Below, piece after piece: positions 1 to 64,000 of a stretch of 64,000 bases of DNA. Under the pieces are notes generated by a model, which was not told the DNA's origin, made no database searches, and saw only the letters and a program-made list of their open reading frames with translations. The position numbers were made by a program, and so were the translations under genes. Each line of letters opens with the position of its first letter. The stretch's first letter is position 1. The DNA is from an uncultured Alphaproteobacteria bacterium (lineage in GTDB: Bacteria; Pseudomonadota; Alphaproteobacteria; RF32; CAG-239), in NCBI GenBank assembly GCA_944391395.1, contig CALXTI010000001.1:1-64000 (forward strand). Direction: 5' to 3'.

Positions 1-46
1 ATTTTTCCGGTTCCCCCTGCTTTTTATACTCTTCAAAATGTTCCAT
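1..46 (-). CDS. 5' end of a CDS running off the window
   Basis: On the minus strand an ATG at 46 follows a GGAGGT Shine-Dalgarno with a 3-4 nt gap, and the frame stays open for 15 codons to the window edge. The residues are charged (starting MEHFEEYKK), as for a soluble N-terminus. No product can be named. The good ribosome site is the main evidence. It could also be a chance open frame. Confidence 0.4.
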   Translation of the reverse strand, partial: MEHFEEYKKQGEPEK

Positions 47-287
47 AATACCTCCGGCAATAACTGGCTAAGTATAACCAAACAGACGGTAAAAATCAAG
101 TTAACAAGACAAATTACAAGCAATTTCAGCAGATAATGTCCCGATTGAAAGCTTTTTCGGACATTGCAAAGATGAAGTTGCCCCAATCTTGGCAAAAAAA
201 TAAGGGCGCTGGAGAATAGGGCGCGACCATCAAAATAAAAAATGAATCCCGCGGTTTCTTTAACTTTTCAAGGTATTTGGGATACAA
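47..287. other. intergenic stretch without recognised genes
   Basis: AT-rich sequence between the partial gene at the window edge and the tRNA terminator. I see no convincing ORF, tRNA or repeat. It probably holds the promoter of the leftward partial gene. Confidence 0.5.
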
Positions 288-288
288 A

Positions 289-316
289 AAAAGAGGAAGT
301 ATAAACTTCCTCTTTT
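289..316. terminator. bidirectional rho-independent terminator of tRNA-fMet
   Basis: An 11-bp perfect stem (AAAAGAGGAAG at 289-299 with CTTCCTCTTTT at 306-316) and a 6-nt loop. A- and T-rich flanks let it work in both directions. It lies just 3' of the minus-strand initiator tRNA. Confidence 0.85.
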
Positions 317-322
317 GCTATA

Positions 323-399
<77 letters not shown>

Positions 400-494
400 A
401 TAAGTATAGTTATCTTGTTAAGTTGGCTTGTGTATACGCTTAAAATACATACTTGTCAAGTATTATTTTGTGAAGCGGTCTTTTGACAGCGTTA

Positions 495-575
495 TCAGTT
501 AAAAAACATCATGGCAAGAGCGGTTAAAACCGCAACAATTAAAATGAATATAAAATGTTTTTGTTTCCATTCCAT
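495..575 (-). CDS. 26-aa membrane micropeptide
   Basis: A very short frame on the minus strand with ATG at 575 and TGA at 495-497. The peptide has a short charged and aromatic start (MEWKQKHF), a hydrophobic run of about 15 residues rich in Ile, Leu, Val and Ala, and ends MMFFN, so it should be one membrane helix. It starts 17 nt after the stop of the similar 22-aa peptide upstream, and the two share a layout (Trp near the N-terminus, then one helix). The ribosome site is weak (AAAGACG), so coupling to the upstream peptide is possible. Function unknown. Confidence 0.45.
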   Translation of the reverse strand: MEWKQKHFIFILIVAVLTALAMMFFN

Positions 576-591
576 TTTTATTCGCACGTCT

Positions 592-660
592 TTAAATAAA
601 AAAAGTAACGATAAGGGCAAAAATAAAAACGACGATGGTTATCCAATGCCATGTTTTCAT
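592..660 (-). CDS. 22-aa membrane micropeptide
   Basis: Minus-strand frame with ATG at 660 preceded by GGAG seven bases upstream, ending in TAA at 592-594. The peptide starts MKTWHW and then is almost wholly hydrophobic (Ile, Val, Phe, Ala, Leu), a single transmembrane helix. Together with the 26-aa peptide downstream it forms a tandem pair. Such peptides are typical of small regulatory membrane proteins or type I toxins. I infer no function. A longer overlapping frame (578-787) in another register is rich in Cys and Arg and is less credible. Confidence 0.5.
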   Translation of the reverse strand: MKTWHWITIVVFIFALIVTFFI

Positions 661-785
661 TAAAATTCTCCATTTTACACAGAATGTAAGCCCGAAAACA
701 ATTAAAACAAGCCTTGGTGAATAAAATTCGTTTGAAAAAGCATGTTGATTGTGTTATAATTATTTTGTTTGTTAAAGGAGGGCGC

Positions 786-1847
786 ATGGAGTTTGCCGAG
801 ATTGCCGAGTTGAAGCTGCAAAAGCCGGAAACATTACAAGTCGGTTTGGACGGTGGCGATGAAACGCCCTTTCTTTCTTGGTTGCGTAAATATATTATTG
901 AGCGTATCAGCCATTTTTTTCCCTATATTAACGATGACAAATGTCATGTACATTTTTTGTTTCCGGAAAAGTTTAACGTAGATAAAAACACGAATTTTGT
1001 TACAAAAGTTTTGAAAATTCACCACCCTTTACGGCAAAAACGTGTGAGTGCCGATTTAACTGCCGCATTGTCTGCCGGAAAGGAATACGGGAATGTCATG
1101 TCGGTTTTGGGTGAAGACAACAAAAAACATATTATAGCCGTTTTGGGGTGTTTGACTGATCCGTTGCCGGCGTTGTATTATAATATGCATATAATGTTTC
1201 AAGTGATGCAACAGAAGTATCTTTATCCGGAATATTTTGAGAATATTGAGCGGCAGGTCTGGATGTGGCGCGATAAAGGCGTGACGGAAGAACGGATTTC
1301 GGCAATGTTGAAAGCGACAAACTTTAATTATGAAAAAGTCCGCAAAATCACGTCTTTTTATAGCGATGTACAGGCTTTTGCCGGTGCGGCGGCATATTTA
1401 ATGATTAAAGCGGTACAATCCGGCAGAAAAGATTTGATTGAGCAAACGGAAAAATTTGTTTTGTTGAAGACTGCGGGCTTGTCTGAAAATTTGCTTAACG
1501 TTCAACATTGTGTGTTGAATTGCGCTTATCCGGCGGTTAAAAATCTTGTCGGCCAGATTAAAAACCATGGTGCGGCGGCGTATCTTGATCCGCAAGGCTG
1601 GGTTGACTGGAAAAAATTGTATGATTACACCTTATCTGAGGCAAAAAATATTGATTATTCCCCGCATGCCATTATGGATGTACGGCAAAATGAGGGAAAA
1701 TTGTTGCAAGTTATGGTCAAACAATATCCGGAGCGCCGGCAGATGCTTAATATTTTACCCTGGTGCCCGGAATATAAAAACAGTAAAATTTTGCAAGATT
1801 TTGTGGAAGCTCAGAAATTTTATCTGAACAACAATCATCAAGCTTAA
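786..1847 (+). CDS. conserved-type hypothetical protein, 353 aa
   Basis: I do not recognise this family. The start is ATG at 786 because AAAGGAGGG sits five bases upstream; a GTG 72 nt earlier lacks a ribosome site. The protein is soluble, with no signal peptide or membrane segment. It has an aromatic-rich middle with several basic/Trp patches (VWMWRDK near residue 160) and an alpha-helical character. No catalytic motif stands out. It stands alone, divergent from the micropeptide pair and 210 bp before a glycosyltransferase. Confidence 0.8.
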   Translation: MEFAEIAELKLQKPETLQVGLDGGDETPFLSWLRKYIIERISHFFPYINDDKCHVHFLFPEKFNVDKNTNFVTKVLKIHHPLRQKRVSADLTAALSAGKEYGNVMSVLGEDNKKHIIAVLGCLTDPLPALYYNMHIMFQVMQQKYLYPEYFENIERQVWMWRDKGVTEERISAMLKATNFNYEKVRKITSFYSDVQAFAGAAAYLMIKAVQSGRKDLIEQTEKFVLLKTAGLSENLLNVQHCVLNCAYPAVKNLVGQIKNHGAAAYLDPQGWVDWKKLYDYTLSEAKNIDYSPHAIMDVRQNEGKLLQVMVKQYPERRQMLNILPWCPEYKNSKILQDFVEAQKFYLNNNHQA

Positions 1848-1897
1848 AGAAAAAGCAAAAAATCACCAAGGCATTTTTTTTGCAAACAGCGTTTATT

Positions 1898-2033
1898 TTA
1901 AACATTCGTTTAATGTAAACAAAAAACACTGTAAAAACAGAAAGTTATAAACAGGACCAAATATAAAGTTTTGCAATAAAAAAGTAATTTCGCTATGATG
2001 CTGCTGAAAAGTTTATATTAAACGAACGTTTAA
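1898..2033 (+). promoter_or_regulatory. two palindromic operators flanking the GT61 promoter
   Basis: TTAAAC-N4-GTTTAA occurs at 1898-1913 and again at 2018-2033, exactly 120 bp apart, each preceded by GTTTAT and two bases. Between them is a good sigma70 promoter: TTGCAA (1971-1976), 17-bp spacer, TATGAT (1994-1999). The second palindrome begins about 12 bp after the expected transcription start. This is the geometry of a repressor of the TetR or similar dimeric class; the regulator is not nearby. Confidence 0.6.
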
Positions 2034-2060
2034 AAATACATTTTGTAAAAGCGGGGCGGA

Positions 2061-3866
2061 GTGATTTTGCAAATTTTTAAAGCAATCAAAAAATATTATC
2101 AGGTGGGACAGCAATCTGAAATCGGGCAAAAAGATGTGCCGCCGGAACAAAGTAAAAAGCTAAATTCCGCATGCGTCAACACGGATTATACCTACAATCC
2201 ATTTACTTGTTTTGCCCAAAAAGAATATTTGAATCCGCACAAACCGAAAAGTCAAGTTTATGAAAAGGCGATTGTTTTGCCAATCAGACATCGAGAAGGA
2301 AGCACTTGGTTTCAAGGAGGAGTGGTGGATGCCGACGGAAAGTATGTTGAAACGTCTTCTTTGCCGCCGGAGGAGGTCATTTTTGCCGATTATCAATACA
2401 ATACGGTCAAAGACTGTGATACGGATGTGGTTTATATAGGCGGGTTTTGGAGACATTGGGGGCATTTTATCATAGAATTAACTTCCAGGTTATGGTATGT
2501 TTTGGAACACGACAAATCCCACACGTTGAAATTAGCCTATACTTATCTGCACAACGAGCCTTTGCCACAGTTTTATTTGGATTTTTTTCGATTGTCGGGA
2601 ATTAAAGATGAGCAACTGATGCGGATTAAAGAACCGACACGTTTTAAAAGCGTGGTTGTTCCGGAAATTTCTACCGTGCAAGCCGGCTGGTATACGCAAG
2701 AATTTAAGAATATATATGACGAAGCGATAAAAAACATCACGCCGGTTTATCATGATAAAATTTATTTTTCGCGGACAAGATTTAAAAAAGCTTCAGATTC
2801 TGAATTCGGCGAACCATTAATGGAGCAAATTTTTGCCCAAAACGGTTATACAATTATTTATCCGGAAACATTGTCCGTAACGGAACAGCTGGCTCTGATT
2901 AAAGGTTGCAGACATTTTGCCATGGTATCCGGAACATTGTGTCATAATATGCTGTTTGCTCAAGACGGAACGGAAGTCATTATCTTGGAAAAAACAAGAT
3001 TAAGAAACGGTGGGCAAAGAGTGGTAAATCAATTAAGAAATTTGCAAATTGTTTATATCGACTGTTATCTTGACATGCCGCATATCTCTTTAGGGCATGG
3101 ACCGTTTTTGCTGGTGCCGAACGATAATTTTGTTTCGTTTTGGCATGACAGGGGTTTTCAGGCGGATTATGATGAAAAACAGGTTCAAAAAGATATTGAA
3201 AGCTATATTGCGAAGTATCAGGAGTACGCCAAACTCGGGAAGTTGGCGAACAAAAAATTAACCGAGGCGGAAATCAAGGAAATTGTTTCACAATTTAAAA
3301 AAAGGGTTTTGGGCGGTGATAAATTAAACTTAATGGCGGAAAACATTATTGAAACCCGGAAATATTTTGATGAAAAATATTATCTGGAAAATTATCCGGA
3401 AGCCAAAATTTCCGGAATGTCAGCAGTGGAACATTTTGCGCGCGAGGGGTGGAAAAAGGGCTATAACCCGTCCGAAAAATTTGATACGAATTTTTATCTG
3501 ACCAGATATCAAGATGTCGCGCGAGCCGGGATTAATCCGTTGCTGCATTATATTCAAAACGGTATCAAAGAAGGGAGAAAGCCTACTGCCGACAGTTGTT
3601 CCGCCGAGGAATGCCGATTGATTGAAAAATCAAGATATTTTGATAAAAACTGGTATTTGAAAACTTATGCGGATGTCAAACAGTCCGGTCAAAATCCGGT
3701 TGAGCATTATGTGCGTTATGGTTGGAAAGAAGGGAAAAATCCCGGACCGGATTTTGACACCAGCGTTTATCTGGAAATTAATGCCGATGTTAAACGAGCG
3801 GGAATGAATCCGTTGCTGCATTATGAAAAATACGGCAGGAAAGAAGGACGGAAAATTTCACGTTAA
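2061..3866 (+). CDS. GT61-family glycosyltransferase with C-terminal sugar-transferase-associated repeats
   Basis: Likely transfers a sugar in surface polysaccharide or glycan synthesis. Residues about 100-350 match the GT61 (DUF563) type: a GGFWRHWGHFIIE segment, an RTRFKK segment and VSGTLCHNMLFA followed by TEVIILE. The C-terminal part (about 435-600) has four repeats of about 37 residues on the pattern FDxxxYLxxYxDVxxxGxNPLxHYxxxGxKEGRxP, seen after glycosyltransferases in alphaproteobacteria. The start is GTG at 2061 or TTG at 2067; GGCGGAG lies just upstream and its spacing favours 2067. Its promoter is flanked by two palindromes. It appears monocistronic. Confidence 0.8.
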   Translation: MILQIFKAIKKYYQVGQQSEIGQKDVPPEQSKKLNSACVNTDYTYNPFTCFAQKEYLNPHKPKSQVYEKAIVLPIRHREGSTWFQGGVVDADGKYVETSSLPPEEVIFADYQYNTVKDCDTDVVYIGGFWRHWGHFIIELTSRLWYVLEHDKSHTLKLAYTYLHNEPLPQFYLDFFRLSGIKDEQLMRIKEPTRFKSVVVPEISTVQAGWYTQEFKNIYDEAIKNITPVYHDKIYFSRTRFKKASDSEFGEPLMEQIFAQNGYTIIYPETLSVTEQLALIKGCRHFAMVSGTLCHNMLFAQDGTEVIILEKTRLRNGGQRVVNQLRNLQIVYIDCYLDMPHISLGHGPFLLVPNDNFVSFWHDRGFQADYDEKQVQKDIESYIAKYQEYAKLGKLANKKLTEAEIKEIVSQFKKRVLGGDKLNLMAENIIETRKYFDEKYYLENYPEAKISGMSAVEHFAREGWKKGYNPSEKFDTNFYLTRYQDVARAGINPLLHYIQNGIKEGRKPTADSCSAEECRLIEKSRYFDKNWYLKTYADVKQSGQNPVEHYVRYGWKEGKNPGPDFDTSVYLEINADVKRAGMNPLLHYEKYGRKEGRKISR

Positions 3867-3904
3867 ATCTTTTATATTATGAAAACGGTGCTTGAAATGG
3901 CAGG

Positions 3905-6193
3905 TTATGCCCAGCGTAAAAAATTCATCATGATTTTTTTGCGGCCGTATTTATCAAAATACACTTCGCATTTTTGCCCTTCAACCGACATTAAGGAGCC
4001 ATAACCGAAGGCGTCGTGATAAACCCTTTTTCCTTTTAAGCCGCGCGGCGCGTCATAGTCCATGTCCAATTCATAACTGTATGTGTATTCATGTCCGACA
4101 GGAGAGGAAGATGTTTCGCCTGACGCTTTTTTGAAAGGTTTTTGCCGATAAGAACTAAAGTTTTGGTAGCCGCCATAGTATTGCCGGTTGACGTTGTTGA
4201 TGATTTCCAGACAATCGGACGGTATTTCATTTAGAAAACGGGAGGGTGTGTTGGTCTGCCATTGTCCGTAAATCCGCCGAGTGTAGGCGGTTAAGATATA
4301 AAGCCTTTGTTTGGCGCGGGTGATGGCGACATATGCCAGGCGGCGTTCTTCTTCCAAAGCTTCGCCGCCGCCTTCGTCCAAGCTGCGTTGGTGTGGAAAC
4401 AGGCCTTCTTCCCAACCAGGGAGAAACACAACATTAAACTCCAAACCTTTGGCCGAATGGAGCGTTATCAACATCACTTTGTTGGAATCAACGGCGGAAT
4501 CATTGTCCATAACCAAACTGACATGTTCCAAAAAGTCAGCCAATGTGGGATAGTTTTCTTTATCGCCCATTACACCGATTAGTTCTTTGAGGTTATCAAT
4601 GCGGCCGGGAGCTTCAACCGATTTATCGTTTTTGAGCATTTCAAGGTAGCCGGAATCTTCCAAAACCTGTGCGGCCAAATCGTCAGGTGAAACGGCTTGC
4701 GCGGTTTTGCGCCATTCTTCAAAAAGATTCATCAATTCGCTTAACGCCGTTTTGGCTTTGCCGGTAATCAGACCGGCGACTAACATTTCGCCAACCGCTT
4801 CATACATGGATATATGATGCTCGCGGGCATAATCCAAAAACTTTTCGACACTTTTGGCGCCGATGCCGCGGGCGGGTTTGTTGATAATCCGCTCAAAAGC
4901 CAAATCATCCGCCGGCTGAACAATCACACGAAAATAAGCCAGTAAGTCGCGGATTTCCTGACGTTCGTAAAATTTCGGTCCGCCGATAACCTGATACGGA
5001 ATTGCCTCGGCGATAAACTTTTCTTCAAATTCACGGGTTTGGAAAGCGGTACGCACCAAAACCGCCATGTCCGAATATTGAAAACCGCTGCGTTTTAAAT
5101 TTTCTATTTCATCGGCGACAAATTTGGCTTCTTCCTCGCCGTTGTAGGCGCTGATGATTTTGATTTTTTCATTTACGCAATTGTTGGCAGGGCTGTTTTC
5201 GGCCACTTTTAGGGTTTTGCCTAAACGGCCTTGATTGTGACTGATGAGGTTTGAGGCGGCTTTTAAAATATTGCCGGTGGAACGGTAATTGCGTTCAAGG
5301 CGGATAATTTTGGCGTCGGTAAAGTCTTTTTCAAAACGCAAGATGTTTTCGATTTCGGCACCGCGCCAAGAATAAATGGATTGGTCGTCATCGCCGACGC
5401 AACACAGGTTGCGGCTTTTTTGTGAAAGCAGGCGCAAAAACATATATTGCGTGACGTTGGTGTCTTGGTATTCATCGACCATGATGTAACGGAATTTCGC
5501 CTGATATTTTTCCAAAATGTCGGTGTTTTTGAGCAAAATGTTTAGCGTGTGCAGCAGAATGTCGCCGAAATCAACACAGTTAAGCTCCAACAAACGCGCC
5601 TGGTATTTTTGATAAACGGTTAAGACCATGTTGTTTTTGAATTCGGCGGCGGTTTTTTCCGGCGTGAGGTTTTTATCCTTAAAACGTTGGATTTTATCAA
5701 CAAAAGCCTGCGGCGGATATTTCTTCTCATCAATGCCGTCGGCTTCCAAAATTTGTTTAATCAATCGTTTTTGGTCATCTTCGGCTAAAATGGTAAAGTT
5801 TGGTTTCAGACCGGCAAGTTCGGCGTGAGCACGCAAAATTTTGACACAGATGCTGTGAAAAGTGCCGAGCCAAACCGAATCGGCGGCATTGCCAATCATC
5901 TCTTGCACGCGGGATTTCATTTCATTGGCGGCGCGGTTGGTGAAGGTTACGACCAGACAATTCCAAGGCTGGGCTTTCATGGTGGCTAAAATATAGGCCA
6001 GACGCGTGGTCAAAACTTTGGTTTTGCCCGTGCCGGCGCCGGAAAGCACCAACAACGGCCCTTCGGTGGTTTCCACCGCCTGCCGTTGCTCCGGATTGAG
6101 CGCGTCCAGCCATGGCAATTCAGGCCTTAAAGCGCTGATGTTATCATATGTTTCGGCGTTGTTGCCGTCATCTAAATCAAATATGCTGCCCAT
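3905..6193 (-). CDS. uvrD: UvrD/PcrA-type SF1 DNA helicase
   Basis: 3'-5' DNA helicase of repair and plasmid replication. All SF1A motifs are visible: Walker A GAGTGKT, Walker B VDEYQDTN, GDDDQSIYSWRG (motif III region), RLERNYRS (IV), LITLHSAKGLEF (V) and EEERRLAYVAITRA (VI). The C-terminus carries a Tudor-like GKRVYHDAFGYGSL module, as in PcrA. The frame is open from 6283, but ATG at 6193 is preferred because the upstream 30 residues are atypical and would run into the divergent moxR promoter. About 762 aa, normal for the family. Confidence 0.93.
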   Translation of the reverse strand: MGSIFDLDDGNNAETYDNISALRPELPWLDALNPEQRQAVETTEGPLLVLSGAGTGKTKVLTTRLAYILATMKAQPWNCLVVTFTNRAANEMKSRVQEMIGNAADSVWLGTFHSICVKILRAHAELAGLKPNFTILAEDDQKRLIKQILEADGIDEKKYPPQAFVDKIQRFKDKNLTPEKTAAEFKNNMVLTVYQKYQARLLELNCVDFGDILLHTLNILLKNTDILEKYQAKFRYIMVDEYQDTNVTQYMFLRLLSQKSRNLCCVGDDDQSIYSWRGAEIENILRFEKDFTDAKIIRLERNYRSTGNILKAASNLISHNQGRLGKTLKVAENSPANNCVNEKIKIISAYNGEEEAKFVADEIENLKRSGFQYSDMAVLVRTAFQTREFEEKFIAEAIPYQVIGGPKFYERQEIRDLLAYFRVIVQPADDLAFERIINKPARGIGAKSVEKFLDYAREHHISMYEAVGEMLVAGLITGKAKTALSELMNLFEEWRKTAQAVSPDDLAAQVLEDSGYLEMLKNDKSVEAPGRIDNLKELIGVMGDKENYPTLADFLEHVSLVMDNDSAVDSNKVMLITLHSAKGLEFNVVFLPGWEEGLFPHQRSLDEGGGEALEEERRLAYVAITRAKQRLYILTAYTRRIYGQWQTNTPSRFLNEIPSDCLEIINNVNRQYYGGYQNFSSYRQKPFKKASGETSSSPVGHEYTYSYELDMDYDAPRGLKGKRVYHDAFGYGSLMSVEGQKCEVYFDKYGRKKIMMNFLRWA

Positions 6194-6294
6194 TGTTGCA
6201 ATACTTCTTGTTTTTTGTGCCAAATCACCATATATATAGAATAGTATTCCGCGAAAGGGAAGAGTTTTTATAGATAATTGCAAAGGAAGTTTTT

Positions 6295-7269
6295 ATGTCG
6301 GATTTAAGAAAAAAGCTTGTCGGGCTGAAAAATCATATGGAAAAACGCATCGTCGGTCAGGAAGATTTGGTTAAAAAGCTGTTGATTACGCTTTTGGCCG
6401 GCGGGCACGCGTTGGTGGAAGGTGCGCCGGGGTTGGCTAAAACCAAGGCGATTAAGACGTTGGCCGAAAGCATTAACGCCGATTATAACCGAATCCAGTT
6501 TACACCGGATTTGCTGCCGTCGGATATTACCGGCAGCGATATTTATGTGGCGGCGACCGGAAAGTTTGAGTTTCGCAAAGGTCCGGTGTTTGCCAATTTG
6601 GTGTTGGCCGATGAAATCAACCGCGCGCCGGCTAAAGTGCAATCGGCGCTGTTGGAAGCTATGGCCGAAAGACAGGTCAGCGTCGGCGGCAAGCGTTATC
6701 CGCTGTCAAATTTGTTTATGGTGATGGCAACCCAAAATCCGATTGAACATGAAGGTACTTACAATTTGCCGGAAGCACAACTTGACCGTTTTTTGATGTA
6801 TATCAAAATCGACCAGCCGGATGCAGCAACCGAAAAGAAGATTTTGGAAATCGTGCGCGGCGAAGATAAAGGCGAAAACAAAGACAAAGTTTCGACAACG
6901 TTACAAAAAATGACGATTGAAGAAATTTTGGCAGCGCAGCATGAAGTGTTGGCCGTGCATACCAGCGAGGCGGTTGAAAAATATTTGATTGAGCTTGTGA
7001 TGGCAACCCGCAAACCGGAAAAATACAACAGCGCTTTGGCCGGTATGGTACGCTACGGTGCCAGCCCGCGGGCGACGATTGCTTTGGATAAATGTTCTAA
7101 AATCAATGCGTGGCTGGAGGGACGCGATTTTGTGACGCCGGAAGATGTCCACGCTGTGGCTTATGATGTTTTGCGCCACCGGATTATTTTAAGTTTTGAA
7201 GCTCAGGCCGAAGAATTGTCTTCTGATGATATGATAGCGGCTTTGTTAAAAGCGGTTCCGTTGCCGTAA
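6295..7269 (+). CDS. MoxR-family AAA+ ATPase
   Basis: MoxR AAA+ chaperone-like ATPase, 324 aa. Visible are an early GQEDLVKKLL segment, Walker A GAPGLAKTK (about residues 42-50), Walker B LADEINR, sensor-1 MATQNP and an arginine-bearing LDRF segment. The start at 6295 has AAAGGAAG upstream. The next gene follows nine bases later and is a DUF58 protein, the standard partner: MoxR ATPases with DUF58/vWA proteins act in maturation of membrane or metal-dependent complexes. The exact client is not visible here. Confidence 0.93.
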   Translation: MSDLRKKLVGLKNHMEKRIVGQEDLVKKLLITLLAGGHALVEGAPGLAKTKAIKTLAESINADYNRIQFTPDLLPSDITGSDIYVAATGKFEFRKGPVFANLVLADEINRAPAKVQSALLEAMAERQVSVGGKRYPLSNLFMVMATQNPIEHEGTYNLPEAQLDRFLMYIKIDQPDAATEKKILEIVRGEDKGENKDKVSTTLQKMTIEEILAAQHEVLAVHTSEAVEKYLIELVMATRKPEKYNSALAGMVRYGASPRATIALDKCSKINAWLEGRDFVTPEDVHAVAYDVLRHRIILSFEAQAEELSSDDMIAALLKAVPLP

Positions 7270-7278
7270 AGGAAAAAA

Positions 7279-8223
7279 ATGGTCAGGCTGCATGATATAA
7301 CACGTTGGTGGAAAAGCCGCAAAGAAAAAGATGATTTGAGCGGTTTGGCTGTGCGTTTTGACGAGTTGGCGGCGATGCGGCGTTATGTGCCTTATTTGCG
7401 GGAATTTAAATTTAACAACACTTCTTTACAATCCGGTGATGCGCGGTCGGCTTTCAGAGGACGAGGCATGGAGTTTGCCGAGGTCAGAGCTTATAATTAC
7501 GGTGATGATGTGAGGGATATTGATTGGCGGGTTACAGCACGCAAAAATCAGCCGTTTACCAAACTTTATGCCGAGGAAAAAGACCGGGAGGTGTATGTCT
7601 GGCTTGATTTATCGCCCAAGATGATGTTTGGCACCAGAAATGAGTTGAAAGCCGTGACGGCTGCAAAGACCGCGGCGCTGCTGGGTTGGTTTGCTCTGGC
7701 AAATCGCGACCGATTCGGTTTGGCGGTTTATGACGGCCGGCAGACGAGAATCTTTCAATCCAAGCGAACACAAGAAAATTTGTTGGCGATTTTTAAAAAA
7801 ATTGAACAAATTTCCGTTGAAGGTCTTGAAAATCAACAAGTTGATGAAGATGAGGCCAAATCTTTGCAAAAAGTTCATAAAAAAATCAGCCGGCGGGCGA
7901 TTGTGTTTGTTATCAGCAGTTTTGACAATTTTGAACAACATTACGGCAAAGAGATTGCCAAACTTGCCGGAAACAACGAAGTTTTTGCGGTTAACGTGTA
8001 TGATGCGTTGGAAGAAAAAGCTCCGCCGCAAGGTGAATATTTGGCTCAATACGACAATCAAAAACAACTTTTGATTAACACAGGAAAAAAATTCAGCCAG
8101 CAATACGGTTTGTTTTTTATCCAAAAAAGACAATCTGTTCGGCAATTTTGTGTAAAATTTAACTGTCGTTATCGCGAAATATGTTCAAAACAACCTATTT
8201 ACAAGCAGTTACGCCCGGTTTAG
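7279..8223 (+). CDS. DUF58 domain protein (vWA-like), MoxR partner
   Basis: 314 aa. The diagnostic DUF58 block is FRGRGMEFAEVRAYNYGDD followed by VRDIDWRVTARKNQPFTKLY. After it comes a vWA-like fold with DLSPKMMFG, which keeps the D-x-S part of a metal-site motif. No clear membrane helix, unlike longer DUF58 proteins. It sits nine bases after moxR in one operon and probably binds the ATPase. Its client is unknown. Confidence 0.9.
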   Translation: MVRLHDITRWWKSRKEKDDLSGLAVRFDELAAMRRYVPYLREFKFNNTSLQSGDARSAFRGRGMEFAEVRAYNYGDDVRDIDWRVTARKNQPFTKLYAEEKDREVYVWLDLSPKMMFGTRNELKAVTAAKTAALLGWFALANRDRFGLAVYDGRQTRIFQSKRTQENLLAIFKKIEQISVEGLENQQVDEDEAKSLQKVHKKISRRAIVFVISSFDNFEQHYGKEIAKLAGNNEVFAVNVYDALEEKAPPQGEYLAQYDNQKQLLINTGKKFSQQYGLFFIQKRQSVRQFCVKFNCRYREICSKQPIYKQLRPV

Positions 8224-8323
8224 AAAATTTAAAATTTTGACATAAAAATAATTGACATAAATGATTTAAAATGATAGTGTTATGGATACAATTATTTTGT
8301 AACTTACGGAAGAAGAGAAAAAT

Positions 8324-9280
8324 ATGGTTAAAATGAATGAAAGCAATGCCTACAAAAGAGGGCAAGAATTGTTGGACAGCGGCATGTACAAAGAAGCGGT
8401 CGCTCAATTTGACGAGGTTATTAAAGAACAGCCCGATTCTTGGAAGGCTATCAATTCAAAAGGCTTTGCCTATCAAAAAATGAGCAAATACACCGAAGCG
8501 GTGGAATGTTTCAACAAGGCTCTGGCAATCAATCCAAAATCTGTCGAAGTGCTGAACAACAAAGGCGTAACTTTGAGCATGCGCGGGCTTTATAAAGAGG
8601 CAATCGCGTGTTTTGACGAGGCTTTTGCCATTGATCAAACGTCTTTGGAAGCCTTAAACGGTAAGGCGATTGCTTTGCAGCATATGTTTTTGTTTAAAGA
8701 AGCGCTGGATGTTTTGGAACAAGCCATGAAAATTGACAACAAACATCCGCAGACGTTGCTCAGTATTGCCGTAACGTTGCAAAAATTGAAACAATATGAC
8801 CGTTCTATTGCCTTTTTTAAGAAAGTTTTGTCATCGGATAAAACCAATGTTAAAGCTTGGAACGGAATCGGCGTGACTTATCAGCTGATGGGTGATAATG
8901 ATTCGGCTTTGAAATGCTTTACCAAAATTTTGAACATCAACAGCAATGAAATTCAGGCATGGATAAGCATCGGGTTTGTTTATCAGAAGATGTTTAAATT
9001 TAAAGATGCTTTGAAATGCTACAAAAAAGCACAAATTTTGGTAGGTGGTCGTTATCATCATAAATTATATGACGGTTTGGCCTCATGTTTGACCAAGTTG
9101 TCCGAGTTTGACCAGGCGATTGAAGTTTACAAACAAATCTTTCAACATGAAGAAGGTAAAAAGAAATGGGATGCCCAACGTTCCATCAAGTTTGTGAACA
9201 AATTGAAACGCAAAAAAGCAGTCGGTACTTTGCCGGATATTATGGCCGGTGTCGCCGATGCCGAGGGCGGAAATAAATAA
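8324..9280 (+). CDS. tetratricopeptide-repeat protein
   Basis: 318 aa made of about eight consecutive TPR units of 34 residues from residue 5 to about 270, with recurring patterns such as A-x-x-x-x-x-x-A-x-x-x-F-x-x-A-L-x-I-x-P/N. No signal peptide or catalytic domain, so a cytoplasmic protein-interaction scaffold. The start ATG at 8324 follows GGAAGAAGAGAAAAAT. It lies 100 bp downstream of the MoxR-DUF58 pair and may share their transcript or use its own promoter. Two hairpins follow it. Confidence 0.88.
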   Translation: MVKMNESNAYKRGQELLDSGMYKEAVAQFDEVIKEQPDSWKAINSKGFAYQKMSKYTEAVECFNKALAINPKSVEVLNNKGVTLSMRGLYKEAIACFDEAFAIDQTSLEALNGKAIALQHMFLFKEALDVLEQAMKIDNKHPQTLLSIAVTLQKLKQYDRSIAFFKKVLSSDKTNVKAWNGIGVTYQLMGDNDSALKCFTKILNINSNEIQAWISIGFVYQKMFKFKDALKCYKKAQILVGGRYHHKLYDGLASCLTKLSEFDQAIEVYKQIFQHEEGKKKWDAQRSIKFVNKLKRKKAVGTLPDIMAGVADAEGGNK

Positions 9281-9293
9281 TCGTTTTTTATAA

Positions 9294-9370
9294 AAGGCGG
9301 CAAGAAGTTTGCCGCCAAAATTTTGAAATTAAAATTCTGCAAACCGCTTTAAGCTTGCGGAATTTTTTTG
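9294..9370 (+). terminator. two tandem hairpins ending the TPR transcript
   Basis: First hairpin: GGCGGCAA with TTGCCGCC around 9296-9316, followed by AAAATTTTG. Second: CCGC...GCGG around 9353-9370, followed by AATTTTTTTG, a proper U-tract. The second is the better intrinsic terminator. Confidence 0.7.
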
Positions 9371-9478
9371 GGTTTATTTCGTGTGCCGCGATATAATGTT
9401 TTTAATTAGTTTATTTGTGAATGATAAAAAAACGCATTATAATCTTTTAACAAAAAAATCTTTTATTTCATTTTTTTG

Positions 9479-9506
9479 TTGCAATATAAAAAAAGAAGTG
9501 TATAAA
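9479..9506 (+). promoter_or_regulatory. sigma70 promoter of tRNA-Asp
   Basis: TTGCAA (9479-9484), 16-bp AT-rich spacer, TATAAA (9501-9506). Transcription would start a few bases before the tRNA at 9520. Confidence 0.6.
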
Positions 9507-9519
9507 ACATATTGTTTAC

Positions 9520-9596
9520 GGGGGTGTGGTTCAGTTGGTTAGAACGCTGCCCTGTCACGGCAGAGGTCGCGAGTTCGAGCCTCGTCACTCCCGCCA
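9520..9596 (+). tRNA. tRNA-Asp (GTC), island attachment gene
   Basis: 77-nt cloverleaf with encoded CCA. Acceptor stem GGGGGTG/CACTCCC, anticodon stem CTGCC/GGCAG with loop CTGTCAC (anticodon GTC), and T-loop TTCGAGC. Its last six bases begin the 10-bp repeat that flanks the genomic island, and the stop codon of the minus-strand integrase falls at 9585-9587 inside the acceptor stem. The original terminator of this tRNA is now at 26988-27017. Confidence 0.96.
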
Positions 9597-11087
9597 GTTA
9601 GTTAAATGACGGAAATTTGTTAAGCAATCGAAGGGAAAATTCCAAGTATAGCTTAACTTTCCGTCATTTATTTTTAAGTTCGAAAGTAAAAAATTCAGTA
9701 TCTCCCGTTTTGCATCGACTTTCGAACTCATAAAAAGTTTATGTAAGTCTTTCCCTAATGTTAAGATAGTTGAAACAGCAATATCAAAGTGCTTGTCCGC
9801 TTGAATGTGGTATTGCATTTCTTCATTTATATTCTCTTGCTCTGCTTTTATTGTATCGGACATTTCTCGAAATTCATCTGCAGTCACTTTGTCGTCTAAA
9901 AATAATATGCGTAACTTCAGTAGCTGTTTTTGTTTGTTATCATATTGGGTTCGTAATTCTCTGATTCGTTTTGTATGAATTTCATTCTCAAGGTTGATTG
10001 CTCGTTCTGCATCCTCTCGGACAGCTTCTGCCAGTTTTTGCGGAATGGTCAATTCTTTGAAAATATCTGAAAGTTGCTCCAAAATCACATTTTCATTAAC
10101 ACGTTTATTGGTGCAATTACCTTTATAGTGTGAGCAAAAAAGATAAGTGTATTCTTTACCTGATTTTTTGATTTTCTTATCTGAAGTCATTAAACAACCG
10201 CATTGACCGCATTTTATCAGCCCTTTAAATAGAAAAGGTTTACTCATACATTTATATCTGCGGTGGCTCTCCATATTTTTTCCATGTAGGATATCTTGGC
10301 ATTGTTTAAACAACGCTTTGGAAACCAACGGCGGATATTTATGGGGGTATAATTTGCCCTTATAGAGCATTTCCCCATAATAAAAAGGATTGGCTAATAA
10401 TCGGTGCAAATGGGCTTTATTTATTGGTATACCAGAACGTTTCGATGTTAATCCCCAAGTTTTCGCTTTGTCAGTTAATGTTCGTGTCGATTCGAGTCCT
10501 GTGGCGTATTCTTCAAATAATCTTTTTATCAATGGCGCTCTCTCGGCATCAACAATTACGTTGGATTTATTCTGTTCATCACGCACATTCAAATATCCTA
10601 ATGGTGCCTCTCCGACAATTTCCCCGTTCTCCAACTTATATTTATAACTGCGTTTTACATTTTCAGAAGATGCGGTAACATAGGCCTTAGCAGAAAGAAC
10701 AGCATAGTCCCACCGCATAATATCATTGGCCGAAGCATTATCGTTAATTATCATATTCTCACGTAAAAAGTGTAACTCTACAATTTTTTTATTTCGCAAC
10801 TCATCTAAAACAGTGGTATCTTTAAAACTTCTTTGTGCCCGGTCAACGGCATCAAAAAGTAGTGCTACGGTTTCTTTTTTCTGTCTTTGGTACTTTTTTA
10901 CTTCATCAAGGGCTGAATAAAAGCTTTTACGATTACCTCTTGTAGAACTTTCAGTAATCTTAAAAGTTTTAACAACGGAATAACAATGTTGGTTTGCATA
11001 ATTATTCGCTCTTTCCTCTTGGGCATCTAAAGAAAAACCATCTTCTTGAGTTGTACTTGAAACACGGCAAAAAATAAAACAGTCCAT
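9585..11087 (-). CDS. large serine recombinase (island integrase)
   Basis: 500 aa, catalysing site-specific integration and excision. The N-terminal resolvase domain begins with CRVSSTTQEDGFSLDAQ, with Ser10 the likely nucleophile. Next come the recombinase domain (APLGYLNV, about 155-270), a zinc ribbon (KCGQCGCLMTS ... CSHYKGNC, about 290-330) and a coiled coil (about 350-430). The start ATG at 11087 has GGAG in the leader. The last codons (Trp-Arg-Glu-stop) lie in tRNA-Asp sequence, so the C-terminus is defined by the integration site. It sits at the element end, as integrases do. Confidence 0.93.
   Translation of the reverse strand: MDCFIFCRVSSTTQEDGFSLDAQEERANNYANQHCYSVVKTFKITESSTRGNRKSFYSALDEVKKYQRQKKETVALLFDAVDRAQRSFKDTTVLDELRNKKIVELHFLRENMIINDNASANDIMRWDYAVLSAKAYVTASSENVKRSYKYKLENGEIVGEAPLGYLNVRDEQNKSNVIVDAERAPLIKRLFEEYATGLESTRTLTDKAKTWGLTSKRSGIPINKAHLHRLLANPFYYGEMLYKGKLYPHKYPPLVSKALFKQCQDILHGKNMESHRRYKCMSKPFLFKGLIKCGQCGCLMTSDKKIKKSGKEYTYLFCSHYKGNCTNKRVNENVILEQLSDIFKELTIPQKLAEAVREDAERAINLENEIHTKRIRELRTQYDNKQKQLLKLRILFLDDKVTADEFREMSDTIKAEQENINEEMQYHIQADKHFDIAVSTILTLGKDLHKLFMSSKVDAKREILNFLLSNLKINDGKLSYTWNFPFDCLTNFRHLTNWRE
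9591..9600 (+). repeat. left attachment repeat (attL core)
   Basis: CCGCCAGTTA, overlapping the tRNA-Asp 3' end. It is identical to 26979-26988. Identity stops on both sides (C versus A before it, G versus A after it). Confidence 0.75.
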
Positions 11088-11163
11088 ATATATTCTCCAT
11101 AATTAATAAAATGTTTTCCAAATTATAAACTATGAAAACTTAAATCTATAGACAAAATTTCGG

Positions 11164-11185
11164 CCTAAAAATTGGTGTTTTTAGG
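11164..11185. repeat. inverted repeat in the integrase upstream region
   Basis: CCTAAAAA (11164-11171), six-base loop TTGGTG, TTTTTAGG (11178-11185). It lies between the divergent integrase and the small gene at 11275. The string GGCCTAAA..TTGGTG recurs with two changes at 16118-16132. Confidence 0.55.
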
Positions 11186-11274
11186 TCTAGTTAGTTTATT
11201 GATTTTCACAATGGATTTTCTCCATAATAAGGGTACTTCACAATGTCGTGAAGCAACTATTTTATGACAAAAAT

Positions 11275-11430
11275 ATGGAAGACAAAGAAAGAATTATACT
11301 AATTAAATCATTAAGTCAAGTCCCAATCAGTGATGAAGAGGCTTTATTGGCTTATGAAAATTTAGTTCGGTTCTTTGTTACTCTGTACATGGTAAAAAAG
11401 GAATTAGAAAATGGCCAAGAAGGAAATTAA
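11275..11430 (+). CDS. small acidic hypothetical protein, 51 aa
   Basis: Frame with ATG at 11275 (a GTG at 11248 in the same frame is possible). It encodes a helical, soluble protein beginning MEDKERIILIK. There is no clear ribosome site, so confidence is modest. Its end overlaps the next gene by 20 bp, consistent with a two-gene operon transcribed away from the integrase. It could be a small regulator or directionality factor by position, but nothing in the residues proves that. Confidence 0.5.
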   Translation: MEDKERIILIKSLSQVPISDEEALLAYENLVRFFVTLYMVKKELENGQEGN

Positions 11431-12079
11431 TTTAATATCAACAACTAAAAGGGCTTTTGGTAATCTAAAAAAGATTGACCTGAACTATCGGGGAATCTTA
11501 GCAATAGCTTTAAGTTTGGCTTATAAAAGTTTTTTCGAGGTTGACGAAGAAACTCTAAAGTCGGAATGTGAAAATGCAGGCATTCAATTTGATGAAAATC
11601 GCAAGTTACAAATCATTCTGGAAATATGTATTTCTAAGCCTCAGAAAAAGGCTCCTCTTGAACGATATAAAGCACGCTTGAGGATGTATACGAGAGCTTT
11701 AAAGTGGTTTATTGGTAAAGATATGGAGGTAGATCAAGTAGAAAAAAAATTAAAAGTTTATGGCGTTGAATACTTTGCAAATCCTCGCGATAAAGAAGAG
11801 CAAGAGATTGAACAAGCTCTAAAAGAACAAGATGATGAAGATGAAGGGGAAGTCACTGGAAAAAAGCATTCTCGAACCACAAAAACTTTGTCGGAACAAA
11901 CACTGAATTTTTTCAATAGGCATAATGTTAAGTTGACTTCTTTTGTAGTTTTTGCCATTGGAAATGACGTCTATTGCTCAAATGATGAAGGCCTAATTGA
12001 GGAGTTGAGAAAGTATAAAAAAGGCAGGAATTATGAATTTGATGACATTAATAAATTCAGTAAGCAAAAGGGGCAGTAG
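11411..12079 (+). CDS. hypothetical protein, 222 aa, with acidic linker
   Basis: I do not recognise the family. A basic N-terminal helical domain (residues 1-115), then a Glu/Asp-rich linker (about 135-155), then a short C-terminal domain. No signal peptide or membrane segment. It overlaps the preceding 51-aa frame and ends inside a strong terminator. It is the second gene rightward from the integrase promoter region and precedes the Rep-helicase pair, so a role in element maintenance or replication control is possible. Confidence 0.75.
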   Translation: MAKKEINLISTTKRAFGNLKKIDLNYRGILAIALSLAYKSFFEVDEETLKSECENAGIQFDENRKLQIILEICISKPQKKAPLERYKARLRMYTRALKWFIGKDMEVDQVEKKLKVYGVEYFANPRDKEEQEIEQALKEQDDEDEGEVTGKKHSRTTKTLSEQTLNFFNRHNVKLTSFVVFAIGNDVYCSNDEGLIEELRKYKKGRNYEFDDINKFSKQKGQ

Positions 12080-12090
12080 CCCCTTTTTTT
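12066..12090 (+). terminator. rho-independent terminator
   Basis: AAAAGGGGC (12066-12074), loop AGTA, GCCCCTTTT and four further T. The stem contains the stop codon of the 222-aa gene. Confidence 0.85.
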
Positions 12091-12091
12091 G

Positions 12092-12107
12092 CGTTGTTTA
12101 AACAACG
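12092..12107. repeat. 16-bp perfect palindrome upstream of rep
   Basis: CGTTGTTTAAACAACG, 72 bp before the HUH Rep start. The 19 bases from 12094 (TTGTTTAAACAACGTTTTG) recur with one mismatch at 10302-10320 inside the integrase gene. It could be an operator or a Rep nicking/binding site; the hairpin form suits a rolling-circle origin. Confidence 0.55.
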
Positions 12108-12178
12108 TTTTGAGGGCAACTGCATTTGTGTATACTGAATAAAAACGAATAAAATGCAAGTAATTTAGAGGATTAAAA

Positions 12179-12943
12179 ATGAAGAGAAAACAATTTGCGG
12201 ATAAATATGAAAGTAATGCAAACTTTCAGATTAAACGGCTTAATGATGCAGTTAATAGATATGGTGGTTCGGTTGATAATAAGGCTAAATCATATCGTTA
12301 TGTTAGTGGAAAAAAACAACTAGGATTAATGCAGCCAAGGGCATTAAAACCGTTTGCACGAGTGGTAAAGAGACATTTAGAAGACAGTATATTTCCGAAT
12401 AAGGATGCTCAATATCATATGTTTACTCTGGTTACGGGTTACAATTTTGGTAAAAATAACTGGCAGATGAAATGTGATGAACTGCAAAGACAAACTAAAA
12501 AATTATTAAAAGGGCATGATTATATTGCCAGGGTTTGCTTAGATGAATTCCCAAAGGCTAAATACTTAGATGAGGGGGTGCTAATGTGCTGGCACATTCA
12601 TGGCATATTTTTTCGAGAGCCGTCGCGGTGGTATACGCAAAAAATCAATCAAAGCATAAAATTAAGAGGATATAAAATAACTCCCTTGTTTACAAAACAT
12701 TTTGACCGTTTGATTGATGCAATCCATTATATTTTTAAGATGCCGTTTGGAGGTAAGGTTCGTTACAAGAAAAAAGATGGGACAACAGGTTCTCGTCACA
12801 TATCATTATACCTAAATGCAACCTACGATACATTTATTCATTTAAAAGATGTCAAAATTTACGACTTCATGTTTGCAGGCGGAAAGGGAAAAAAAATCCT
12901 TAAACGTATTTTAGCGGAGGTTAAAAATGATAAGACTAAATAA
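12179..12943 (+). CDS. HUH-type replication initiator (Rep), single catalytic tyrosine
   Basis: 254 aa. Three motifs in the right order suggest a HUH endonuclease: motif 1 MFTLVTG (about residues 81-87), motif 2 CWHIHGIFF with His139-Ile-His141, and motif 3 DAIHYIFKMPF with Tyr184 as candidate nucleophile. Such proteins nick one strand at a rolling-circle origin or in transfer. The start follows TTAGAGG. The SF1 helicase gene overlaps its 3' end by 17 bp, so the two are translationally coupled; rolling-circle replication needs a PcrA-like helicase. Motif spacing fits, but the rest has no family I can name. Confidence 0.7.
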   Translation: MKRKQFADKYESNANFQIKRLNDAVNRYGGSVDNKAKSYRYVSGKKQLGLMQPRALKPFARVVKRHLEDSIFPNKDAQYHMFTLVTGYNFGKNNWQMKCDELQRQTKKLLKGHDYIARVCLDEFPKAKYLDEGVLMCWHIHGIFFREPSRWYTQKINQSIKLRGYKITPLFTKHFDRLIDAIHYIFKMPFGGKVRYKKKDGTTGSRHISLYLNATYDTFIHLKDVKIYDFMFAGGKGKKILKRILAEVKNDKTK

Positions 12944-14195
12944 ACAGCAGAAAAAAGCGGCTCATACCTCACACCGCGTTGTTTATGTTGATGCTGGCCC
13001 CGGTACAGGAAAAACGACCGTAATAGAGGCTCGTGTTAAATATTTAATTAGTATCAATGTGGATCCCCGTGAAATATTAGTTTTGGCTTTTAATAAATCT
13101 GTTGTCGCTGAGCTCAAAACCCGGTTGGGAGTTTATGGGAAAATTAATATTCGGACTTTTCATAGCTTGGGGTGTTCAATAATAAAACGGTACAGCGGTA
13201 ACAACAACTTTAATTTTTTATCTGATGAGGACAAATCAAAATTGATTACGCAGATTAAAAATCAACATACGATAAAAAACGTTAATAATATTGATATTAT
13301 GGATATGCTGTCAATCTGTCGGGAGAATTCTAGCAATATAAAAAAATACTCCCCAGATTTGCAAAAAATATATCGCTGTTATGTTGAAACTCTAAAGCGA
13401 GAAAAGTTGTTTGACCATGCTAAGCTGATACGCAGGGCAAATGCAATTTTGCAAAAAGGTGTAGAGTTGAGAAATAAATTGTGTCAGCAGTACGGCTATA
13501 TTTTGGTTGATGAATTTCAGGATATGTCCGAAAGCCGTTTTAAATTATTGCGACTTTTGACCTGTGATACCACTCATTTATTTATGGTTGGCGATGAAGA
13601 TCAACAAATTTTAGAATGGTCTGGTGTTCGGAATAATAATCTTCGGAAATTACAAAAATATTATCCAAACTTACAAATTTATCCGTTAGAAGGAAGTTAT
13701 CGCTTAACACCTCAAATAGCAAGAATTGCAAATAATCTTATTCGGCATAGTAAGAAACGCATAGATAAAACCTTAAAGCCTCTCAATCAGCAGAATGGAT
13801 ACTTAAAGGTTAAACGGTTTGATAACTCAGATGAAGAAGCCAGATGGTGTATAAACAAAATTGAATTTCTGCTACGAAATGGAGTTGATAAAAAAGATAT
13901 TGCTGTTCTGGTGAGACAGGAAAAAATATTGTATGACACCGTTAAGAAAACAGGTGTTGTATGTTCGACAATTCATAAAATTAAAGGGCTAGAGTTCCAA
14001 CATGTAATCGTTTTAGGAGTTGAGAGGGGTATTTTTAATGGAAGTATTGAGGAAGAGCGCAGGTTGCTTTATGTTGCCGTAACGAGAGCAATAAAATCTT
14101 TAGTGTTGACTTTTATTGATGATGGTATGCGAAAGGTAGGGTATAGGGATATACAAGTTCAGAAATCGCCATTATTAGATGAACTTTATAGGTAA
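12927..14195 (+). CDS. compact UvrD-like SF1 helicase coupled to Rep
   Basis: 422 aa, much shorter than the 650-790 aa of UvrD/PcrA. It keeps every core motif: GPGTGKTTVIEAR (Walker A), VDEFQDMSE (II), GDEDQQILEWSG (III), GSYRLT (IV), STIHKIKGLEFQHV (V) and EERRLLYVAVTRA (VI). The region between IV and V is short, so the 2B subdomain is largely missing. The start overlaps rep. The product is probably the strand-separating partner of the Rep nickase on the excised element. Confidence 0.9.
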   Translation: MIRLNKQQKKAAHTSHRVVYVDAGPGTGKTTVIEARVKYLISINVDPREILVLAFNKSVVAELKTRLGVYGKINIRTFHSLGCSIIKRYSGNNNFNFLSDEDKSKLITQIKNQHTIKNVNNIDIMDMLSICRENSSNIKKYSPDLQKIYRCYVETLKREKLFDHAKLIRRANAILQKGVELRNKLCQQYGYILVDEFQDMSESRFKLLRLLTCDTTHLFMVGDEDQQILEWSGVRNNNLRKLQKYYPNLQIYPLEGSYRLTPQIARIANNLIRHSKKRIDKTLKPLNQQNGYLKVKRFDNSDEEARWCINKIEFLLRNGVDKKDIAVLVRQEKILYDTVKKTGVVCSTIHKIKGLEFQHVIVLGVERGIFNGSIEEERRLLYVAVTRAIKSLVLTFIDDGMRKVGYRDIQVQKSPLLDELYR

Positions 14196-14728
14196 TTATA
14201 AATAGTCCTCCTTGAGATACCATATTGTTTTGCAATTTGGGTAATCGGTGTATTATTATTAATGAGGGCTTTTATTTCCTCGACTTGTTGGGCGGTTAGT
14301 TTAGGCTGACCGCCTTTATATTTACCGTGAAGTTTTGCAAGAGCTATACCTTCTCTCTGGCGTTCTAATATAAGGTTGCGCTCAAGCTCTGCAACAGCTC
14401 CTAACATCGTCATCATCATTTTTTGGTATGGGTCTTGTTTGTCAGGAGCAAAAGTTAAGTTTTCTTTATGAAAAATAATCTTAGCTCCTTTGTGGGTTAT
14501 TTCTTCAACCAGATTTAACAAGTCTTTTGTATTGCGGGCAAGTCTGTCCATTGAGTGACAGTTTACCACATCACCAGCACGAAGATTCAGCAACATGGCT
14601 TGAAGTTCAGGACGGTTGGTATCTTTACCACTGATTTTTTCAACATACTCTCGGTCGCAAGAAATATCTAAGAGCTGTCGTTCGGTGTTTTGGTCGGTCG
14701 TCGACACTCTCTTGTAGTTAAAAATCAT
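14186..14728 (-). CDS. small serine recombinase (resolvase/invertase)
   Basis: 180 aa. Resolvase domain with YKRVSTTDQN (Ser9 as nucleophile), the DRLARN segment and a C-terminal Hin-type helix-turn-helix (ITQIAKQYGISRRTIYNYL). The start ATG at 14728 is chosen because AAAGGAG lies seven bases upstream; ten extra residues from 14758 have no ribosome site. It overlaps the 3' end of the convergent helicase by 10 bp. Likely resolves dimers or inverts DNA on the element. Confidence 0.9.
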   Translation of the reverse strand: MIFNYKRVSTTDQNTERQLLDISCDREYVEKISGKDTNRPELQAMLLNLRAGDVVNCHSMDRLARNTKDLLNLVEEITHKGAKIIFHKENLTFAPDKQDPYQKMMMTMLGAVAELERNLILERQREGIALAKLHGKYKGGQPKLTAQQVEEIKALINNNTPITQIAKQYGISRRTIYNYL

Positions 14729-14768
14729 ATTGTTTACTCCTTTATGTGAAATTGACATTTATAACCCC

Positions 14769-14854
14769 TTTGCACAAATGTGAAATGAACCTAATTTTTG
14801 ATGTTGTTTGCACAGGTTTTGACATATGCAATGGGGGTATACTTTGTTTACACA
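14769..14854 (+). repeat. three TTTGCACA-type direct repeats near the resolvase
   Basis: TTTGCACA at 14769-14776 and 14807-14814, and TTTACACA at 14847-14854, spaced 38 and 40 bp. They lie just upstream of the resolvase start. The first is part of an imperfect palindrome (TTTGCACA-A-ATGTGAAA). Candidate resolvase binding or regulatory sites. Confidence 0.4.
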
Positions 14855-15375
14855 GCCTCCAGAGAGAGGAAATATACCTGACGAAGACATATTTGATACT
14901 TTCTGCAGTTGGTTGTATCTATGTTCTTGAGCAAGATATCCTCTAAGTCGGAGCTGTCATAAAATTTTATTTTGTCTTTGGTTATTCGTTTAACAATCGT
15001 GTAATGGTCGATAAACTCACTCTTAACACGTATTAAAGCCACTTTACCATTTATGGCTTGTTGCTTTATGTTTTCGGTCAACTCAGCTAAATTGAGTTTC
15101 ACATTCCAATATGGCCGTGCATAAATCAATTTTTGATGCAAATATTGCTCCAGCCATTCATTTGCATAATGAAAAATCATCTCAAGTCGTTTATGGCTGG
15201 CTCCGCAACTGTTTAATTCATACAAAGCCTCAAAATAGCTGACACCGTAAATTATATGGTCGTAAAGCTCCTGCCATTCGTTATATTTGAGCTTTAAGCC
15301 AAGAGCCTGTAGCGCATTAAGTGTTGAGTAAACCGAACAATACCTCGAAAAATATCCTTGGTTAAAAGCTTTCAT
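14848..15375 (-). CDS. papain-fold/C39-like cysteine peptidase, putative
   Basis: 175 aa. An early YCSVYSTLNAL segment places a Cys at residue 13 ahead of a helix, and a later DHYTIVKRITKDKIKFYDSS supplies a His followed by a strand ending in Asp. That Cys...His...Asp order is typical of C39-like peptidases. No transporter or signal peptide accompanies it. Its ATG overlaps the stop of the DUF3768 gene (TGATG), so they are co-translated. The substrate is unknown. A non-peptidase member of the fold is possible. Confidence 0.55.
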   Translation of the reverse strand: MKAFNQGYFSRYCSVYSTLNALQALGLKLKYNEWQELYDHIIYGVSYFEALYELNSCGASHKRLEMIFHYANEWLEQYLHQKLIYARPYWNVKLNLAELTENIKQQAINGKVALIRVKSEFIDHYTIVKRITKDKIKFYDSSDLEDILLKNIDTTNCRKYQICLRQVYFLSLEAV

Positions 15376-15710
15376 CAGTACTCCTCAGCAAACATAATGG
15401 TTAAGACACGGTTGGTTTGTGTCTCATCATCGGGCTGTGGAGAATAAAACTCATAATTTAAGTCATACATATCAATTTTCCAGAAGATTTGTTGTCCACG
15501 ATATTCAAAACAGCCAAAGTCGTGTTCACCATACGGATCGTTATCTTCCGTAAAATTATTAAAGGTTCTTACTTTTTGCATAATCTCTTGTTGTTGCATC
15601 AGAGGTAAAGCCGATATACCGCAAGTCAACAGTACCTTACCACCTTCAAAAGTCTTACGGAACTTGTCGTTTTGAGCTGCAATTTTTTTCACATCAATTT
15701 TATTTTCCAT
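15375..15710 (-). CDS. DUF3768 family protein
   Basis: 111 aa. It closely fits the DUF3768 pattern: NDKFRKTF near residue 14, GKVLLTCGI, then NDPYGEHDFGCFEYRGQ, FWKIDMYDLN, and RVLTIMFAEEY at the C-terminus. This family is common on alphaproteobacterial plasmids and mobile islands; its function is unknown. The start has GGAGGTGCAAT in front of ATG. It is the middle gene of a three-gene minus-strand operon. Confidence 0.85.
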   Translation of the reverse strand: MENKIDVKKIAAQNDKFRKTFEGGKVLLTCGISALPLMQQQEIMQKVRTFNNFTEDNDPYGEHDFGCFEYRGQQIFWKIDMYDLNYEFYSPQPDDETQTNRVLTIMFAEEY

Positions 15711-15724
15711 ATTGCACCTCCTTT

Positions 15725-15928
15725 TTACTCGACATCAAACCAAGCCATGGTTGTGGCTAATAAATGATTGTAGTCACCGGACATAGCTTCTTTCATGAAT
15801 TGGTCGATTTCTTCTTGTGGGAGATGTGCTCTTTCCATAGCTCTCTTACATAAGCCTAAAATCATAAATGCATTACCATCTCGCCCAACAAGTTGAACTG
15901 TAATTTCCGGATGTTTGATTTTTGTCAT
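15725..15928 (-). CDS. small plasmid-type hypothetical protein, 67 aa
   Basis: Begins MTKIKHPEITVQLVGRDGN and continues AFMILGLCKRAMERA, a pattern I associate with short proteins on alphaproteobacterial mobile elements, function unknown. ATG at 15928 follows AAAGGAG and overlaps the stop of a 42-codon leader frame (ATGA). First gene of the operon with DUF3768 and the C39-like protein. Confidence 0.75.
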   Translation of the reverse strand: MTKIKHPEITVQLVGRDGNAFMILGLCKRAMERAHLPQEEIDQFMKEAMSGDYNHLLATTMAWFDVE

Positions 15929-16053
15929 TGTTTTACTCCTTTAAAATAAAAAAAGAGCCTCAACACAAGGTTGAAGCTCAAAACGTTACAATTTAGGTGG
16001 ACGATATGTCCGATAACAAACTTATTTCTGAATTTGTAGGTTATTGGTGACAT
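15925..16053 (-). CDS. putative 42-aa leader ORF
   Basis: ATG at 16053 with AAAGGAGGACGAT directly upstream, and stop TGA at 15925-15927 overlapping the start of the next gene. The frame reads through a terminator-like hairpin (15955-15979). Its Shine-Dalgarno and start codon lie inside the long inverted repeat at 15999-16060. This suggests a leader peptide controlling the operon by attenuation or sequestration. The peptide (starting MSPITYKFRNK) has a hydrophobic end but no recognised motif. Confidence 0.5.
   Translation of the reverse strand: MSPITYKFRNKFVIGHIVHLNCNVLSFNLVLRLFFYFKGVKQ
15948..15979 (-). terminator. attenuator-like terminator before the 67-aa gene
   Basis: On the minus strand GAGC-TTCAAC / GTTGA-GGCTC (plus-strand arms 15955-15964 and 15970-15979) is followed by seven T. 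It lies inside the leader ORF, 20 bp before the ribosome site of the 67-aa gene. Confidence 0.6.
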
Positions 16054-16060
16054 ATCGTCC
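15999..16060. repeat. 12-bp perfect inverted repeat sequestering the leader start
   Basis: GGACGATATGTC at 15999-16010 and GACATATCGTCC at 16049-16060. Inner bases (GATAAC with GTTATT) extend the stem. The right arm contains the start codon and part of the Shine-Dalgarno of the leader ORF. Confidence 0.7.
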
Positions 16061-16135
16061 TCCTTTCACACCAAAACAAAACCTTATCCGCTCTGATGAA
16101 AAAGCGAACTATAGAGGCCTAAATTTTGGTGATTT

Positions 16136-16176
16136 ATATTTGAAGTTAAAACGAATCGACTCAACTTCAAATATAA
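16136..16176. repeat. 13-bp inverted repeat
   Basis: TATATTTGAAGTT (16136-16148), 15-bp spacer, AACTTCAAATATA (16164-16176). It sits between the leftward operon and the rightward small zinc protein gene, so it may be an operator or an origin-like structure. Confidence 0.6.
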
Positions 16177-16294
16177 TATATTATAACATATTCTAACACA
16201 AATCGCAAGCTTAAAATCAATAAAAATCAAGGAAAATCAATAAATTAAACAATAATTTTGACATATAAACCAAGTTTATTTTAGGAGCTAAAAA

Positions 16295-16465
16295 ATGAAT
16301 GAATTAACGACAATTCGTAAAATATTGGAGCGTCTTACAAAATACATCACAAAAAAGAAGGGATACATCTGTCAATACTGTGGTCATAAGACTTTACAGC
16401 CATATGGGGGGAAATGCACACAATCTAAATCCGGCCACCACCACTACATCGCTGCAGAACATTGA
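16295..16465 (+). CDS. 56-aa zinc-knuckle small protein
   Basis: ATG at 16295 with AGGAG eight bases upstream, TGA at 16463-16465. A basic N-terminal helix is followed by YICQYCGHKT and a later GGKCTQSKSGHHHYI, giving a CxxC...C...H set suited to one zinc ion. Small Cys-rich proteins like this are common on phages and islands. It is transcribed opposite to its neighbours. Confidence 0.6.
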   Translation: MNELTTIRKILERLTKYITKKKGYICQYCGHKTLQPYGGKCTQSKSGHHHYIAAEH

Positions 16466-16542
16466 GTAGGAAGCATAGTTACAAAAAAGCCCAAAAAACA
16501 AACTATTTACTTATAAACAAACAGTGTATGTTACAAAATATT

Positions 16543-17091
16543 TTATATACAAAATCTATCTGTATTTTGACACAAAATTATCTTAGATTTTAAAACATAT
16601 TGCTGTCCTTCAATTTTTATAGGATAATTTTTATCATTAAATGCTCTCAATATTAGTTTCACTAAATAAGAAGAAAAACTCTGCATTTCTTTACAAAAAT
16701 GTCCGTTACTATTTGAAGTCAACTTATATTTATCTGGAGGTAATACTAAAAAAAATTTTGTATTATACGGTCGAAACAATTCTGTTTCATATTCATACAA
16801 ATATTGCATTGTTTCTTTTATTTTTCGCGAAATTTCTTCTATATTTAAACTTGATAATTTTCGATTTTTTATTTCCAATAAAATAATACCGTTGCGAATA
16901 CCTTCTCTGATACAATCAACTGACGACATTTGCTCTTGTTCAGGACTTCTTAAAACCCCTCTAACAACTTTATCAAAACAACAATACTGCAAATCAGTAA
17001 TAGCTGGATTCTGGCACTTGTCTTCGCAGCATTCACATATTTTTTTATTATAGGAGATTACTTTTTTTCCGCGAGGAGAGAGGATTAACAT
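16543..17091 (-). CDS. Cys-rich protein with ExK motif, partner of the ATPase
   Basis: 182 aa, family not recognised. The N-terminus is Cys-rich (ICECCEDKCQNP ... YCC), suggesting a zinc site. About residues 60-75 read SVDCIREGIRNG, followed by IILLEIKNRK, an E-x-K on a hydrophobic strand as in PD-(D/E)xK nucleases; a preceding Asp is available. It starts eight bases after the stop of the ATPase gene, so it is co-expressed and probably forms a two-component system. Nuclease activity is inferred from one motif only. Confidence 0.55.
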   Translation of the reverse strand: MLILSPRGKKVISYNKKICECCEDKCQNPAITDLQYCCFDKVVRGVLRSPEQEQMSSVDCIREGIRNGIILLEIKNRKLSSLNIEEISRKIKETMQYLYEYETELFRPYNTKFFLVLPPDKYKLTSNSNGHFCKEMQSFSSYLVKLILRAFNDKNYPIKIEGQQYVLKSKIILCQNTDRFCI

Positions 17092-17099
17092 ATTCCAAA

Positions 17100-18488
17100 T
17101 TAACCTTTACATTTACGATTTATTTCTGAATAAATATCATCCAAAACTTCTAGTGGTGAATATAAGCTCTGAAATATTCGGCTATCATTAAAAAAGCCAT
17201 CTTCATTTCTAACGTTTTCAATAATACTGTAATTTTTTCCATTTTTATCTTTTGATGCAAAATAAAAATTAACTTTTTTATCAAAAATTTCTTCTTTTTC
17301 AGAATAAGTACGCAAAGCCTGAATCATGTAAGGACTATGGCTGGTCAATAAAATATAGAAACCATTTTTTACCATTTTACATATAATTTCAGCATATTTG
17401 ATTTGCCACTCAGGATGCAAATGATTTTCTGGTTCATCTAAAATAATGAGACTATCTTTTGTTATGATTCCCGTTTTTAATAGAATATATAATATACCAA
17501 AAGATTTACAGCCACTCGCAATATTAGAAATTTCTAATTCTTTTGCTTTAGAGTTTACTTTGTACTTTAATCTTCCATCATTGGCACTGTACTTAAACTG
17601 TGCTGAATGAAATATTTTTTCAAATTCTTTCAATAAATCTTCATGATATGATTCTTTATTTAAGACTCTTGCTGCCAGTCTTTCTTTTTCGACAAGATCT
17701 GTTGAACTATCAATAATTTTGTTGTCTATTGGTCGAACCATCAAAGGAATGAATCTATTTTGATATTCGCCATAAACACTACGATTATTTTCCAATAAAA
17801 AAGGATTATCTATTAAGGTCGCATCAGAAAAAATCGGAAAGTCTGCATTAAAATAATTACAAACAATATTATCGCAATTTGAGCTCAACATCATAATATC
17901 AATACCATTATTTTCAAAAACAATGTCTGCCATATCATTCTGATAAGCTGAATTATTGATATTACCTTCAAAAACATCTTGGAATATTCTATTAGCAATT
18001 AACTGTATTTTTTCATTCATATTATTATTAGATGAGAGAAACTCGAGAGCTGAATTTGCTAAATTTTGGATATTTTCTTTATTTTTTAAATCATTCGAAT
18101 TATTTAAAATATCCTTTAGCATATTTTTTATTTGTCCATCGTCAAGTATATCCTCCATATTCACATAAAAATTTTTGATATATTTTAATAGTTTAGGATT
18201 GGAAGAGGATACTTCAGCTTCTTCAAATAAAGATGGACGACGAGGAGAAAGTGAACTAATAACATCTCTTAATTCTAGTCGCAAAGGACTCAAATATTCC
18301 TTATAAAGTTTCTCTCTCTGAATTCGGTCAAATAGAGCTGGATAATTTGCAATTGATTTCATCAATGCAAATAAAACTTTACCTACTGTAGATTTACCTG
18401 AGTCGTTCGGACCTGCAATCAAAGTAAGGCCTGATAACTCTATATCTGCCTCTTTAATTTTTCCTACATTTTTTAATTTTAATTTCAT
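17100..18488 (-). CDS. AAA/ABC-type ATPase (OLD-like), defence-associated
   Basis: 462 aa. The N-terminus MKLKLKNVGKIKEADIEL then GLTLIAGPNDSGKSTV (Walker A) is typical of SMC/ABC-like AAA ATPases. A long helical insertion follows, then the signature area around ISNIASGCKSFGIL, Walker B IILDEPENHLHPEW and the H-loop LLTSHSPYMIQAL. There is no C-terminal TOPRIM domain. Strong ribosome site (AAAGGAAAAAT). Related ATPases drive Septu, PARIS and retron-type systems, and this one is paired with a Cys-rich ExK protein rather than HNH or TOPRIM. Confidence 0.85.
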   Translation of the reverse strand: MKLKLKNVGKIKEADIELSGLTLIAGPNDSGKSTVGKVLFALMKSIANYPALFDRIQREKLYKEYLSPLRLELRDVISSLSPRRPSLFEEAEVSSSNPKLLKYIKNFYVNMEDILDDGQIKNMLKDILNNSNDLKNKENIQNLANSALEFLSSNNNMNEKIQLIANRIFQDVFEGNINNSAYQNDMADIVFENNGIDIMMLSSNCDNIVCNYFNADFPIFSDATLIDNPFLLENNRSVYGEYQNRFIPLMVRPIDNKIIDSSTDLVEKERLAARVLNKESYHEDLLKEFEKIFHSAQFKYSANDGRLKYKVNSKAKELEISNIASGCKSFGILYILLKTGIITKDSLIILDEPENHLHPEWQIKYAEIICKMVKNGFYILLTSHSPYMIQALRTYSEKEEIFDKKVNFYFASKDKNGKNYSIIENVRNEDGFFNDSRIFQSLYSPLEVLDDIYSEINRKCKG

Positions 18489-18563
18489 ATTTTTCCTTTA
18501 GCTCTTCACTCTTTATAAAGTACATTTATTTATAACAAACATAATTTAACATTAACTTAATTA

Positions 18564-19493
18564 TCAAGAATTTTCTAAACTTTGCTGGATTAATGGTTTA
18601 GCTTTTTCAAGTTCTTCCATATTTTTAATTGTAATTTCCAATTTTCCTGTACCAAAATGTCCAAGGTTACGAACATCACGAGTAAAACCTTTTTCCAGTT
18701 TTATGTTTTCTGCATCAATATTCACATAAACAATTATTTTGTTTAAGTTAAATTGTACCGATGCAAAATTTTTCAAGCGTCTGTATGCGATATAATGCAT
18801 TAATGTCTTTTTCTGCACATCATCCCCCAAAGACAATAGGTAATCATCCAAAGTGTTATAAAGAGACTTAATTTCAGGAGAAGCTGCATCGAGTTTTTCT
18901 AAAACTGTTTTCACTTTTTTATCAGAAATGTGTTCTTTCTTATCTTCTGGGATATTATGTATACTGTTTTTTGTAATTACGTCATTAGAACTGTTTACTA
19001 ATTCAAATAAAAGATGCTCGTTCTCATAAATCCGATAACGAATTAAATCAATATTTGCTGGCATTTGTTTTATTGCGAATTCATCATAACGACTAAAATC
19101 TTGGGCTATACATATCAAACGTGGTTGAGACCAATCTAATGCATCAGCAACTTGTTTCCCAAATTTTTCAAGGACTAACCACGCAAAATCTTTAGGATGT
19201 TTTACTAACCAATCCATATAAAATAAACCTTGATTAATAACAGTATCTTTCCCATCCTTTTTATATTCAATAATAACCGGACAATTATTTTCATCTAGCC
19301 CTAATGTATCAATACGTGCATTATGTCCATCATCAGCCTTAAAAGCGTGCTCAGTCTTAAGAAAACGAACATTCAATAACGTTTCACTATTTTCTTCAAC
19401 AAGCCTTTGAATATTGCGTTCTTTTGCAACGATTGAAGTATTTAGCTCAACAGCTTTTCCATTTTGAATATTAAACAATTTTAAATCAGACAT
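18564..19493 (-). CDS. PD-(D/E)xK nuclease-like protein with DUF5655 domain
   Basis: 309 aa. Residues about 55-80 contain ARIDTLGLDEN and PVIIEYKKD, a D...ExK catalytic pair as in NucS-like nucleases. The C-terminus (about 235-305) fits DUF5655: LKNFASVQFNLNKIIVYVN and a later NLGHFGTGKLEI. It starts three bases after the res gene stop with GGAG in place, so it belongs to the restriction operon. May add a second nuclease or a DNA-end sensor to the type III system. Confidence 0.75.
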   Translation of the reverse strand: MSDLKLFNIQNGKAVELNTSIVAKERNIQRLVEENSETLLNVRFLKTEHAFKADDGHNARIDTLGLDENNCPVIIEYKKDGKDTVINQGLFYMDWLVKHPKDFAWLVLEKFGKQVADALDWSQPRLICIAQDFSRYDEFAIKQMPANIDLIRYRIYENEHLLFELVNSSNDVITKNSIHNIPEDKKEHISDKKVKTVLEKLDAASPEIKSLYNTLDDYLLSLGDDVQKKTLMHYIAYRRLKNFASVQFNLNKIIVYVNIDAENIKLEKGFTRDVRNLGHFGTGKLEITIKNMEELEKAKPLIQQSLENS

Positions 19494-19496
19494 CGT

Positions 19497-22097
19497 TTAA
19501 TCTCCTATAATAGCGTTTAATTGTTCGTCAACATTCAGACCATCTTTCGTTTTTTGAACAATGGAAAATAAACCTTTACCATTAGATTTACTTTCCCAAA
19601 GTTTGCCAATATTATTTTTTTCTCTCGTATCTGCATTATCAACAATATGTTGTCCTTTATACTCAACAACTAAAATTCTACCATCATTTAGCATTGCAAC
19701 AAAATCAGGATAAAATTTATCAGTTGAAGTTGGCAACCAAAAAGAACTTCTGTGTCGTGCAACATTTCTTATCCAGAATTTAACATTTTTATTTCTATCT
19801 AGTGCTTGTGCACATTGAAATTCTTCTCCATTTTGCCCTCCATCAAACTGTGGTACACGGTTTGAACCAAGATAATGCTTTGTAAATTTATAACTTCCTC
19901 GGTAATACAACTCTCCATCATACATATTATCAAAAAACTCAAAGCCATTATCAAAATTTAATTCTATACGGGCTTCAGGACTTAAAAATGATAATTGAAA
20001 TGATTGGGTTCTAGCTTTAGCAAAAGCATCATGTATTTTGGCTTTCAGCTTATTTGCCAATGCATATTTTGCAATCATGAGCTCTGAAATGCTAATATTT
20101 CTATTTTTAACCAAATAATCGACTACTTTTGTTAGCCAAGAAATCATTATACCTTGTGAAAAATACGAGTTTCTTAATTGAGCATCTAACCACTTAACTA
20201 AATGAGCTTCCGTCCAATTAGAAGTATCAACAAAAGACATTGCTAATTGGTCTTCTCCTGCAATTGAATATCTCAAACAATTATTATCAAGGTCAATCAT
20301 AAAACCATTACCTTGTTTTGAAATTTTAAATTCTTCAGCTTCAAGTTTGTATGATGCATAATCTTCAAGATTCCAGTCAAAATCTTCAAAAACAACCTCC
20401 GCATCAGCAAACTCAAGTTGTCCTTGTACTTCAACCATCATACAAGGAACTTTAAATTTTTCTCCACTTTTAGCAGGACAAGGCTCATTAAGTGTTTGTT
20501 TGTAGTTTGCAAATTTAGTTTCTAACTCAAATACTTTTATGTCATCTAAATATGGTTTAATTTGTTCAATTTCTTCTTTACTGGTTTCTGCTGTAAAACA
20601 AAGACTTTGTGATCCATCACTCTCTTTTTGCAAAGTAATTGTTTTTGGTAATACCTTTTGCTCTATAACGATTTCTGGACTTAACACGATTTTGTTTTGA
20701 GATTTTACACCAAATAATCCAAAATCCGCTGGTTTTTGTTCCACAACAGACAAAGCTTCTTCATCTGAAAATCCTTTATTTTCAAGTTTTTTAACAATAC
20801 AGTCTGTTGCATCTCCAAATTTTGCTGACAAAACATAAGCGTAAGCCTTGTTTAAAGCCGAAATTTTACGACTTTTTGCATATGGCATACGCATAACTCG
20901 ACCTAATAACTGTTCAACCGCTGTATCACTATGTACATTTGCTAACGAACATAAAACATACGCAAAAGAACAATCCCAACCTTCTTTTAATGCTTGCACA
21001 GTAATAATATATCTAATAGGACAGTTTGCATCAAAAACATTTATCCCATCAAGTTCTTTTTGCTCACCTGTTGCAATCGCTATTTCATTTTCAGGAATGT
21101 TTTGCACTTCTACCAAATGTTTTTTCAACACCTCTACATTTACTTCACCATCTTTATCTTGTGCTTGAAACAACAAAATCGGTCGCACATAATCTTTTTC
21201 ATTTTCGGCATATTGTTCCAACTCAGCTCTTTTAGCAATAGCTTCTGTTACAGCGAATTCCCAATTGTTATGTTCCGTCAACACAATTGGAAGTTTTATC
21301 ATTTCTTCTTCTTTGAGTTCCGTTGCTCTAACATTGTATAAAGTATTATTTTTCAAACGTGGAGTTGCCGTAAATTCAATAATGGCCGAAGGATTAATAC
21401 GTCCTTGCATTTCTGCACTTAAATTCGTAACAGCATTGTGTGCTTCATCAATAATCATAATCGGTCTATGAAAATATAGCAAATTTGCAAAAGAAAACTT
21501 TAATTTTCCGTTTTCATCTTTTTCCATACCTTCTGTTGCAGTTATATGTGAAAAATGTGGTTCAAAGTTTTCGTTATGTTTATAAACATTATACTTTGAT
21601 GTATCTTTTTTACTAAAGGCTTGTATGGTAGATACAACAATACACAAATTTTGCTCAATATCACTTTCTCGTATATTAAACTTTTCATCAATATCAAAAA
21701 CTTTTACCTTAGAATTAAATTGCTCATCCAAAGCTTCTCTATATGGATGACGAGGATTTTTCAGAGCTTCTGAAGTTTGTTTTCTAATAGTATCAGACGG
21801 ACAAAACCACAAAACAAACGGAAAGTCTTTCTCCAACCAAGTTTCAGAAGCTATTTTAATTGAGTGAGCTGCTAAAATGGTCTTTCCGCCACCTGTTGGT
21901 ACTTTTAAACATATTCTGGGAGTATTCGGTATGCTATCCCAAACAATATAATCCGATGCAAGTTTAGACAATCTATTTTTAATTTCTGGTTCGGACGTAA
22001 TACGTTCAAATGCATTTTTTGCACCGCATATACGAGCTGTTTCAAAAAACTTTTGTAATACATTAAGGGTATTAATTTGATATTGTTTCAATTGCAT
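19497..22097 (-). CDS. res: type III restriction enzyme, Res subunit
   Basis: 866 aa. SF2 helicase with Walker A KVPTGGGKTILAAH (about residues 67-80), the DEAD-type box IIDEAHNAV, motif III EFTATPR and motif VI QLLGRVMRMPYA. The C-terminus bears the endonuclease domain FYPDFVAML ... ILVVEYKG, a D...ExK site. In type III systems Res translocates or slides between two sites and cuts when Mod leaves them unmethylated. It is separated from mod by three extra genes, which is not the usual adjacent order. Confidence 0.92.
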   Translation of the reverse strand: MQLKQYQINTLNVLQKFFETARICGAKNAFERITSEPEIKNRLSKLASDYIVWDSIPNTPRICLKVPTGGGKTILAAHSIKIASETWLEKDFPFVLWFCPSDTIRKQTSEALKNPRHPYREALDEQFNSKVKVFDIDEKFNIRESDIEQNLCIVVSTIQAFSKKDTSKYNVYKHNENFEPHFSHITATEGMEKDENGKLKFSFANLLYFHRPIMIIDEAHNAVTNLSAEMQGRINPSAIIEFTATPRLKNNTLYNVRATELKEEEMIKLPIVLTEHNNWEFAVTEAIAKRAELEQYAENEKDYVRPILLFQAQDKDGEVNVEVLKKHLVEVQNIPENEIAIATGEQKELDGINVFDANCPIRYIITVQALKEGWDCSFAYVLCSLANVHSDTAVEQLLGRVMRMPYAKSRKISALNKAYAYVLSAKFGDATDCIVKKLENKGFSDEEALSVVEQKPADFGLFGVKSQNKIVLSPEIVIEQKVLPKTITLQKESDGSQSLCFTAETSKEEIEQIKPYLDDIKVFELETKFANYKQTLNEPCPAKSGEKFKVPCMMVEVQGQLEFADAEVVFEDFDWNLEDYASYKLEAEEFKISKQGNGFMIDLDNNCLRYSIAGEDQLAMSFVDTSNWTEAHLVKWLDAQLRNSYFSQGIMISWLTKVVDYLVKNRNISISELMIAKYALANKLKAKIHDAFAKARTQSFQLSFLSPEARIELNFDNGFEFFDNMYDGELYYRGSYKFTKHYLGSNRVPQFDGGQNGEEFQCAQALDRNKNVKFWIRNVARHRSSFWLPTSTDKFYPDFVAMLNDGRILVVEYKGQHIVDNADTREKNNIGKLWESKSNGKGLFSIVQKTKDGLNVDEQLNAIIGD

Positions 22098-22099
22098 CG

Positions 22100-23353
22100 C
22101 TATTTATCCTTTTTATCGCAAAAACGCATAAATTTTTCTAATAAATCAATCATATCTTTAGGAATAACAATATTATCAGTGTCTTTTATTTCATGTCTTC
22201 CAAAAAATTCTTTTGCGAGTTCAAGTTTTAATTCTCTTGCTGTTTTGCTGCCTTCTGGAATATTTTGTTTTGCTTCTCTTTCTGATTCCACAAAATCAAT
22301 ATTTTTGAGATATGGATCAACATTAGCTATTTTAATTTCAAAATCTCTAAGCAAAATTTCTTGGTTTCTTCTCTTTCGCGCTTCAATAGCTGTATAGAAA
22401 GCTGGTAATAACAGAACCACTGCTATTGGTAAACGTGTTAAAACTGTCCACCAAGAAAACTCACCATCACTACACATTTCAACAATTAAAGCCGCCACCA
22501 TTACCGCTGAAGCAGCGCAAAACAACCAAAAAGAGACCCAAAATAAGTTGTTCGCCTTTTTATGCTCTTCATCTGCATATTTTTTATATTCACCACAAGA
22601 AACAACATCTCCAACTAAACCATATATTTTGTTTATTTCAGCTCTACGTGTTTCAAGTTCTGAAAGTATTTTTTGTGCTTGATTATCTAAAGCTATAGAT
22701 TTTTCATTAAATTTTGTTTGTATCTCTTCTTCAGAAGCTTTTATCTGTTCGGAATATTTTCTGCCAGCCTCATCCCAAGATTGTAGAATATCCCTTTGTG
22801 TAACACTAAATGCATTGCTCCTTGACTTTTCAGCATCTGTAAATTGTTTTTTAAAGCTGTCAGATAAATTAGTTAATTCCTGTTCTTTTGTATTAATTTG
22901 AGCTTTTAATTCATCTATTTGCTGTTTTAGAGTTAGCACTTCTTTTTCTAAACTCTTTTTTTCAGAATTAACTTGAGTAATGATATTTTCATTTTGTTGC
23001 TTATATGTATTAATTATCTGATTGAGAGATTGTTTTGTTTCTAATTTATTTGCTTCAGGTATGTACATAAGCTGAGAAATGATATTATCAATTTGCCCAG
23101 GAATATTATTAAAATATCCTGATGTTGGACTTGATATGTCACTATTTACATAATTTTGAATACTAGCTAAGTACGAATTGATATTATTTAAATACGAAGG
23201 ATTACATACCAACGCGCCAACACCATTCACTCTGTTCTCTAAAATCGGGATAATTGATTTGAGACGTTCATATATAGCCGTATTTTGGTCATTAAGTTGA
23301 ACTTTTTCTAGTGTTTCTTTTAATTTGGCTATTGGTGTAATTAAATCTATCAT
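22100..23353 (-). CDS. coiled-coil protein with two membrane helices
   Basis: 417 aa, family unknown. The N-terminal 120 residues are helical. A long coiled coil (about 120-240, Glu/Lys/Gln rich) is followed by two membrane helices (about 268-288 and 296-318: LFWVSFWLFCAASAV, then LPIAVVLLLPAFYTAIEA) and a cytoplasmic tail with DMIDLLEKFMRFCDKK. It sits two bases before res and 19 bases after the 116-aa gene, inside the mod-res operon. A membrane-anchored sensor or effector is plausible. Confidence 0.7.
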   Translation of the reverse strand: MIDLITPIAKLKETLEKVQLNDQNTAIYERLKSIIPILENRVNGVGALVCNPSYLNNINSYLASIQNYVNSDISSPTSGYFNNIPGQIDNIISQLMYIPEANKLETKQSLNQIINTYKQQNENIITQVNSEKKSLEKEVLTLKQQIDELKAQINTKEQELTNLSDSFKKQFTDAEKSRSNAFSVTQRDILQSWDEAGRKYSEQIKASEEEIQTKFNEKSIALDNQAQKILSELETRRAEINKIYGLVGDVVSCGEYKKYADEEHKKANNLFWVSFWLFCAASAVMVAALIVEMCSDGEFSWWTVLTRLPIAVVLLLPAFYTAIEARKRRNQEILLRDFEIKIANVDPYLKNIDFVESEREAKQNIPEGSKTARELKLELAKEFFGRHEIKDTDNIVIPKDMIDLLEKFMRFCDKKDK

Positions 23354-23372
23354 TTTTTTATCCTAAACTTAA

Positions 23373-23723
23373 TTAAATTGGTTTTAATAAATCCCCTATT
23401 TCTGCATTATCAAACGGCAAATCTTCTTCTGTTGTAACATAACCGCCAAACATAATGCCTCTATTGGTTTTTACCATTTTTTTATTTATAGACTCAATTG
23501 TGGCCACCTTTGGTTGCACATGAACAACTTTACCTTTACCTTTTGTTATTTCCAGCTTACCCAGTGACTCATCCGTATCTGGATCAAAAAGTTCCTCTGC
23601 TTCTTTATATACAAGAAATACTTGACCTAATTTAATTCCAGCATTTTCTCCTTTATTTACAACGATTTTATATTCATTAATTAGTTTAATTACTTTAATA
23701 GTATCACACGCTATTTCATTCAT
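23373..23723 (-). CDS. small hypothetical protein, 116 aa
   Basis: No signal peptide. The pattern INEYKIVVNKGENAGIKLGQVFLVYK is like a small beta-barrel (OB/FlgT-C-like turn), with GKLEITKGKGKVVHVQPKVA after it. Nothing catalytic. Its start overlaps the 3' end of the two-TM gene by 8 bp, so they are coupled. It probably acts with its membrane neighbours. The flagellar-type resemblance is a guess. Confidence 0.65.
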   Translation of the reverse strand: MNEIACDTIKVIKLINEYKIVVNKGENAGIKLGQVFLVYKEAEELFDPDTDESLGKLEITKGKGKVVHVQPKVATIESINKKMVKTNRGIMFGGYVTTEEDLPFDNAEIGDLLKPI

Positions 23724-24234
23724 TGTTTTCTCCTTTATTATGGCCAGCCATTAATCTATCAATCTCTTGATAAGGAATTGTTGGTTTTATTATGATATTT
23801 TTCTTATTCTTTATTAAGAAATTATCACTATAATGTTCTTCTATTTCAGAAATCACTACTTGCAAATTATTAGAATGAGAAATAACCGTTTCTATTCGTC
23901 CGTATCCAATATACCTCTCTATCTCATCTTTTATATACAATGAAACAGCAGCTTGATGGGAAAATAATTCAGAAGGTTCAAAAATATATCTTTTTTCCTT
24001 TACCATCATTAAATGTGGAAAATTGATTTCTTTGTTATTTGCATTCCAATATTCTATTTGCTTAGGTATTGTAACTATTACATATATACCTAACGGAATT
24101 ACACACGACATAAATACGGTTATAGAAACAGTATCTTCAGGAGAAAAAGCCCAAAATAAAATTCCTGTTATGATAACACTAATTAGTGCTATTATATACT
24201 GTGCTAAAAAATCCAATATTTTCCTTCCCATCAT
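23716..24234 (-). CDS. two-TM protein in the mod-res operon
   Basis: 172 aa. Two N-terminal helices (about 8-30 LAQYIIALISVIITGILFWAF, and 36-56) then a soluble domain with basic and acidic residues. It starts one base before the mod stop codon end (coupled) and overlaps the 116-aa gene. With the coiled-coil protein it makes a membrane set inside a restriction system. No family recognised. Confidence 0.7.
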   Translation of the reverse strand: MMGRKILDFLAQYIIALISVIITGILFWAFSPEDTVSITVFMSCVIPLGIYVIVTIPKQIEYWNANNKEINFPHLMMVKEKRYIFEPSELFSHQAAVSLYIKDEIERYIGYGRIETVISHSNNLQVVISEIEEHYSDNFLIKNKKNIIIKPTIPYQEIDRLMAGHNKGENNE

Positions 24235-25800
24235 CTACCTCGCTTTGATGTCATAAGGAGTTTGTTTGAATTCTATATTAAGAGCTTTAAGGCGAGGCAG
24301 GCTAATACGAGAACTTTCTCCATAAATAACCAACATATCATACGGTTTATGTTCCATATCACTCAAAATTACGTCTAAAGTTTTTGATGTGAGGACATTT
24401 CCACCATCAATTCTTTTATCTCTTAAAATGCCATTGTACAGCAATGCATAAGCCACATTATCTTTCATTCCTAAAAAAGTTGATTTCACGGCTGGCTTAT
24501 TAAATGGTGTTTTTGTTTCTGTAAACCAAATATGAGCCGACAAGTTTTCAAAACTTATCCTTTCGTTAATCTGTCCTTCTGAATTAAAAACTTCGTCTCC
24601 TAATTTATAAAAACGAAATCCACCACCACCTTGCCAATTAACAGATTTAGAAATGCCACCTTGTTCACCATCTATAACAGCTTTTAATCTTGGTACACAA
24701 TGTGTAATAGCATGATTTCCCATTTCTATGCCGATATATCTCCGTCCCATTTTATGTGCAACAGCAGCAGTCGTACCTGACCCAAGGAAGCTATCAAGTA
24801 TCAGATCGTTAGGATTGGTTGCAATTTCAATAATTTTGCTAATTAATTCTTCAGGTTTTGGTGTCGAAAACATATCGTTCGGGAATAGTTGTTTTATCTC
24901 TTCGTTTGCTTTTTTATTGCTTCCAAACTCTTCATGATTCCAAAATGTATTAATTACTTTCATTCCACCTTTTTCTGATAAAAATATTTTTTGCATCGGA
25001 ACTGCATTTCCATCTTTTCCCCACCAAATTCTATTATCTTTTATCATATTATCTATATTTTCTTTAGATAACCAACATCTTCCTTTTGATGGCAGATACC
25101 TTGCCCCATTTGGAGCTATTATCTCATATAATCCTGTTGATTGCCCTGTTTTTGCATACGCTTTTCCTCTTGCACCAGATAATAAACTTACTGTTAAAGG
25201 TGCTGTTCTCCATAATCCTCTAGGATCATTATCTGGATTTTTATAAACTTTTAAAGCTTCTTCAGTCATAGAAACTTTATTAAATAACAAGCTTTCTGAA
25301 TTCTTTGCATAAACTATAATATATTCATGGCTTTGAGATATATTGTGTACAGAATTTGCTTTTACTGAATGAAATTTTTGCCAAGCAATGGAGGTAATAA
25401 AATTATTTCTACCAAAAATTTCATCCATTAATACTTTTAAATAAGCTTGTTCATTATCATCTATTGATACAAAAATTACCCCATCCTCTGTTAAAAAATC
25501 TCTCAATATTTCTAGTCGAGGTGTCATTAAAGATAACCATGTTGAATGCTCTAAATTGTCATCATAATGTTCAAATGCTGAGCCTGTATTGTATGGTGGA
25601 TCAATATAGATACACTTTATCTGTCCTGCATAAAACGGCAATAAAGCCTTTAATGCTTCAAGATTATCACCTTGAACAACCATGTTTTCAGTATTTTTGT
25701 CTCCATAACCAAGCTCCGGAACTTCTTCCAACAGACGATATGGCGTATTACTTGCTACTTTTAAAGCTTCATCCCGACCTAACCATTCCAAAATAGGCAT
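24235..25800 (-). CDS. mod: type III restriction-modification methylase, Mod subunit
   Basis: 521 aa. N-terminal MPILEWLGRDEALKVA then NMVVQGDNLEALKALLP, motif IV IDPPYNTG (N6-adenine type), and the late motif I DSFLGSGTTAAVAHKMGRRYIGIE. The order motif IV before motif I marks a beta-class methyltransferase, as in type III Mod. The variable region between (about residues 150-320) would be the target-recognition domain. It is the first gene of the operon; I see no simple-sequence repeat that would suggest phase variation. ATG follows TTAGGAAAATAAG. Confidence 0.93.
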   Translation of the reverse strand: MPILEWLGRDEALKVASNTPYRLLEEVPELGYGDKNTENMVVQGDNLEALKALLPFYAGQIKCIYIDPPYNTGSAFEHYDDNLEHSTWLSLMTPRLEILRDFLTEDGVIFVSIDDNEQAYLKVLMDEIFGRNNFITSIAWQKFHSVKANSVHNISQSHEYIIVYAKNSESLLFNKVSMTEEALKVYKNPDNDPRGLWRTAPLTVSLLSGARGKAYAKTGQSTGLYEIIAPNGARYLPSKGRCWLSKENIDNMIKDNRIWWGKDGNAVPMQKIFLSEKGGMKVINTFWNHEEFGSNKKANEEIKQLFPNDMFSTPKPEELISKIIEIATNPNDLILDSFLGSGTTAAVAHKMGRRYIGIEMGNHAITHCVPRLKAVIDGEQGGISKSVNWQGGGGFRFYKLGDEVFNSEGQINERISFENLSAHIWFTETKTPFNKPAVKSTFLGMKDNVAYALLYNGILRDKRIDGGNVLTSKTLDVILSDMEHKPYDMLVIYGESSRISLPRLKALNIEFKQTPYDIKAR

Positions 25801-26224
25801 CTTATTTTCCTAAAATGTTAAAAATTTATCTGATTTTATCTACTTTAACTTGAAAAAGCAAGTATTTGATAGATTTATACTCCCTTATTTTCCTTCATTC
25901 CTAATGTCATCGCATTAATTTTGCGACGCGTTGTATATAAATTGCGATTTGCGCGTTTTCCTTGTCAGCCAATACGTATTCGGTTGTTTTATGATAATTC
26001 ATCGTCAAAAACCAATTCCCACACTCAAAACGCAGCAAAACGACATTTTTAGTTTTCACTTGACTCTTTATACTAAATATGCTTTAGTATGTCCGCTTTG
26101 GAGTTCCTAATGAACTCGTTCGTTGTATACCGAACTAATTACCTCGTCAGAGGAAATAGTTTGGTATTTTTTATTTAGACTGTTTCCTTTGATGAAAATG
26201 AAATAATTTCGGAAAGGAAATAAT
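25801..26224. promoter_or_regulatory. divergent control region between mod and the 230-aa gene
   Basis: About 420 bp without a credible gene. TTGACT at 26060-26065 could be a rightward -35. The perfect repeat ATACTAAA-TATGC-TTTAGTAT (26070-26090) overlaps where the -10 should be. A small GAGTTC/GAACTC hairpin (26101-26117) is followed by a long terminator hairpin. The part nearest mod (25801-26000) shows nothing I can name except presumptive mod promoter sequence. Confidence 0.5.
26128..26174 (+). terminator. attenuator-like terminator before the 230-aa gene
   Basis: Stem from TACCGAACTA (26128-26137) with TAGTTTGGTA (about 26157-26166), extended by CCTC/GAGG around loop GTCA, then a TTTTTTATTT tract. 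It lies in the apparent 5' leader of the gene at 26225. Confidence 0.65.
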
Positions 26225-26917
26225 ATGTTGTATATTACAGATATAAAAATTGGATTTGAATATAATTATATTGACCAGATTTTGTGGTTTTATCTTAATG
26301 ATGATGTTATTTTTTATAAAAAATTTCACATCGGAAAAAATAAAACAGCTAATCTTCTTAGTATATTATTTAGAGAAAAATGTATTTCTAAAAAACGTAT
26401 GATTGATATATTGGGAGAACAGACAAATACCCCTATAGAATCAAAATTGAGAAAAGCTTTTCATCCTTTGCCGTGGAAAAAAGCAAAATTATTTTTTCAT
26501 CGGCTGGATAATGGTGACATTAAATTTAATCAGTATCTTTCAATAGATCAATTTTTAGCTCCGAATGAATATATAGAAATAATTTTTCACAAAAAGAAAA
26601 GTTTTAAAAAACAAGAGGAATGTGTATTGGATATTACTCTTGATGTCCGTCCTGATGGTTCTTGCTTTTTATGTAGAGATATTTGTAATCTAACTCTTGA
26701 AAACATTGATGAAAACACCGATAGATATGAGTATATAAGTGAAGATGACCGCAAGAGCGGCAATAGACTATATATAGATTATACAGATATTGAAAGAAGT
26801 AATTTAAAGCACCACCAGTTATTATCCGGTAGTTCACATTATAAGACTACTATTACTTGGTTAACTCCTCTTGATAATGCTCTATTATCAAACAATAGCG
26901 AGAATACATCCACATAA
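26225..26917 (+). CDS. unknown protein, 230 aa, at the right end of the island
   Basis: Not recognised. Soluble, with aromatic- and Lys-rich beta-like segments at the N-terminus and a Cys pair (CFLCRDICN) around residue 145. ATG follows GGAAAGGAAATAAT. It is alone on its strand, divergent from mod, behind a possible attenuator. It could be a defence gene or a control gene. The right att repeat is 60 bp after its stop. Confidence 0.65.
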   Translation: MLYITDIKIGFEYNYIDQILWFYLNDDVIFYKKFHIGKNKTANLLSILFREKCISKKRMIDILGEQTNTPIESKLRKAFHPLPWKKAKLFFHRLDNGDIKFNQYLSIDQFLAPNEYIEIIFHKKKSFKKQEECVLDITLDVRPDGSCFLCRDICNLTLENIDENTDRYEYISEDDRKSGNRLYIDYTDIERSNLKHHQLLSGSSHYKTTITWLTPLDNALLSNNSENTST

Positions 26918-26978
26918 TTTGGTCGTGATGTTTGTACAGGTCTATAATGAATTGAGTGCGAAGTGTGTTATATTCGTA

Positions 26979-26988
26979 CCGCCAGTTA
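26979..26988 (+). repeat. right attachment repeat (attR core)
   Basis: CCGCCAGTTA, identical to the tRNA-Asp end at 9591-9600 and directly followed by an A-tract terminator. Confidence 0.75.
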
Positions 26989-27017
26989 AAAAAACCGCCT
27001 GGAAAGGCGGTTTTTTT
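26988..27017 (+). terminator. displaced tRNA-Asp terminator
   Basis: AAAAAAACCGCC (26988-26999), loop TGGAAA, GGCGGTTTTTTT (27006-27017). It directly follows the right att core, so before insertion it would have ended the tRNA-Asp transcript. Confidence 0.8.
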
Positions 27018-27031
27018 CTGAAAGGAAATTC

Positions 27032-27373
27032 TTAAAGAAACTTTTTTTCCGGTTTGGGTTTTAATCCCAAATCCTTTGCCAGCTGCACATATTGGGCATA
27101 GCTGATTTCCTTAATTTTGCAAAGATCTTCAGCCATTTTAAGAGCTACTTTGCGTTTGCGCAAAGGCGACTCCTTGGTGAGGAGGTATTCGTCGTCGCCG
27201 GCTGCAAAATCTTTAAGGATTTTCACGCCTTCCTGTCCCGGTTTATCCGAAACGACAGCAACGGCCGCGACTTTGATTTTTGCATCATCAGGTGTATCCG
27301 CCTTTACGGCTGCGTTTGCCCTGACACCAAACGCCAGCACCGCGCATAGCAGTGCTAAAACCAAACTTTTCAT
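27032..27373 (-). CDS. small secreted protein, 113 aa
   Basis: A Sec signal peptide (MKSLVLALLCAVLAFG, cleavage after about ANA at residue 21) precedes a short soluble domain with a Lys-rich C-terminus. The mature part reads VAAVAVVSDKPGQEGVKIL and a later MAEDLCKIKEISYAQYVQLA. No family recognised. It lies just outside the island, so it is host sequence. Confidence 0.7.
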   Translation of the reverse strand: MKSLVLALLCAVLAFGVRANAAVKADTPDDAKIKVAAVAVVSDKPGQEGVKILKDFAAGDDEYLLTKESPLRKRKVALKMAEDLCKIKEISYAQYVQLAKDLGLKPKPEKKFL

Positions 27374-27521
27374 AGAAAAAATAATTTAATTTTATTTCAG
27401 CAAGATAATACGACAGAAAAGGTTTTTTGTCAATCCGTATCATGCATATCTATATTTTTTTATTTTACTTTTTTCCTGCCTACCGTAATATATAACATTA
27501 TAACCATTCTAGGAGAAAACC

Positions 27522-29129
27522 ATGCATGTTATCATTGTCGGCGGCGGTGCCGGAGGTTTGAGCTGTGCCGCCCGTTTAAGAAGATTGGACAACGCCGCAA
27601 AAATTACCGTTTTGGAAAAGAGCAATGAAGTTTCGGTGGCAAGCTGCGGCCTGCCTTATTATATTGGCGGCGTTATCGCGGAGCGCGCCGTTATGCAGGT
27701 TGCCTCCATGGCCATGCTTAATAAAGTATTTGATCTTGATGTTCGCTTATCCTGCGGTGTTTCAAGCATTAATCCGCGCTCTAAGACCGTATGTTTGCAA
27801 GACGGCGGCGAACTTTCTTATGATAAACTGGTGTTGGCCGTGGGTGCCAAGGCATTTTTGCCGAGCATCAAAGGGGTAGACAATCCGCGCTGTTTTACGA
27901 TTAAAAGCTTGTCTGATGCCGATAATATCAAACAATACATCGCAACTCATAATGTCCGCACGGCGGTTGTTGTCGGCGGCGGGTTCATCGGTGTTGAAGT
28001 GGCTGAAAACCTACATGAAATCGGGATTAATACCACGCTTGCCGAAGCGGCGTCGCAAATTTTACCGCCGCTTGATACCGATATGGTTTGCCAACTGCAT
28101 GAACATTTACGCCAAAAGGGACTTAATCTTTGCCTTAACGACGGCTTAAAAGAAATCACCGCAACCGGAATTATATTAAACTCCGGCAAAGAAATTGCCG
28201 CCGATATTGTCATTTTAGCCATCGGTGTTCGACCGGACACGGCGTTTTTAAACGACAGCGGCATAGAATTAACCGAAAAAGGTCTGATTAAAACTAACGA
28301 ATATATGCAAACCAACGTCGCGGATGTTTATGCCTGCGGCGACAGCGTGGTAGTCAAAGATTTTGTTTCCGGCAAATTCGCGATGATTGCGCTTGCCGGA
28401 CCCGCCAACCGCCAAGGCCGCCTGATTGCCGACCATATCGCCGGCGTGCCGTATCCGTACAATGCCTCGCAAGGCACCGGCATCGTTAAGGTTTTTGACC
28501 TGACCGCTGCTTTTACCGGCAACAATGAAAAGCAACTGCAAAACAACCATATACCATACGAAAAAATGCTGATTTGGGCATCTTCGCACGCCGGTTATTA
28601 TCCGAATGCCGCCCCGCTTGCTTTAAAGGTTTTATACAATCAAGAAGGGAAAATTTTGGGCGCGCAAGGCGTCGGCACGGAAAATATTGATAAAATTATT
28701 GATGTTATCGCCACCGTTATGCGCTTGGGCGGAACAACCGCCGACTTGCGCGATGCCGAGCTTTGTTACGCTCCGCCTTATTCTTCTGCCAAAAGTCCGG
28801 TTAATCTGATTGGCATGGCGATTGAAAATGTGCGACAAAAACTGATTAAACCGTATTTCGGCACGGATTTTTCCGATATGTTTGTGGTAGACGTCCGTCC
28901 GCCGAAAAGTTATGAGGCCGAGCACATTAAAGGCGCCGTTAATATTCCCGCCGCTCAAATCCGCGAACGCTTAAACGAGCTGCCCAAAGATAAACCGATT
29001 TTGGTGCATTGCTTTAAGGGCTATACCAGCTATGTCATCTGCCGAATCTTAATGGCCAACGGCTTTAATAATGTTTACAGCTATGCCGGCGGCTGGCAGC
29101 AATATAAAGCCGAAACAAACGATAAATAA
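27522..29129 (+). CDS. CoA-disulfide reductase with C-terminal rhodanese domain
   Basis: 535 aa FAD/NAD(P) oxidoreductase. N-terminal FAD site VGGGAGGLSCAARLR, active Cys42 in SVASCGLPYYIGG, second dinucleotide site VVGGGFIGVEVAE, and DVYACGDSV near the FAD ribityl. The C-terminal rhodanese (from about 445) has DVRPPKSYEAEHI and VHCFKGYTSY, with the catalytic Cys. This fusion reduces CoA disulfide, persulfides or polysulfide and helps redox balance. ATG follows AGGAGAAAACC. A terminator hairpin follows. Confidence 0.9.
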   Translation: MHVIIVGGGAGGLSCAARLRRLDNAAKITVLEKSNEVSVASCGLPYYIGGVIAERAVMQVASMAMLNKVFDLDVRLSCGVSSINPRSKTVCLQDGGELSYDKLVLAVGAKAFLPSIKGVDNPRCFTIKSLSDADNIKQYIATHNVRTAVVVGGGFIGVEVAENLHEIGINTTLAEAASQILPPLDTDMVCQLHEHLRQKGLNLCLNDGLKEITATGIILNSGKEIAADIVILAIGVRPDTAFLNDSGIELTEKGLIKTNEYMQTNVADVYACGDSVVVKDFVSGKFAMIALAGPANRQGRLIADHIAGVPYPYNASQGTGIVKVFDLTAAFTGNNEKQLQNNHIPYEKMLIWASSHAGYYPNAAPLALKVLYNQEGKILGAQGVGTENIDKIIDVIATVMRLGGTTADLRDAELCYAPPYSSAKSPVNLIGMAIENVRQKLIKPYFGTDFSDMFVVDVRPPKSYEAEHIKGAVNIPAAQIRERLNELPKDKPILVHCFKGYTSYVICRILMANGFNNVYSYAGGWQQYKAETNDK

Positions 29130-29136
29130 AAACTAA

Positions 29137-29163
29137 AAGGCTCTGATAAAAATTCAGAGCCTT
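29137..29163 (+). terminator. terminator after the CoA-disulfide reductase
   Basis: AAGGCTCTGA (29137-29146), loop TAAAAAT, TCAGAGCCTT (29154-29163). The U-tract is weak. Confidence 0.65.
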
Positions 29164-29174
29164 ATTAATCAAAC

Positions 29175-29252
29175 GTACAATTTTTTGTTATGGCTTTTTC
29201 CCATGCGAAAGGCGGAGTTTTCCGTATTGACAAATATAACAAAAAATTGTAC
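29175..29252. repeat. 17-bp perfect inverted repeat with embedded promoter
   Basis: GTACAATTTTTTGTTAT (29175-29191) and its exact complement ATAACAAAAAATTGTAC (29236-29252), 44 bp apart. The right arm overlaps TTGACA (29227-29232), a 17-bp spacer and TACAAT (29250-29255), a near-consensus promoter for the gene at 29299. Either a small MITE-like unit or a regulatory palindrome. Confidence 0.75.
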
Positions 29253-29298
29253 AATAAATTCGTAAAAAAATTATTGGAACAAAAACAATAAAATATAT

Positions 29299-30534
29299 AT
29301 GGAAAAGATTATTATTAAGATGCTCCAGGAGCGCAATTTTGCCTGCGGAGCAGCAGTTCGAGAGGAAATCGCCAAGGAAGTTAAAAACACTATCGGTCTT
29401 CCGAAGCCAAGGAAACTTGATTTAGCCCATTGGGCAGATGTGATTGCCTACGCCATAGAAGTCGGCGGAGCAAAGCATGGTACTCAGTATGAGTACTTTA
29501 ATGCCCAGGGCGGCAGATCTGTCGCAAAGGTCTTTGACCTTTACGAAATACCGGAAGGATTGGTTAATCCTTTCTTGGTATGTTTCTCTGGCTATATGCC
29601 GGCAGCTTTTTATACGCTGGAGGCGAGACGGGCTTACCTTGCCAAGTATGGCAAGGAACTTCCTTTGGTCGCAACCGGTAAGGGCGGTAACAAAGGCTTA
29701 TTTGCCAGTGTTTTCAACCGTGAAGAAGGTGTTATGGTTGAAACAGAGGCGGAGGCGTATATGCGAATAATGGAACAGATCATAGGATCTGAGCCGGTTC
29801 GCAAATATCAGCGTTCCGTCCAGGATACAGACACCAAGGGAAACTTTGGTGAGTTGTATCAACTGGCTAAAGAACAGGGATTGGATGAAGTTACATTCAT
29901 CCTATGTTCCGGACAGCCTTGGTACACCAACCGCCTGTTGGCGGAAGGTATGCTGGAATACGGTCGGCCGGAGTATGCTGACGTTAAGGTCAATCTGGTA
30001 GTGCTGGATTGTCCACTGACGTTAAGCAGTTGTGTTCCGGAAGGCGATTTAAGCGAACTCATGCTTGGTTACATCGCTGCTTCACTGGGGCCGCTGACCA
30101 AGGATACAACATCCTTGGACGCTCCTGACTTTAGTAAAGAGCGCTACCTGTTGCCAGGCGTGGCAGAAGCCGACTGGAGCGTGTTTGAGGAATTGATTGT
30201 CAATTCCTCAAATATGGGCTGGCCAAACTACCAGGAGCTATTATATGGCATTGACCACCAAACGGCGGTATACAATGTCATTATGGCTGATTTGTATGCC
30301 CGGGCTTCGTTTACAGCGGAGCAGTATGAAATCGGCATTCAAGCCGACATACTGGCGTACAAAAGCTTGGCTCGACGCCGGGAAAAAGTCTTCCCTCGTC
30401 AAATGTCCCTAAAAATAAGGTGGTCGGACGGCTACCGTTATTTTACAGATTATACTCAGATGTCATATTTGGAGTATATGAAGAACAGGGAGAGGATGAG
30501 GGACTGGCGGATAGACGAGGCAGAAGTTTTCTAG
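29299..30534 (+). CDS. YdcF/DUF218-like protein, putative
   Basis: 411 aa, cytoplasmic. The central part has LPLVATGKGGNKG, ETEAEAYMRIM and DTDTKGNFGEL, then FILCSGQPWYTNRLLAEGML, which recall the GG, E-x-x and TxxN elements of DUF218 (YdcF) proteins, with Rossmann-like strands. The match is by eye and weak. ATG at 29299 has no clear Shine-Dalgarno. It is expressed from the promoter in the inverted repeat and is followed by two strong terminators. Function unknown. Confidence 0.6.
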   Translation: MEKIIIKMLQERNFACGAAVREEIAKEVKNTIGLPKPRKLDLAHWADVIAYAIEVGGAKHGTQYEYFNAQGGRSVAKVFDLYEIPEGLVNPFLVCFSGYMPAAFYTLEARRAYLAKYGKELPLVATGKGGNKGLFASVFNREEGVMVETEAEAYMRIMEQIIGSEPVRKYQRSVQDTDTKGNFGELYQLAKEQGLDEVTFILCSGQPWYTNRLLAEGMLEYGRPEYADVKVNLVVLDCPLTLSSCVPEGDLSELMLGYIAASLGPLTKDTTSLDAPDFSKERYLLPGVAEADWSVFEELIVNSSNMGWPNYQELLYGIDHQTAVYNVIMADLYARASFTAEQYEIGIQADILAYKSLARRREKVFPRQMSLKIRWSDGYRYFTDYTQMSYLEYMKNRERMRDWRIDEAEVF

Positions 30535-30554
30535 CCTTAAGCTCTGAAGAAAGA

Positions 30555-30589
30555 AGAGAAACCGATAGCTTGGAGCTATCGGTTTCTCT
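30555..30589 (+). terminator. 16-bp perfect-stem terminator
   Basis: AGAGAAACCGATAGCT (30555-30570), loop TGG, AGCTATCGGTTTCTCT (30574-30589), then TTGT. Ends the 411-aa gene. Confidence 0.8.
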
Positions 30590-30634
30590 TTGTATTCCGA
30601 AAAATTTGGGTTAAACACGGATTTTCTCTGAATA

Positions 30635-30668
30635 TTAAAAAAAGGTGCCATCATGGCACCTTTTTTAA
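30635..30668. terminator. bidirectional terminator between convergent genes
   Basis: AAAAAAGGTGCCA (30638-30650), loop TCA, TGGCACCTTTTTT (30654-30666). A- and T-tracts on both sides serve the rightward 411-aa gene and the leftward 324-aa gene. Confidence 0.85.
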
Positions 30669-30676
30669 TAATGAAA

Positions 30677-31651
30677 TTACAAGCTGTGTGTCTGGAAGAA
30701 AGTTTCGGTTTCATTCTTTGCAAACGTATCCGGCAGGATAAAATTTGAAAAATAAGGCAACTTTACATCAGAACAACATTTTCTGTAGATTTGTGTATCG
30801 GAATCAAGTTGGTTGTGGTTGTTGTTTCTCGCAAATTCGACATAATCCGATATGAAAATCAAACAGAGCTTTTCAACGACATAAATGAGATAACGTTTAA
30901 GCGATTCGTTTTCCACCTTAGGCAATAGTGCATCAAGCATTTCATCAATTTCATAATATGTGGCGAAAAGGCTTTTAGCCGCATCCGGATTTTGTTCTTC
31001 CAAAAATTTAATGTCTGTCCGGTAAGACGGATGGAAAAACAAAGGTGCTTTAAGAAGCATAAATACAATAGAAAGTGATGTGCTAAAATCAAAATGTCTT
31101 TTACATATTCTTTGCGCTGCTTTGCAAAGCGAAGTTGCCAAACTGAGTCTTTGTTTGAAGTCAGGAATTTGTTTGCTTTTTTGCCAGTGCAGTTTGAGAT
31201 AAGCGCGAAAACAGATATGCAAATCAGCCATTTCATCTTCAAACAACGGATTGACGGGGATTTTTGGCAGATATTCTGCCAAAGCCGCTTTGATGTCATT
31301 GTCCATTTGTTCATAAAAAGCTTTGGTTTTTTGCAGTTTTTTTTCGTCTTCCTCAAGTTTTGCTTTTATATCCGGCGGAAAATCAGCACGGCTGATTTCA
31401 AACAAAACCTTATCGTTTATCTTGGCAGAGCAAATAAAACCGTACACCTGCGCAAATTCAAGATAAAGCTTTTGCCATGGCCACCTAAAAAACGGCGGCA
31501 TTTTGCCTGCGTAATATTTGTTGCTGATAAAAACAACCCGATCTTCATCGGTTTCTTTGTTTCCGCGTGCCGAACCCAGCACCCAACCTTCTGGGCATTT
31601 TTTGATTTTTCGTACTCGAAAACAGGTTTTTTTAATAAATACATTTTCCAT
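30677..31651 (-). CDS. hypothetical protein, 324 aa
   Basis: Not recognised. Soluble, helical in the C-terminal two thirds, with several basic/aromatic patches and scattered Cys. The N-terminus (CPEGWVLGSARGNK, VVFISNKYYAGKMPPFFRWPW) looks beta-rich. No signal peptide or membrane helix. ATG at 31651, AT-rich upstream. It stands alone. Confidence 0.75.
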   Translation of the reverse strand: MENVFIKKTCFRVRKIKKCPEGWVLGSARGNKETDEDRVVFISNKYYAGKMPPFFRWPWQKLYLEFAQVYGFICSAKINDKVLFEISRADFPPDIKAKLEEDEKKLQKTKAFYEQMDNDIKAALAEYLPKIPVNPLFEDEMADLHICFRAYLKLHWQKSKQIPDFKQRLSLATSLCKAAQRICKRHFDFSTSLSIVFMLLKAPLFFHPSYRTDIKFLEEQNPDAAKSLFATYYEIDEMLDALLPKVENESLKRYLIYVVEKLCLIFISDYVEFARNNNHNQLDSDTQIYRKCCSDVKLPYFSNFILPDTFAKNETETFFQTHSL

Positions 31652-31776
31652 AAAACATAATGATTAGAGTTGATAATTTATAATTTGCGCCAGTATATCA
31701 GATGAAATCATTTTAGCAAGCTTTAAATGTGGCAGCCGGCAGGTGGAATATGAAAAAGATTATATGAATTTATGTA

Positions 31777-31826
31777 TTGACTTTTATATATTAATATTAT
31801 TATAATCTATTTTGATAGCGCTATCA
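31777..31826 (+). promoter_or_regulatory. sigma70 promoter with 14-bp palindromic operator
   Basis: TTGACT (31777-31782), 18-bp spacer, perfect TATAAT (31801-31806), then TGATAGCGCTATCA (31813-31826) over the start site. The central CG and half-site style resemble LacI/GalR operators. Confidence 0.7.
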
Positions 31827-31859
31827 TTTTGTTTAATTTTTATAATAAGGAGAAAAAAG

Positions 31860-32114
31860 ATGGTAAATAAGACTATTTTTACAGTAAGCAAATATGCTTC
31901 TAGAAAAGTAAAAAATAAAACTCTTGACAAAATAATTCAAAAAATAGATGAACATTACACAGCTGCTAAAAAAGAAGTTTTTGGTGTAAAACCACTTAAT
32001 ATTGGAGAAAAAGAAACCATAAACTGTTTACAAAATCCTAAAAATAGTTTGAGTTATTGTAAGTCTGTTGGAAATAAAGTAAGAAAGAAATATCACAAGA
32101 CAAAATATAGATAA
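31860..32114 (+). CDS. small basic protein, 84 aa
   Basis: ATG at 31860 chosen for AAGGAG upstream; the longer frame lacks a ribosome site. The protein is Lys-rich and soluble (starting MVNKTIFTVSKYASRKVK). It is controlled by a strong promoter with an operator palindrome and followed by a terminator, so it is a separate regulated unit. No family recognised. Confidence 0.7.
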   Translation: MVNKTIFTVSKYASRKVKNKTLDKIIQKIDEHYTAAKKEVFGVKPLNIGEKETINCLQNPKNSLSYCKSVGNKVRKKYHKTKYR

Positions 32115-32125
32115 GCTTTAATGAG

Positions 32126-32152
32126 AGGCAATATTAAAATATTGCCTTTTTG
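32126..32152 (+). terminator. terminator of the 84-aa gene
   Basis: AGGCAATATT (32126-32135), loop AA, AATATTGCCT (32138-32147), then TTTTTG. Confidence 0.8.
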
Positions 32153-32192
32153 TTATATTATGCTATAAAAAGAGAAAGAAAAGGAATGATAA

Positions 32193-32456
32193 ATGTCGCG
32201 TTTCAGTAAAATAGTGTTTTTTATTGTCGGGTTTGTGTGGATACCGGTTGTTTTAGGGAAAATTTCCGCTTGGCTGTTTCATGATGAAGAACTGAAGTAT
32301 GCCGGCTTCTGGGCAGTTGTGTTTTTGTTGAATTATCTTTTGTTTCCTTTCGCGCGCAAAAGCCGGATGTTTAGTAAAATTCATGCCAAATATGTTCTTT
32401 TTGCGGTTTTGTATCTTCCGTTTGCTGTTGTTTTGTTTTTGCTTAAACTGTTATAA
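32193..32456 (+). CDS. small membrane protein, 87 aa
   Basis: Three hydrophobic helices (about 6-25, 38-56, 66-86) with basic residues between. ATG follows AAAAGGAATGATAA. No family recognised; function unknown. Convergent with the small membrane protein at 32567. Confidence 0.65.
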   Translation: MSRFSKIVFFIVGFVWIPVVLGKISAWLFHDEELKYAGFWAVVFLLNYLLFPFARKSRMFSKIHAKYVLFAVLYLPFAVVLFLLKLL

Positions 32457-32566
32457 TGAGTTATCAGGCAAGTAAGCTTAAAATATCCGCGATAAGGAAA
32501 ACAAGCAGGTGAAACAGCACAAAAAATATAAGAAAAATAAATAAAAATTTAAGCCACGATTTTAAT

Positions 32567-32797
32567 TTAGTCTTTTTTAAAATAAGCGGCGGCATATGTT
32601 AAAAACAAACTGATATAAGCCGCATCCATACAGATTTTATAATAAGTGTTATGGGTTTGTTTGAGCATATTTAACAGTTCTTCATCGGCGACATGATAGA
32701 TATATGCAAAAAATCCTTTCACAAAAAGTTCAGGAACAATGGTAAACAATAGGATTAAAATAACAATGTGCTTGGTTTGTGTCAGGATTTTTCGCAT
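32567..32797 (-). CDS. small membrane protein, 76 aa
   Basis: Two hydrophobic segments: about 10-35 (IVILILLFTIVPELFVKGFF) and 55-72 (YISLFLTYAAAYF). Ribosome site not obvious. Function unknown; convergent with the 87-aa membrane protein. Confidence 0.55.
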   Translation of the reverse strand: MRKILTQTKHIVILILLFTIVPELFVKGFFAYIYHVADEELLNMLKQTHNTYYKICMDAAYISLFLTYAAAYFKKD

Positions 32798-32957
32798 GGT
32801 TTTACCGATTAGTCGTTAGAATATAAGGCCTTTTTAATTCTATATATTGTTTACACATATTTTGCAAGAAAAGAAAATAATTGATTATTGCAGATGAACG
32901 GCTTAGATTCAGGATGAAAAGCAAATAATAAGGACGGATTTATCAGACTACAAAACG

Positions 32958-33626
32958 ATGTTTGAAGAAATCTTTGCATATAAAAAGTTTGATTTTGGCA
33001 AGCTTGCCGCCTTTGGTTTTAAGGCAGAAAAAGACGGTATGTATGTTTATGCGGCAAACATTTCCGGCGGGCAGTTTTGGCTTAAAATTATGGTTGATGA
33101 CAGCGGGAAGGTTGCAAGCCGCGTGTTTGATAACGATACCGGTGATGAGTATGTTTTATACCGGGCGGAAAACGCTGTCGGTGCTTTTGTCGGCAAAGTT
33201 CGCGAAGAATGCGCGGGAGTTTTGCAAAAAATCGCCGATGAATGCTGTGTTGAGAGCGTTTTCAAAAACGATACGACTTTGGCGGTGATGGCGTATGTGC
33301 GGCAAAAATACGGCGATGAATTTGAGTTTTTATGGGAAAAATTTCCCGATAACGCCATTGTGCGTCGGAAGGATAATCAAAAATGGTATGCGGTGATTTT
33401 AACAATTTCCCGTCAAAAGCTCGGCCTGAACGGAAATGATAAAATTGAAGTGATGGATTTGCGTGGGCTTCCGGAAGAAATCGCCGGTTTAACCGACGGG
33501 CAAAAATATTTTCCCGGTTATCATATGAATAAAAAACACTGGTACACGCTTTGTCTGGACGGTTCGGTCGGTCTGGAAGAAATCTGCCGACGGGTAGATG
33601 AAAGCTATTTGCTGGCAAAAAAATAA
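32958..33626 (+). CDS. MmcQ/YjbR-like protein
   Basis: 222 aa. The C-terminal ~100 residues fit the MmcQ/YjbR (DUF419) fold: FPDNAIVRRKDNQKWYAVI, then FPGYHMNKKHWYTLCLDG and a final helix. This family is often described as DNA-binding-like. The N-terminal half is a separate domain with IMVDDSGKVASR. No clear ribosome site; ATG at 32958. It is a common paralog in gut Proteobacteria and Firmicutes. Confidence 0.75.
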   Translation: MFEEIFAYKKFDFGKLAAFGFKAEKDGMYVYAANISGGQFWLKIMVDDSGKVASRVFDNDTGDEYVLYRAENAVGAFVGKVREECAGVLQKIADECCVESVFKNDTTLAVMAYVRQKYGDEFEFLWEKFPDNAIVRRKDNQKWYAVILTISRQKLGLNGNDKIEVMDLRGLPEEIAGLTDGQKYFPGYHMNKKHWYTLCLDGSVGLEEICRRVDESYLLAKK

Positions 33627-33644
33627 AAAAAAGTTTTAAAACCT

Positions 33645-33673
33645 CTTGATTTAAAGATTTCGGTTTCCTAACT
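33645..33673 (+). promoter_or_regulatory. possible heat-shock (sigma32-like) promoter of hsp20
   Basis: CTTGATT (33645-33651), 14-bp spacer, TCCTAACT (33666-33673). Partial match to the CTTGAAA-N13-15-CCCCAT form. Confidence 0.3.
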
Positions 33674-33710
33674 CTAACTTTAGAACAAGATAAAATTTAT
33701 GGAGGTTGAA

Positions 33711-34193
33711 ATGTCTGATTCATTGGTTACGAAAAAAGAAAACAGCCATAACTCTCCGATGCGTTATGGTTATCATCATGATTTTAGCGATTTGGTCAAT
33801 CGTTTTTTCAACGGCATGTTGGATTTCGGTTATGACGACGCGCCGTTGAGCCAAGCCGTAAATCCGAAAGTTGAAGTTGAGGAAAAGGAAAATGAGGTTG
33901 TGGTTTCTGCCGAAGTTCCGGGCATGAACGAAAACGACGTTGATTTGGAGGTTTCTTCCGACGGATATTTGACTATCAGTGGCGAAAAGAAACAAGAGAA
34001 AAAAGAAAATCGTAAAGGCAGCTATTTTTCCGAAATTTCTTACGGTTCGTTCAAACGGACAATTCCGCTGCCGTGGGATTTAAAATTTGACGACGCCACG
34101 GCTGACTACAAAGACGGCGTTTTGAAAGTAACTTTCCCAAAATCGCAAAACGAACAGGGAAAGAAGAAAAAAATTTCAATTAAACGCAAATAA
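33711..34193 (+). CDS. Hsp20-family small heat-shock protein
   Basis: 160 aa. Alpha-crystallin domain from about residue 46 to 150 with VEVEEKENEVVVSAEVPG, then DVDLEVSSDGYLTISGEKK and the DGVLKVTFPK strand near the end. ATG at 33711 follows GGAGG; the frame four codons upstream is not used. ATP-independent holdase that keeps unfolding proteins soluble. It stands as a single gene with a terminator. Confidence 0.93.
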   Translation: MSDSLVTKKENSHNSPMRYGYHHDFSDLVNRFFNGMLDFGYDDAPLSQAVNPKVEVEEKENEVVVSAEVPGMNENDVDLEVSSDGYLTISGEKKQEKKENRKGSYFSEISYGSFKRTIPLPWDLKFDDATADYKDGVLKVTFPKSQNEQGKKKKISIKRK

Positions 34194-34218
34194 GATATTT
34201 GATTAACGGAAGGTAAAA

Positions 34219-34255
34219 TAAACAGGTCTTGAATTGTTTTAAGGCCTGTTTTATT
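34219..34255 (+). terminator. terminator of hsp20
   Basis: AAACAGGTCTT (34220-34230) pairs with AAGGCCTGTTT (34241-34251), allowing a G-T pair. Followed by TATTATATTT. Confidence 0.7.
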
Positions 34256-34287
34256 ATATTTACGGATTAATGATAAAGGGGTTTAAT

Positions 34288-34803
34288 ATGGATTTGGCAA
34301 AAAAGATAAGAGTTGTTGCGGATTTTCCCAAAAAAGGAATTATGTATCAGGATATTACCACCTTGCTTAAAGACGGTAAAGCTTTCAGGCAGGCGGTGGA
34401 TTTGTTTTATGAGAAGTTTAAAAACTGCGGTATTGATTATGTCGCGGCAATCGAATCGCGCGGTTATTTGTTTGGCGCACCGTTGGCGTATAAACTCGGT
34501 TGCGGATTGGTGATTGTCCGTAAACCCGGAAAACTTCCCGCCGCCGTGGAAAGAATTGAATATGATTTGGAGTACGGTAAAGACGTTTTGGAAATTCATA
34601 AAGACGCCATAGAGCCCGGCAAGAAGGTTTTGCTGATTGATGATTTGTTGGCTACCGGCGGAACAGCGGCGGCAGCATGCGATTTAATAAAGCGCGTCGG
34701 TGGTGAAGTTTCCGCGGCAGCATTTTTGATTGAGTTATCCGAACTAAACGGACGGCAAAAATTTAACCGGAATATAGAAGTCTTTACCGTGTTGAAAGTT
34801 TAA
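34288..34803 (+). CDS. apt: adenine phosphoribosyltransferase
   Basis: 171 aa, salvages adenine with PRPP to make AMP. Visible are DFPKKGIMYQDITTLL, ESRGYLFGAPLAYKLG, RKPGKLPA (the APRT loop) and the PRPP-binding LLIDDLLATGGTAAAA. ATG at 34288 is supported by AAAGGGG upstream. The 3' end overlaps the convergent holA by 4 bp. Confidence 0.95.
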   Translation: MDLAKKIRVVADFPKKGIMYQDITTLLKDGKAFRQAVDLFYEKFKNCGIDYVAAIESRGYLFGAPLAYKLGCGLVIVRKPGKLPAAVERIEYDLEYGKDVLEIHKDAIEPGKKVLLIDDLLATGGTAAAACDLIKRVGGEVSAAAFLIELSELNGRQKFNRNIEVFTVLKV

Positions 34804-35828
34804 CGGCTTAGTCTTCTGGCGGCGCCGCCGATTTGCATTAAAGTGTAAGATAAAATTTCTTCGGCGGGAAAATTGGTTGTTTTGCATTGCCGCTCGCATT
34901 TGTACAGCAGAGCCAACACATCTAAAATCGCTTGCCTTTTCCAGGTTTTGAGCTGCTGTATCAAATCGGCTTTGCGAAAAAACATGACCGGCGGCCGCAG
35001 TGCCGCAATCGTGCCGTCGGCGGATTGACCTTTTTCCATGGAGGCACAACAATTTAGTAACTTTTCAAAATGATATGTGAGGCTGCGTACCAAAGATACG
35101 GGTTCTTCACCGGCATGGATTAATTCCCGATAGGCTTCCAGCGCTTTGGCAATTTCGCCCTTGGCGACAAAATAACATAAATCTTCCTGCGTGGAACTTG
35201 AGGTATCGCCGATGACGGTTTTAATATCATTTATTTCAACGTTGCGACGTGTTCCGAGGTATGTCGTTAATTTTTCAAGCTCATTTAAAGAAGCTTTGCG
35301 GTCGTTTGATAAGCGGCTGCATAAAAGCTGCATGGCGTCGTTGGTGATGGTTATTCCGTTTTTAACAAAGAATTCCCGGGTTGTGGCGTAAATGTTTTCT
35401 TCACGGTCGTCATAACAACAGATTAAAGCAAAATCGTTACGCTCCTTTGCTAAAGCCACCAGAGAAGATTTGGTGTTTAAAGTTGAAGAAGTGATGATTA
35501 ATAAAGTGTCGGAAAGAGTATCCTTAAACAAATTTTTCAGATGTGTCGTTAAGGTGTTGTTTCCGTCTTTGACAATGACGACACGCCGGCCGCCTAAAAG
35601 CGAACGGGCGTTGTATTCGCCATATAAAAGCCCGATGTCTTTTTCAAGAGAATCCATGGCAAGTTGTGCAACTTGAAAAGCGTCATTTAAATCCGGACAG
35701 ACAGATTGTGCAAATTGTTTGGCATAATCGGCAATCATACCTTCATTGGTGCCGAAAATGACGACGCATTTGATGTTTGTGTCGGGCTGCTTTAAGTATT
35801 GTGTTATATCCGCCGTTTTGAAGTTCAT
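34800..35828 (-). CDS. holA: DNA polymerase III delta subunit
   Basis: 342 aa, part of the clamp loader. The AAA-like fold shows FGTNEGMIADYAKQF near residue 25, VVIVKDGNNTL, and a C-terminal helical domain with LIQQLKTWKRQAILDVLALLY. Typical alphaproteobacterial neighbour of lptE and leuS. ATG after AGGTGTCGC. Confidence 0.92.
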   Translation of the reverse strand: MNFKTADITQYLKQPDTNIKCVVIFGTNEGMIADYAKQFAQSVCPDLNDAFQVAQLAMDSLEKDIGLLYGEYNARSLLGGRRVVIVKDGNNTLTTHLKNLFKDTLSDTLLIITSSTLNTKSSLVALAKERNDFALICCYDDREENIYATTREFFVKNGITITNDAMQLLCSRLSNDRKASLNELEKLTTYLGTRRNVEINDIKTVIGDTSSSTQEDLCYFVAKGEIAKALEAYRELIHAGEEPVSLVRSLTYHFEKLLNCCASMEKGQSADGTIAALRPPVMFFRKADLIQQLKTWKRQAILDVLALLYKCERQCKTTNFPAEEILSYTLMQIGGAARRLSR

Positions 35829-35835
35829 GCGACAC

Positions 35836-36402
35836 CTATAAGGTATTCGGATCGCCGCGCTTGGTCATAACGGAATGAAAATAAGCCCCCATGCGCAGAG
35901 AAATGTCGTTGGCGATAATATCGGCCGCGTTCTGTTCGATTTTCTTTTGCGCAAAGGTGGTGGAGTACGGATTGCCCAAAATATCGTAACTGACATAAGC
36001 AAGGCTGTTGCCACGCACGAGTTGTTTGTTGGTTTCGTTATCGTACAAATAATAGTCCACCTTATAGCGAACCCGTTCACGCGTGGCGGTGATGTCATCA
36101 CGCAGAGCCTGTTGTACAACCTGCTTGTTGATGTTTTTTACCTCTAACCGATAACGCGGGTTTGCCGGTATGCCTTTAGGAGTCAAACTGTCAAGCAGGT
36201 TGTTGCGGAGCAGTTGACCAAAGCGGTCAGATATTAACTCCACTCGGATTTTTTCCATCTCATCGGTGATGCTGGTATCAAACTCACCTTTGTAATACCA
36301 GCCTTCGTCCGGTTTGCGTTCCACATATAACGGCTCAAATCCGCAGCCAGATAATATGGATAAAGCGCCAAGCGCGATAAATATTTTTTTATGCAACAAC
36401 AA
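35836..36402 (-). CDS. lptE: LPS-assembly lipoprotein LptE
   Basis: 188 aa. Lipoprotein signal with lipobox LSGC (Cys20), then FEPLYVERK. With LptD forms the outer-membrane translocon for LPS. The start is probably TTG at 36402; it overlaps the leuS stop (14 bp), with AGGA inside leuS. Its gene lies between leuS and holA, the usual order. The sequence is divergent, as LptE always is; the assignment relies largely on this synteny. Confidence 0.8.
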   Translation of the reverse strand: MLLHKKIFIALGALSILSGCGFEPLYVERKPDEGWYYKGEFDTSITDEMEKIRVELISDRFGQLLRNNLLDSLTPKGIPANPRYRLEVKNINKQVVQQALRDDITATRERVRYKVDYYLYDNETNKQLVRGNSLAYVSYDILGNPYSTTFAQKKIEQNAADIIANDISLRMGAYFHSVMTKRGDPNTL

Positions 36403-38848
36403 TGTTTACAATCCTGTTTGGTACGATGATGATTTTTTTGATTTCTTTGCCAGCGGTTTGGCGGGCAACATTCTCAAGTTTTAAGGCTTCAGCTTTAACA
36501 ACATCTTCCGGGCTGTCCTTAGGCATATCAATGGTGCCGCGCATCTTGCCGCAAATCTGTACGGCAAGGGTAACGGTATCTTCTTCAGCCAGTTTGGGAT
36601 TGCCTTGCGGCCAGGTTTCCGTTACGACGGAAGATAAATGTCCCAAACGCGCCCACATTTCTTCAGCCAGGTGCGGCGTAAACGGACTTAAAAGCTTTAA
36701 AAGCGTTTCATATAAGACGACCGGGATTTTTTCAAGTCCGGAAAGGTAATTGACATAAGTCATTAAAGAAGACACGGCAGTGTTGAACTTCATCTGGTCA
36801 ACACGCTCGGTAACCTCCAAAATACATTTGTGCATGGCGCGCAGGTCTTTTTCCGCCGGTTCGTTTTTATAAACTTTTTTGAATAAATTGTAAATTTTAC
36901 CGACAAAACGATAGACGCCCATCAAACTTTCTTCCGACCACATGGCCGTTTGGTCAAACGGGCCGATAAACATTTCATATAAGCGAAAAGTGTCGGCGCC
37001 GTAATTGTTAACAATATCATCAGGGTTGATGACATTGCCGCGCGATTTTGACATTTTTTCGCCGTTCTCAGCCAGAATCATGCCGTGCGAGGTGCGTTTG
37101 TTGTAAGGTTCTTTGGTCGGGACATAACCGCAATCATATAAGAACTTGTGCCAAAAGCGCGAATATAACAGGTGCAAAGTGGTGTGTTCCATGCCGCCGT
37201 TGTACCAGTCAACGTTCATCCAATAGTCAAGAGCCTCTTTGGAAGCGAATTCTTTATCGTTGTGCGGGTCGCAATAACGTAAGAAATACCATGAAGAACC
37301 CGCCCAGTTCGGCATAACGTCAGTTTCACGGCGTGCCGGTTTGCCGCATTTGGGGCAGGTCGTGTTTACCCAATCGGCAGCTTTGGCCAAAGGCGAATCG
37401 CCGTTGTCATTAGGCAGATAATCGGAAATTTCCGGCAGGGTTAGCGGCAGGTCTTTTTCATTCAGAGGCTGCCAACCGCAATGTTCGCAATATACCATCG
37501 GAATAGGTTCCCCCCAATAGCGTTGTCGGGAGAAAACCCAGTCGCGTAATTTGAAATTGATTTTCGGCCGGCCAAAACCGTTTTTGACAGCATAATCTGT
37601 GGCTTGGCGCATGCCGTCTTCTTTGTTTAAACCGTTTAAGAAATCCGAATTGATGTGCAGGCCGTCTTCCTCAAAAGCTTTTTCTTCAATGTCGCTGCCG
37701 TCTAAAACCGGAATAATCGGTAAGTTGAAAGCTTTGGCAAAATCGTAATCGCGCTGGTCATGCGCCGGAACGGCCATAATGGCGCCGGTGCCGTAGCCCA
37801 TTAAAACATAATCGGAAATAAAAACGGGTATCATTTTACCGTTGTATGGGTTTCGGGCTTTAACGCCTTTTAATTCAACGCCGGTTTTAGAATCGTCGGC
37901 GGTGCGCTGTAAATCTGATTTTTTGGCCGTTGCCTCAACATATTTTTTGATTTCTTCGGGATTTTCAAACTTATCCATGTATTTGGCGACAAATTCGTGT
38001 TCGGGTGCCAAAACCATATAGGTAACACCAAACGCCGTATCCGGACGGGTGGTGAAAACGGTGAGTTTGTCATTACCGAAATCAAAATCCAATTCAGCGC
38101 CTTCGGAACGTCCAATCCAGTTGATTTGTTGAGCTTTGACACGGTCAACAAAATCAACATCTTTTAAATCGTCAATCAAGCGGTCGGCGTATTTGGTGAT
38201 GGCAATCATCCATTGTTCTTTGTCGCGTCGGACAACTTCGGCGCCGCAGCGTTCACAATGTCCGTTGACGACTTCTTCATTGGCTAAGCCGACTTTGCAT
38301 GAAGGGCACCAGTTAATTGCCATTTTATCTTTGTAAGCCATGCCGTGTTTGAACAACTGGATAAACATCCACTGTGTCCATTTGTAATATTCCGGAGAAG
38401 ATGTGTCGATACAGCGGTCCCAGTCAAAGCTGAAACCGATGGATTTTAGCTGCCGCGTGAAATTTTTAATGTTTTCTTGAGTGGAAATCGCCGGGTGAAT
38501 ACCGGTTTTGATGGCATAGTTTTCCGCCGGCAAGCCAAAAGCGTCAAAACCCATCGGGTATAAAACGTTATAACCCTGCATGCGTTTTTTGCGGGAAATA
38601 ACATCAAGCGCCGTATAGGAACGAGGATGGCCGACATGAAGACCGGCACCGGACGGATAAGGAAACTCCACCAAGGCGTAAAACTTTTCTTTGTTTTTAT
38701 CGATTTCAACATGATAAAGTTTTTCATCTTCCCAGATTTTTTGCCATTTTTGTTCAATGGTGCGGAAATTGTAACGGTCTTCCAGTTTCCATGATTTTTG
38801 CCATTCTTCAAAAGTTTCAGCGCCGTTATAACGCGGATTGCCAGTCAT
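36389..38848 (-). CDS. leuS: leucyl-tRNA synthetase
   Basis: 819 aa, charges tRNA-Leu. HIGH-like site FPYPSGAGLHVGHPRSYTA, editing domain with TTRPDTAFG, zinc-type CPSCKVG/CERCGAE, and KMSKSRGNV. A 25-residue extension (MTGNPRYNGAETFEEW) precedes the usual RYNFRTIEQKWQ; GGAG ten bases before ATG at 38848 supports this start. First gene of the leuS-lptE-holA operon. Confidence 0.96.
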   Translation of the reverse strand: MTGNPRYNGAETFEEWQKSWKLEDRYNFRTIEQKWQKIWEDEKLYHVEIDKNKEKFYALVEFPYPSGAGLHVGHPRSYTALDVISRKKRMQGYNVLYPMGFDAFGLPAENYAIKTGIHPAISTQENIKNFTRQLKSIGFSFDWDRCIDTSSPEYYKWTQWMFIQLFKHGMAYKDKMAINWCPSCKVGLANEEVVNGHCERCGAEVVRRDKEQWMIAITKYADRLIDDLKDVDFVDRVKAQQINWIGRSEGAELDFDFGNDKLTVFTTRPDTAFGVTYMVLAPEHEFVAKYMDKFENPEEIKKYVEATAKKSDLQRTADDSKTGVELKGVKARNPYNGKMIPVFISDYVLMGYGTGAIMAVPAHDQRDYDFAKAFNLPIIPVLDGSDIEEKAFEEDGLHINSDFLNGLNKEDGMRQATDYAVKNGFGRPKINFKLRDWVFSRQRYWGEPIPMVYCEHCGWQPLNEKDLPLTLPEISDYLPNDNGDSPLAKAADWVNTTCPKCGKPARRETDVMPNWAGSSWYFLRYCDPHNDKEFASKEALDYWMNVDWYNGGMEHTTLHLLYSRFWHKFLYDCGYVPTKEPYNKRTSHGMILAENGEKMSKSRGNVINPDDIVNNYGADTFRLYEMFIGPFDQTAMWSEESLMGVYRFVGKIYNLFKKVYKNEPAEKDLRAMHKCILEVTERVDQMKFNTAVSSLMTYVNYLSGLEKIPVVLYETLLKLLSPFTPHLAEEMWARLGHLSSVVTETWPQGNPKLAEEDTVTLAVQICGKMRGTIDMPKDSPEDVVKAEALKLENVARQTAGKEIKKIIIVPNRIVNIVVA

Positions 38849-39037
38849 TTTTATGTTTCTCCAAAATTTTTTAATTCTAACTTGCTATAAAATACCTTAA
38901 CGCTTTGCAAAATACAAGCATAAACTGTTTTGTACCCGTTTTTTATTTGGCTTGTTGGTTTTTTGCGAAAAAATGGATTTTGCTTGCAAAATTTTAAATG
39001 ATGCATAAAAATAACGATATCTTAAGGAGAAATTTTC

Positions 39038-40318
39038 ATGAATGTTCGGCAACAATGCGTTGAAATACTGGAACAAATGCTGGAAAACAAAACTTTTCTC
39101 GGCGATGCCAGGAATTGTGTAGAGATTCAACATCGTTCGTTTGCCAACATGTTGCTGTTGACGGCTTTGAGGCGTTTGGAAGCCTTGCGGCAAATTTTAG
39201 ATAAGTTTTTACATAAAAAAATTCCTGAAAAAGACAAGAAAATATATTATGTCTTGCTGCTCGGAGGAGCGGAAATTCTTTATCTTAACACTCCGGAATA
39301 TGCCGCCATCAACGAATATGTAAACATTGCAAAAAAATATACCAATCGCTTCGGTGCAGGGATGGTTAATGCTGTTTTGCGACAGATAAACATGCAAAAA
39401 GAAAATTTAAATACAGTGTTCAAAGAAGTCTGCTTTCCCGAAAGTTTCAAAAAAGTATTGGCAAAAGATTATACGAAAGAGCAAATTGCCGAGATGGAAA
39501 AAACGGTTGAGCTCGAACCGCCCTTGGATATCAGCTCGAAACAACATCCCGAGGTTTGGGCAAAAAAATTGAACGGTGTTCTATTGGCCAACGGCACGGT
39601 TCGGCTTTCGTCTGCAAACCGCATAACGGAGCTTGCGGGTTTTGACGAAGGTCAATGGTGGGTGCAGGATTTGGCGGCGTCTTTGCCGATTTTGCTTTTA
39701 GGCAATATAAAAAATAAAAAAGCGTTGGATTTGTGCGCTGCGCCGGGCGGAAAAACCGCCCAACTTTTGGCGGCAGGTGCAAAAGTTATGGCCGTGGATG
39801 CGGATGCCGTTCGAATGGAAAGACTGAAAGAAAATTTAAAACGCCTGTATTTGGAAGATAATTTACAAACAATCGTGTCTGATGCCGTTTTGTTTTTGAA
39901 TAATTGCCGGGAAGAATTTGATGTTATCGTTGTAGATGCGCCATGCTCGGCAACCGGCACTTTTCGTCGGCATCCGGAAATTTTACATAACAAAACCCTT
40001 GCCGATGTTAAAGAACAATCGGCAAAGCAAAAAATATTTTTGCAGGCAGCAGCGAAAAAACTTAAATCCGGTGGCAAGTTGTTGTTTTGCACATGTTCGA
40101 TTGCCAAAGACGAGGGCGAATATCAGATAGAAAATTTCTTAAAGGCAAATCCGGATTTTGTTTTGTGTCCGGCAGATGTTGAAATTTTACAGCAGTATGA
40201 TGGAATAAAGCTTGATGAAAATATAATTGATAAGGGAGTTTTAAGAACTTTGCCGTATTATATGAAAAACATCGGCGGTATGGATGCGTTTTTTGCCGCT
40301 TGTCTGCAAAAGAAGTAG
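39038..40318 (+). CDS. rsmB: 16S rRNA m5C967 methyltransferase RsmB
   Basis: 426 aa. N-terminal NusB-like helical domain (1-140), then a SAM-dependent methylase with ALDLCAAPGGKTAQLL, MAVDADAVRMERL, VDAPCSATGTFRRHPEI and FCTCSIAKDEGEYQ; the Cys in the APCS and TCS motifs are the catalytic pair. ATG follows AAGGAG. Divergent from leuS. The next gene begins 11 bp after its stop. Confidence 0.92.
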   Translation: MNVRQQCVEILEQMLENKTFLGDARNCVEIQHRSFANMLLLTALRRLEALRQILDKFLHKKIPEKDKKIYYVLLLGGAEILYLNTPEYAAINEYVNIAKKYTNRFGAGMVNAVLRQINMQKENLNTVFKEVCFPESFKKVLAKDYTKEQIAEMEKTVELEPPLDISSKQHPEVWAKKLNGVLLANGTVRLSSANRITELAGFDEGQWWVQDLAASLPILLLGNIKNKKALDLCAAPGGKTAQLLAAGAKVMAVDADAVRMERLKENLKRLYLEDNLQTIVSDAVLFLNNCREEFDVIVVDAPCSATGTFRRHPEILHNKTLADVKEQSAKQKIFLQAAAKKLKSGGKLLFCTCSIAKDEGEYQIENFLKANPDFVLCPADVEILQQYDGIKLDENIIDKGVLRTLPYYMKNIGGMDAFFAACLQKK

Positions 40319-40328
40319 GGAGAAACAA

Positions 40329-41405
40329 ATGTCTTTGAACTTGATATACGGATTGATTTTGGCGTGCGGAGGTTTTGTTTTTTCACGCGTGATTTTGAAT
40401 TTTTTGAAAAGTGACGGCGGGGCGGTTAAAGAATATTGTTTTCATAAAGACCCGTGGATTTATATGTTTGTGCTTAATGCGGCCGTTTTGTCGGGCGTGT
40501 TTTTCTTTTCTCCGGATTTTTATGATGCCGTTGTAAGGTTGACGTTTGCGCCGATAGGCGTGCTGCTGGTTTTGGCTTTGCTTATATATATCGCTTTTTT
40601 GTTGGAAAGTGACGGATTGTTGTATTTGACGCTTTCGGCGGCGAGTGTCGCGTTGGTTTTTATGGTTCCGGAAAACGTTTTAATTTTTGACGGTTTGCTG
40701 CCGTATTGGGCAGACAGGTTGTTAATCGCCGGATTGATTTTTGTTTTTTGCGTTTCGGCACAATGGCTTAATGGCCTGTCGGATATTTTCACCATGCAAA
40801 GCATTGCCCTGACAATCGGATTGTGGATGGTGTCCATAGCCGGAGGCGTTTCGCATATTTTGGGTTTTGCCGGCGCGGGATTGGCAGGCATCTGGCTCGG
40901 ATATATGAACTTTAATCGTTATCCGACAGGGGTAATGATTAATAACGGCGCGTGTATTTCCGCAGCTTTTATTTTTTCCGGATTGTTGTTGGACGGAACT
41001 TTGGAATTGGCCGGCCCGTCCATGCTTATTTTGGCTATGTATCCATTAACAGAAATTGTCTGGGCGTTGGCGCGTCATTATGTTTTCGGCGTCCGGCAAA
41101 GAGACTGGTCGGAAAACACGGCTTATATGTCGATAGCCGACAAAGGGGTTGAGGCGGGAAATATAGGCATCGCGATTGGCAAAATCGGTGCGGTTAACGT
41201 TGTCTTGGCTTGTTTTCAGTTGTTTTCAATCAACGGTTTTTCAATACCGCTGTTTGCGTTTGCCGTCGATTTGTGGCTTTTGGGCATGTTGTATAATGCA
41301 GACGAAGGGAAGAAGTCGATTAAAGAAGTTAATCAGGATTTTGTAAAAAATATAAAGGAAGGTTTGAACAATATAAAGCAATCCATGAAGAAAGGTAAAA
41401 AATAA
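40329..41405 (+). CDS. WecA/MraY-like polytopic membrane protein, catalytic Asp lost
   Basis: 358 aa with about ten membrane helices. Residues 187-208 read GIWLGYMNFNRYPTGVMINN, which align by eye with the WecA/MraY block LGFLxFNxxPAxxFMGD, but the MGD aspartate is replaced (INN). A second element, QWLNGLSDIF (145-154), resembles the N-x-x-D-G-x-D site in altered form. The start ATG at 40329 has GGGAG upstream. A pseudoenzyme or membrane binder of polyprenyl carriers is possible. It is followed after two bases by the TPR-like gene. Confidence 0.6.
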   Translation: MSLNLIYGLILACGGFVFSRVILNFLKSDGGAVKEYCFHKDPWIYMFVLNAAVLSGVFFFSPDFYDAVVRLTFAPIGVLLVLALLIYIAFLLESDGLLYLTLSAASVALVFMVPENVLIFDGLLPYWADRLLIAGLIFVFCVSAQWLNGLSDIFTMQSIALTIGLWMVSIAGGVSHILGFAGAGLAGIWLGYMNFNRYPTGVMINNGACISAAFIFSGLLLDGTLELAGPSMLILAMYPLTEIVWALARHYVFGVRQRDWSENTAYMSIADKGVEAGNIGIAIGKIGAVNVVLACFQLFSINGFSIPLFAFAVDLWLLGMLYNADEGKKSIKEVNQDFVKNIKEGLNNIKQSMKKGKK

Positions 41406-41407
41406 AG

Positions 41408-42751
41408 GTGTTTTTTAAGCGTCTGAAAAGTATTTTTGACAGTCATCATGTTTCGGAACAGGTTTTGAGAGAACCTTTGCGAATAAAAGTGCTTGTTATG
41501 GCTTTTGATGATGATTGTCCGGAAAACTCAGGCAAAATTTTGGCACAATATTTATCCGGAGTGGATTTTTTTGAAGTTCAATATTGTGAAAATCAAGTAA
41601 CGGAAAATTTTACCCGTTTGAACGGTCAAAACTTTTTTGATTTTATTGAAGACGGCAAACAAATTTTGCATAAGGCAAAGGCGGATATTTTGGTAAGAGG
41701 GCTGCGGACGGAAGATAAAATATGTTTGAGTTTTCAAACAATCAGGCAGTATGATAAACGCTCTTTCCCGTTTTTTTCATTGTCTAATAACTTGTATTTG
41801 CCCTTGCCATATTTGCAGGAACATATTTTGCCCGAAGCAATGTTGTCGTTGATTAAAGCAATGATTACCGCCATGGCGGAAGTCAAAACTTCGGAAGCGC
41901 GGAATAAAAAGCTGAAAGAAATTATTGCCGAAATCAATCGTCAACGCTCGCCGCGAGGTCTGAGCTTGTTTTATATGCCGTATTTTTTGAATGTGCTGTC
42001 GTTGATTTATCTGCAAGCCAGTGCCGAAACCTTGAAGTTGAACGATGTAAAGATGATTTCGATGTTGTTGGAAAATGCGCGTAAATATCAATCGGCGACA
42101 AAGGACATGTTGTTGCTCGGTAACATTTATGCAAATTTCGGACAACTGTATCAATGCGCGGCCAAAAAACTCAATCGACATAAATATATTTTTTATAAAA
42201 ATGCGGCGGAATGCTGCCGATATGCGCAAAAATATTTTAATCGTTATACTTATCCTTATGATTTTGGCATGCTGGCTTATCGTTTGTCGCAGATTTATTA
42301 CGGATATTGGAAGCAATCTTCAGATATTCAGGCCTTGCGCGATGCCGTTTTTCATCTGCGTGAGGCGGAAAAGATTTTTACCGGCGCGGTTTTCCCTTAT
42401 TTTTGGGCTGAAATTCAAGGAGATTTGGGGCTTTATTTGTCGTTGTTGGGATTGTTTAGCGCTAATGATGAAATTTCGATGCTGGCGGTTGATAATTATA
42501 AAAAGTGGCAGCAAGTTTATGTAAAAGAAGAATATCCTCTCGAGTGGGCAAAAGCCGAGGCGAGCATCGGCAATATTTTTTATAATTCCGGAAAAAAACA
42601 TAATGATGAGGAATATTTGGAAGAATCTATAAAATATTACGACCGGGCGGCGGAGATATATGAAAACGGAAAATTAGGCGCGGAATTAAAACAGATGCAA
42701 ATTTGCGTGGCAAAAGCCGATGAATATATTATGCAGCTTAACCGGAAATAA
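41408..42751 (+). CDS. TPR-like protein paired with the membrane protein
   Basis: 447 aa. The start is GTG at 41408, two bases after the WecA-like gene. An N-terminal domain (about 20-140) precedes helical repeats from about 200 with aromatic TPR-like motifs (YANFGQLYQCAAKKL; YYGYWKQSSDIQALRDAVFHL; EDYLEESIKYYDRAAEIYE-like). Soluble, no signal peptide. Probably works with the upstream membrane protein. Confidence 0.65.
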   Translation: MFFKRLKSIFDSHHVSEQVLREPLRIKVLVMAFDDDCPENSGKILAQYLSGVDFFEVQYCENQVTENFTRLNGQNFFDFIEDGKQILHKAKADILVRGLRTEDKICLSFQTIRQYDKRSFPFFSLSNNLYLPLPYLQEHILPEAMLSLIKAMITAMAEVKTSEARNKKLKEIIAEINRQRSPRGLSLFYMPYFLNVLSLIYLQASAETLKLNDVKMISMLLENARKYQSATKDMLLLGNIYANFGQLYQCAAKKLNRHKYIFYKNAAECCRYAQKYFNRYTYPYDFGMLAYRLSQIYYGYWKQSSDIQALRDAVFHLREAEKIFTGAVFPYFWAEIQGDLGLYLSLLGLFSANDEISMLAVDNYKKWQQVYVKEEYPLEWAKAEASIGNIFYNSGKKHNDEEYLEESIKYYDRAAEIYENGKLGAELKQMQICVAKADEYIMQLNRK

Positions 42752-42795
42752 TGCTTGCATAAATTTTAATTTTATTTTATGTAATAATCACCATT

Positions 42796-42888
42796 GGAGA
42801 GATGGCAGAGTGGTCGAATGCGGTTGACTCGAAATCAATTGTACTCTTTAACGGGGTACCTAGGGTTCGAATCCCTATCTCTCCGCCA
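42796..42888 (+). tRNA. tRNA-Ser (CGA)
   Basis: 93-nt class II tRNA with encoded CCA. Acceptor GGAGAGA/TCTCTCC, anticodon stem TTGA/TCAA with loop CTCGAAA (CGA), long variable arm (GTACTCTTTAACGGGGTAC region) and T-loop TTCGAAT. Confidence 0.94.
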
Positions 42889-42930
42889 TTTACAACAAAG
42901 CCCGCCTGTGAGCGGGTTTTGTTGTAAATG
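42889..42930 (+). terminator. long hairpin after tRNA-Ser
   Basis: TTTACAACAAA (42889-42899) pairs with TTTGTTGTAAA, with an inner CCCGC/GCGGG stem around loop CTGTGA. Likely 3' end of the tRNA transcript. Confidence 0.7.
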
Positions 42931-43066
42931 ATGAGGAGAGTCGGATTTGAAGCCTAGGTGCTAGGGTTCGACTACCAGCGAAAGGCGGACCGGGGGACGC
43001 CGGTCGGCTTTAAAGCCGATGAGCGCCAGTGAACGGAGCGAAAGCGAAGTAATCTCTATCTTTTAT
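42931..43066. other. structured GC-rich segment 3' of tRNA-Ser, tRNA-derived appearance
   Basis: About 135 bp, richer in GC than its surroundings. It contains GACCGG/CCGGTC, the perfect hairpin CGGCTTTAAAGCCG, GCGCCAGTGAACGGAGCG, and GGGTTCGACTACC like a T-arm. GGAGAGTCGG at its start and ATCTCTATC at its end echo tRNA-Ser. No ORF. May be a decayed tRNA copy or a repeat family tied to tRNA loci. Confidence 0.4.
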
Positions 43067-43087
43067 GCCGTTTACAAAAAACAAACA

Positions 43088-43122
43088 GAGGAATAACCAT
43101 GCCGGTTATTCCTCCCTTTTTT
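43088..43122 (+). terminator. rho-independent terminator
   Basis: GAGGAATAACC (43088-43098), loop ATGCC, GGTTATTCCTC (43104-43114), then CCTTTTTTTT. Confidence 0.85.
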
Positions 43123-43182
43123 TTAACTAACGAGGTCGCATATCGCCACATTTTGAAAATTTTGTCTTAACTTGCAACGTTA

Positions 43183-43923
43183 TTATCTGTTGACACCCCA
43201 TTGAATGGCAAAATTGCAAAGTCCTTTTTCTTCCGGACAATCTTGACACATGTCATATATATCCTGCAAGGTAATGTCTTTGATGCAGTTGTTTGAGGCC
43301 GTGCAATAATTGTTTCCCCAAAAACGATAGCGGTCATCACCATTATAACCACCGATGAATTGCGATATTTCATCGGCATAATTTTTTGCCAGTAATGCAA
43401 AATTGCGGCAACTTTCAATCGTATGAAACGATGAATTTAATTGAACGACCATAATATAATATTGATATGAAAATTGCGGTTCATGAGCGGAACTAATCGA
43501 AATACGGTTATTTAAAGCGTCTGTGACAGCAGTGTCATCATCTTCAATATACATATCCTTGGGAATGATATTGAGCTTTTTAAAAATAGGGATTAAAGAC
43601 TGTTCGGCATAACCGCCTGTCGTTGATGATACATATCCAAATTCGCTCCCGTAAGATAATATACTGCTGAACAAATAATTTATTTGCTCGCTTTGCTTAT
43701 TGAGCTTGTATTTTAACATGGCCTTGGCATAGCCCGACATCGCCCCGACACTCAAAACCCCGATAATGGCCAGCACGCCCAGCATTTCCACCATGCTTCT
43801 TCCGCATAGAGCCGCATCTGCTTGTAACTTTTCTCCTCGTGTACCTAATGTTGTACACGTCGTCGAAAAATTACGGCGCATCTGCAGCCCTCTGCACAAG
43901 AATGAAAAAATATTTAGCATCAT
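43183..43923 (-). CDS. type IV prepilin-like protein
   Basis: 246 aa. A long basic leader ends at Cys-Gly, followed by RSMVEMLGVLAIIGVLSVG: a Gly-Arg cleavage site with Glu at position 5 and a hydrophobic N-terminal helix, the signature of a prepilin processed by a GspO-type peptidase. The mature part is Cys-rich near the C-terminus (ASNNC ... MCQDCPEEKGLC). ATG at 43923 is chosen because GGGAG lies eight bases upstream; a TTG five codons earlier is open. A prepilin peptidase gene is at 55246. Confidence 0.85.
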   Translation of the reverse strand: MMLNIFSFLCRGLQMRRNFSTTCTTLGTRGEKLQADAALCGRSMVEMLGVLAIIGVLSVGAMSGYAKAMLKYKLNKQSEQINYLFSSILSYGSEFGYVSSTTGGYAEQSLIPIFKKLNIIPKDMYIEDDDTAVTDALNNRISISSAHEPQFSYQYYIMVVQLNSSFHTIESCRNFALLAKNYADEISQFIGGYNGDDRYRFWGNNYCTASNNCIKDITLQDIYDMCQDCPEEKGLCNFAIQWGVNR

Positions 43924-44262
43924 CAAAAGAACTCCCAAAACTGCCCAAAGTATCTATTTTCCCGATATTCTAAACCGTTTTTTTTTTTTGCAATTTTAAA
44001 GAGTCTTTTGGGGATAAGTAGCAACCGATACAGGATTGTTGTATGTGCCGCAGGCGGGGCGAGCACGGAAGACATTTTCACAGGTGGAATATTATCAGGG
44101 CGGATGATGTTTTTTTATGTTTTAAACAGGCGCTCGTCATAAATGATGAAGATGGTCTTAAATTATCAAAAAATTTACTTATTTTTTATTATAAAATGAA
44201 CTTAAGGGAACTTTTTTACGTTATTTTAATTGTGATATAAATGATAGAAACAGAGAATGATT
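43924..44262. other. intergenic region upstream of the efflux operon
   Basis: About 340 bp between the pilin start and macA. It contains GC-rich sequence near 44040-44100 with a possible hairpin around CCGCAGGCGGGGCGAGCACGG but no riboswitch I can identify. The A/T-rich end presumably carries the efflux promoter. A short frame at 44043-44240 has no ribosome site and is not called. Confidence 0.4.
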
Positions 44263-45456
44263 ATGGAAAAAATCGTTAAATATATTAAAAACCGGCAACG
44301 TTTTGTAATTTATGCCATTCTTGTTTTGCTGGCGGGATTTTTTATCTGGCGGCATTATCACAAGGGTGATGAAATTTCGTATATCACCGATACGGTGCGG
44401 CGGCAAGATGTGGAAAAAGTAGTCAATGCCGCGGGCGAAGTGCGGGCGATGGAGTTGGTAACCGTCGGTGCTCAAGTGTCCGGAAAAATTGAGAAACTCT
44501 ATGTATCCGTGGGACAAGAAGTTAAAGAAGGGGATTTGATTGCCGAAATTGATTCAACCACGCAGCAAAACGAAGTTGATATTAACAACGCCAAGCTCAA
44601 AAGTTATCAGGCGCAGTTAGAGGCAGCCGAAACTTCTCTTAAAATCGCTAAAAAGCAGTATGACCGCGCGCAGTCTTTGAAAAAACAAAATGCCATCTCG
44701 GAAGAGGATTTGGAAAATGCCGAAGATGTTTATAAAACGGCAAAATCAACTGTTACGCAGCTGGAATCCAGCATTAAAGAAACGGAAATTTCTTTAAGCA
44801 CGGCAAAGACAAACCTGGGTTACACAAAAATCACGGCGCCGCTTGACGGCACGGTGGTGTCGGTGCCGGTTAAAGTAGGGCAGACCATTAACGCCAACAT
44901 GAATACGCCGACCATCGTGCAAGTGGCTGATTTGAGCCATATGGAGATTTTGATTGAAATTTCGGAAGGCGATATTGTCAATATCAAACCCGGCGTGAAA
45001 GTAACGTATTCCATTTTGGCCGATCCAAGCAAAGTTTATGAAACGACCTTAAAATCCATTGACCCCGGGTTGACACTTTTAACCAACGGCGAATATACGG
45101 AAGTTGTCGGCGCCGATCAGGCCATATATTATTACGGGCGCTTGGTGGTGCCGAATGATGACGGGCATTTGCGAATCGGCATGACAACACAAAATGTTAT
45201 TTATGTGGAAGACGTGAAAGATGCATTGGTGGTGCCGTCTTTGGCGGTTAAAGGCGATACGGAAGGGCAATATGTGGAAATCCTGACCAGTAAGGGCGTG
45301 CGGCGACGCGCCATTGAAACGGGAATTTCCGACGGGTTGATTGTTGAAGTTAAAACCGGCGTTAATGAAGACGATGAGGTGATTATTGCCAAGATGTCGT
45401 CGTCGGAAATTTCGGATATGGCGTTAAATTCAAGACGCGGCCGGCGGAGATTTTAG
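44263..45456 (+). CDS. macA: MacA-like periplasmic adaptor (RND/HlyD family)
   Basis: About 397 aa. One N-terminal membrane anchor (about 11-30) then the biotinyl-lipoyl-like half LVTVGAQVSGKIEKLYVSVG, a coiled-coil hairpin (about 110-175) and LGYTKITAPLDGTVVSVPV, then beta-barrel domains. ATG at 44263 is preferred over 44257 because AGAGA sits at a better distance. Bridges an inner-membrane MacB-type pump to an outer-membrane TolC-like protein; the next two genes encode both. Confidence 0.9.
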   Translation: MEKIVKYIKNRQRFVIYAILVLLAGFFIWRHYHKGDEISYITDTVRRQDVEKVVNAAGEVRAMELVTVGAQVSGKIEKLYVSVGQEVKEGDLIAEIDSTTQQNEVDINNAKLKSYQAQLEAAETSLKIAKKQYDRAQSLKKQNAISEEDLENAEDVYKTAKSTVTQLESSIKETEISLSTAKTNLGYTKITAPLDGTVVSVPVKVGQTINANMNTPTIVQVADLSHMEILIEISEGDIVNIKPGVKVTYSILADPSKVYETTLKSIDPGLTLLTNGEYTEVVGADQAIYYYGRLVVPNDDGHLRIGMTTQNVIYVEDVKDALVVPSLAVKGDTEGQYVEILTSKGVRRRAIETGISDGLIVEVKTGVNEDDEVIIAKMSSSEISDMALNSRRGRRRF

Positions 45457-45458
45457 CC

Positions 45459-47399
45459 ATGAACATCATTGAGTTCAAGAAAATCAATAAGTTTTTCGGA
45501 CATGGGAGCAATAAGGTTCATGTCTTGAAAGATATTGATTTGACGATTGAAAAAGGCGATTTTGTGGCGATTATCGGTCAGTCCGGTTCGGGCAAATCCA
45601 CAATGATGAACATTTTGGGGTGTCTTGACGTGCCAACCTCCGGTTCGTATAAAATCAACGGCGTGGAAGTCGGCAAAATGGGAAAAGACGAACTGGCGGA
45701 TTTGCGCTGCAAGACGTTCGGTTTTATTTTTCAGCGTTATAATTTGCTTTCTAATCTGCAAGCACGGGAAAACGCCGCGTTGCCGGCGGTGTATTTGGGT
45801 CTTGATGCCGAAAGCCGCAATGTTCGTGCCGACCAGCTGCTTAAAAATCTGGAGTTGGGCAACAAACTTAAAAACAAACCGCATGAGCTTTCGGGCGGTC
45901 AGCAGCAGCGCGTGAGTATTGCCAGAGCTTTAATGAACGGCGGCGAGGTGATTTTGGCTGACGAACCGACCGGCGCTTTGGATTCTAAGAGTGGCGAACG
46001 GGTGATGGAAATTATTAAGGATTTACACCATAAAGGCCACACGGTTATTTTGGTGACGCATGACAGCCATATTGCCTCGCAAGCGAGCCGGATTATTGAG
46101 ATTAAAGACGGCGAAATTGTGGCGGATACACGCAAATCAGATAAAATTTATCCGGAAAGCGAAAAACCGGAAACGGTCAAGAAAAATCGTTTTGACATAT
46201 TGCGTTATCGGTTTCTAGAATCGCTTAATATGTCTATTCATGCCATATTATCCAACAAAATGCGTTCGCTTTTGACCATGCTCGGCATTATTATCGGTAT
46301 CGCTTCGGTGGTGTCGGTGGTGGCTTTGGGCAATGCTTCGCAAGCCAAAATTATGGAACAAATCAACGCTATGGGCACCAACACGATTGATATTTGGCCA
46401 GGCACGGGTTTCGGCGACCGTCGGGCGGGGCGGGTGAAAACTTTGAAAGTGAGCGATGCCGAACATTTATCAAAATTGCGTTTTATTGACAAGGCAACGC
46501 CGAATGTTTCCGTTAACGGGAGCTTGGTTTATGCCAATTATTCTCTGACAGCCAGAATGACCGGTGTCGGTTCGCAATATTTTGACGTGAAGGGGCGTAA
46601 AATTGCCCAGGGGCGGATTTTCAGCGATGAAGAAGTGGACAAAATTGCTTCGGTGGTGGTGATTGACGACAATACCCGCAAGGAAATTTTTGCCAATAAC
46701 CCCAATCCAATCGGCGAGATTATTATTTTTAACAAAAAGCCGTTAAAGGTTATCGGCATTACCGAAAAGGACAATAATCCGGGACCGATGTCGGAAACGA
46801 TGAATTTGTGGACGCCGTACACGACGGCAATGTATAAAATCAACGGCACAAACGATATTAACTCCATTACGGTTAAAGTGTCGGACAACATCAATTCGCA
46901 AGTGGCGGAAACAACGATTGAAAAGATTTTGACGGCGTTGCACGGGAAAAAAGACTTTTTTATGATAAACACTGACAGTATTAAACAAACGGTTGAGAGC
47001 GCCACCAACACCATGAAATTTTTGATTGCCAGCATTGCGGTGATTTCTTTGATTGTCGGCGGTATCGGAGTGATGAATATTATGTTGGTGTCGGTAACCG
47101 AGAGAACCCGCGAAATCGGCATCCGCATGGCAATCGGCGCCAAACAGGCGGATATTTTGCAACAGTTTTTGATTGAGGCTGTGTTGATTTGCCTGGTTGG
47201 CGGCTTTTTGGGCGTTTCTTTGTCGCTGCTGGTTGGGTGGGCGTTTAACACGTTTTCGGAAGAATTCGGTATGATTTTTTCAACCGCCTCTATTATTCTG
47301 GCGTTGGTTTGTTCAACCGCTATCGGGATTATCTTTGGGTATATGCCGGCGCGCAATGCTTCCAACCTTAATCCGATTGACGCATTAGCAAGTGAGTAA
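45459..47399 (+). CDS. macB: MacB-type ABC transporter (ATPase and permease fused)
   Basis: 646 aa. N-terminal ABC ATPase: IGQSGSGKSTMMNIL (Walker A), LSGGQQQRVSIARAL (signature), ILADEPTGALDS (Walker B) and VTHD (H-loop). Then a first TM helix around 270-290, a periplasmic domain, and three C-terminal TM helices with FtsX-like VTERTREIGIRMAIGA. Starts three bases after macA stop. Exports macrolides, peptides or lipoproteins with its partners. Confidence 0.95.
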   Translation: MNIIEFKKINKFFGHGSNKVHVLKDIDLTIEKGDFVAIIGQSGSGKSTMMNILGCLDVPTSGSYKINGVEVGKMGKDELADLRCKTFGFIFQRYNLLSNLQARENAALPAVYLGLDAESRNVRADQLLKNLELGNKLKNKPHELSGGQQQRVSIARALMNGGEVILADEPTGALDSKSGERVMEIIKDLHHKGHTVILVTHDSHIASQASRIIEIKDGEIVADTRKSDKIYPESEKPETVKKNRFDILRYRFLESLNMSIHAILSNKMRSLLTMLGIIIGIASVVSVVALGNASQAKIMEQINAMGTNTIDIWPGTGFGDRRAGRVKTLKVSDAEHLSKLRFIDKATPNVSVNGSLVYANYSLTARMTGVGSQYFDVKGRKIAQGRIFSDEEVDKIASVVVIDDNTRKEIFANNPNPIGEIIIFNKKPLKVIGITEKDNNPGPMSETMNLWTPYTTAMYKINGTNDINSITVKVSDNINSQVAETTIEKILTALHGKKDFFMINTDSIKQTVESATNTMKFLIASIAVISLIVGGIGVMNIMLVSVTERTREIGIRMAIGAKQADILQQFLIEAVLICLVGGFLGVSLSLLVGWAFNTFSEEFGMIFSTASIILALVCSTAIGIIFGYMPARNASNLNPIDALASE

Positions 47400-47403
47400 G
47401 ACG

Positions 47404-48762
47404 ATGAAAATGAACCATATATCAAAATTGTTTGTTTTAGGTTTGTCGGTTGTCGCTGCCGGCTGCACGGCTTCAAAATACACCGTGCCGAATTTGCCTG
47501 ACGAGTTGGGATATACCCAAGCCATGCGGCAGGTTTACCGCGCAGATCAAAATTGGTGGAAGCAATACGACAATCCGCAATTAAATACGTTGGTGGAAAC
47601 GGCCTTAAAAAACAATCCGGATTATGTTAAGGCAGCCTTAAACATCAATAAAGAATTATATAATCTTAATTTGCAGACGCTTGACTTGTTCCCGACATTA
47701 TACGCTCGCGGCGGTGCCAATGCGCAGCGACGAATTGACACCGGCGACCATTTTTCAAGCAATTTTTCGGGCGAGCTTGGGTTGAATTATGAGCTTGACT
47801 TATACGGAAAAATCAGAAATTTACGTTCGGCGCAGGTTTTTGAATATCAGGCGACGGTTATGGATAAAGAAGCCGCGCGTTTGAGCTTGGTCAACAGCGT
47901 GGTGGATTTGTATTTTAATCTGGAATATCTTAACAATTCCATTGAAGTGAGCAAAAGCAACGTCAAAGCTTATGAGGAAATTGAGCAAATCAGCAAAGAA
48001 AAATTCAACAGCGGCAAGGTTGACCATTTGGAATATTTGCAGTCCAAACAAAGTCTGCTTTCAGAAAAGAACAATCTCTTAAATCTGGAAACGCAGTTTA
48101 AGGAAATGGAAACCAGCCTTAAGAACATCTTAAACACGCATGAGGATATTAAAATCTCTTACGGCGATATCTTAAAACAGAAAAGCCTGCCGGTAAATGT
48201 TGATGTGCCGGTGGCGGTTTTGGCCAACCGACCCGATTTGCTGGCCAGTCAAATGCGGTTGGAAGGGGCTTTTAAAACCTTGAAAGCCGAAGATAAAAAC
48301 TGGTATCCGTCCATTTCTTTGAATGGTGCGTTTAATTCAAGTTCGGACAAAGCGCGGACGACTTTTGATTTTCCGTATATTTTCGGCAGCGTTTCGCTTG
48401 ATTTGCCGTTTTTAGATTGGAACAGGGTCAAGAACAATGTCAAGATTTCGGAAACCGATTATCAAATTGCGCTGGTGGATTTTAAGGATACGCTCAATCA
48501 GGCGGTCAATGAGGTGGCGTATTATTATCTGGCATATGAGAAAGCCGCGGCGATTTTTGCCAACACCGGCGAAAACTATGAAAATTCGGCTAAAATAACG
48601 CAGTATTATCAGCAGCGTTATCAGGTCGGCAAGTCGGAATTTAAAGATTATCTGGAGGCGATTTATACGCAAAATGCCTTAAAACAAAATCTGATTTCAC
48701 AAAAATATCAGATTATTAAATATGAAAACTATGTTTACAAGGCGATGGCCGGAAAATATTAA
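47404..48762 (+). CDS. NodT/TolC-type outer-membrane efflux lipoprotein
   Basis: About 452 aa. Lipoprotein signal ending in lipobox VAAGC, then WWKQYDNPQLNTLVETALKNN near the start, as in NodT/RND outer-membrane channels. Coiled helices and the inner repeat (LSLVNSVVDLYFNLEY; DTLNQAVNEVAYYYLAYEKA) are typical. ATG at 47404 is chosen over GTG 47392. Third gene of the macAB operon. Its stop overlaps convergent truA by 4 bp. Confidence 0.92.
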   Translation: MKMNHISKLFVLGLSVVAAGCTASKYTVPNLPDELGYTQAMRQVYRADQNWWKQYDNPQLNTLVETALKNNPDYVKAALNINKELYNLNLQTLDLFPTLYARGGANAQRRIDTGDHFSSNFSGELGLNYELDLYGKIRNLRSAQVFEYQATVMDKEAARLSLVNSVVDLYFNLEYLNNSIEVSKSNVKAYEEIEQISKEKFNSGKVDHLEYLQSKQSLLSEKNNLLNLETQFKEMETSLKNILNTHEDIKISYGDILKQKSLPVNVDVPVAVLANRPDLLASQMRLEGAFKTLKAEDKNWYPSISLNGAFNSSSDKARTTFDFPYIFGSVSLDLPFLDWNRVKNNVKISETDYQIALVDFKDTLNQAVNEVAYYYLAYEKAAAIFANTGENYENSAKITQYYQQRYQVGKSEFKDYLEAIYTQNALKQNLISQKYQIIKYENYVYKAMAGKY

Positions 48763-49502
48763 TACATGATTTTGCTTAAATAAAGTCCGCAGGCGGGAGC
48801 GGTTACGCCGGCTTCGGCGCGGCGGCGGCTTTCCAAAATGGTTTTGACGTCTTCGGGGGTTAAATGGTTGTCGCCGACCATTTTTAAGGTGCCGACCATG
48901 TTGCGCACCTGATGATATAAAAACGAACGCGCCTCAACAATAAAGTCAATTTCGTCGCCATGGACTTCAATATCCAGTTTATCAAGCGTTTTTACAGGCG
49001 AAAGCGCCTGACAGCCGGCACCGCGGAAAGAGCTGAAATCATGATGGCCGAGCAGATATTTTGCTCCTTGGCGCATTTTATCGACATCAAGCGGAAAGCC
49101 CACATGCCAGACGCGGTTTTCCAACAGTACGGTGCGGGCGCGGCGGTTTAATATGCGGTAAATGTAGCCGCGGCCTTTGGCGGAAAAACGGGCGTGGAAA
49201 TCATCTGAAACAGGTTCTATATCAAGCACCGCAACCGGCGCCTGCATATCCCGCAGATGAGCGTTGAAAGCCTCGCGCATACGGAAAAGTTCCATGTTTG
49301 TGTCCAAGTCAAAATGAGCTACCTGCGCCAAAGCATGGACGCCGGCGTCGGTGCGTCCGGCGGCGAAAATATCAATGTTTTGACGGGTGAAGTTATACAG
49401 CGCGGTTTCAAGCAAGCTTTGCACACTGTTGCCTTCTTGTTGCTTTTGCCAGCCGACAAGATTGGTGCCGTCATATTCTATGGTCATTTTGTATCGGGTC
49501 AT
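48759..49502 (-). CDS. truA: tRNA pseudouridine(38-40) synthase TruA
   Basis: 247 aa. MTRYKMTIEYDGTNLVGWQ at the N-terminus and the catalytic AGRTDAGVHALAQVAHFD with the Asp in GRTD; later HDFSSFRGAGC and FLYHQVRNMVG. ATG at 49502 matches the family start; an extra 12 residues upstream are not used. Modifies the anticodon stem of many tRNAs. Confidence 0.95.
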   Translation of the reverse strand: MTRYKMTIEYDGTNLVGWQKQQEGNSVQSLLETALYNFTRQNIDIFAAGRTDAGVHALAQVAHFDLDTNMELFRMREAFNAHLRDMQAPVAVLDIEPVSDDFHARFSAKGRGYIYRILNRRARTVLLENRVWHVGFPLDVDKMRQGAKYLLGHHDFSSFRGAGCQALSPVKTLDKLDIEVHGDEIDFIVEARSFLYHQVRNMVGTLKMVGDNHLTPEDVKTILESRRRAEAGVTAPACGLYLSKIMY

Positions 49503-49617
49503 GGCATTAGCAATAACTTTTCTTTGAAAAATTTGCAACAGAAAAAAACAAAACCCGTCCGGGAGACATGCGGCAAGGGTTGTTGTTTGTACAGAATGTT
49601 TTTAAATTTGTGTTTTT

Positions 49618-50160
49618 TTAATCGGGGCGCAGGGTTTTGTGTCTGGCACGGACAATGCCGTGGAGCATGTCTTCCAGATTGTCGCAGATTTCTTCAAGCG
49701 AATCCAGACGCTGCTGTTCGGTTTTAATAGCCGTTTGCACAGCGACGATGTTGTGGATTAAAATATCATCAAGACTTTTGGAATTAACGTCTTTGATGAC
49801 ATTTAAGGCGGCCTGCATCTGCGGGGAAAATCTTTGTTCCGGAGCCGTTTGCTCCGGTTGTTTTTCTTCCGAGGGCAGGATAATATCATCAAAAAAGTAA
49901 TCCATACTGACATTGAAAGTTTTGGCAAAATCAAACAAATAAGCGGCGGACATGCGGCGGGTGCCGTTTTCAAAAGCGGCAAGCTTTTTAAGCGGAATGT
50001 TTAAACGTCCGGCCAGGTTTTTACGGGATATTTTGTTTTTTTGACGGAGTTCAAGCAGACGTTTGCCGACGATAACGTCAACGGGACCTGTCTGGAGAGG
50101 GCTGTTATTATCAGAAGATTTTGAAGAAAGTTCACGGGTCGTCCGAAAATCATCAGTCAT
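49618..50160 (-). CDS. XRE-family transcriptional regulator
   Basis: 180 aa. Helix-turn-helix from about residue 31 to 90: GKRLLELRQKNKISRKNLAGR ... IPLKKLAAFENGTRRMSAAYLFDFA. The tail is long and helical (QTAIKTEQQRLDSLEEICDN), suggesting a dimer or ligand domain. ATG at 50160. Target unknown; the divergent region leads to the ncRNA locus. Confidence 0.85.
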   Translation of the reverse strand: MTDDFRTTRELSSKSSDNNSPLQTGPVDVIVGKRLLELRQKNKISRKNLAGRLNIPLKKLAAFENGTRRMSAAYLFDFAKTFNVSMDYFFDDIILPSEEKQPEQTAPEQRFSPQMQAALNVIKDVNSKSLDDILIHNIVAVQTAIKTEQQRLDSLEEICDNLEDMLHGIVRARHKTLRPD

Positions 50161-50555
50161 GACTGAAACCTTTCACAATATCATAAAATTAAACCAAGGC
50201 GGGATAAGGCAAAAGCATGTCTGATAAAAGAACAAAACAAGCAAACGGTGTAAAACAAGAAAAAGCCGCTTGCATTGTCTGCAGGCGGACGGGTGTTAAG
50301 AAATCATCACGTATACTGACCCGGCTTATTCGTCCCCGAAGGGCTTATATCACCGACACCCGTCCGTTTAAAACGGCAAGGTTAAACCGCACCCTTTTTT
50401 ACAGCGGCGGGTGCCGGCCGGATTATACGTGGAGTGGGTTTCTTAAGCCCGCGGCGCCTGTAAACATTTTACAAACATTTACATTTGCCATATCCGTAGA
50501 GGCTATCCCTTTTTATAAAAAAAAGCAATACTTCCAACCGCGCTTTGTGAACAAT

Positions 50556-50757
50556 AAAAAATCGCCATAACAAAGGTGGCGATTGGAAGCTAGCGACACT
50601 GTACACAGTCAGCGGTGTGACATATTAATCCATGATTGGAAGTATTTTGTCACCTTCCAATCACCGTGTGATTTTCAGGCGACAAAGTAACGTTCTGTCA
50701 AACGCTGTGTAAAAGTTGAGAAGTCGCTAGACCTCGCAGGCAGAACACCTGCCTGCA
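50556..50757 (-). ncRNA. ssrS: structured RNA, 6S-like
   Basis: About 200-nt minus-strand transcript with no ORF. Outer stem arms GCTAGCGAC/GTCGCTAG (50589-50597 and 50723-50730); then ACACAG/CTGTGT, GCG/CGC and TGACA/TGTCA; and an apical 9-bp GATTGGAAG/CTTCCAATC hairpin. This makes one long interrupted rod. It has its own promoter and ends at a terminator (AATCGCCA/TGGCGATT, then T-run) at 50555-50584. Size and shape suit 6S RNA, a regulator of sigma70 RNA polymerase, but I lack sequence identity with known 6S. Could be another rod-like sRNA. Confidence 0.5.
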
Positions 50758-50763
50758 AAAGTA

Positions 50764-50791
50764 ATACTAACAGAAAAATTTAAAATGTAAA
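50764..50791 (-). promoter_or_regulatory. sigma70 promoter of the ncRNA
   Basis: On the minus strand TTTACA (50786-50791), 16-bp spacer, TAGTAT (50764-50769). Predicted start near 50757. Confidence 0.6.
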
Positions 50792-50820
50792 GAGTGGTTT
50801 TTGAGAAAAATACAAAAATA

Positions 50821-50964
50821 TCAATTTATAGTTGTGGTGTTTTCCGTAGCAAGAGAAGTAGCGGCAATCCAGGAAAAAGCACAATAACAACCAAAGCCGA
50901 AATACATTTTGCCCGGAATGAATTTGAAATAACTGTATTTATCTGTATCTTTGGTGTTTGACAT
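50821..50964 (-). pseudogene. truncated third copy of the small membrane protein family
   Basis: 47-residue frame beginning MSNTKDTDKYSYFKFIPGK, identical in start and leader (ribosome site region GGAGAAATAA) to the gene at 51448, then diverging after about residue 22 and stopping early. The membrane domain is lost. It is the downstream-most remnant of a tandem triplication. Confidence 0.65.
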
Positions 50965-50977
50965 TTATTTCTCCATT

Positions 50978-51448
50978 TTATGAGCGGGAATAATACAAGA
51001 GATTAAGCAGATAAAAGAGCAGACAAAGCGAAAAAACGAGGATAAACCCGAGCTTGGCATAAAACAGGCGCTTTTTTCGACTTTTTTCGGTTTTAGCCGA
51101 ATAGGTGAAGGCGTTTAGGCGATATTTCCAGATAAAATACATATCGCGCAGATAAAACGTCATATTTATCAGGTAAAAAGGAACTTGAACGGTATAGCTG
51201 GTTTGCTCTAAATTAAGATTGACGAAAAAATTGATTGAAAAAGCAATGACACCAGCCAAAGATAAAAGCATAATTATCCGGTTGCCAGTATAAATAAGGT
51301 AAATTAACGGGATTAAAAAGCACCAAAAACTTTCATAATGAGTTGATCTTCCTATCCAGACAGCAATACAAAGCGCACCACCGAAAATCATTTGTCCCGG
51401 GATGAATTTGAAATAACTGTATTTGTCTGTATCTTTGGTGTTTGACAT
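50978..51448 (-). CDS. four-helix membrane protein, paralog 2
   Basis: 156 aa. Begins MSNTKDTDKYSYFKFIPGQ then hydrophobic helices (about 20-35, 42-58, 60-76, 90-105 and 134-152). About 85-90% identical by eye to the 147-aa neighbour, and most of the shared section (LIYTGNRIIMLLSLAGVIAF) is identical. The same leader precedes the truncated copy. Function unknown; possibly a YgjV-like inner-membrane protein. Confidence 0.75.
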   Translation of the reverse strand: MSNTKDTDKYSYFKFIPGQMIFGGALCIAVWIGRSTHYESFWCFLIPLIYLIYTGNRIIMLLSLAGVIAFSINFFVNLNLEQTSYTVQVPFYLINMTFYLRDMYFIWKYRLNAFTYSAKTEKSRKKRLFYAKLGFILVFSLCLLFYLLNLLYYSRS

Positions 51449-51477
51449 TTATTTCTCCATTTTATAAGCAGGAATAA

Positions 51478-51921
51478 TTATAACAAAGTAATTAAATAAA
51501 AGAGCAGACAAAGCGAAAAAACGAGGATAAAACCAAGTTTGGCAAAAAATAGGCGCTTTTTCCGGCTTTTTTCGGTTTTAGCCGAATAGGTGAAAGCGTT
51601 TAAGCGATATTTCCAGATAAAATACATATCGCGCAGATAAAGCGTCATATTTATCAGGTAAAAAGGAACTTGAACGGCATAGCTGGTTTGCTCTAAATTG
51701 AGATTGACGAAAAAATTGATTGAAAAAGCAATGACACCAGCCAAAGATAAAAGCATAATTATCCGGTTGCCGGTATATATCAGGTAGATTAACGGGATTA
51801 AAAAGCACCAAAGGCTTTCATAATGAGTTTTTGCACCTATCCAGCTAGCAATGCAAATTGCGCCGCCGAAATACATTTTGCCCGGGATGAATTTGAAATA
51901 GTCGGCAAGTGTTTTGAACAT
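51478..51921 (-). CDS. four-helix membrane protein, paralog 1
   Basis: 147 aa. Begins MFKTLADYFKFIPGKMYFGG. It shares nearly the whole membrane region with the 156-aa gene, differing mainly at the N-terminus and C-terminus. It is the upstream gene in the array. Function unknown. Confidence 0.75.
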   Translation of the reverse strand: MFKTLADYFKFIPGKMYFGGAICIASWIGAKTHYESLWCFLIPLIYLIYTGNRIIMLLSLAGVIAFSINFFVNLNLEQTSYAVQVPFYLINMTLYLRDMYFIWKYRLNAFTYSAKTEKSRKKRLFFAKLGFILVFSLCLLFYLITLL

Positions 51922-52038
51922 TAAGATTATCCTTTTATCATATTGTGGTTATATTAACTAAATTTGCCGTAAAAATGTTTTATCGTCAAGGCAAAACCTC
52001 ATTTTTTTGCAAAAAGAGGCTTTGCCTTTTGCCGGCGC

Positions 52039-52500
52039 TTATTTCCAATATTTATTTAAATATTTTCTGCCGAGTTTTTGCAGAGCCGGTGCTTTTTTCC
52101 GTAATTGTTTTCTTGCTTCTATAATTTTATCAACAGTTTTGGCGCCAAGTGCTTTCCAAGTATCTAAATTTTCTAGACCGGTTTGGATGAGACTGTTTGC
52201 TTTGCCAAGGCCGGCCAGGTCGGCTTCCTGTTGCAAGCGGTTTCTTCGTTTTTGCATACTTCCGTCGAACCACCAATCATTACCTAAGCTATAAAAATTG
52301 AGGCTCATTCCATCAAGTAAACTTTCTGCACCGGAAACAATGCCGTCTAAAGTTGCTTTGCCGACATCAGTCCATTGATCGCCGGTCAGGTAAAAACCGC
52401 GGTTGTTGTATGCGTCCAAGCGTTTTTGATTTTCAGCCTGCGCCTGCAGCCGTTTTTGCAGACGATTCATTTCAGTGTTTGTCCGGTTTGTCATATTCAT
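52039..52500 (-). CDS. hypothetical protein, 153 aa
   Basis: Basic, helical, with Asn/Gln-rich start (MNMTNRTNTEMNRLQKRLQ) and a C-terminus rich in Lys. WTDVGKATLDGIVSGAESLLDGM could form an amphipathic helix. No family recognised. Not coupled to the 74-aa gene; 37 bp separate them. Possibly secreted effector-like or phage-derived, but I see no proof. Confidence 0.6.
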   Translation of the reverse strand: MNMTNRTNTEMNRLQKRLQAQAENQKRLDAYNNRGFYLTGDQWTDVGKATLDGIVSGAESLLDGMSLNFYSLGNDWWFDGSMQKRRNRLQQEADLAGLGKANSLIQTGLENLDTWKALGAKTVDKIIEARKQLRKKAPALQKLGRKYLNKYWK

Positions 52501-52536
52501 TGTAGAATTGATGCCATTGTCGGAATTTTCCTGAAA

Positions 52537-52761
52537 TCATTGCGGACGGATTTGCTGAACATATTCGTCTAAATACGGTTCTGCTTCTTCCAAAGTGTTG
52601 CCTTTTTGATATATCAGGTTTATCAGGCGTTCAATTTCCGTATCTGATAATTCATCGGCATGCGGATATTTGTATTTTAAATATCCATAATTGTAGCCAT
52701 AACGATTACGTAAGGCTTGGTCACGATGATTGTTAAGAGTTGTGTTGTCAAAAAAATTCAT
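52537..52761 (-). CDS. hypothetical protein, 74 aa
   Basis: Tyr-rich N-terminal half (NRYGYNYGYLKYKYPHADEL) then a helical, acidic tail. ATG at 52761 has AAAGGA seven bases upstream. Two terminators lie just before it, so it may be attenuated or have its own promoter. Function unknown. Confidence 0.6.
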   Translation of the reverse strand: MNFFDNTTLNNHRDQALRNRYGYNYGYLKYKYPHADELSDTEIERLINLIYQKGNTLEEAEPYLDEYVQQIRPQ

Positions 52762-52777
52762 TGATTTTTCCTTTCAT

Positions 52778-52809
52778 AAAAAAATGCCGCGGATGTTTTG
52801 TCTGCGGCA
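52778..52809 (-). terminator. terminator hairpin upstream of the 74-aa gene
   Basis: On the minus strand GCCGC ... GCGGC (plus arms 52785-52790 and 52804-52809), then a seven-T run. It lies 17 bp upstream of the start of the 74-aa gene. Confidence 0.65.
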
Positions 52810-52820
52810 AAAGTTAGAGT

Positions 52821-52854
52821 TAAAAAAACCGAAAGCCCTTAAAAGGCTTTCGGT
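52821..52854 (-). terminator. terminator hairpin, second of a pair
   Basis: ACCGAAAGCC (52828-52837) with GGCTTTCGGT (52845-52854), and a T-run on the minus strand. May end the ychF transcript. Confidence 0.7.
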
Positions 52855-52933
52855 AAAGGAAAAAAGCACATTTAGTACTTTTAATAAAAAATGATTAGTC
52901 TATTTCAATCGTTACATTTGGTGTTTCAAAACG

Positions 52934-53040
52934 AAACTTTTGCAACGATACAAAAGTTTATAACAAATTTTAAAAAAATGTAATCCCCTATTTTGTATCG
53001 TTTTGCACAGTTTTGTAACGTTTTGTATCGTTTTGTATCG
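52934..53040. repeat. 10-bp tandem repeats TTTTGTATCG and adjacent inverted repeat
   Basis: Five exact-length 10-bp units at 52991-53040: TTTTGTATCG, TTTTGCACAG, TTTTGTAACG, TTTTGTATCG, TTTTGTATCG. An inverted copy CGATACAAAA lies at 52946-52955, within AAACTTTTG/CAAAAGTTT (52934-52942 and 52951-52959). One helical turn per unit suggests an iteron-like protein-binding array. The rest of 52762-53077 holds no gene. Confidence 0.7.
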
Positions 53041-53077
53041 CCGCATGATGTTAACACCTTGAAAATCCGCAAAATTT

Positions 53078-54190
53078 TTATACATTGAATAAAAAGTTCA
53101 TGATATCGCCGTCCCGGACAATGTAATCTTTGCCTTCGGAGCGGATTTTGCCGGCTTCTTTGCAAGCCTGTTCGCCGCCCAAACGGACATAATCATCATA
53201 AGATATTGTCTCGGCACGGATAAAGCCTTTTTCGAAATCCGAGTGAATGATGCCGGCGCATTGCGGTGCTTTAGAGCCTTTTAAAAATGTCCAGGCGCGC
53301 ACTTCTTTTGGGCCGGCGGTAAAATAGGTTTGCAGACCCAAAAGCTCGTATCCGGCGCGGATGATTTTGGCCAAGCCGGTTTCTTCCAAGCCCAGACTTT
53401 GCAAGAATTCCTGTTTTTCTTCTGCCGAATCCAGTTGAGCAACTTCCGCTTCAATCTCGGCGGAGATAATAACCGCTTTGGCGTTTTCCGCCTCGGCTTT
53501 TTTGAATACGGCATCGGAAAATTTGTTGCCGCTGGCCGCCGAGCTTTCATCAACGTTGCAAACATACAACACCGGTTTTGAAGTTAAAAGCTGGAGCATT
53601 TTATATTGTTTGAAAGCGTCTTTTTCGGACGGGTCGGGTGCTGCGGTGCGCGCGGGTTTTCCGGCGCGCAGGGCGTTGATAACCGGTTCCATAACGGAAG
53701 CGCAGATTTTGGCTTCTTTATCGCCGCCGGTTTGGGCTTTTTTCTTAACCTGTTCAAAACGTTTTTCCAAAGATTCCAAATCGGCAATCATGAGTTCCGT
53801 TTCAACGATTTCGGCGTCACGAATCGGGTCAACCGAGCCTTCAACATGGGTGATATTGTCATCTTCAAAACAACGCAAAACATGAATAACGGCATCGGTT
53901 TCGCGGATGTTGGCCAAAAACTGGTTGCCCAGACCTTCGCCTTTGGAGGCGCCTTTAACTAAGCCGGCAATGTCCACAAATTCAAGCTGTGTCGGAACGA
54001 TGTTTTTGGGTTTTACGATTTCGGCAAGCTTGTCAAGGCGCGAATCCGGCACTGCCACGCGGCCGGTGTTCGGCTCAATGGTGCAGAAAGGAAAGTTTGC
54101 CGCCTGTGCGGCAATGGTTTGTGTTAAGGCGTTAAACAAGGTTGATTTGCCAACGTTCGGAAGACCGACAATTCCACAATTAAAACCCAT
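53078..54190 (-). CDS. ychF: redox-regulated ATPase YchF
   Basis: 370 aa, OBG family P-loop protein. [16 protein letters not shown] (G1), [20 protein letters not shown] (G2/G3), and a later NVDESSA in place of the GTPase NKxD, which is why YchF binds ATP. The C-terminal TGS-like domain ends in [13 protein letters not shown]. Follows pth by 16 bp, the usual neighbour. Confidence 0.95.
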
Positions 54191-54206
54191 GATTAAAAAC
54201 TCCTGT

Positions 54207-54779
54207 TTATTTTTTGGCAGCCATGCCCAAAAAGTTTGAACATGAAGCCACTCCGTTTTTGATTAAAACTTCCACGGCTTCCGGCATCAGAGAAATTTCT
54301 TGTTTGATGATGTCTTGCTCGGCTTTGGAAAAATGCCCCAAAACATAATCAGCCACTTCAGGTCCTTTGCCGGCCGGATGTCCGACGCCGATGCGAATCC
54401 GGTTATAATCCGGCGTGATGTGCGAATCGATGCTTTTTAAGCCGTTGTGTCCGCCGGCACCTCCGCCACGCTTGGCTTTGAGTTGGCCAACGTTTAAATC
54501 AATATCATCATGTATGACAATGATGTTTTCCGGTAAAATCTTATAAAAAAGTGCTGCTTTGACGACGGCGTTGCCGGAAAGATTCATAAAAGTTTGCGGC
54601 TTGATGAGCAAAACTTTTTCCCCGCCGATTTGACCTTCGGCAACAAGCGCGTCGAATTTGTTTTTGAAACTTGAAAAATTATAGCGGCTGCATATCTCAT
54701 CAGCCGCCATAAAACCGATGTTGTGGCGGGTGTTTGCGTATTCTGCACCGGGGTTTCCCAGACCTACCACTAAAAACAT
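54207..54779 (-). CDS. pth: peptidyl-tRNA hydrolase
   Basis: 190 aa. [20 protein letters not shown] with the catalytic His20 and FMNLSGNAV, then [14 protein letters not shown] and [11 protein letters not shown]. Frees peptidyl-tRNA lost from ribosomes. Between rplY and ychF, a common order. Confidence 0.96.
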
Positions 54780-54806
54780 TTTACTCTTGCCTTTTAATTA
54801 TTCTTG

Positions 54807-55097
54807 TTATTTACGCAAAAAGTCAACGTGAATCGGCATGTCGGAAACCGGATGGAATTGGACGTCTTGGCAAACAACTTTAGTGGTTTTGCCGTCAACA
54901 TCGACCAAAATTTCCGATTCATAAAAATCCGACAGGTTCAAGGCCTTTTCCAACTCAACCGGATCAAGGCTGACCAAAACCGGATCTTTTTTGCCGCCGT
55001 AAATGACAGCCGGAACGCGTCCCTCACGACGACATGCACGAGCTGCCCCCTTACCTGCTTTCTCACGCTTTAATGCTTTAAAAGTAATGTTTGACAT
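54807..55097 (-). CDS. rplY: 50S ribosomal protein L25 (short form)
   Basis: 96 aa. MSNITFKALKREKAGKGAA, then REGRVPAVIYGG and VCQDVQFHPVSDMPIHVDFL. Binds 5S rRNA. This is the short E. coli-like form with no long CTC tail. ATG at 55097 follows AGAGGAAAATAAA; 11 extra upstream residues are not used. First gene of the rplY-pth-ychF cluster. Confidence 0.93.
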   Translation of the reverse strand: MSNITFKALKREKAGKGAARACRREGRVPAVIYGGKKDPVLVSLDPVELEKALNLSDFYESEILVDVDGKTTKVVCQDVQFHPVSDMPIHVDFLRK

Positions 55098-55245
55098 TTT
55101 ATTTTCCTCTTTTTTTGATTTAACAATCACTTCAACGGCCTCCAGGGGTGTCGTTAAAGTAAGGGATTCTTACAACTTTATTTTTGTTTTTTCAAGTGAT
55201 TTTTAACCTTTGCCGGATAAAATGTGCTAAAAACAGGAGAGAAAG

Positions 55246-55944
55246 ATGATTTATGCTTTTTGCGGGTTGATTTTTGGCTTTTTGATTCCTTATATGGCGC
55301 GGCGGTTTTCCAAATTTATGCCGGCAACGCCCGGATATGCCTTGTATCATTTGGTGTGGCCGGTCAAACGGGTGAAAAAAGAAAAACGCGCGCAGTCGGC
55401 CGAATATCAACGCCTGATGCGGCAATATCTGATGCGTTCGGTGGGTTGGGCGATTGTGTCGGCGGCTTTGAGCTTTTGTATTTACAGTTGCTTTGACGGG
55501 ATAAACGTTTGGTGGCTTTTGGCGCTTGTCTGGATTTTGCTTTTGCTTTATGAAATTGATGAGAGGATGTTGCTGTTGCCGGATATTTTGACCGTGCCGC
55601 TTTTGATTTTGGGATTTATGTTTGCGGCGATTGCCATGCCGGATGTTGATTATTACAGTATTTCGGCGGTGCAGTTGAGCGCGCTGGGAGCGGCGGCCGG
55701 ATATGTTTTGCCGGTGTTGGCTTCGCTTTTGATTATCCGCAAATATCCGGAAGCTTTCGGCGGCGGCGATATTAAGCTGCTGGCGGCCAGCGGCGCGTGG
55801 CTTGGGCTTGGCGCCGTGCCGTATTTGATTTTGATTTCGTGCGTGGTGTTCGGCGCTTTTATGCTTATCAGGCGCCAGCGGGCGGGGGCTTTTGGCCCGG
55901 CAATCGTGATTGCCACTTTAATACTTGTATTTTTTAATGCGTAG
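55246..55944 (+). CDS. type IV prepilin peptidase (A24 family)
   Basis: 232 aa, polytopic aspartic peptidase. Catalytic regions are YEIDERMLLLPDILT (Asp near residue 105) and FGGGDIKLL (GxGD, about residue 180). It lacks the N-terminal Cys-rich domain of PilD, so it is the short archaeal/CpaA-like form. ATG after AGGAGAGAAAG. A pilin is encoded at 43183. Confidence 0.88.
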   Translation: MIYAFCGLIFGFLIPYMARRFSKFMPATPGYALYHLVWPVKRVKKEKRAQSAEYQRLMRQYLMRSVGWAIVSAALSFCIYSCFDGINVWWLLALVWILLLLYEIDERMLLLPDILTVPLLILGFMFAAIAMPDVDYYSISAVQLSALGAAAGYVLPVLASLLIIRKYPEAFGGGDIKLLAASGAWLGLGAVPYLILISCVVFGAFMLIRRQRAGAFGPAIVIATLILVFFNA

Positions 55945-55984
55945 GCTATGATAACACTATAATTTTTTTATAAAGGGTGAGAAA

Positions 55985-56791
55985 ATGAGGGAAAATATTG
56001 CAGAAAGTCGGGAAAAAGTCAAAAATTTTGTAGAAAGCCGCAATTTTGACATATTTATCATGTCGCTTATTTGCTTGGATGCAGTGGTTTTCGGACTGTT
56101 GACTTCCGATTATTTTAATGAGTTTTTCGGCAGCGTCCTATTTGTTTTGGACAGGCTGTGCATGGCTATCTTTATTGTGGAAATGGTGATGAAACTTTAT
56201 GTCTACGGACATAAGTTTTTTAAATCGCGGTGGAATACGTTTGACTTTACGGTAATCGCCGTTTCTTCGTTTTCGTTTGCCAGTTATTTTATTGTGCTGC
56301 GGACGTTTAGGCTTTTCCGTTTGCTGAAATATATCGACCGTTTTTCAAAATTAAAACGAATCTTGACCGTATTGGGCGCGTTGATGCCGAATTTTGCGGC
56401 GGCATTGATGGTTTTTGCGGTTTTGATTTATGTTTTTGCCATTATGGGCGTCAGCTTGTTTGGCGGCGTGTTTATTGAATTTTCCTCTTTGGGGGCATCT
56501 CTTTTTGCTTTGCTGCAAGTGTTTACGCTTGACGGTTGGGCGGAAGATATTGCCCGCCCGGTTATGGCGGTTTTTCCGCATGCCTGGTTGTTCTTTGCAG
56601 CGTATTTGCTGTTTTCATTCTTGCTGATGATAAGTTTTATTATGAGCGTGATTGACGAAGTCGTGCATCGGGAACTTTTAAAGGAATCGGAACCGGAGAT
56701 TTTTAAAACATCCGGCGCGGCGGTATCGCATAAAAAAACACCAAAAATTAAAAAGAAAGCGCCGGTTGTGCATCGCAAACCAATTAAATAA
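55985..56791 (+). CDS. bacterial voltage-gated cation channel (NavAb-like)
   Basis: 268 aa, one-domain six-TM channel. S4 carries RTFRLFRLLK at 106-115, with a basic residue at each third position. The pore segment after S5 ends with VFTLDGWAED (180-188), where the canonical bacterial sodium filter is TLESWSM. S6 follows (WLFFAAYLLFSFLLMISFIM) and a basic C-terminal tail. Probably a sodium or calcium channel; the Asp-Gly filter is unusual. ATG after AGGGTGAGAAA. Confidence 0.88.
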   Translation: MRENIAESREKVKNFVESRNFDIFIMSLICLDAVVFGLLTSDYFNEFFGSVLFVLDRLCMAIFIVEMVMKLYVYGHKFFKSRWNTFDFTVIAVSSFSFASYFIVLRTFRLFRLLKYIDRFSKLKRILTVLGALMPNFAAALMVFAVLIYVFAIMGVSLFGGVFIEFSSLGASLFALLQVFTLDGWAEDIARPVMAVFPHAWLFFAAYLLFSFLLMISFIMSVIDEVVHRELLKESEPEIFKTSGAAVSHKKTPKIKKKAPVVHRKPIK

Positions 56792-56803
56792 AAATGACAA
56801 AAG

Positions 56804-56833
56804 AAAACTCCCGATGATACGGGAGTTTTCTTT
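56804..56833. terminator. bidirectional terminator
   Basis: AAAACTCCCG (56804-56813), loop ATGATA, CGGGAGTTTT (56820-56829), then CTTT. Serves both the rightward channel and the leftward 170-aa gene. Confidence 0.8.
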
Positions 56834-56847
56834 AGCTTGACATGTGG

Positions 56848-57360
56848 TTAGTGAACAATCTCGCACAGATGCCGAAAAGCATCTTTGGTCTGGGTGTCGT
56901 AGAGATAATGCTTATCCCCGTACAGCACCGAGATTGTCAGGAATCGGCGTAGATCCGCTTTGTCCGGACAGGTTTCCGGTAAAACACAAAGACGGATAAT
57001 TTCCGTTTCCAGTCGGTTGGCACGTTGCTCTAGTTTACAACGTTCGGAGATGTAGGAGCCGTTATGCAACGCGAGCTGGATTTTGGCGTAATCGCCGATT
57101 TTTTTGTTTTGCACCTGCGGTAACAGTTCCTCTACCTGTAGTTTACTTAACAGGCGGAAACTTTTTCGGCGGAGTCTGGATACATCGTTTTCCAGACATG
57201 TTACATAATAACATGTCCGCCCTCTTTTTTGAATTTCAGCAACCCAGTCTTGCTTTGTTTTGTAGTTACTGGTTTGCAAGAACAAGGCAATACTTGTGTC
57301 GGAAAAGATTTTTTCTCCGCCCAAAGCCGCGCAGGCTTCTCTCTTTGCAGTATGGTTCAT
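56848..57360 (-). CDS. hypothetical protein, paralog A, 170 aa
   Basis: Not recognised. Matches the 188-aa gene upstream in pattern: YKTKQDWVAEIQKR..CYYVTCLEND, and the end FLTISVLYGDKHYLYD. Soluble and helical. A weak ribosome site. The two genes look like diverged duplicates. Confidence 0.65.
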   Translation of the reverse strand: MNHTAKREACAALGGEKIFSDTSIALFLQTSNYKTKQDWVAEIQKRGRTCYYVTCLENDVSRLRRKSFRLLSKLQVEELLPQVQNKKIGDYAKIQLALHNGSYISERCKLEQRANRLETEIIRLCVLPETCPDKADLRRFLTISVLYGDKHYLYDTQTKDAFRHLCEIVH

Positions 57361-57495
57361 TATTTAATAAAAATTTTAGTGTATGAATTAAGTGTAAACC
57401 TTAAAATTCTATTGTCAATGCTTTTGTTTTAAAATAAAAACCGGAGCGACTTTCACAAGCGGCTCCGGCAAAATGGCTAAAAGAAACAAAAGGTT

Positions 57496-58062
57496 TTATT
57501 CAAAAATATCTACCAACTCGATAAAAGCGTTGGCGATTTTATCGCTATGGCGATAATTATAATCTGAAAACAGTGCGGCGATGATGATGAAATTTCGCAA
57601 ATCATAAGCGTTGAAGCTTTCTTCAATTTCATCATAATGCCGGATTATTTTCTCTTCAAGACGATGAGCTATATTATATAGCTTCGCTCTTTCCAATACG
57701 GGAGAGCCATCGTTAAGCCGCAAGAGGATGTTGTAATATTTTAACAACATGTCGTCCTGGGTTTGTTTGATGATGTCTTCCAGCAATGTTTTGTTCAACA
57801 GAGCAAAACATTTGAGCTTGCCGGCCGATATATCATTTTCGGCAAACATTTTGCGCTGATATTTTCCATAATCTTCAACGCAACCGTAAAATTTGGTGTC
57901 CAGGCAGTTGATGTACCGCCTCAAGACATTCGGCTGGCTTATTTCTTGTATCCAAGCAGCTTTGGCTTTGTAAGTGCATATCTGCTTGAACCTTTTAATC
58001 GTTTCTTCCGGGTAAATGTTTTGTAAAGCTACCACGGCATAAGTTTTTAAGCTTGTCCTCAT
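57496..58062 (-). CDS. hypothetical protein, paralog B, 188 aa
   Basis: Same family as the 170-aa neighbour: TYKAKAAWIQEIS then YINCLDTKF, and FIIIAALFSDYNYRHSDKI near the end, with the helical LLRLNDGSPVLERAKLYNIAHRLEEKII. Not recognised. Possible tandem duplicate 136 bp upstream of paralog A. It is divergent from groES. Confidence 0.65.
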   Translation of the reverse strand: MRTSLKTYAVVALQNIYPEETIKRFKQICTYKAKAAWIQEISQPNVLRRYINCLDTKFYGCVEDYGKYQRKMFAENDISAGKLKCFALLNKTLLEDIIKQTQDDMLLKYYNILLRLNDGSPVLERAKLYNIAHRLEEKIIRHYDEIEESFNAYDLRNFIIIAALFSDYNYRHSDKIANAFIELVDIFE

Positions 58063-58150
58063 AATTTTTTCATAATTAATTTTGTAATCAAAGTATAATT
58101 TTTAACAAATTTTGTCAATAAAAATGTTTGCTAAAAAATGCTTTGGTCTT

Positions 58151-58193
58151 CTTGACAAGCGTGTTTCTAAACACTAACTAAGGTATTAGTTAG
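58151..58193 (+). promoter_or_regulatory. groESL promoter with palindromic operator
   Basis: TTGACA (58152-58157), 17-bp spacer, TAACTA (58175-58180). CTAACTAA-GGTA-TTAGTTAG (58174-58193), a perfect 8-bp palindrome, covers the -10. It is not the CIRCE element TTAGCACTC-N9-GAGTGCTAA. Confidence 0.65.
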
Positions 58194-58214
58194 AAACTAA
58201 GAAAGGAAAAAGCA

Positions 58215-58502
58215 ATGAAAATTAAACCTTTACATGACAGAGTTTTGGTTCGTCGTTTGGATGAAGTTACCAAGACCAACGGCGGAATTATCATTCCGGA
58301 TACGGCAAAAGAAAAGCCCTCGGAAGGGGTCGTGGAAGCCATCGGGACAGGTCGGGTCGCTCCGGACGGGAAAGTTGTGGCAATGACGGTTAAAGTCGGA
58401 GATAAAGTTTTGTTCGGCAAATATGCCGGAACGGAAGTCAAGATTGACGGTGAAAGCCGTTTGATGATTAGAGAAGACGATATTTTGGCAATTGTAGAGT
58501 AA
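58215..58502 (+). CDS. groS: co-chaperonin GroES
   Basis: 95 aa. Starts [17 protein letters not shown], mobile loop [18 protein letters not shown], and [13 protein letters not shown]. Caps the GroEL ring. ATG after AAGAAAGGAAAAAGCA. Followed after 18 bp by groEL. Confidence 0.97.
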
Positions 58503-58514
58503 AAGAAAGGATAA

Positions 58515-60167
<1,653 letters not shown>

Positions 60168-60186
60168 ACCGCTATGTAATCGTTAA

Positions 60187-60212
60187 AACAGCCTCCTTAA
60201 AAGGAGGCTGTT
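60187..60212 (+). terminator. hairpin after groEL
   Basis: AACAGCCTCCTT (60187-60198) with AAGGAGGCTGTT (60201-60212), loop AA. No long U-tract, so only a likely terminator. Confidence 0.6.
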
Positions 60213-60242
60213 CTCGTATTAGCAAACGATTTGCAAAGCATA

Positions 60243-60362
60243 TTACAAGCGGATAAGGCTGAAATACAGCACGACAGATATAAATGAAAAAAAGTATGCC
60301 GCGCTGCCGGTTATGGCCAGAGCGCTTATGCTTAAAACAAAATTTTGTGTTATTTGATACAT
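60243..60362 (-). CDS. 39-aa small membrane protein
   Basis: ATG at 60362, stop TAA at 60243-60245. Two hydrophobic stretches (FVLSISALAITGSAAYFF and SFISVVLYFSLI). AAAAGAAG lies upstream as a ribosome site. Upstream is a near-consensus promoter. Short membrane proteins of this kind are easily missed. Function unknown. Confidence 0.5.
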   Translation of the reverse strand: MYQITQNFVLSISALAITGSAAYFFSFISVVLYFSLIRL

Positions 60363-60396
60363 GATATACTTCTTTTAACAATTTATTTATGTTTTT

Positions 60397-60425
60397 TATG
60401 TATACTACCCAAGAGGTTGTGTCAA
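60397..60425 (-). promoter_or_regulatory. sigma70 promoter of the 39-aa gene
   Basis: On the minus strand TTGACA (60420-60425), 17-bp spacer, TACATA (60397-60402). It lies 35 bp upstream of the 39-aa start codon. Confidence 0.65.
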
Positions 60426-60486
60426 TCTTTTTTTTCGACTCCGGGTTTTTGGTGTATAAGTTTAGGTGTAAAACTGTTTTTAAAAC

Positions 60487-60524
60487 AAAAAAAATCCTGC
60501 CTTTAATAAAAAGCAGGATTTTTT
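60487..60524. terminator. terminator of hppA
   Basis: AAAAAATCCTGC (about 60489-60500), loop, GCAGGATTTTTT (60513-60524). Bidirectional A/T tracts. On the minus strand it ends the hppA transcript. Confidence 0.75.
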
Positions 60525-60541
60525 GTTGTTTGCGGTAGTTT

Positions 60542-62977
60542 TTAATCTTTTGCCGTAGCTTCAATCCGCATGGCATAGAATGAACGCCATACAAATACCA
60601 AGCCCAGCAGGAAGAAGAAAATACCCAATCCGGTTGAGATACAAGCCGGTGCTTTTGCGGCCATTTCGACGGCTAACAATCCGAACAAAGTTGTGAATTT
60701 GATAATCGGGTTTAAGGCAACCGAAGATGTGTCTTTATACGGGTCGCCCACCGTGTCGCCGACAACGGCGGCATCGTGTAAAGGCGTGCCTTTTTCTTCC
60801 AAATCGACTTCGACCACTTTCTTGGCGTTATCCCATGCGCCGCCGGCGTTGGCCATATAAAGTGCCTGGAAAAGTCCGAAAATGGCGATTGAAATCAAAT
60901 AGCTGGCAAACAGATTGGCGTCAAAACAGGCAAACGCTATCGTAAATGAGAAGATAACGATAAAGATGTTGAACATGCCTTTTTGCGCATAAATCGTGCA
61001 AATGCGAACAACATTTTTCGAATCTTCAACCGAAGCGGCTTGTTTGCCGTCCAGGCAGATATGTTTTTTGATGTAGTTAACAGCCCGGTAAGCTCCGGCT
61101 GAAACAGCCTGCATGGAGGCGCCCGAAAACCAGTAAATGACGGCACCGCCCAAAATCAACCCGAACAAGACATACGGATCAAGCAGATTTAAGGACAGGT
61201 TCAACAACAAGATGATTGAGAAAATCATTGTTGTCGCGCCGATAACGGCTGTGCCGATTAAAACTGGCTTGGCTGTCGCCTTAAAGGTGTTGCCGGCGGA
61301 GTCGTTTTCTTCTAACAGGTGTTTGCCAACCTCAAAGTTCGGTTCAAAACCATAGTCGTCTTTGATTTCTTTTTTGATGCCTTTGATTTGTTCAATTTGT
61401 GAAAGCTCAAAAACAGATTGAGCGTTGTCAGTTACCGGACCGTATGAATCAACGGCGATGGTAACCGGTCCCATGCCGAGCATGCCGAAAGCTACCAAAC
61501 CAAATGCGAAGACTGTCGGATATACCATATAGGCATCCAAGCCTTCACACGCCGTAACAAAGGCGACAACCATTAAGCCAACCATGACAATTCCCTGCCA
61601 GAAGGCTGAAAAATTGCCGGCGACAATACCGGAGATGATATTTAAAGACGCTCCGGCTTCGCGGCTGGCGTTAACAACTTCTTCAACATGCTTTGATTTT
61701 GAAGAAGTGAAAATCTTGGTAAATTCCGGAATAAGCGCGGCGGCTAATGTTCCGCAACTAATGATGGTTGAAAGTTTCCACCATAAATCCGGTCCGAAAA
61801 CGCTGCGGTCAATCATAACGTAAGAAACGCCAAAGGTGACGAGAATGGAAATAATGGAGGTAAACCATACCAAACTGGTCAGAGGTGTTTCGAAATTGAA
61901 TTTATCTTTATTGCCAAATCTGATTTTTGAAATCCAGTTGTTTAAAGCATAAGAGCAAATGGAGGTTAAAATCATCAACACGCGCATGGTGAAAATCCAC
62001 GTAATCAAACGGGCTTGAATATCAATGCCGTTTTGCATCAAGACCAAACTGCCGTCGGAGGCATACATCATGCCGGCGCCCAAAACGATAAAGCTGATTA
62101 AAGCCACGCCGGTAACGCCGTAGGTTTCAAATCCGTCAGCGGTCGGGCCAACCGAATCGCCGGCATTGTCGCCGGTGCAGTCGGCGATAACCCCAGGATT
62201 GCGGGCATCGTCTTCATCAATTTTGAATATAATTTTCATCAAGTCAGCACCGATGTCGGCGATTTTGGTGAAAATACCGCCGCAAATGCGCAAGGCCGAA
62301 GCGCCTAAAGATTCACCTATGGCGAATCCGATAAAGCAGGCGCCGGCATTATCGCGCGGAACAAACAAAAGAATGAAAATCATCATAATCAGTTCAACGC
62401 AAATCAGCAATACGCCGATAGACATGCCGGAGTGCAACGGCAAATTCATCACGGGGAAAGCTTTGCCTTTGAGCGAGGCAAACGAAGTGCGTGCGTTGGC
62501 ATAAGTGTTGATGCGCATACCAAACCAGGCAACCGTAAAGGAGCCTAAAATACCCAAAATCGACCATAGTAAGATATTTAATACTTTGGGCAGAGGTACT
62601 TCGTTTAAATAAAAGAAATAATAAAAAATGCAAACGGCAATGAAACATTCCAAAATCAACAAAAGAACGGCTTGTTGTTTCATGTAGGTTTTGCAGGTGG
62701 CGTAAATTGTTTCGGCCACGTTAATCATGGCTTTGTGCGCCGGAAGATTTTTGATTTTTATGAATTCATAAAGACCAAAAAGCATGCCGAGCACACATAT
62801 AAACATACCGGCAAGCAAAATGTGCGAGCCGGTAATATTGAAGCCAAAAATGTCAAAGGCGACATCAAGCGAAGGAATATGCAAATCAATTTCCGAAGCT
62901 TGCGCGTCTTTGAAAATAAAAAACATAGAAAATAAAGCGGCGATGGCGGCTTTACTTAATTTATTTATTTTCAGCAT
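60542..62977 (-). CDS. hppA: membrane proton-pumping pyrophosphatase
   Basis: 811 aa, about 16 TM helices. Hydrolyses pyrophosphate and pumps protons. Catalytic region GGGIFTKIADIGADLMKII, then EDDARNPGVIADCTGDNAGD; late KIIKFTTLFG-like and AVVGDTVGDPYKDTSS. GNTFKA carries Lys at the position that marks K+-independent enzymes (K+-dependent ones have Ala). Longer than the usual 700 residues. Ribosome site on the minus strand before ATG at 62977. Confidence 0.93.
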   Translation of the reverse strand: MLKINKLSKAAIAALFSMFFIFKDAQASEIDLHIPSLDVAFDIFGFNITGSHILLAGMFICVLGMLFGLYEFIKIKNLPAHKAMINVAETIYATCKTYMKQQAVLLLILECFIAVCIFYYFFYLNEVPLPKVLNILLWSILGILGSFTVAWFGMRINTYANARTSFASLKGKAFPVMNLPLHSGMSIGVLLICVELIMMIFILLFVPRDNAGACFIGFAIGESLGASALRICGGIFTKIADIGADLMKIIFKIDEDDARNPGVIADCTGDNAGDSVGPTADGFETYGVTGVALISFIVLGAGMMYASDGSLVLMQNGIDIQARLITWIFTMRVLMILTSICSYALNNWISKIRFGNKDKFNFETPLTSLVWFTSIISILVTFGVSYVMIDRSVFGPDLWWKLSTIISCGTLAAALIPEFTKIFTSSKSKHVEEVVNASREAGASLNIISGIVAGNFSAFWQGIVMVGLMVVAFVTACEGLDAYMVYPTVFAFGLVAFGMLGMGPVTIAVDSYGPVTDNAQSVFELSQIEQIKGIKKEIKDDYGFEPNFEVGKHLLEENDSAGNTFKATAKPVLIGTAVIGATTMIFSIILLLNLSLNLLDPYVLFGLILGGAVIYWFSGASMQAVSAGAYRAVNYIKKHICLDGKQAASVEDSKNVVRICTIYAQKGMFNIFIVIFSFTIAFACFDANLFASYLISIAIFGLFQALYMANAGGAWDNAKKVVEVDLEEKGTPLHDAAVVGDTVGDPYKDTSSVALNPIIKFTTLFGLLAVEMAAKAPACISTGLGIFFFLLGLVFVWRSFYAMRIEATAKD

Positions 62978-63004
62978 AATATATCCTTTATAAAAGTGGG
63001 TTAT

Positions 63005-63038
63005 ACCCGTATCAAAAGTTTTGTCTGACGATACGGGT
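63005..63038. promoter_or_regulatory. hairpin in the hppA leader
   Basis: ACCCGTATC (63005-63013) and GATACGGGT (63030-63038), a perfect 9-bp stem 28 bp upstream of hppA on its transcript. No U-tract, so a regulatory or stabilising hairpin rather than a terminator. Confidence 0.45.
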
Positions 63039-63112
63039 TTATGAATGTATCTTAAAGGTCTTATTCTAAAGAATCTATTAAATTTTTCAGATATTAACTG
63101 TTTGCTTAAAGT

Positions 63113-63140
63113 AAAAAAAGACCGGTCTTTGCAACCGGTT
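63113..63140 (-). terminator. terminator of the ankyrin gene
   Basis: ACCGG (63121-63125) pairs with CCGGT (63135-63139), with a seven-A run on the plus strand (T-run on the minus). Close after the ankyrin stop. Confidence 0.55.
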
Positions 63141-63158
63141 TTTTCAAGAAATGTTTGC

Positions 63159-63926
63159 TTAGAGAACGTTGCCTACATCGACTTTGTCAATATCAAGATA
63201 GAGTTTGCCTTCTTTGTCTTTGATGCTTGTATCGGCGCCGGCATCAATCAGTAACGCAACAATATCGTCATTGCCGCCGGAGGCAGCATAAAACAGGGCG
63301 GTTCGGCCGTTCTTGTCGGTTTTGTTCAAATCAGCGCCGGCATCAATCAAAAGTTGGACGATTTCCGCATTCCAAGCGTTGGTCGCGGCATTCATCAAAG
63401 GTGTGCCGAGCGTGCTTTCGCGGTTGACGTCGGCGCCGGCGTCAATCAGCATTTGTGCGAGTTCACGCATGCGACTCATTTCACGGAACAGATTTGCTTT
63501 TAATTTGTCTTGAATCTCAGGGTTCTCAACATCCAAACCCATTGTTTTCATCATCATGATTTGCAGCTGCAACTCATTGGCTTTTGAGGTGGCGATATTT
63601 AAAGGAATCATACCGTTTTTGGCGGGCATGTTAACGTCCGCGCCGTATTCTATGGCTTTTTGTGCAACTTTAAGATCGGGATTAAGGGTCAAAAGATAAT
63701 AAAGGGCGGGGTTGCCTTCCGAATCTTTGGTGTTAAAATCAAAATTTTGTTGTTTTAAGGTTTCAATGCCGTCAAGGTCGATTTCTGCCATTTGTTTTTC
63801 AAAATTTTGGGCGTCGAATTGTGCGGCTGCGGTTTCCGCCGCAGGAGCGCCGGTGTTGCCCTGTTGGGCATAAACGGCAGTGGTCAGAGTTAAACAAAAA
63901 ATGCTTAAAATTAATTTGTATGGCAT
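63159..63926 (-). CDS. secreted ankyrin-repeat protein
   Basis: 255 aa. Signal peptide with cleavage near VYA-QQG, then about five ankyrin repeats: YGADVNMPAKNGMIPLNIA, DAGADVNRESTLGTPLMNAA, DAGADLNKTDKNGRTALFYAA and DAGADTSIKD. ATG at 63926 has GGAG nine bases upstream. Periplasmic protein interaction module. Ankyrin proteins are common in host-associated alphaproteobacteria. Confidence 0.9.
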   Translation of the reverse strand: MPYKLILSIFCLTLTTAVYAQQGNTGAPAAETAAAQFDAQNFEKQMAEIDLDGIETLKQQNFDFNTKDSEGNPALYYLLTLNPDLKVAQKAIEYGADVNMPAKNGMIPLNIATSKANELQLQIMMMKTMGLDVENPEIQDKLKANLFREMSRMRELAQMLIDAGADVNRESTLGTPLMNAATNAWNAEIVQLLIDAGADLNKTDKNGRTALFYAASGGNDDIVALLIDAGADTSIKDKEGKLYLDIDKVDVGNVL

Positions 63927-64000
63927 TGTTTTATTCTCCAAAGGTTAATTTTTGCGGGTGTATTCAAAAACAGAATCGCCGAGTTGCAATCTTAAATTTT
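63927..64000. other. window edge, leader of the ankyrin gene
   Basis: AT-rich leader region. Nothing further identified before the window ends. Confidence 0.4.

Follow-up and report, generated by a model that had tools for sequence, protein, structure and literature searches.

Predicted exchange of a conserved integrase C-terminus upon integration into tRNA genes in a family of large serine integrases

Based on the sequence comparisons assembled here, integration of a mobile element into a tRNA gene can be taken, with little doubt, to exchange the C-terminus of the element's own large serine integrase (Int), and it is probable that the tail so exchanged also has some functional role while the element is free. 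The sequences show how: integration breaks int at a codon located in the acceptor end of the target tRNA, the TGG that is the complement of CCA. The conserved C-terminal tail stays behind at attR as an orphan frame and Int gains a short C-terminus read antisense from the tRNA, while joining of the element ends brings the tail back in frame on Int. The case is developed from an element in the window (the whole stretch of 64,000 nucleotides analysed, from an uncultured alphaproteobacterium), whose relevant features are as follows.

9520 to 9596, plus strand: tRNA-Asp(GTC), target gene of the element (ARAGORN)
9573 to 9579, minus strand: attB-side motif CTCGAAC, the antisense T-loop of tRNA-Asp, +17 from TGG
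9585 to 11087, minus strand: large serine integrase (Int), integrated form, 500 aa, ending ...LTNWRE before the stop (Resolvase, Recombinase and Zn_ribbon_recom Pfam matches; frame check)
9591 to 9600, no strand: left core CCGCCAGTTA, essential part probably CCGCCA at 9591-9596 (comparison with the attR of genome G020)
9601 to 26978, no strand: integrated mobile element, 17.4 kb (core repeats, reconstituted tRNA-terminator empty site, G020 copy, Pfam)
26853 to 26978, minus strand: orphan Int coding tail at attR, 41 codons (26856-26978) plus TAA (26853-26855) (in-frame conservation in four other right ends)
26956 to 26962, minus strand: attP motif TTCGCAC, T-loop-like, a putative zinc-domain site, +22 from TGG
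26979 to 26988, no strand: right core CCGCCAGTTA, 10 bp identical to the left core
26989 to 27019, no strand: hairpin terminator (z -4.1), directly after tRNA-Asp in the empty site

Int matches PF00239, PF07508 and PF13408, all above cut-off, and has the make-up of a large serine recombinase, with an N-terminal resolvase domain, a Recombinase domain and a zinc ribbon with coiled coil; against the NCBIfam equivalog for XisF (fdxN element) it scores 92 bits, below the cut-off of 375. Its catalytic and DNA-binding domains remain whole within the integrated 500-aa form, as the frame check and the Pfam matches agree. Pfam identifies in the element, besides Int, a small resolvase-type recombinase, a UvrD-like helicase and a type III-like restriction-modification pair. 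The pair (19497-25800) has the appearance of cargo and comprises a ResIII-domain protein (19497-22097) and an N6/N4 methylase (24235-25800) separated by small unknown genes; the second, small serine recombinase, of resolvase/invertase type (14186-14758), overlaps the UvrD-like helicase gene at its end. Removal of the element in silico leaves tRNA-Asp followed immediately by the strong hairpin terminator, and the reconstructed empty site makes sense as a gene layout. Along the reading direction of Int, the terminator immediately precedes the orphan tail.

Read on the minus strand, Int passes through T-N-W (W at 9594-9596), R (9591-9593) and E (9588-9590) to a TGA stop at 9585-9587, inside tRNA-Asp, the antisense of which supplies the codons past the core (E and stop). 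The preliminary description had rightly ended the frame inside the tRNA but had W-R-E-stop fitted into 9585-9593, which is one codon short. With the element ends joined across the core, the predicted attP has the Int frame ...LTNWR continue into YEYNTLRTQFIIDLYKHHDQIMWMYSRYCLIIEHYQEELTK and then stop. The earlier proposal that the frame runs on past TNWR across the junction is thereby upheld, with its extent corrected from about 42 codons and a TAA at 26840-26850 to 41 codons and a TAA at 26853-26855. The predicted junction, common to the window element and the G020 copy, reads ...CTAACTGGCGGTACGAATATAAC..., and only in this excised form is the orphan tail joined to the window Int. In the window element as in its relatives, attP lies inside the int coding sequence and integration alters the Int C-terminus.

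The genome G020, from a different genus of the same family, harbours the same element in its own tRNA-Asp, with a single difference within the shared 500 residues of Int (residue 426, Y to C) and a right end in which the 41-codon tail region is identical. The integrated Int of G020 ends ...NWRERRGSNPRPHA because the TGA is missing in that frame of its tRNA-Asp; the C-terminus, WRE in the window and WRERRGSNPRPHA in G020, is set by the host tRNA. The G020 right end reads CCGCCATTAG..., where the core is CCGCCA only, the tRNA 3' end. The true core of the window element need therefore be no longer than CCGCCA, and the GTTA of the 10-bp repeat is probably host sequence. Identical 10-bp repeats do stand at both ends, as described earlier, but their full length as the crossover was given up for CCGCCA. 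The essential earlier claim holds: the integrated and free forms encode integrases with different C-termini. The target tRNA determines the integrated end, and the tail of the free form is conserved protein sequence, for which reason the difference is not an accident of a single junction.

An open frame of 41 codons is by itself unremarkable in AT-rich DNA. Homologues of the window right end were present as four right ends in three genomes (G074, G082 in two copies, G036) with different host flanks, and those of G074, G082 and G036 are open in the Int frame with the translations YGYDTFRTQFIMDLYKHHNLIMLMYSRYCLMMQHQEEDSKS, YDNSTFRTEFITNLYQHHNQIMLMYSQYQMIQEHLAQAA and PKCNTFLTEFVIELYKRHNDIMRIDYRHLKNKII, respectively. 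In the closest divergent pair, window and G074, tail substitutions at codon positions 1/2/3 number 8/6/20 (dN/dS 0.07). A permutation test, in which the observed base changes were placed at random sites and the amino-acid identity was asked to equal or exceed that observed, gave p = 0.02 (window-G074), 0.0004 (window-G082) and 0.0008 (G074-G082) for the whole tail, and 0.017, 0.00015 and 0.003 for the same pairs when confined to codons 9-39, outside the att half-site; the more divergent pair window-G036 gave a weak result (p = 0.08), and three of the four tests on the tail stand at p<=0.021. To judge from its codons, purifying selection acts on the tail at the protein level, both in the window's clade and in a phage clade. 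The 41-codon tail is placed above chance by its protein-level conservation in G074, G082 and G036 together with the same arrangement in other clades, and the codon-level conservation ruled out a chance open frame. Across the family, few homologous right ends were retrieved with the whole right end as DNA query, and one more with the tail as protein query. The right end in G074 (G074:C41:3304-3436, L166), a remnant, is an orphan whose tail is intact. An intact tRNA-Asp stands about 1.3 kb away, and the genome yielded no related integrase at the threshold applied.

The arrangement extends well beyond the window's clade. Of 106 distinct related Int loci, drawn from genomes and from viral contigs, 63 have an Int frame that runs antisense into a tRNA; 12 tRNA types are targeted (Gln, Asn, Glu, His, Thr, Ser, Asp, Ala, Val, Pro, Lys, Arg). 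The related loci span several phyla, with Alphaproteobacteria, Rickettsia, several patescibacterial groups, Vampirovibrio, Melainabacteria, Dependentiae and others represented, and antisense-tRNA ends of Int also occur in records of Legionella adelaidensis and a Neochlamydia plasmid and in two virome phage contigs. A matching tail is orphaned at attR in the clades that target tRNA-Thr, -Glu, -Gln and -Asn, and the attP crossover within int lies ~27-54 codons ahead of the true stop. In the window's own genome, a contig breaks inside the end of a second such integrase of the Thr clade (G000:C21:21899-22177, L132; ...TPETDKWCR, antisense into tRNA-Thr).

Both states of the junction can be seen in a gut-phage clade. 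Five IMG/VR contigs (L118-L121 and L114) have the uninterrupted attP form, with L118 ending ...SNWLPNSSNVRTGQVFDISVFLARRQEIIALREPLRLVKEAIAA before the stop and what look like phage genes downstream of the joined Int-tail frame. The integrated relative L071 (tRNA-Gln) has an Int that ends ...SNWLLHLDSNQD, and a tail 70% identical to that of L118 is found as an orphan 55-codon frame ~36 kb off, at attR. L059 likewise has its orphan tail at attR (attR loci of the integrated relatives, L155 and L158), and the DNA of L118 past the tail is colinear with the attR of L071, in L155. In the phage clade (L118, L071, L048; A1 columns ~480-570), the core is separated from the last zinc-domain strand by a variable linker of ~65 residues; in the window's clade this linker is short.

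Further clades provide the tail in orphan or joined form. The attR tails of the tRNA-Thr clade read WC(A/E)ILC(N/S/K)YRTNFYDDFKTLSRKIDMFEM..., several copies standing in tandem arrays, and at L213:12564 of this clade 62 Int codons are still joined in frame to the tail. The tRNA-Glu clade has ...NFELLLSPEYYKPTMETYILVEKFMQNN... at attR, in another phase relative to TGG yet in frame with its own Int. The Thr- and Glu-clade tails were ranked partly by the attachment-site motif described below. Other attR tails are from patescibacteria and an alphaproteobacterium (L044, L041, L056, L101, L086). Joined Int-tail remnants occur in G071 and in Legionella adelaidensis NCTC12735, where 36 Int codons lead into WLPLVSILRTQRREEVVNFGRCYSSIIPVDNIKRAC and a stop, with the intact Int at attL ending in tRNA-Asn; that 50-kb stretch gave no further right ends with the Legionella tail as query. 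The Bacteroidetes MAG locus L049 has full-length Int plus tail, and no tRNA. Within the DNA examined, a recognisable attR was not found for some integrated loci (e.g., L024, L026, L012), and wider IMG/VR scans with two Int alignments gave no clear additional attP forms. When nine clade-representative tails were anchored, gapless, at the TGG-encoded Trp, they were closer to each other than shuffled sequences (p = 2e-4), with a hydrophobic residue (in the residue set used) at position 15 in 9/9 and at position 22 in 8/9, and with residues common to different clades at positions 10-26.

Several loci bear on the history of the insertion sites. Right ends or tail remnants in tandem arrays beside one tRNA (L086:1296,1920,2734; L205; L207; L213; L192:37495) suggest repeated insertion at the same site, and 14-bp copies of the tRNA end repeated upstream of the integrase (L097:881,1559,1731; L085:3518) are perhaps remnants of earlier insertions.

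A shared motif offers an account of the targeting. The antisense T-loop motif TTCGAAC stands 17 nt from TGG in 69 attL sites (mean 6.35 of 7 matches), and at offset 22 the 17 attP arms, chosen without regard to the motif, gave 5.88 of 7 matches against a background of 1.7. The sites have the layout known for serine integrases, a short core with the motif at +22 in attP and +17 in attB. The zinc-domain motif of LI integrase is shifted by 5 bp between attP and attB (PMC3783163), restated as 4-5 bp for SPbeta (PMC12412911), and the large serine integrases compared (A118/LI, SPbeta, Bxb1, phiC31) share with the window family this outward displacement of the motif in attP by 4-5 bp relative to attB. 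In the tRNA-Thr clade, with ATCGGAC as its T-loop sequence, the attP arm also has ATCGGAC. We infer that the zinc domain of Int recognises the conserved T-loop, which would be a simple rule by which the family targets so many tRNAs.

The L049 Int was used for structure prediction. Its tail closes with a helix spanning residues 499-512, of moderate confidence (pLDDT ~59-79 in the last blocks), and the later part of the tail is predicted, from this one model, to be helical. A fold search with the model returned the SPbeta, Bxb1 and phiC31 integrases as nearest structures (matches 9dxd, 9iu2, 9rah and 4kis); a PDB sequence search gave no match with the single protein and only catalytic domains with a profile.

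Because Int carries the tail only while the element is unintegrated (or at a tandem junction), this is the state in which selection must act on it. The enzyme that performs attP x attB integration would be the free form, with its tail on. The C-terminus of LI integrase is near the coiled coil thought to control direction (PMC5737554), and with the serine-integrase C-terminus so placed, the tail may be of use to the enzyme of the free element, most likely during attP x attB synapsis. Its loss would leave an integrated-state Int of altered activity. An effect on synapsis or direction is plausible, since the domain in control of synapsis, the zinc/coiled-coil domain, precedes the tail; most likely, renewed integration would be lowered or the response to a directionality factor altered, as an integration-state-dependent switch or lock-in. 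That the swap may control recombination direction is plausible. The full version of the idea, a self-encoded and reversible directionality switch with a tail-on form competent for integration and a tail-off form impaired and set for excision or directionality-factor dependence, is put forward tentatively, as possible but a good way short of an even chance.

The main rival explanation, also short of an even chance, is that attP inside int serves only to keep the enzyme with its site through recombination between elements; the tail would be an ordinary C-terminus, Int would work alike with or without it, and its swap would be devoid of regulatory meaning. In the archaeal suicidal integrases, such compactness of int and att has been discussed as an advantage (PMC8371274). 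phiC31 integrase reportedly does not need its C-terminal 21 residues (PMC5737554); tails of serine integrases can thus be dispensable, and tail loss could be neutral. The tRNA-derived tails range from 3 to 99 codons with no constraint visible. Groups of the same family outside tRNA genes (L096, L017, L064, L058, L062) have a similar-looking tail, e.g., W-FDFDKSDIKEYEAMAEKVQMYK, with the last residues varying, and in L096 and L058 this is maybe just the normal C-terminus. Against the explanation, purifying selection implies that the tail matters in at least one state, for which only the unintegrated or tandem-junction state is available, and in the gut-phage clade the tail is conserved despite the variable linker that precedes it.

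Conservation at attR merely as attP-arm DNA, an Int binding site with a frame open downstream by chance, draws on the overlap of the first ~9 tail codons with the +22 motif. It is very improbable: conservation reaches codon ~40 (120 nt), far past the ~25-bp half-site (PMC3783163), and the third-position excess, the significant tests on codons 9-39, the residues common to different clades and the existence of full Int-tail frames all speak against it. Conservation imposed by the plus-strand ORF 26225-26917, which shares 62 nt with the distal half of the tail, was rejected as scarcely credible, given stops in the opposite-strand frames of G074 and G036, the position of the proximal 61 nt of the tail outside the ORF, and the tails of other clades that have no such ORF.

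The exchange of the Int C-terminus has importance in several respects. What keeps serine integrases from running in reverse is a key issue in phage biology and for genome-engineering tools. In this family, recombination itself rewrites the C-terminus of the enzyme, time and again and across many lineages, offering natural tail-on/tail-off enzyme pairs for testing. If the directionality switch were true, a recombinase would read out its own recombination state across a phylum-spanning family of serine integrases. Additionally, integrase C-termini in public records such as 'DSNQRP' or 'GWGGWIRTNE' are antisense tRNA, the native tail being absent from such gene models.

Compared to known systems, the family has the domain order and fold of the large serine integrases A118/LI, SPbeta, Bxb1 and phiC31, and differs from them in an attP crossover within the int frame and a target motif that is the conserved tRNA T-loop. 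The archaeal suicidal (SSV-type) tyrosine integrases have genes split by integration, with the catalytic domain in Int(C), and self-disrupting recombinases have been reviewed as exclusively archaeal (PMC8371274). The window Int resembles them in that its gene contains the recombination site and is left in part at the other end. It differs as a bacterial serine integrase in which only a short C-terminal tail is exchanged, the catalytic and DNA-binding domains staying whole, and there is no int(N)/int(C) split that separates the catalytic domain. In mycobacteriophages of the BPs type, the gene that contains the attachment site encodes the repressor, not the integrase. Integration-dependent immunity of these phages likewise has integration change a protein, and hence the life-cycle decision, through an attachment site in a gene (PMC4557955). 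In the literature searched, mostly that outside subscription journals, no serine integrase was found to be reported with attP within int and an altered C-terminus; the nearest precedent is phage Mx8. Mx8 integrase is a tyrosine recombinase, whereas Pfam places the window Int among the serine recombinases. In this Myxococcus phage, attP lies within the int coding sequence, as in the window family, and integration creates a new int 3' end, the changed integrase being active with modified specificity (PMC6070905). Distinct from Mx8, the family described here consists of large serine integrases that take their integrated C-terminus from antisense tRNA, in many tRNA species and across several phyla.
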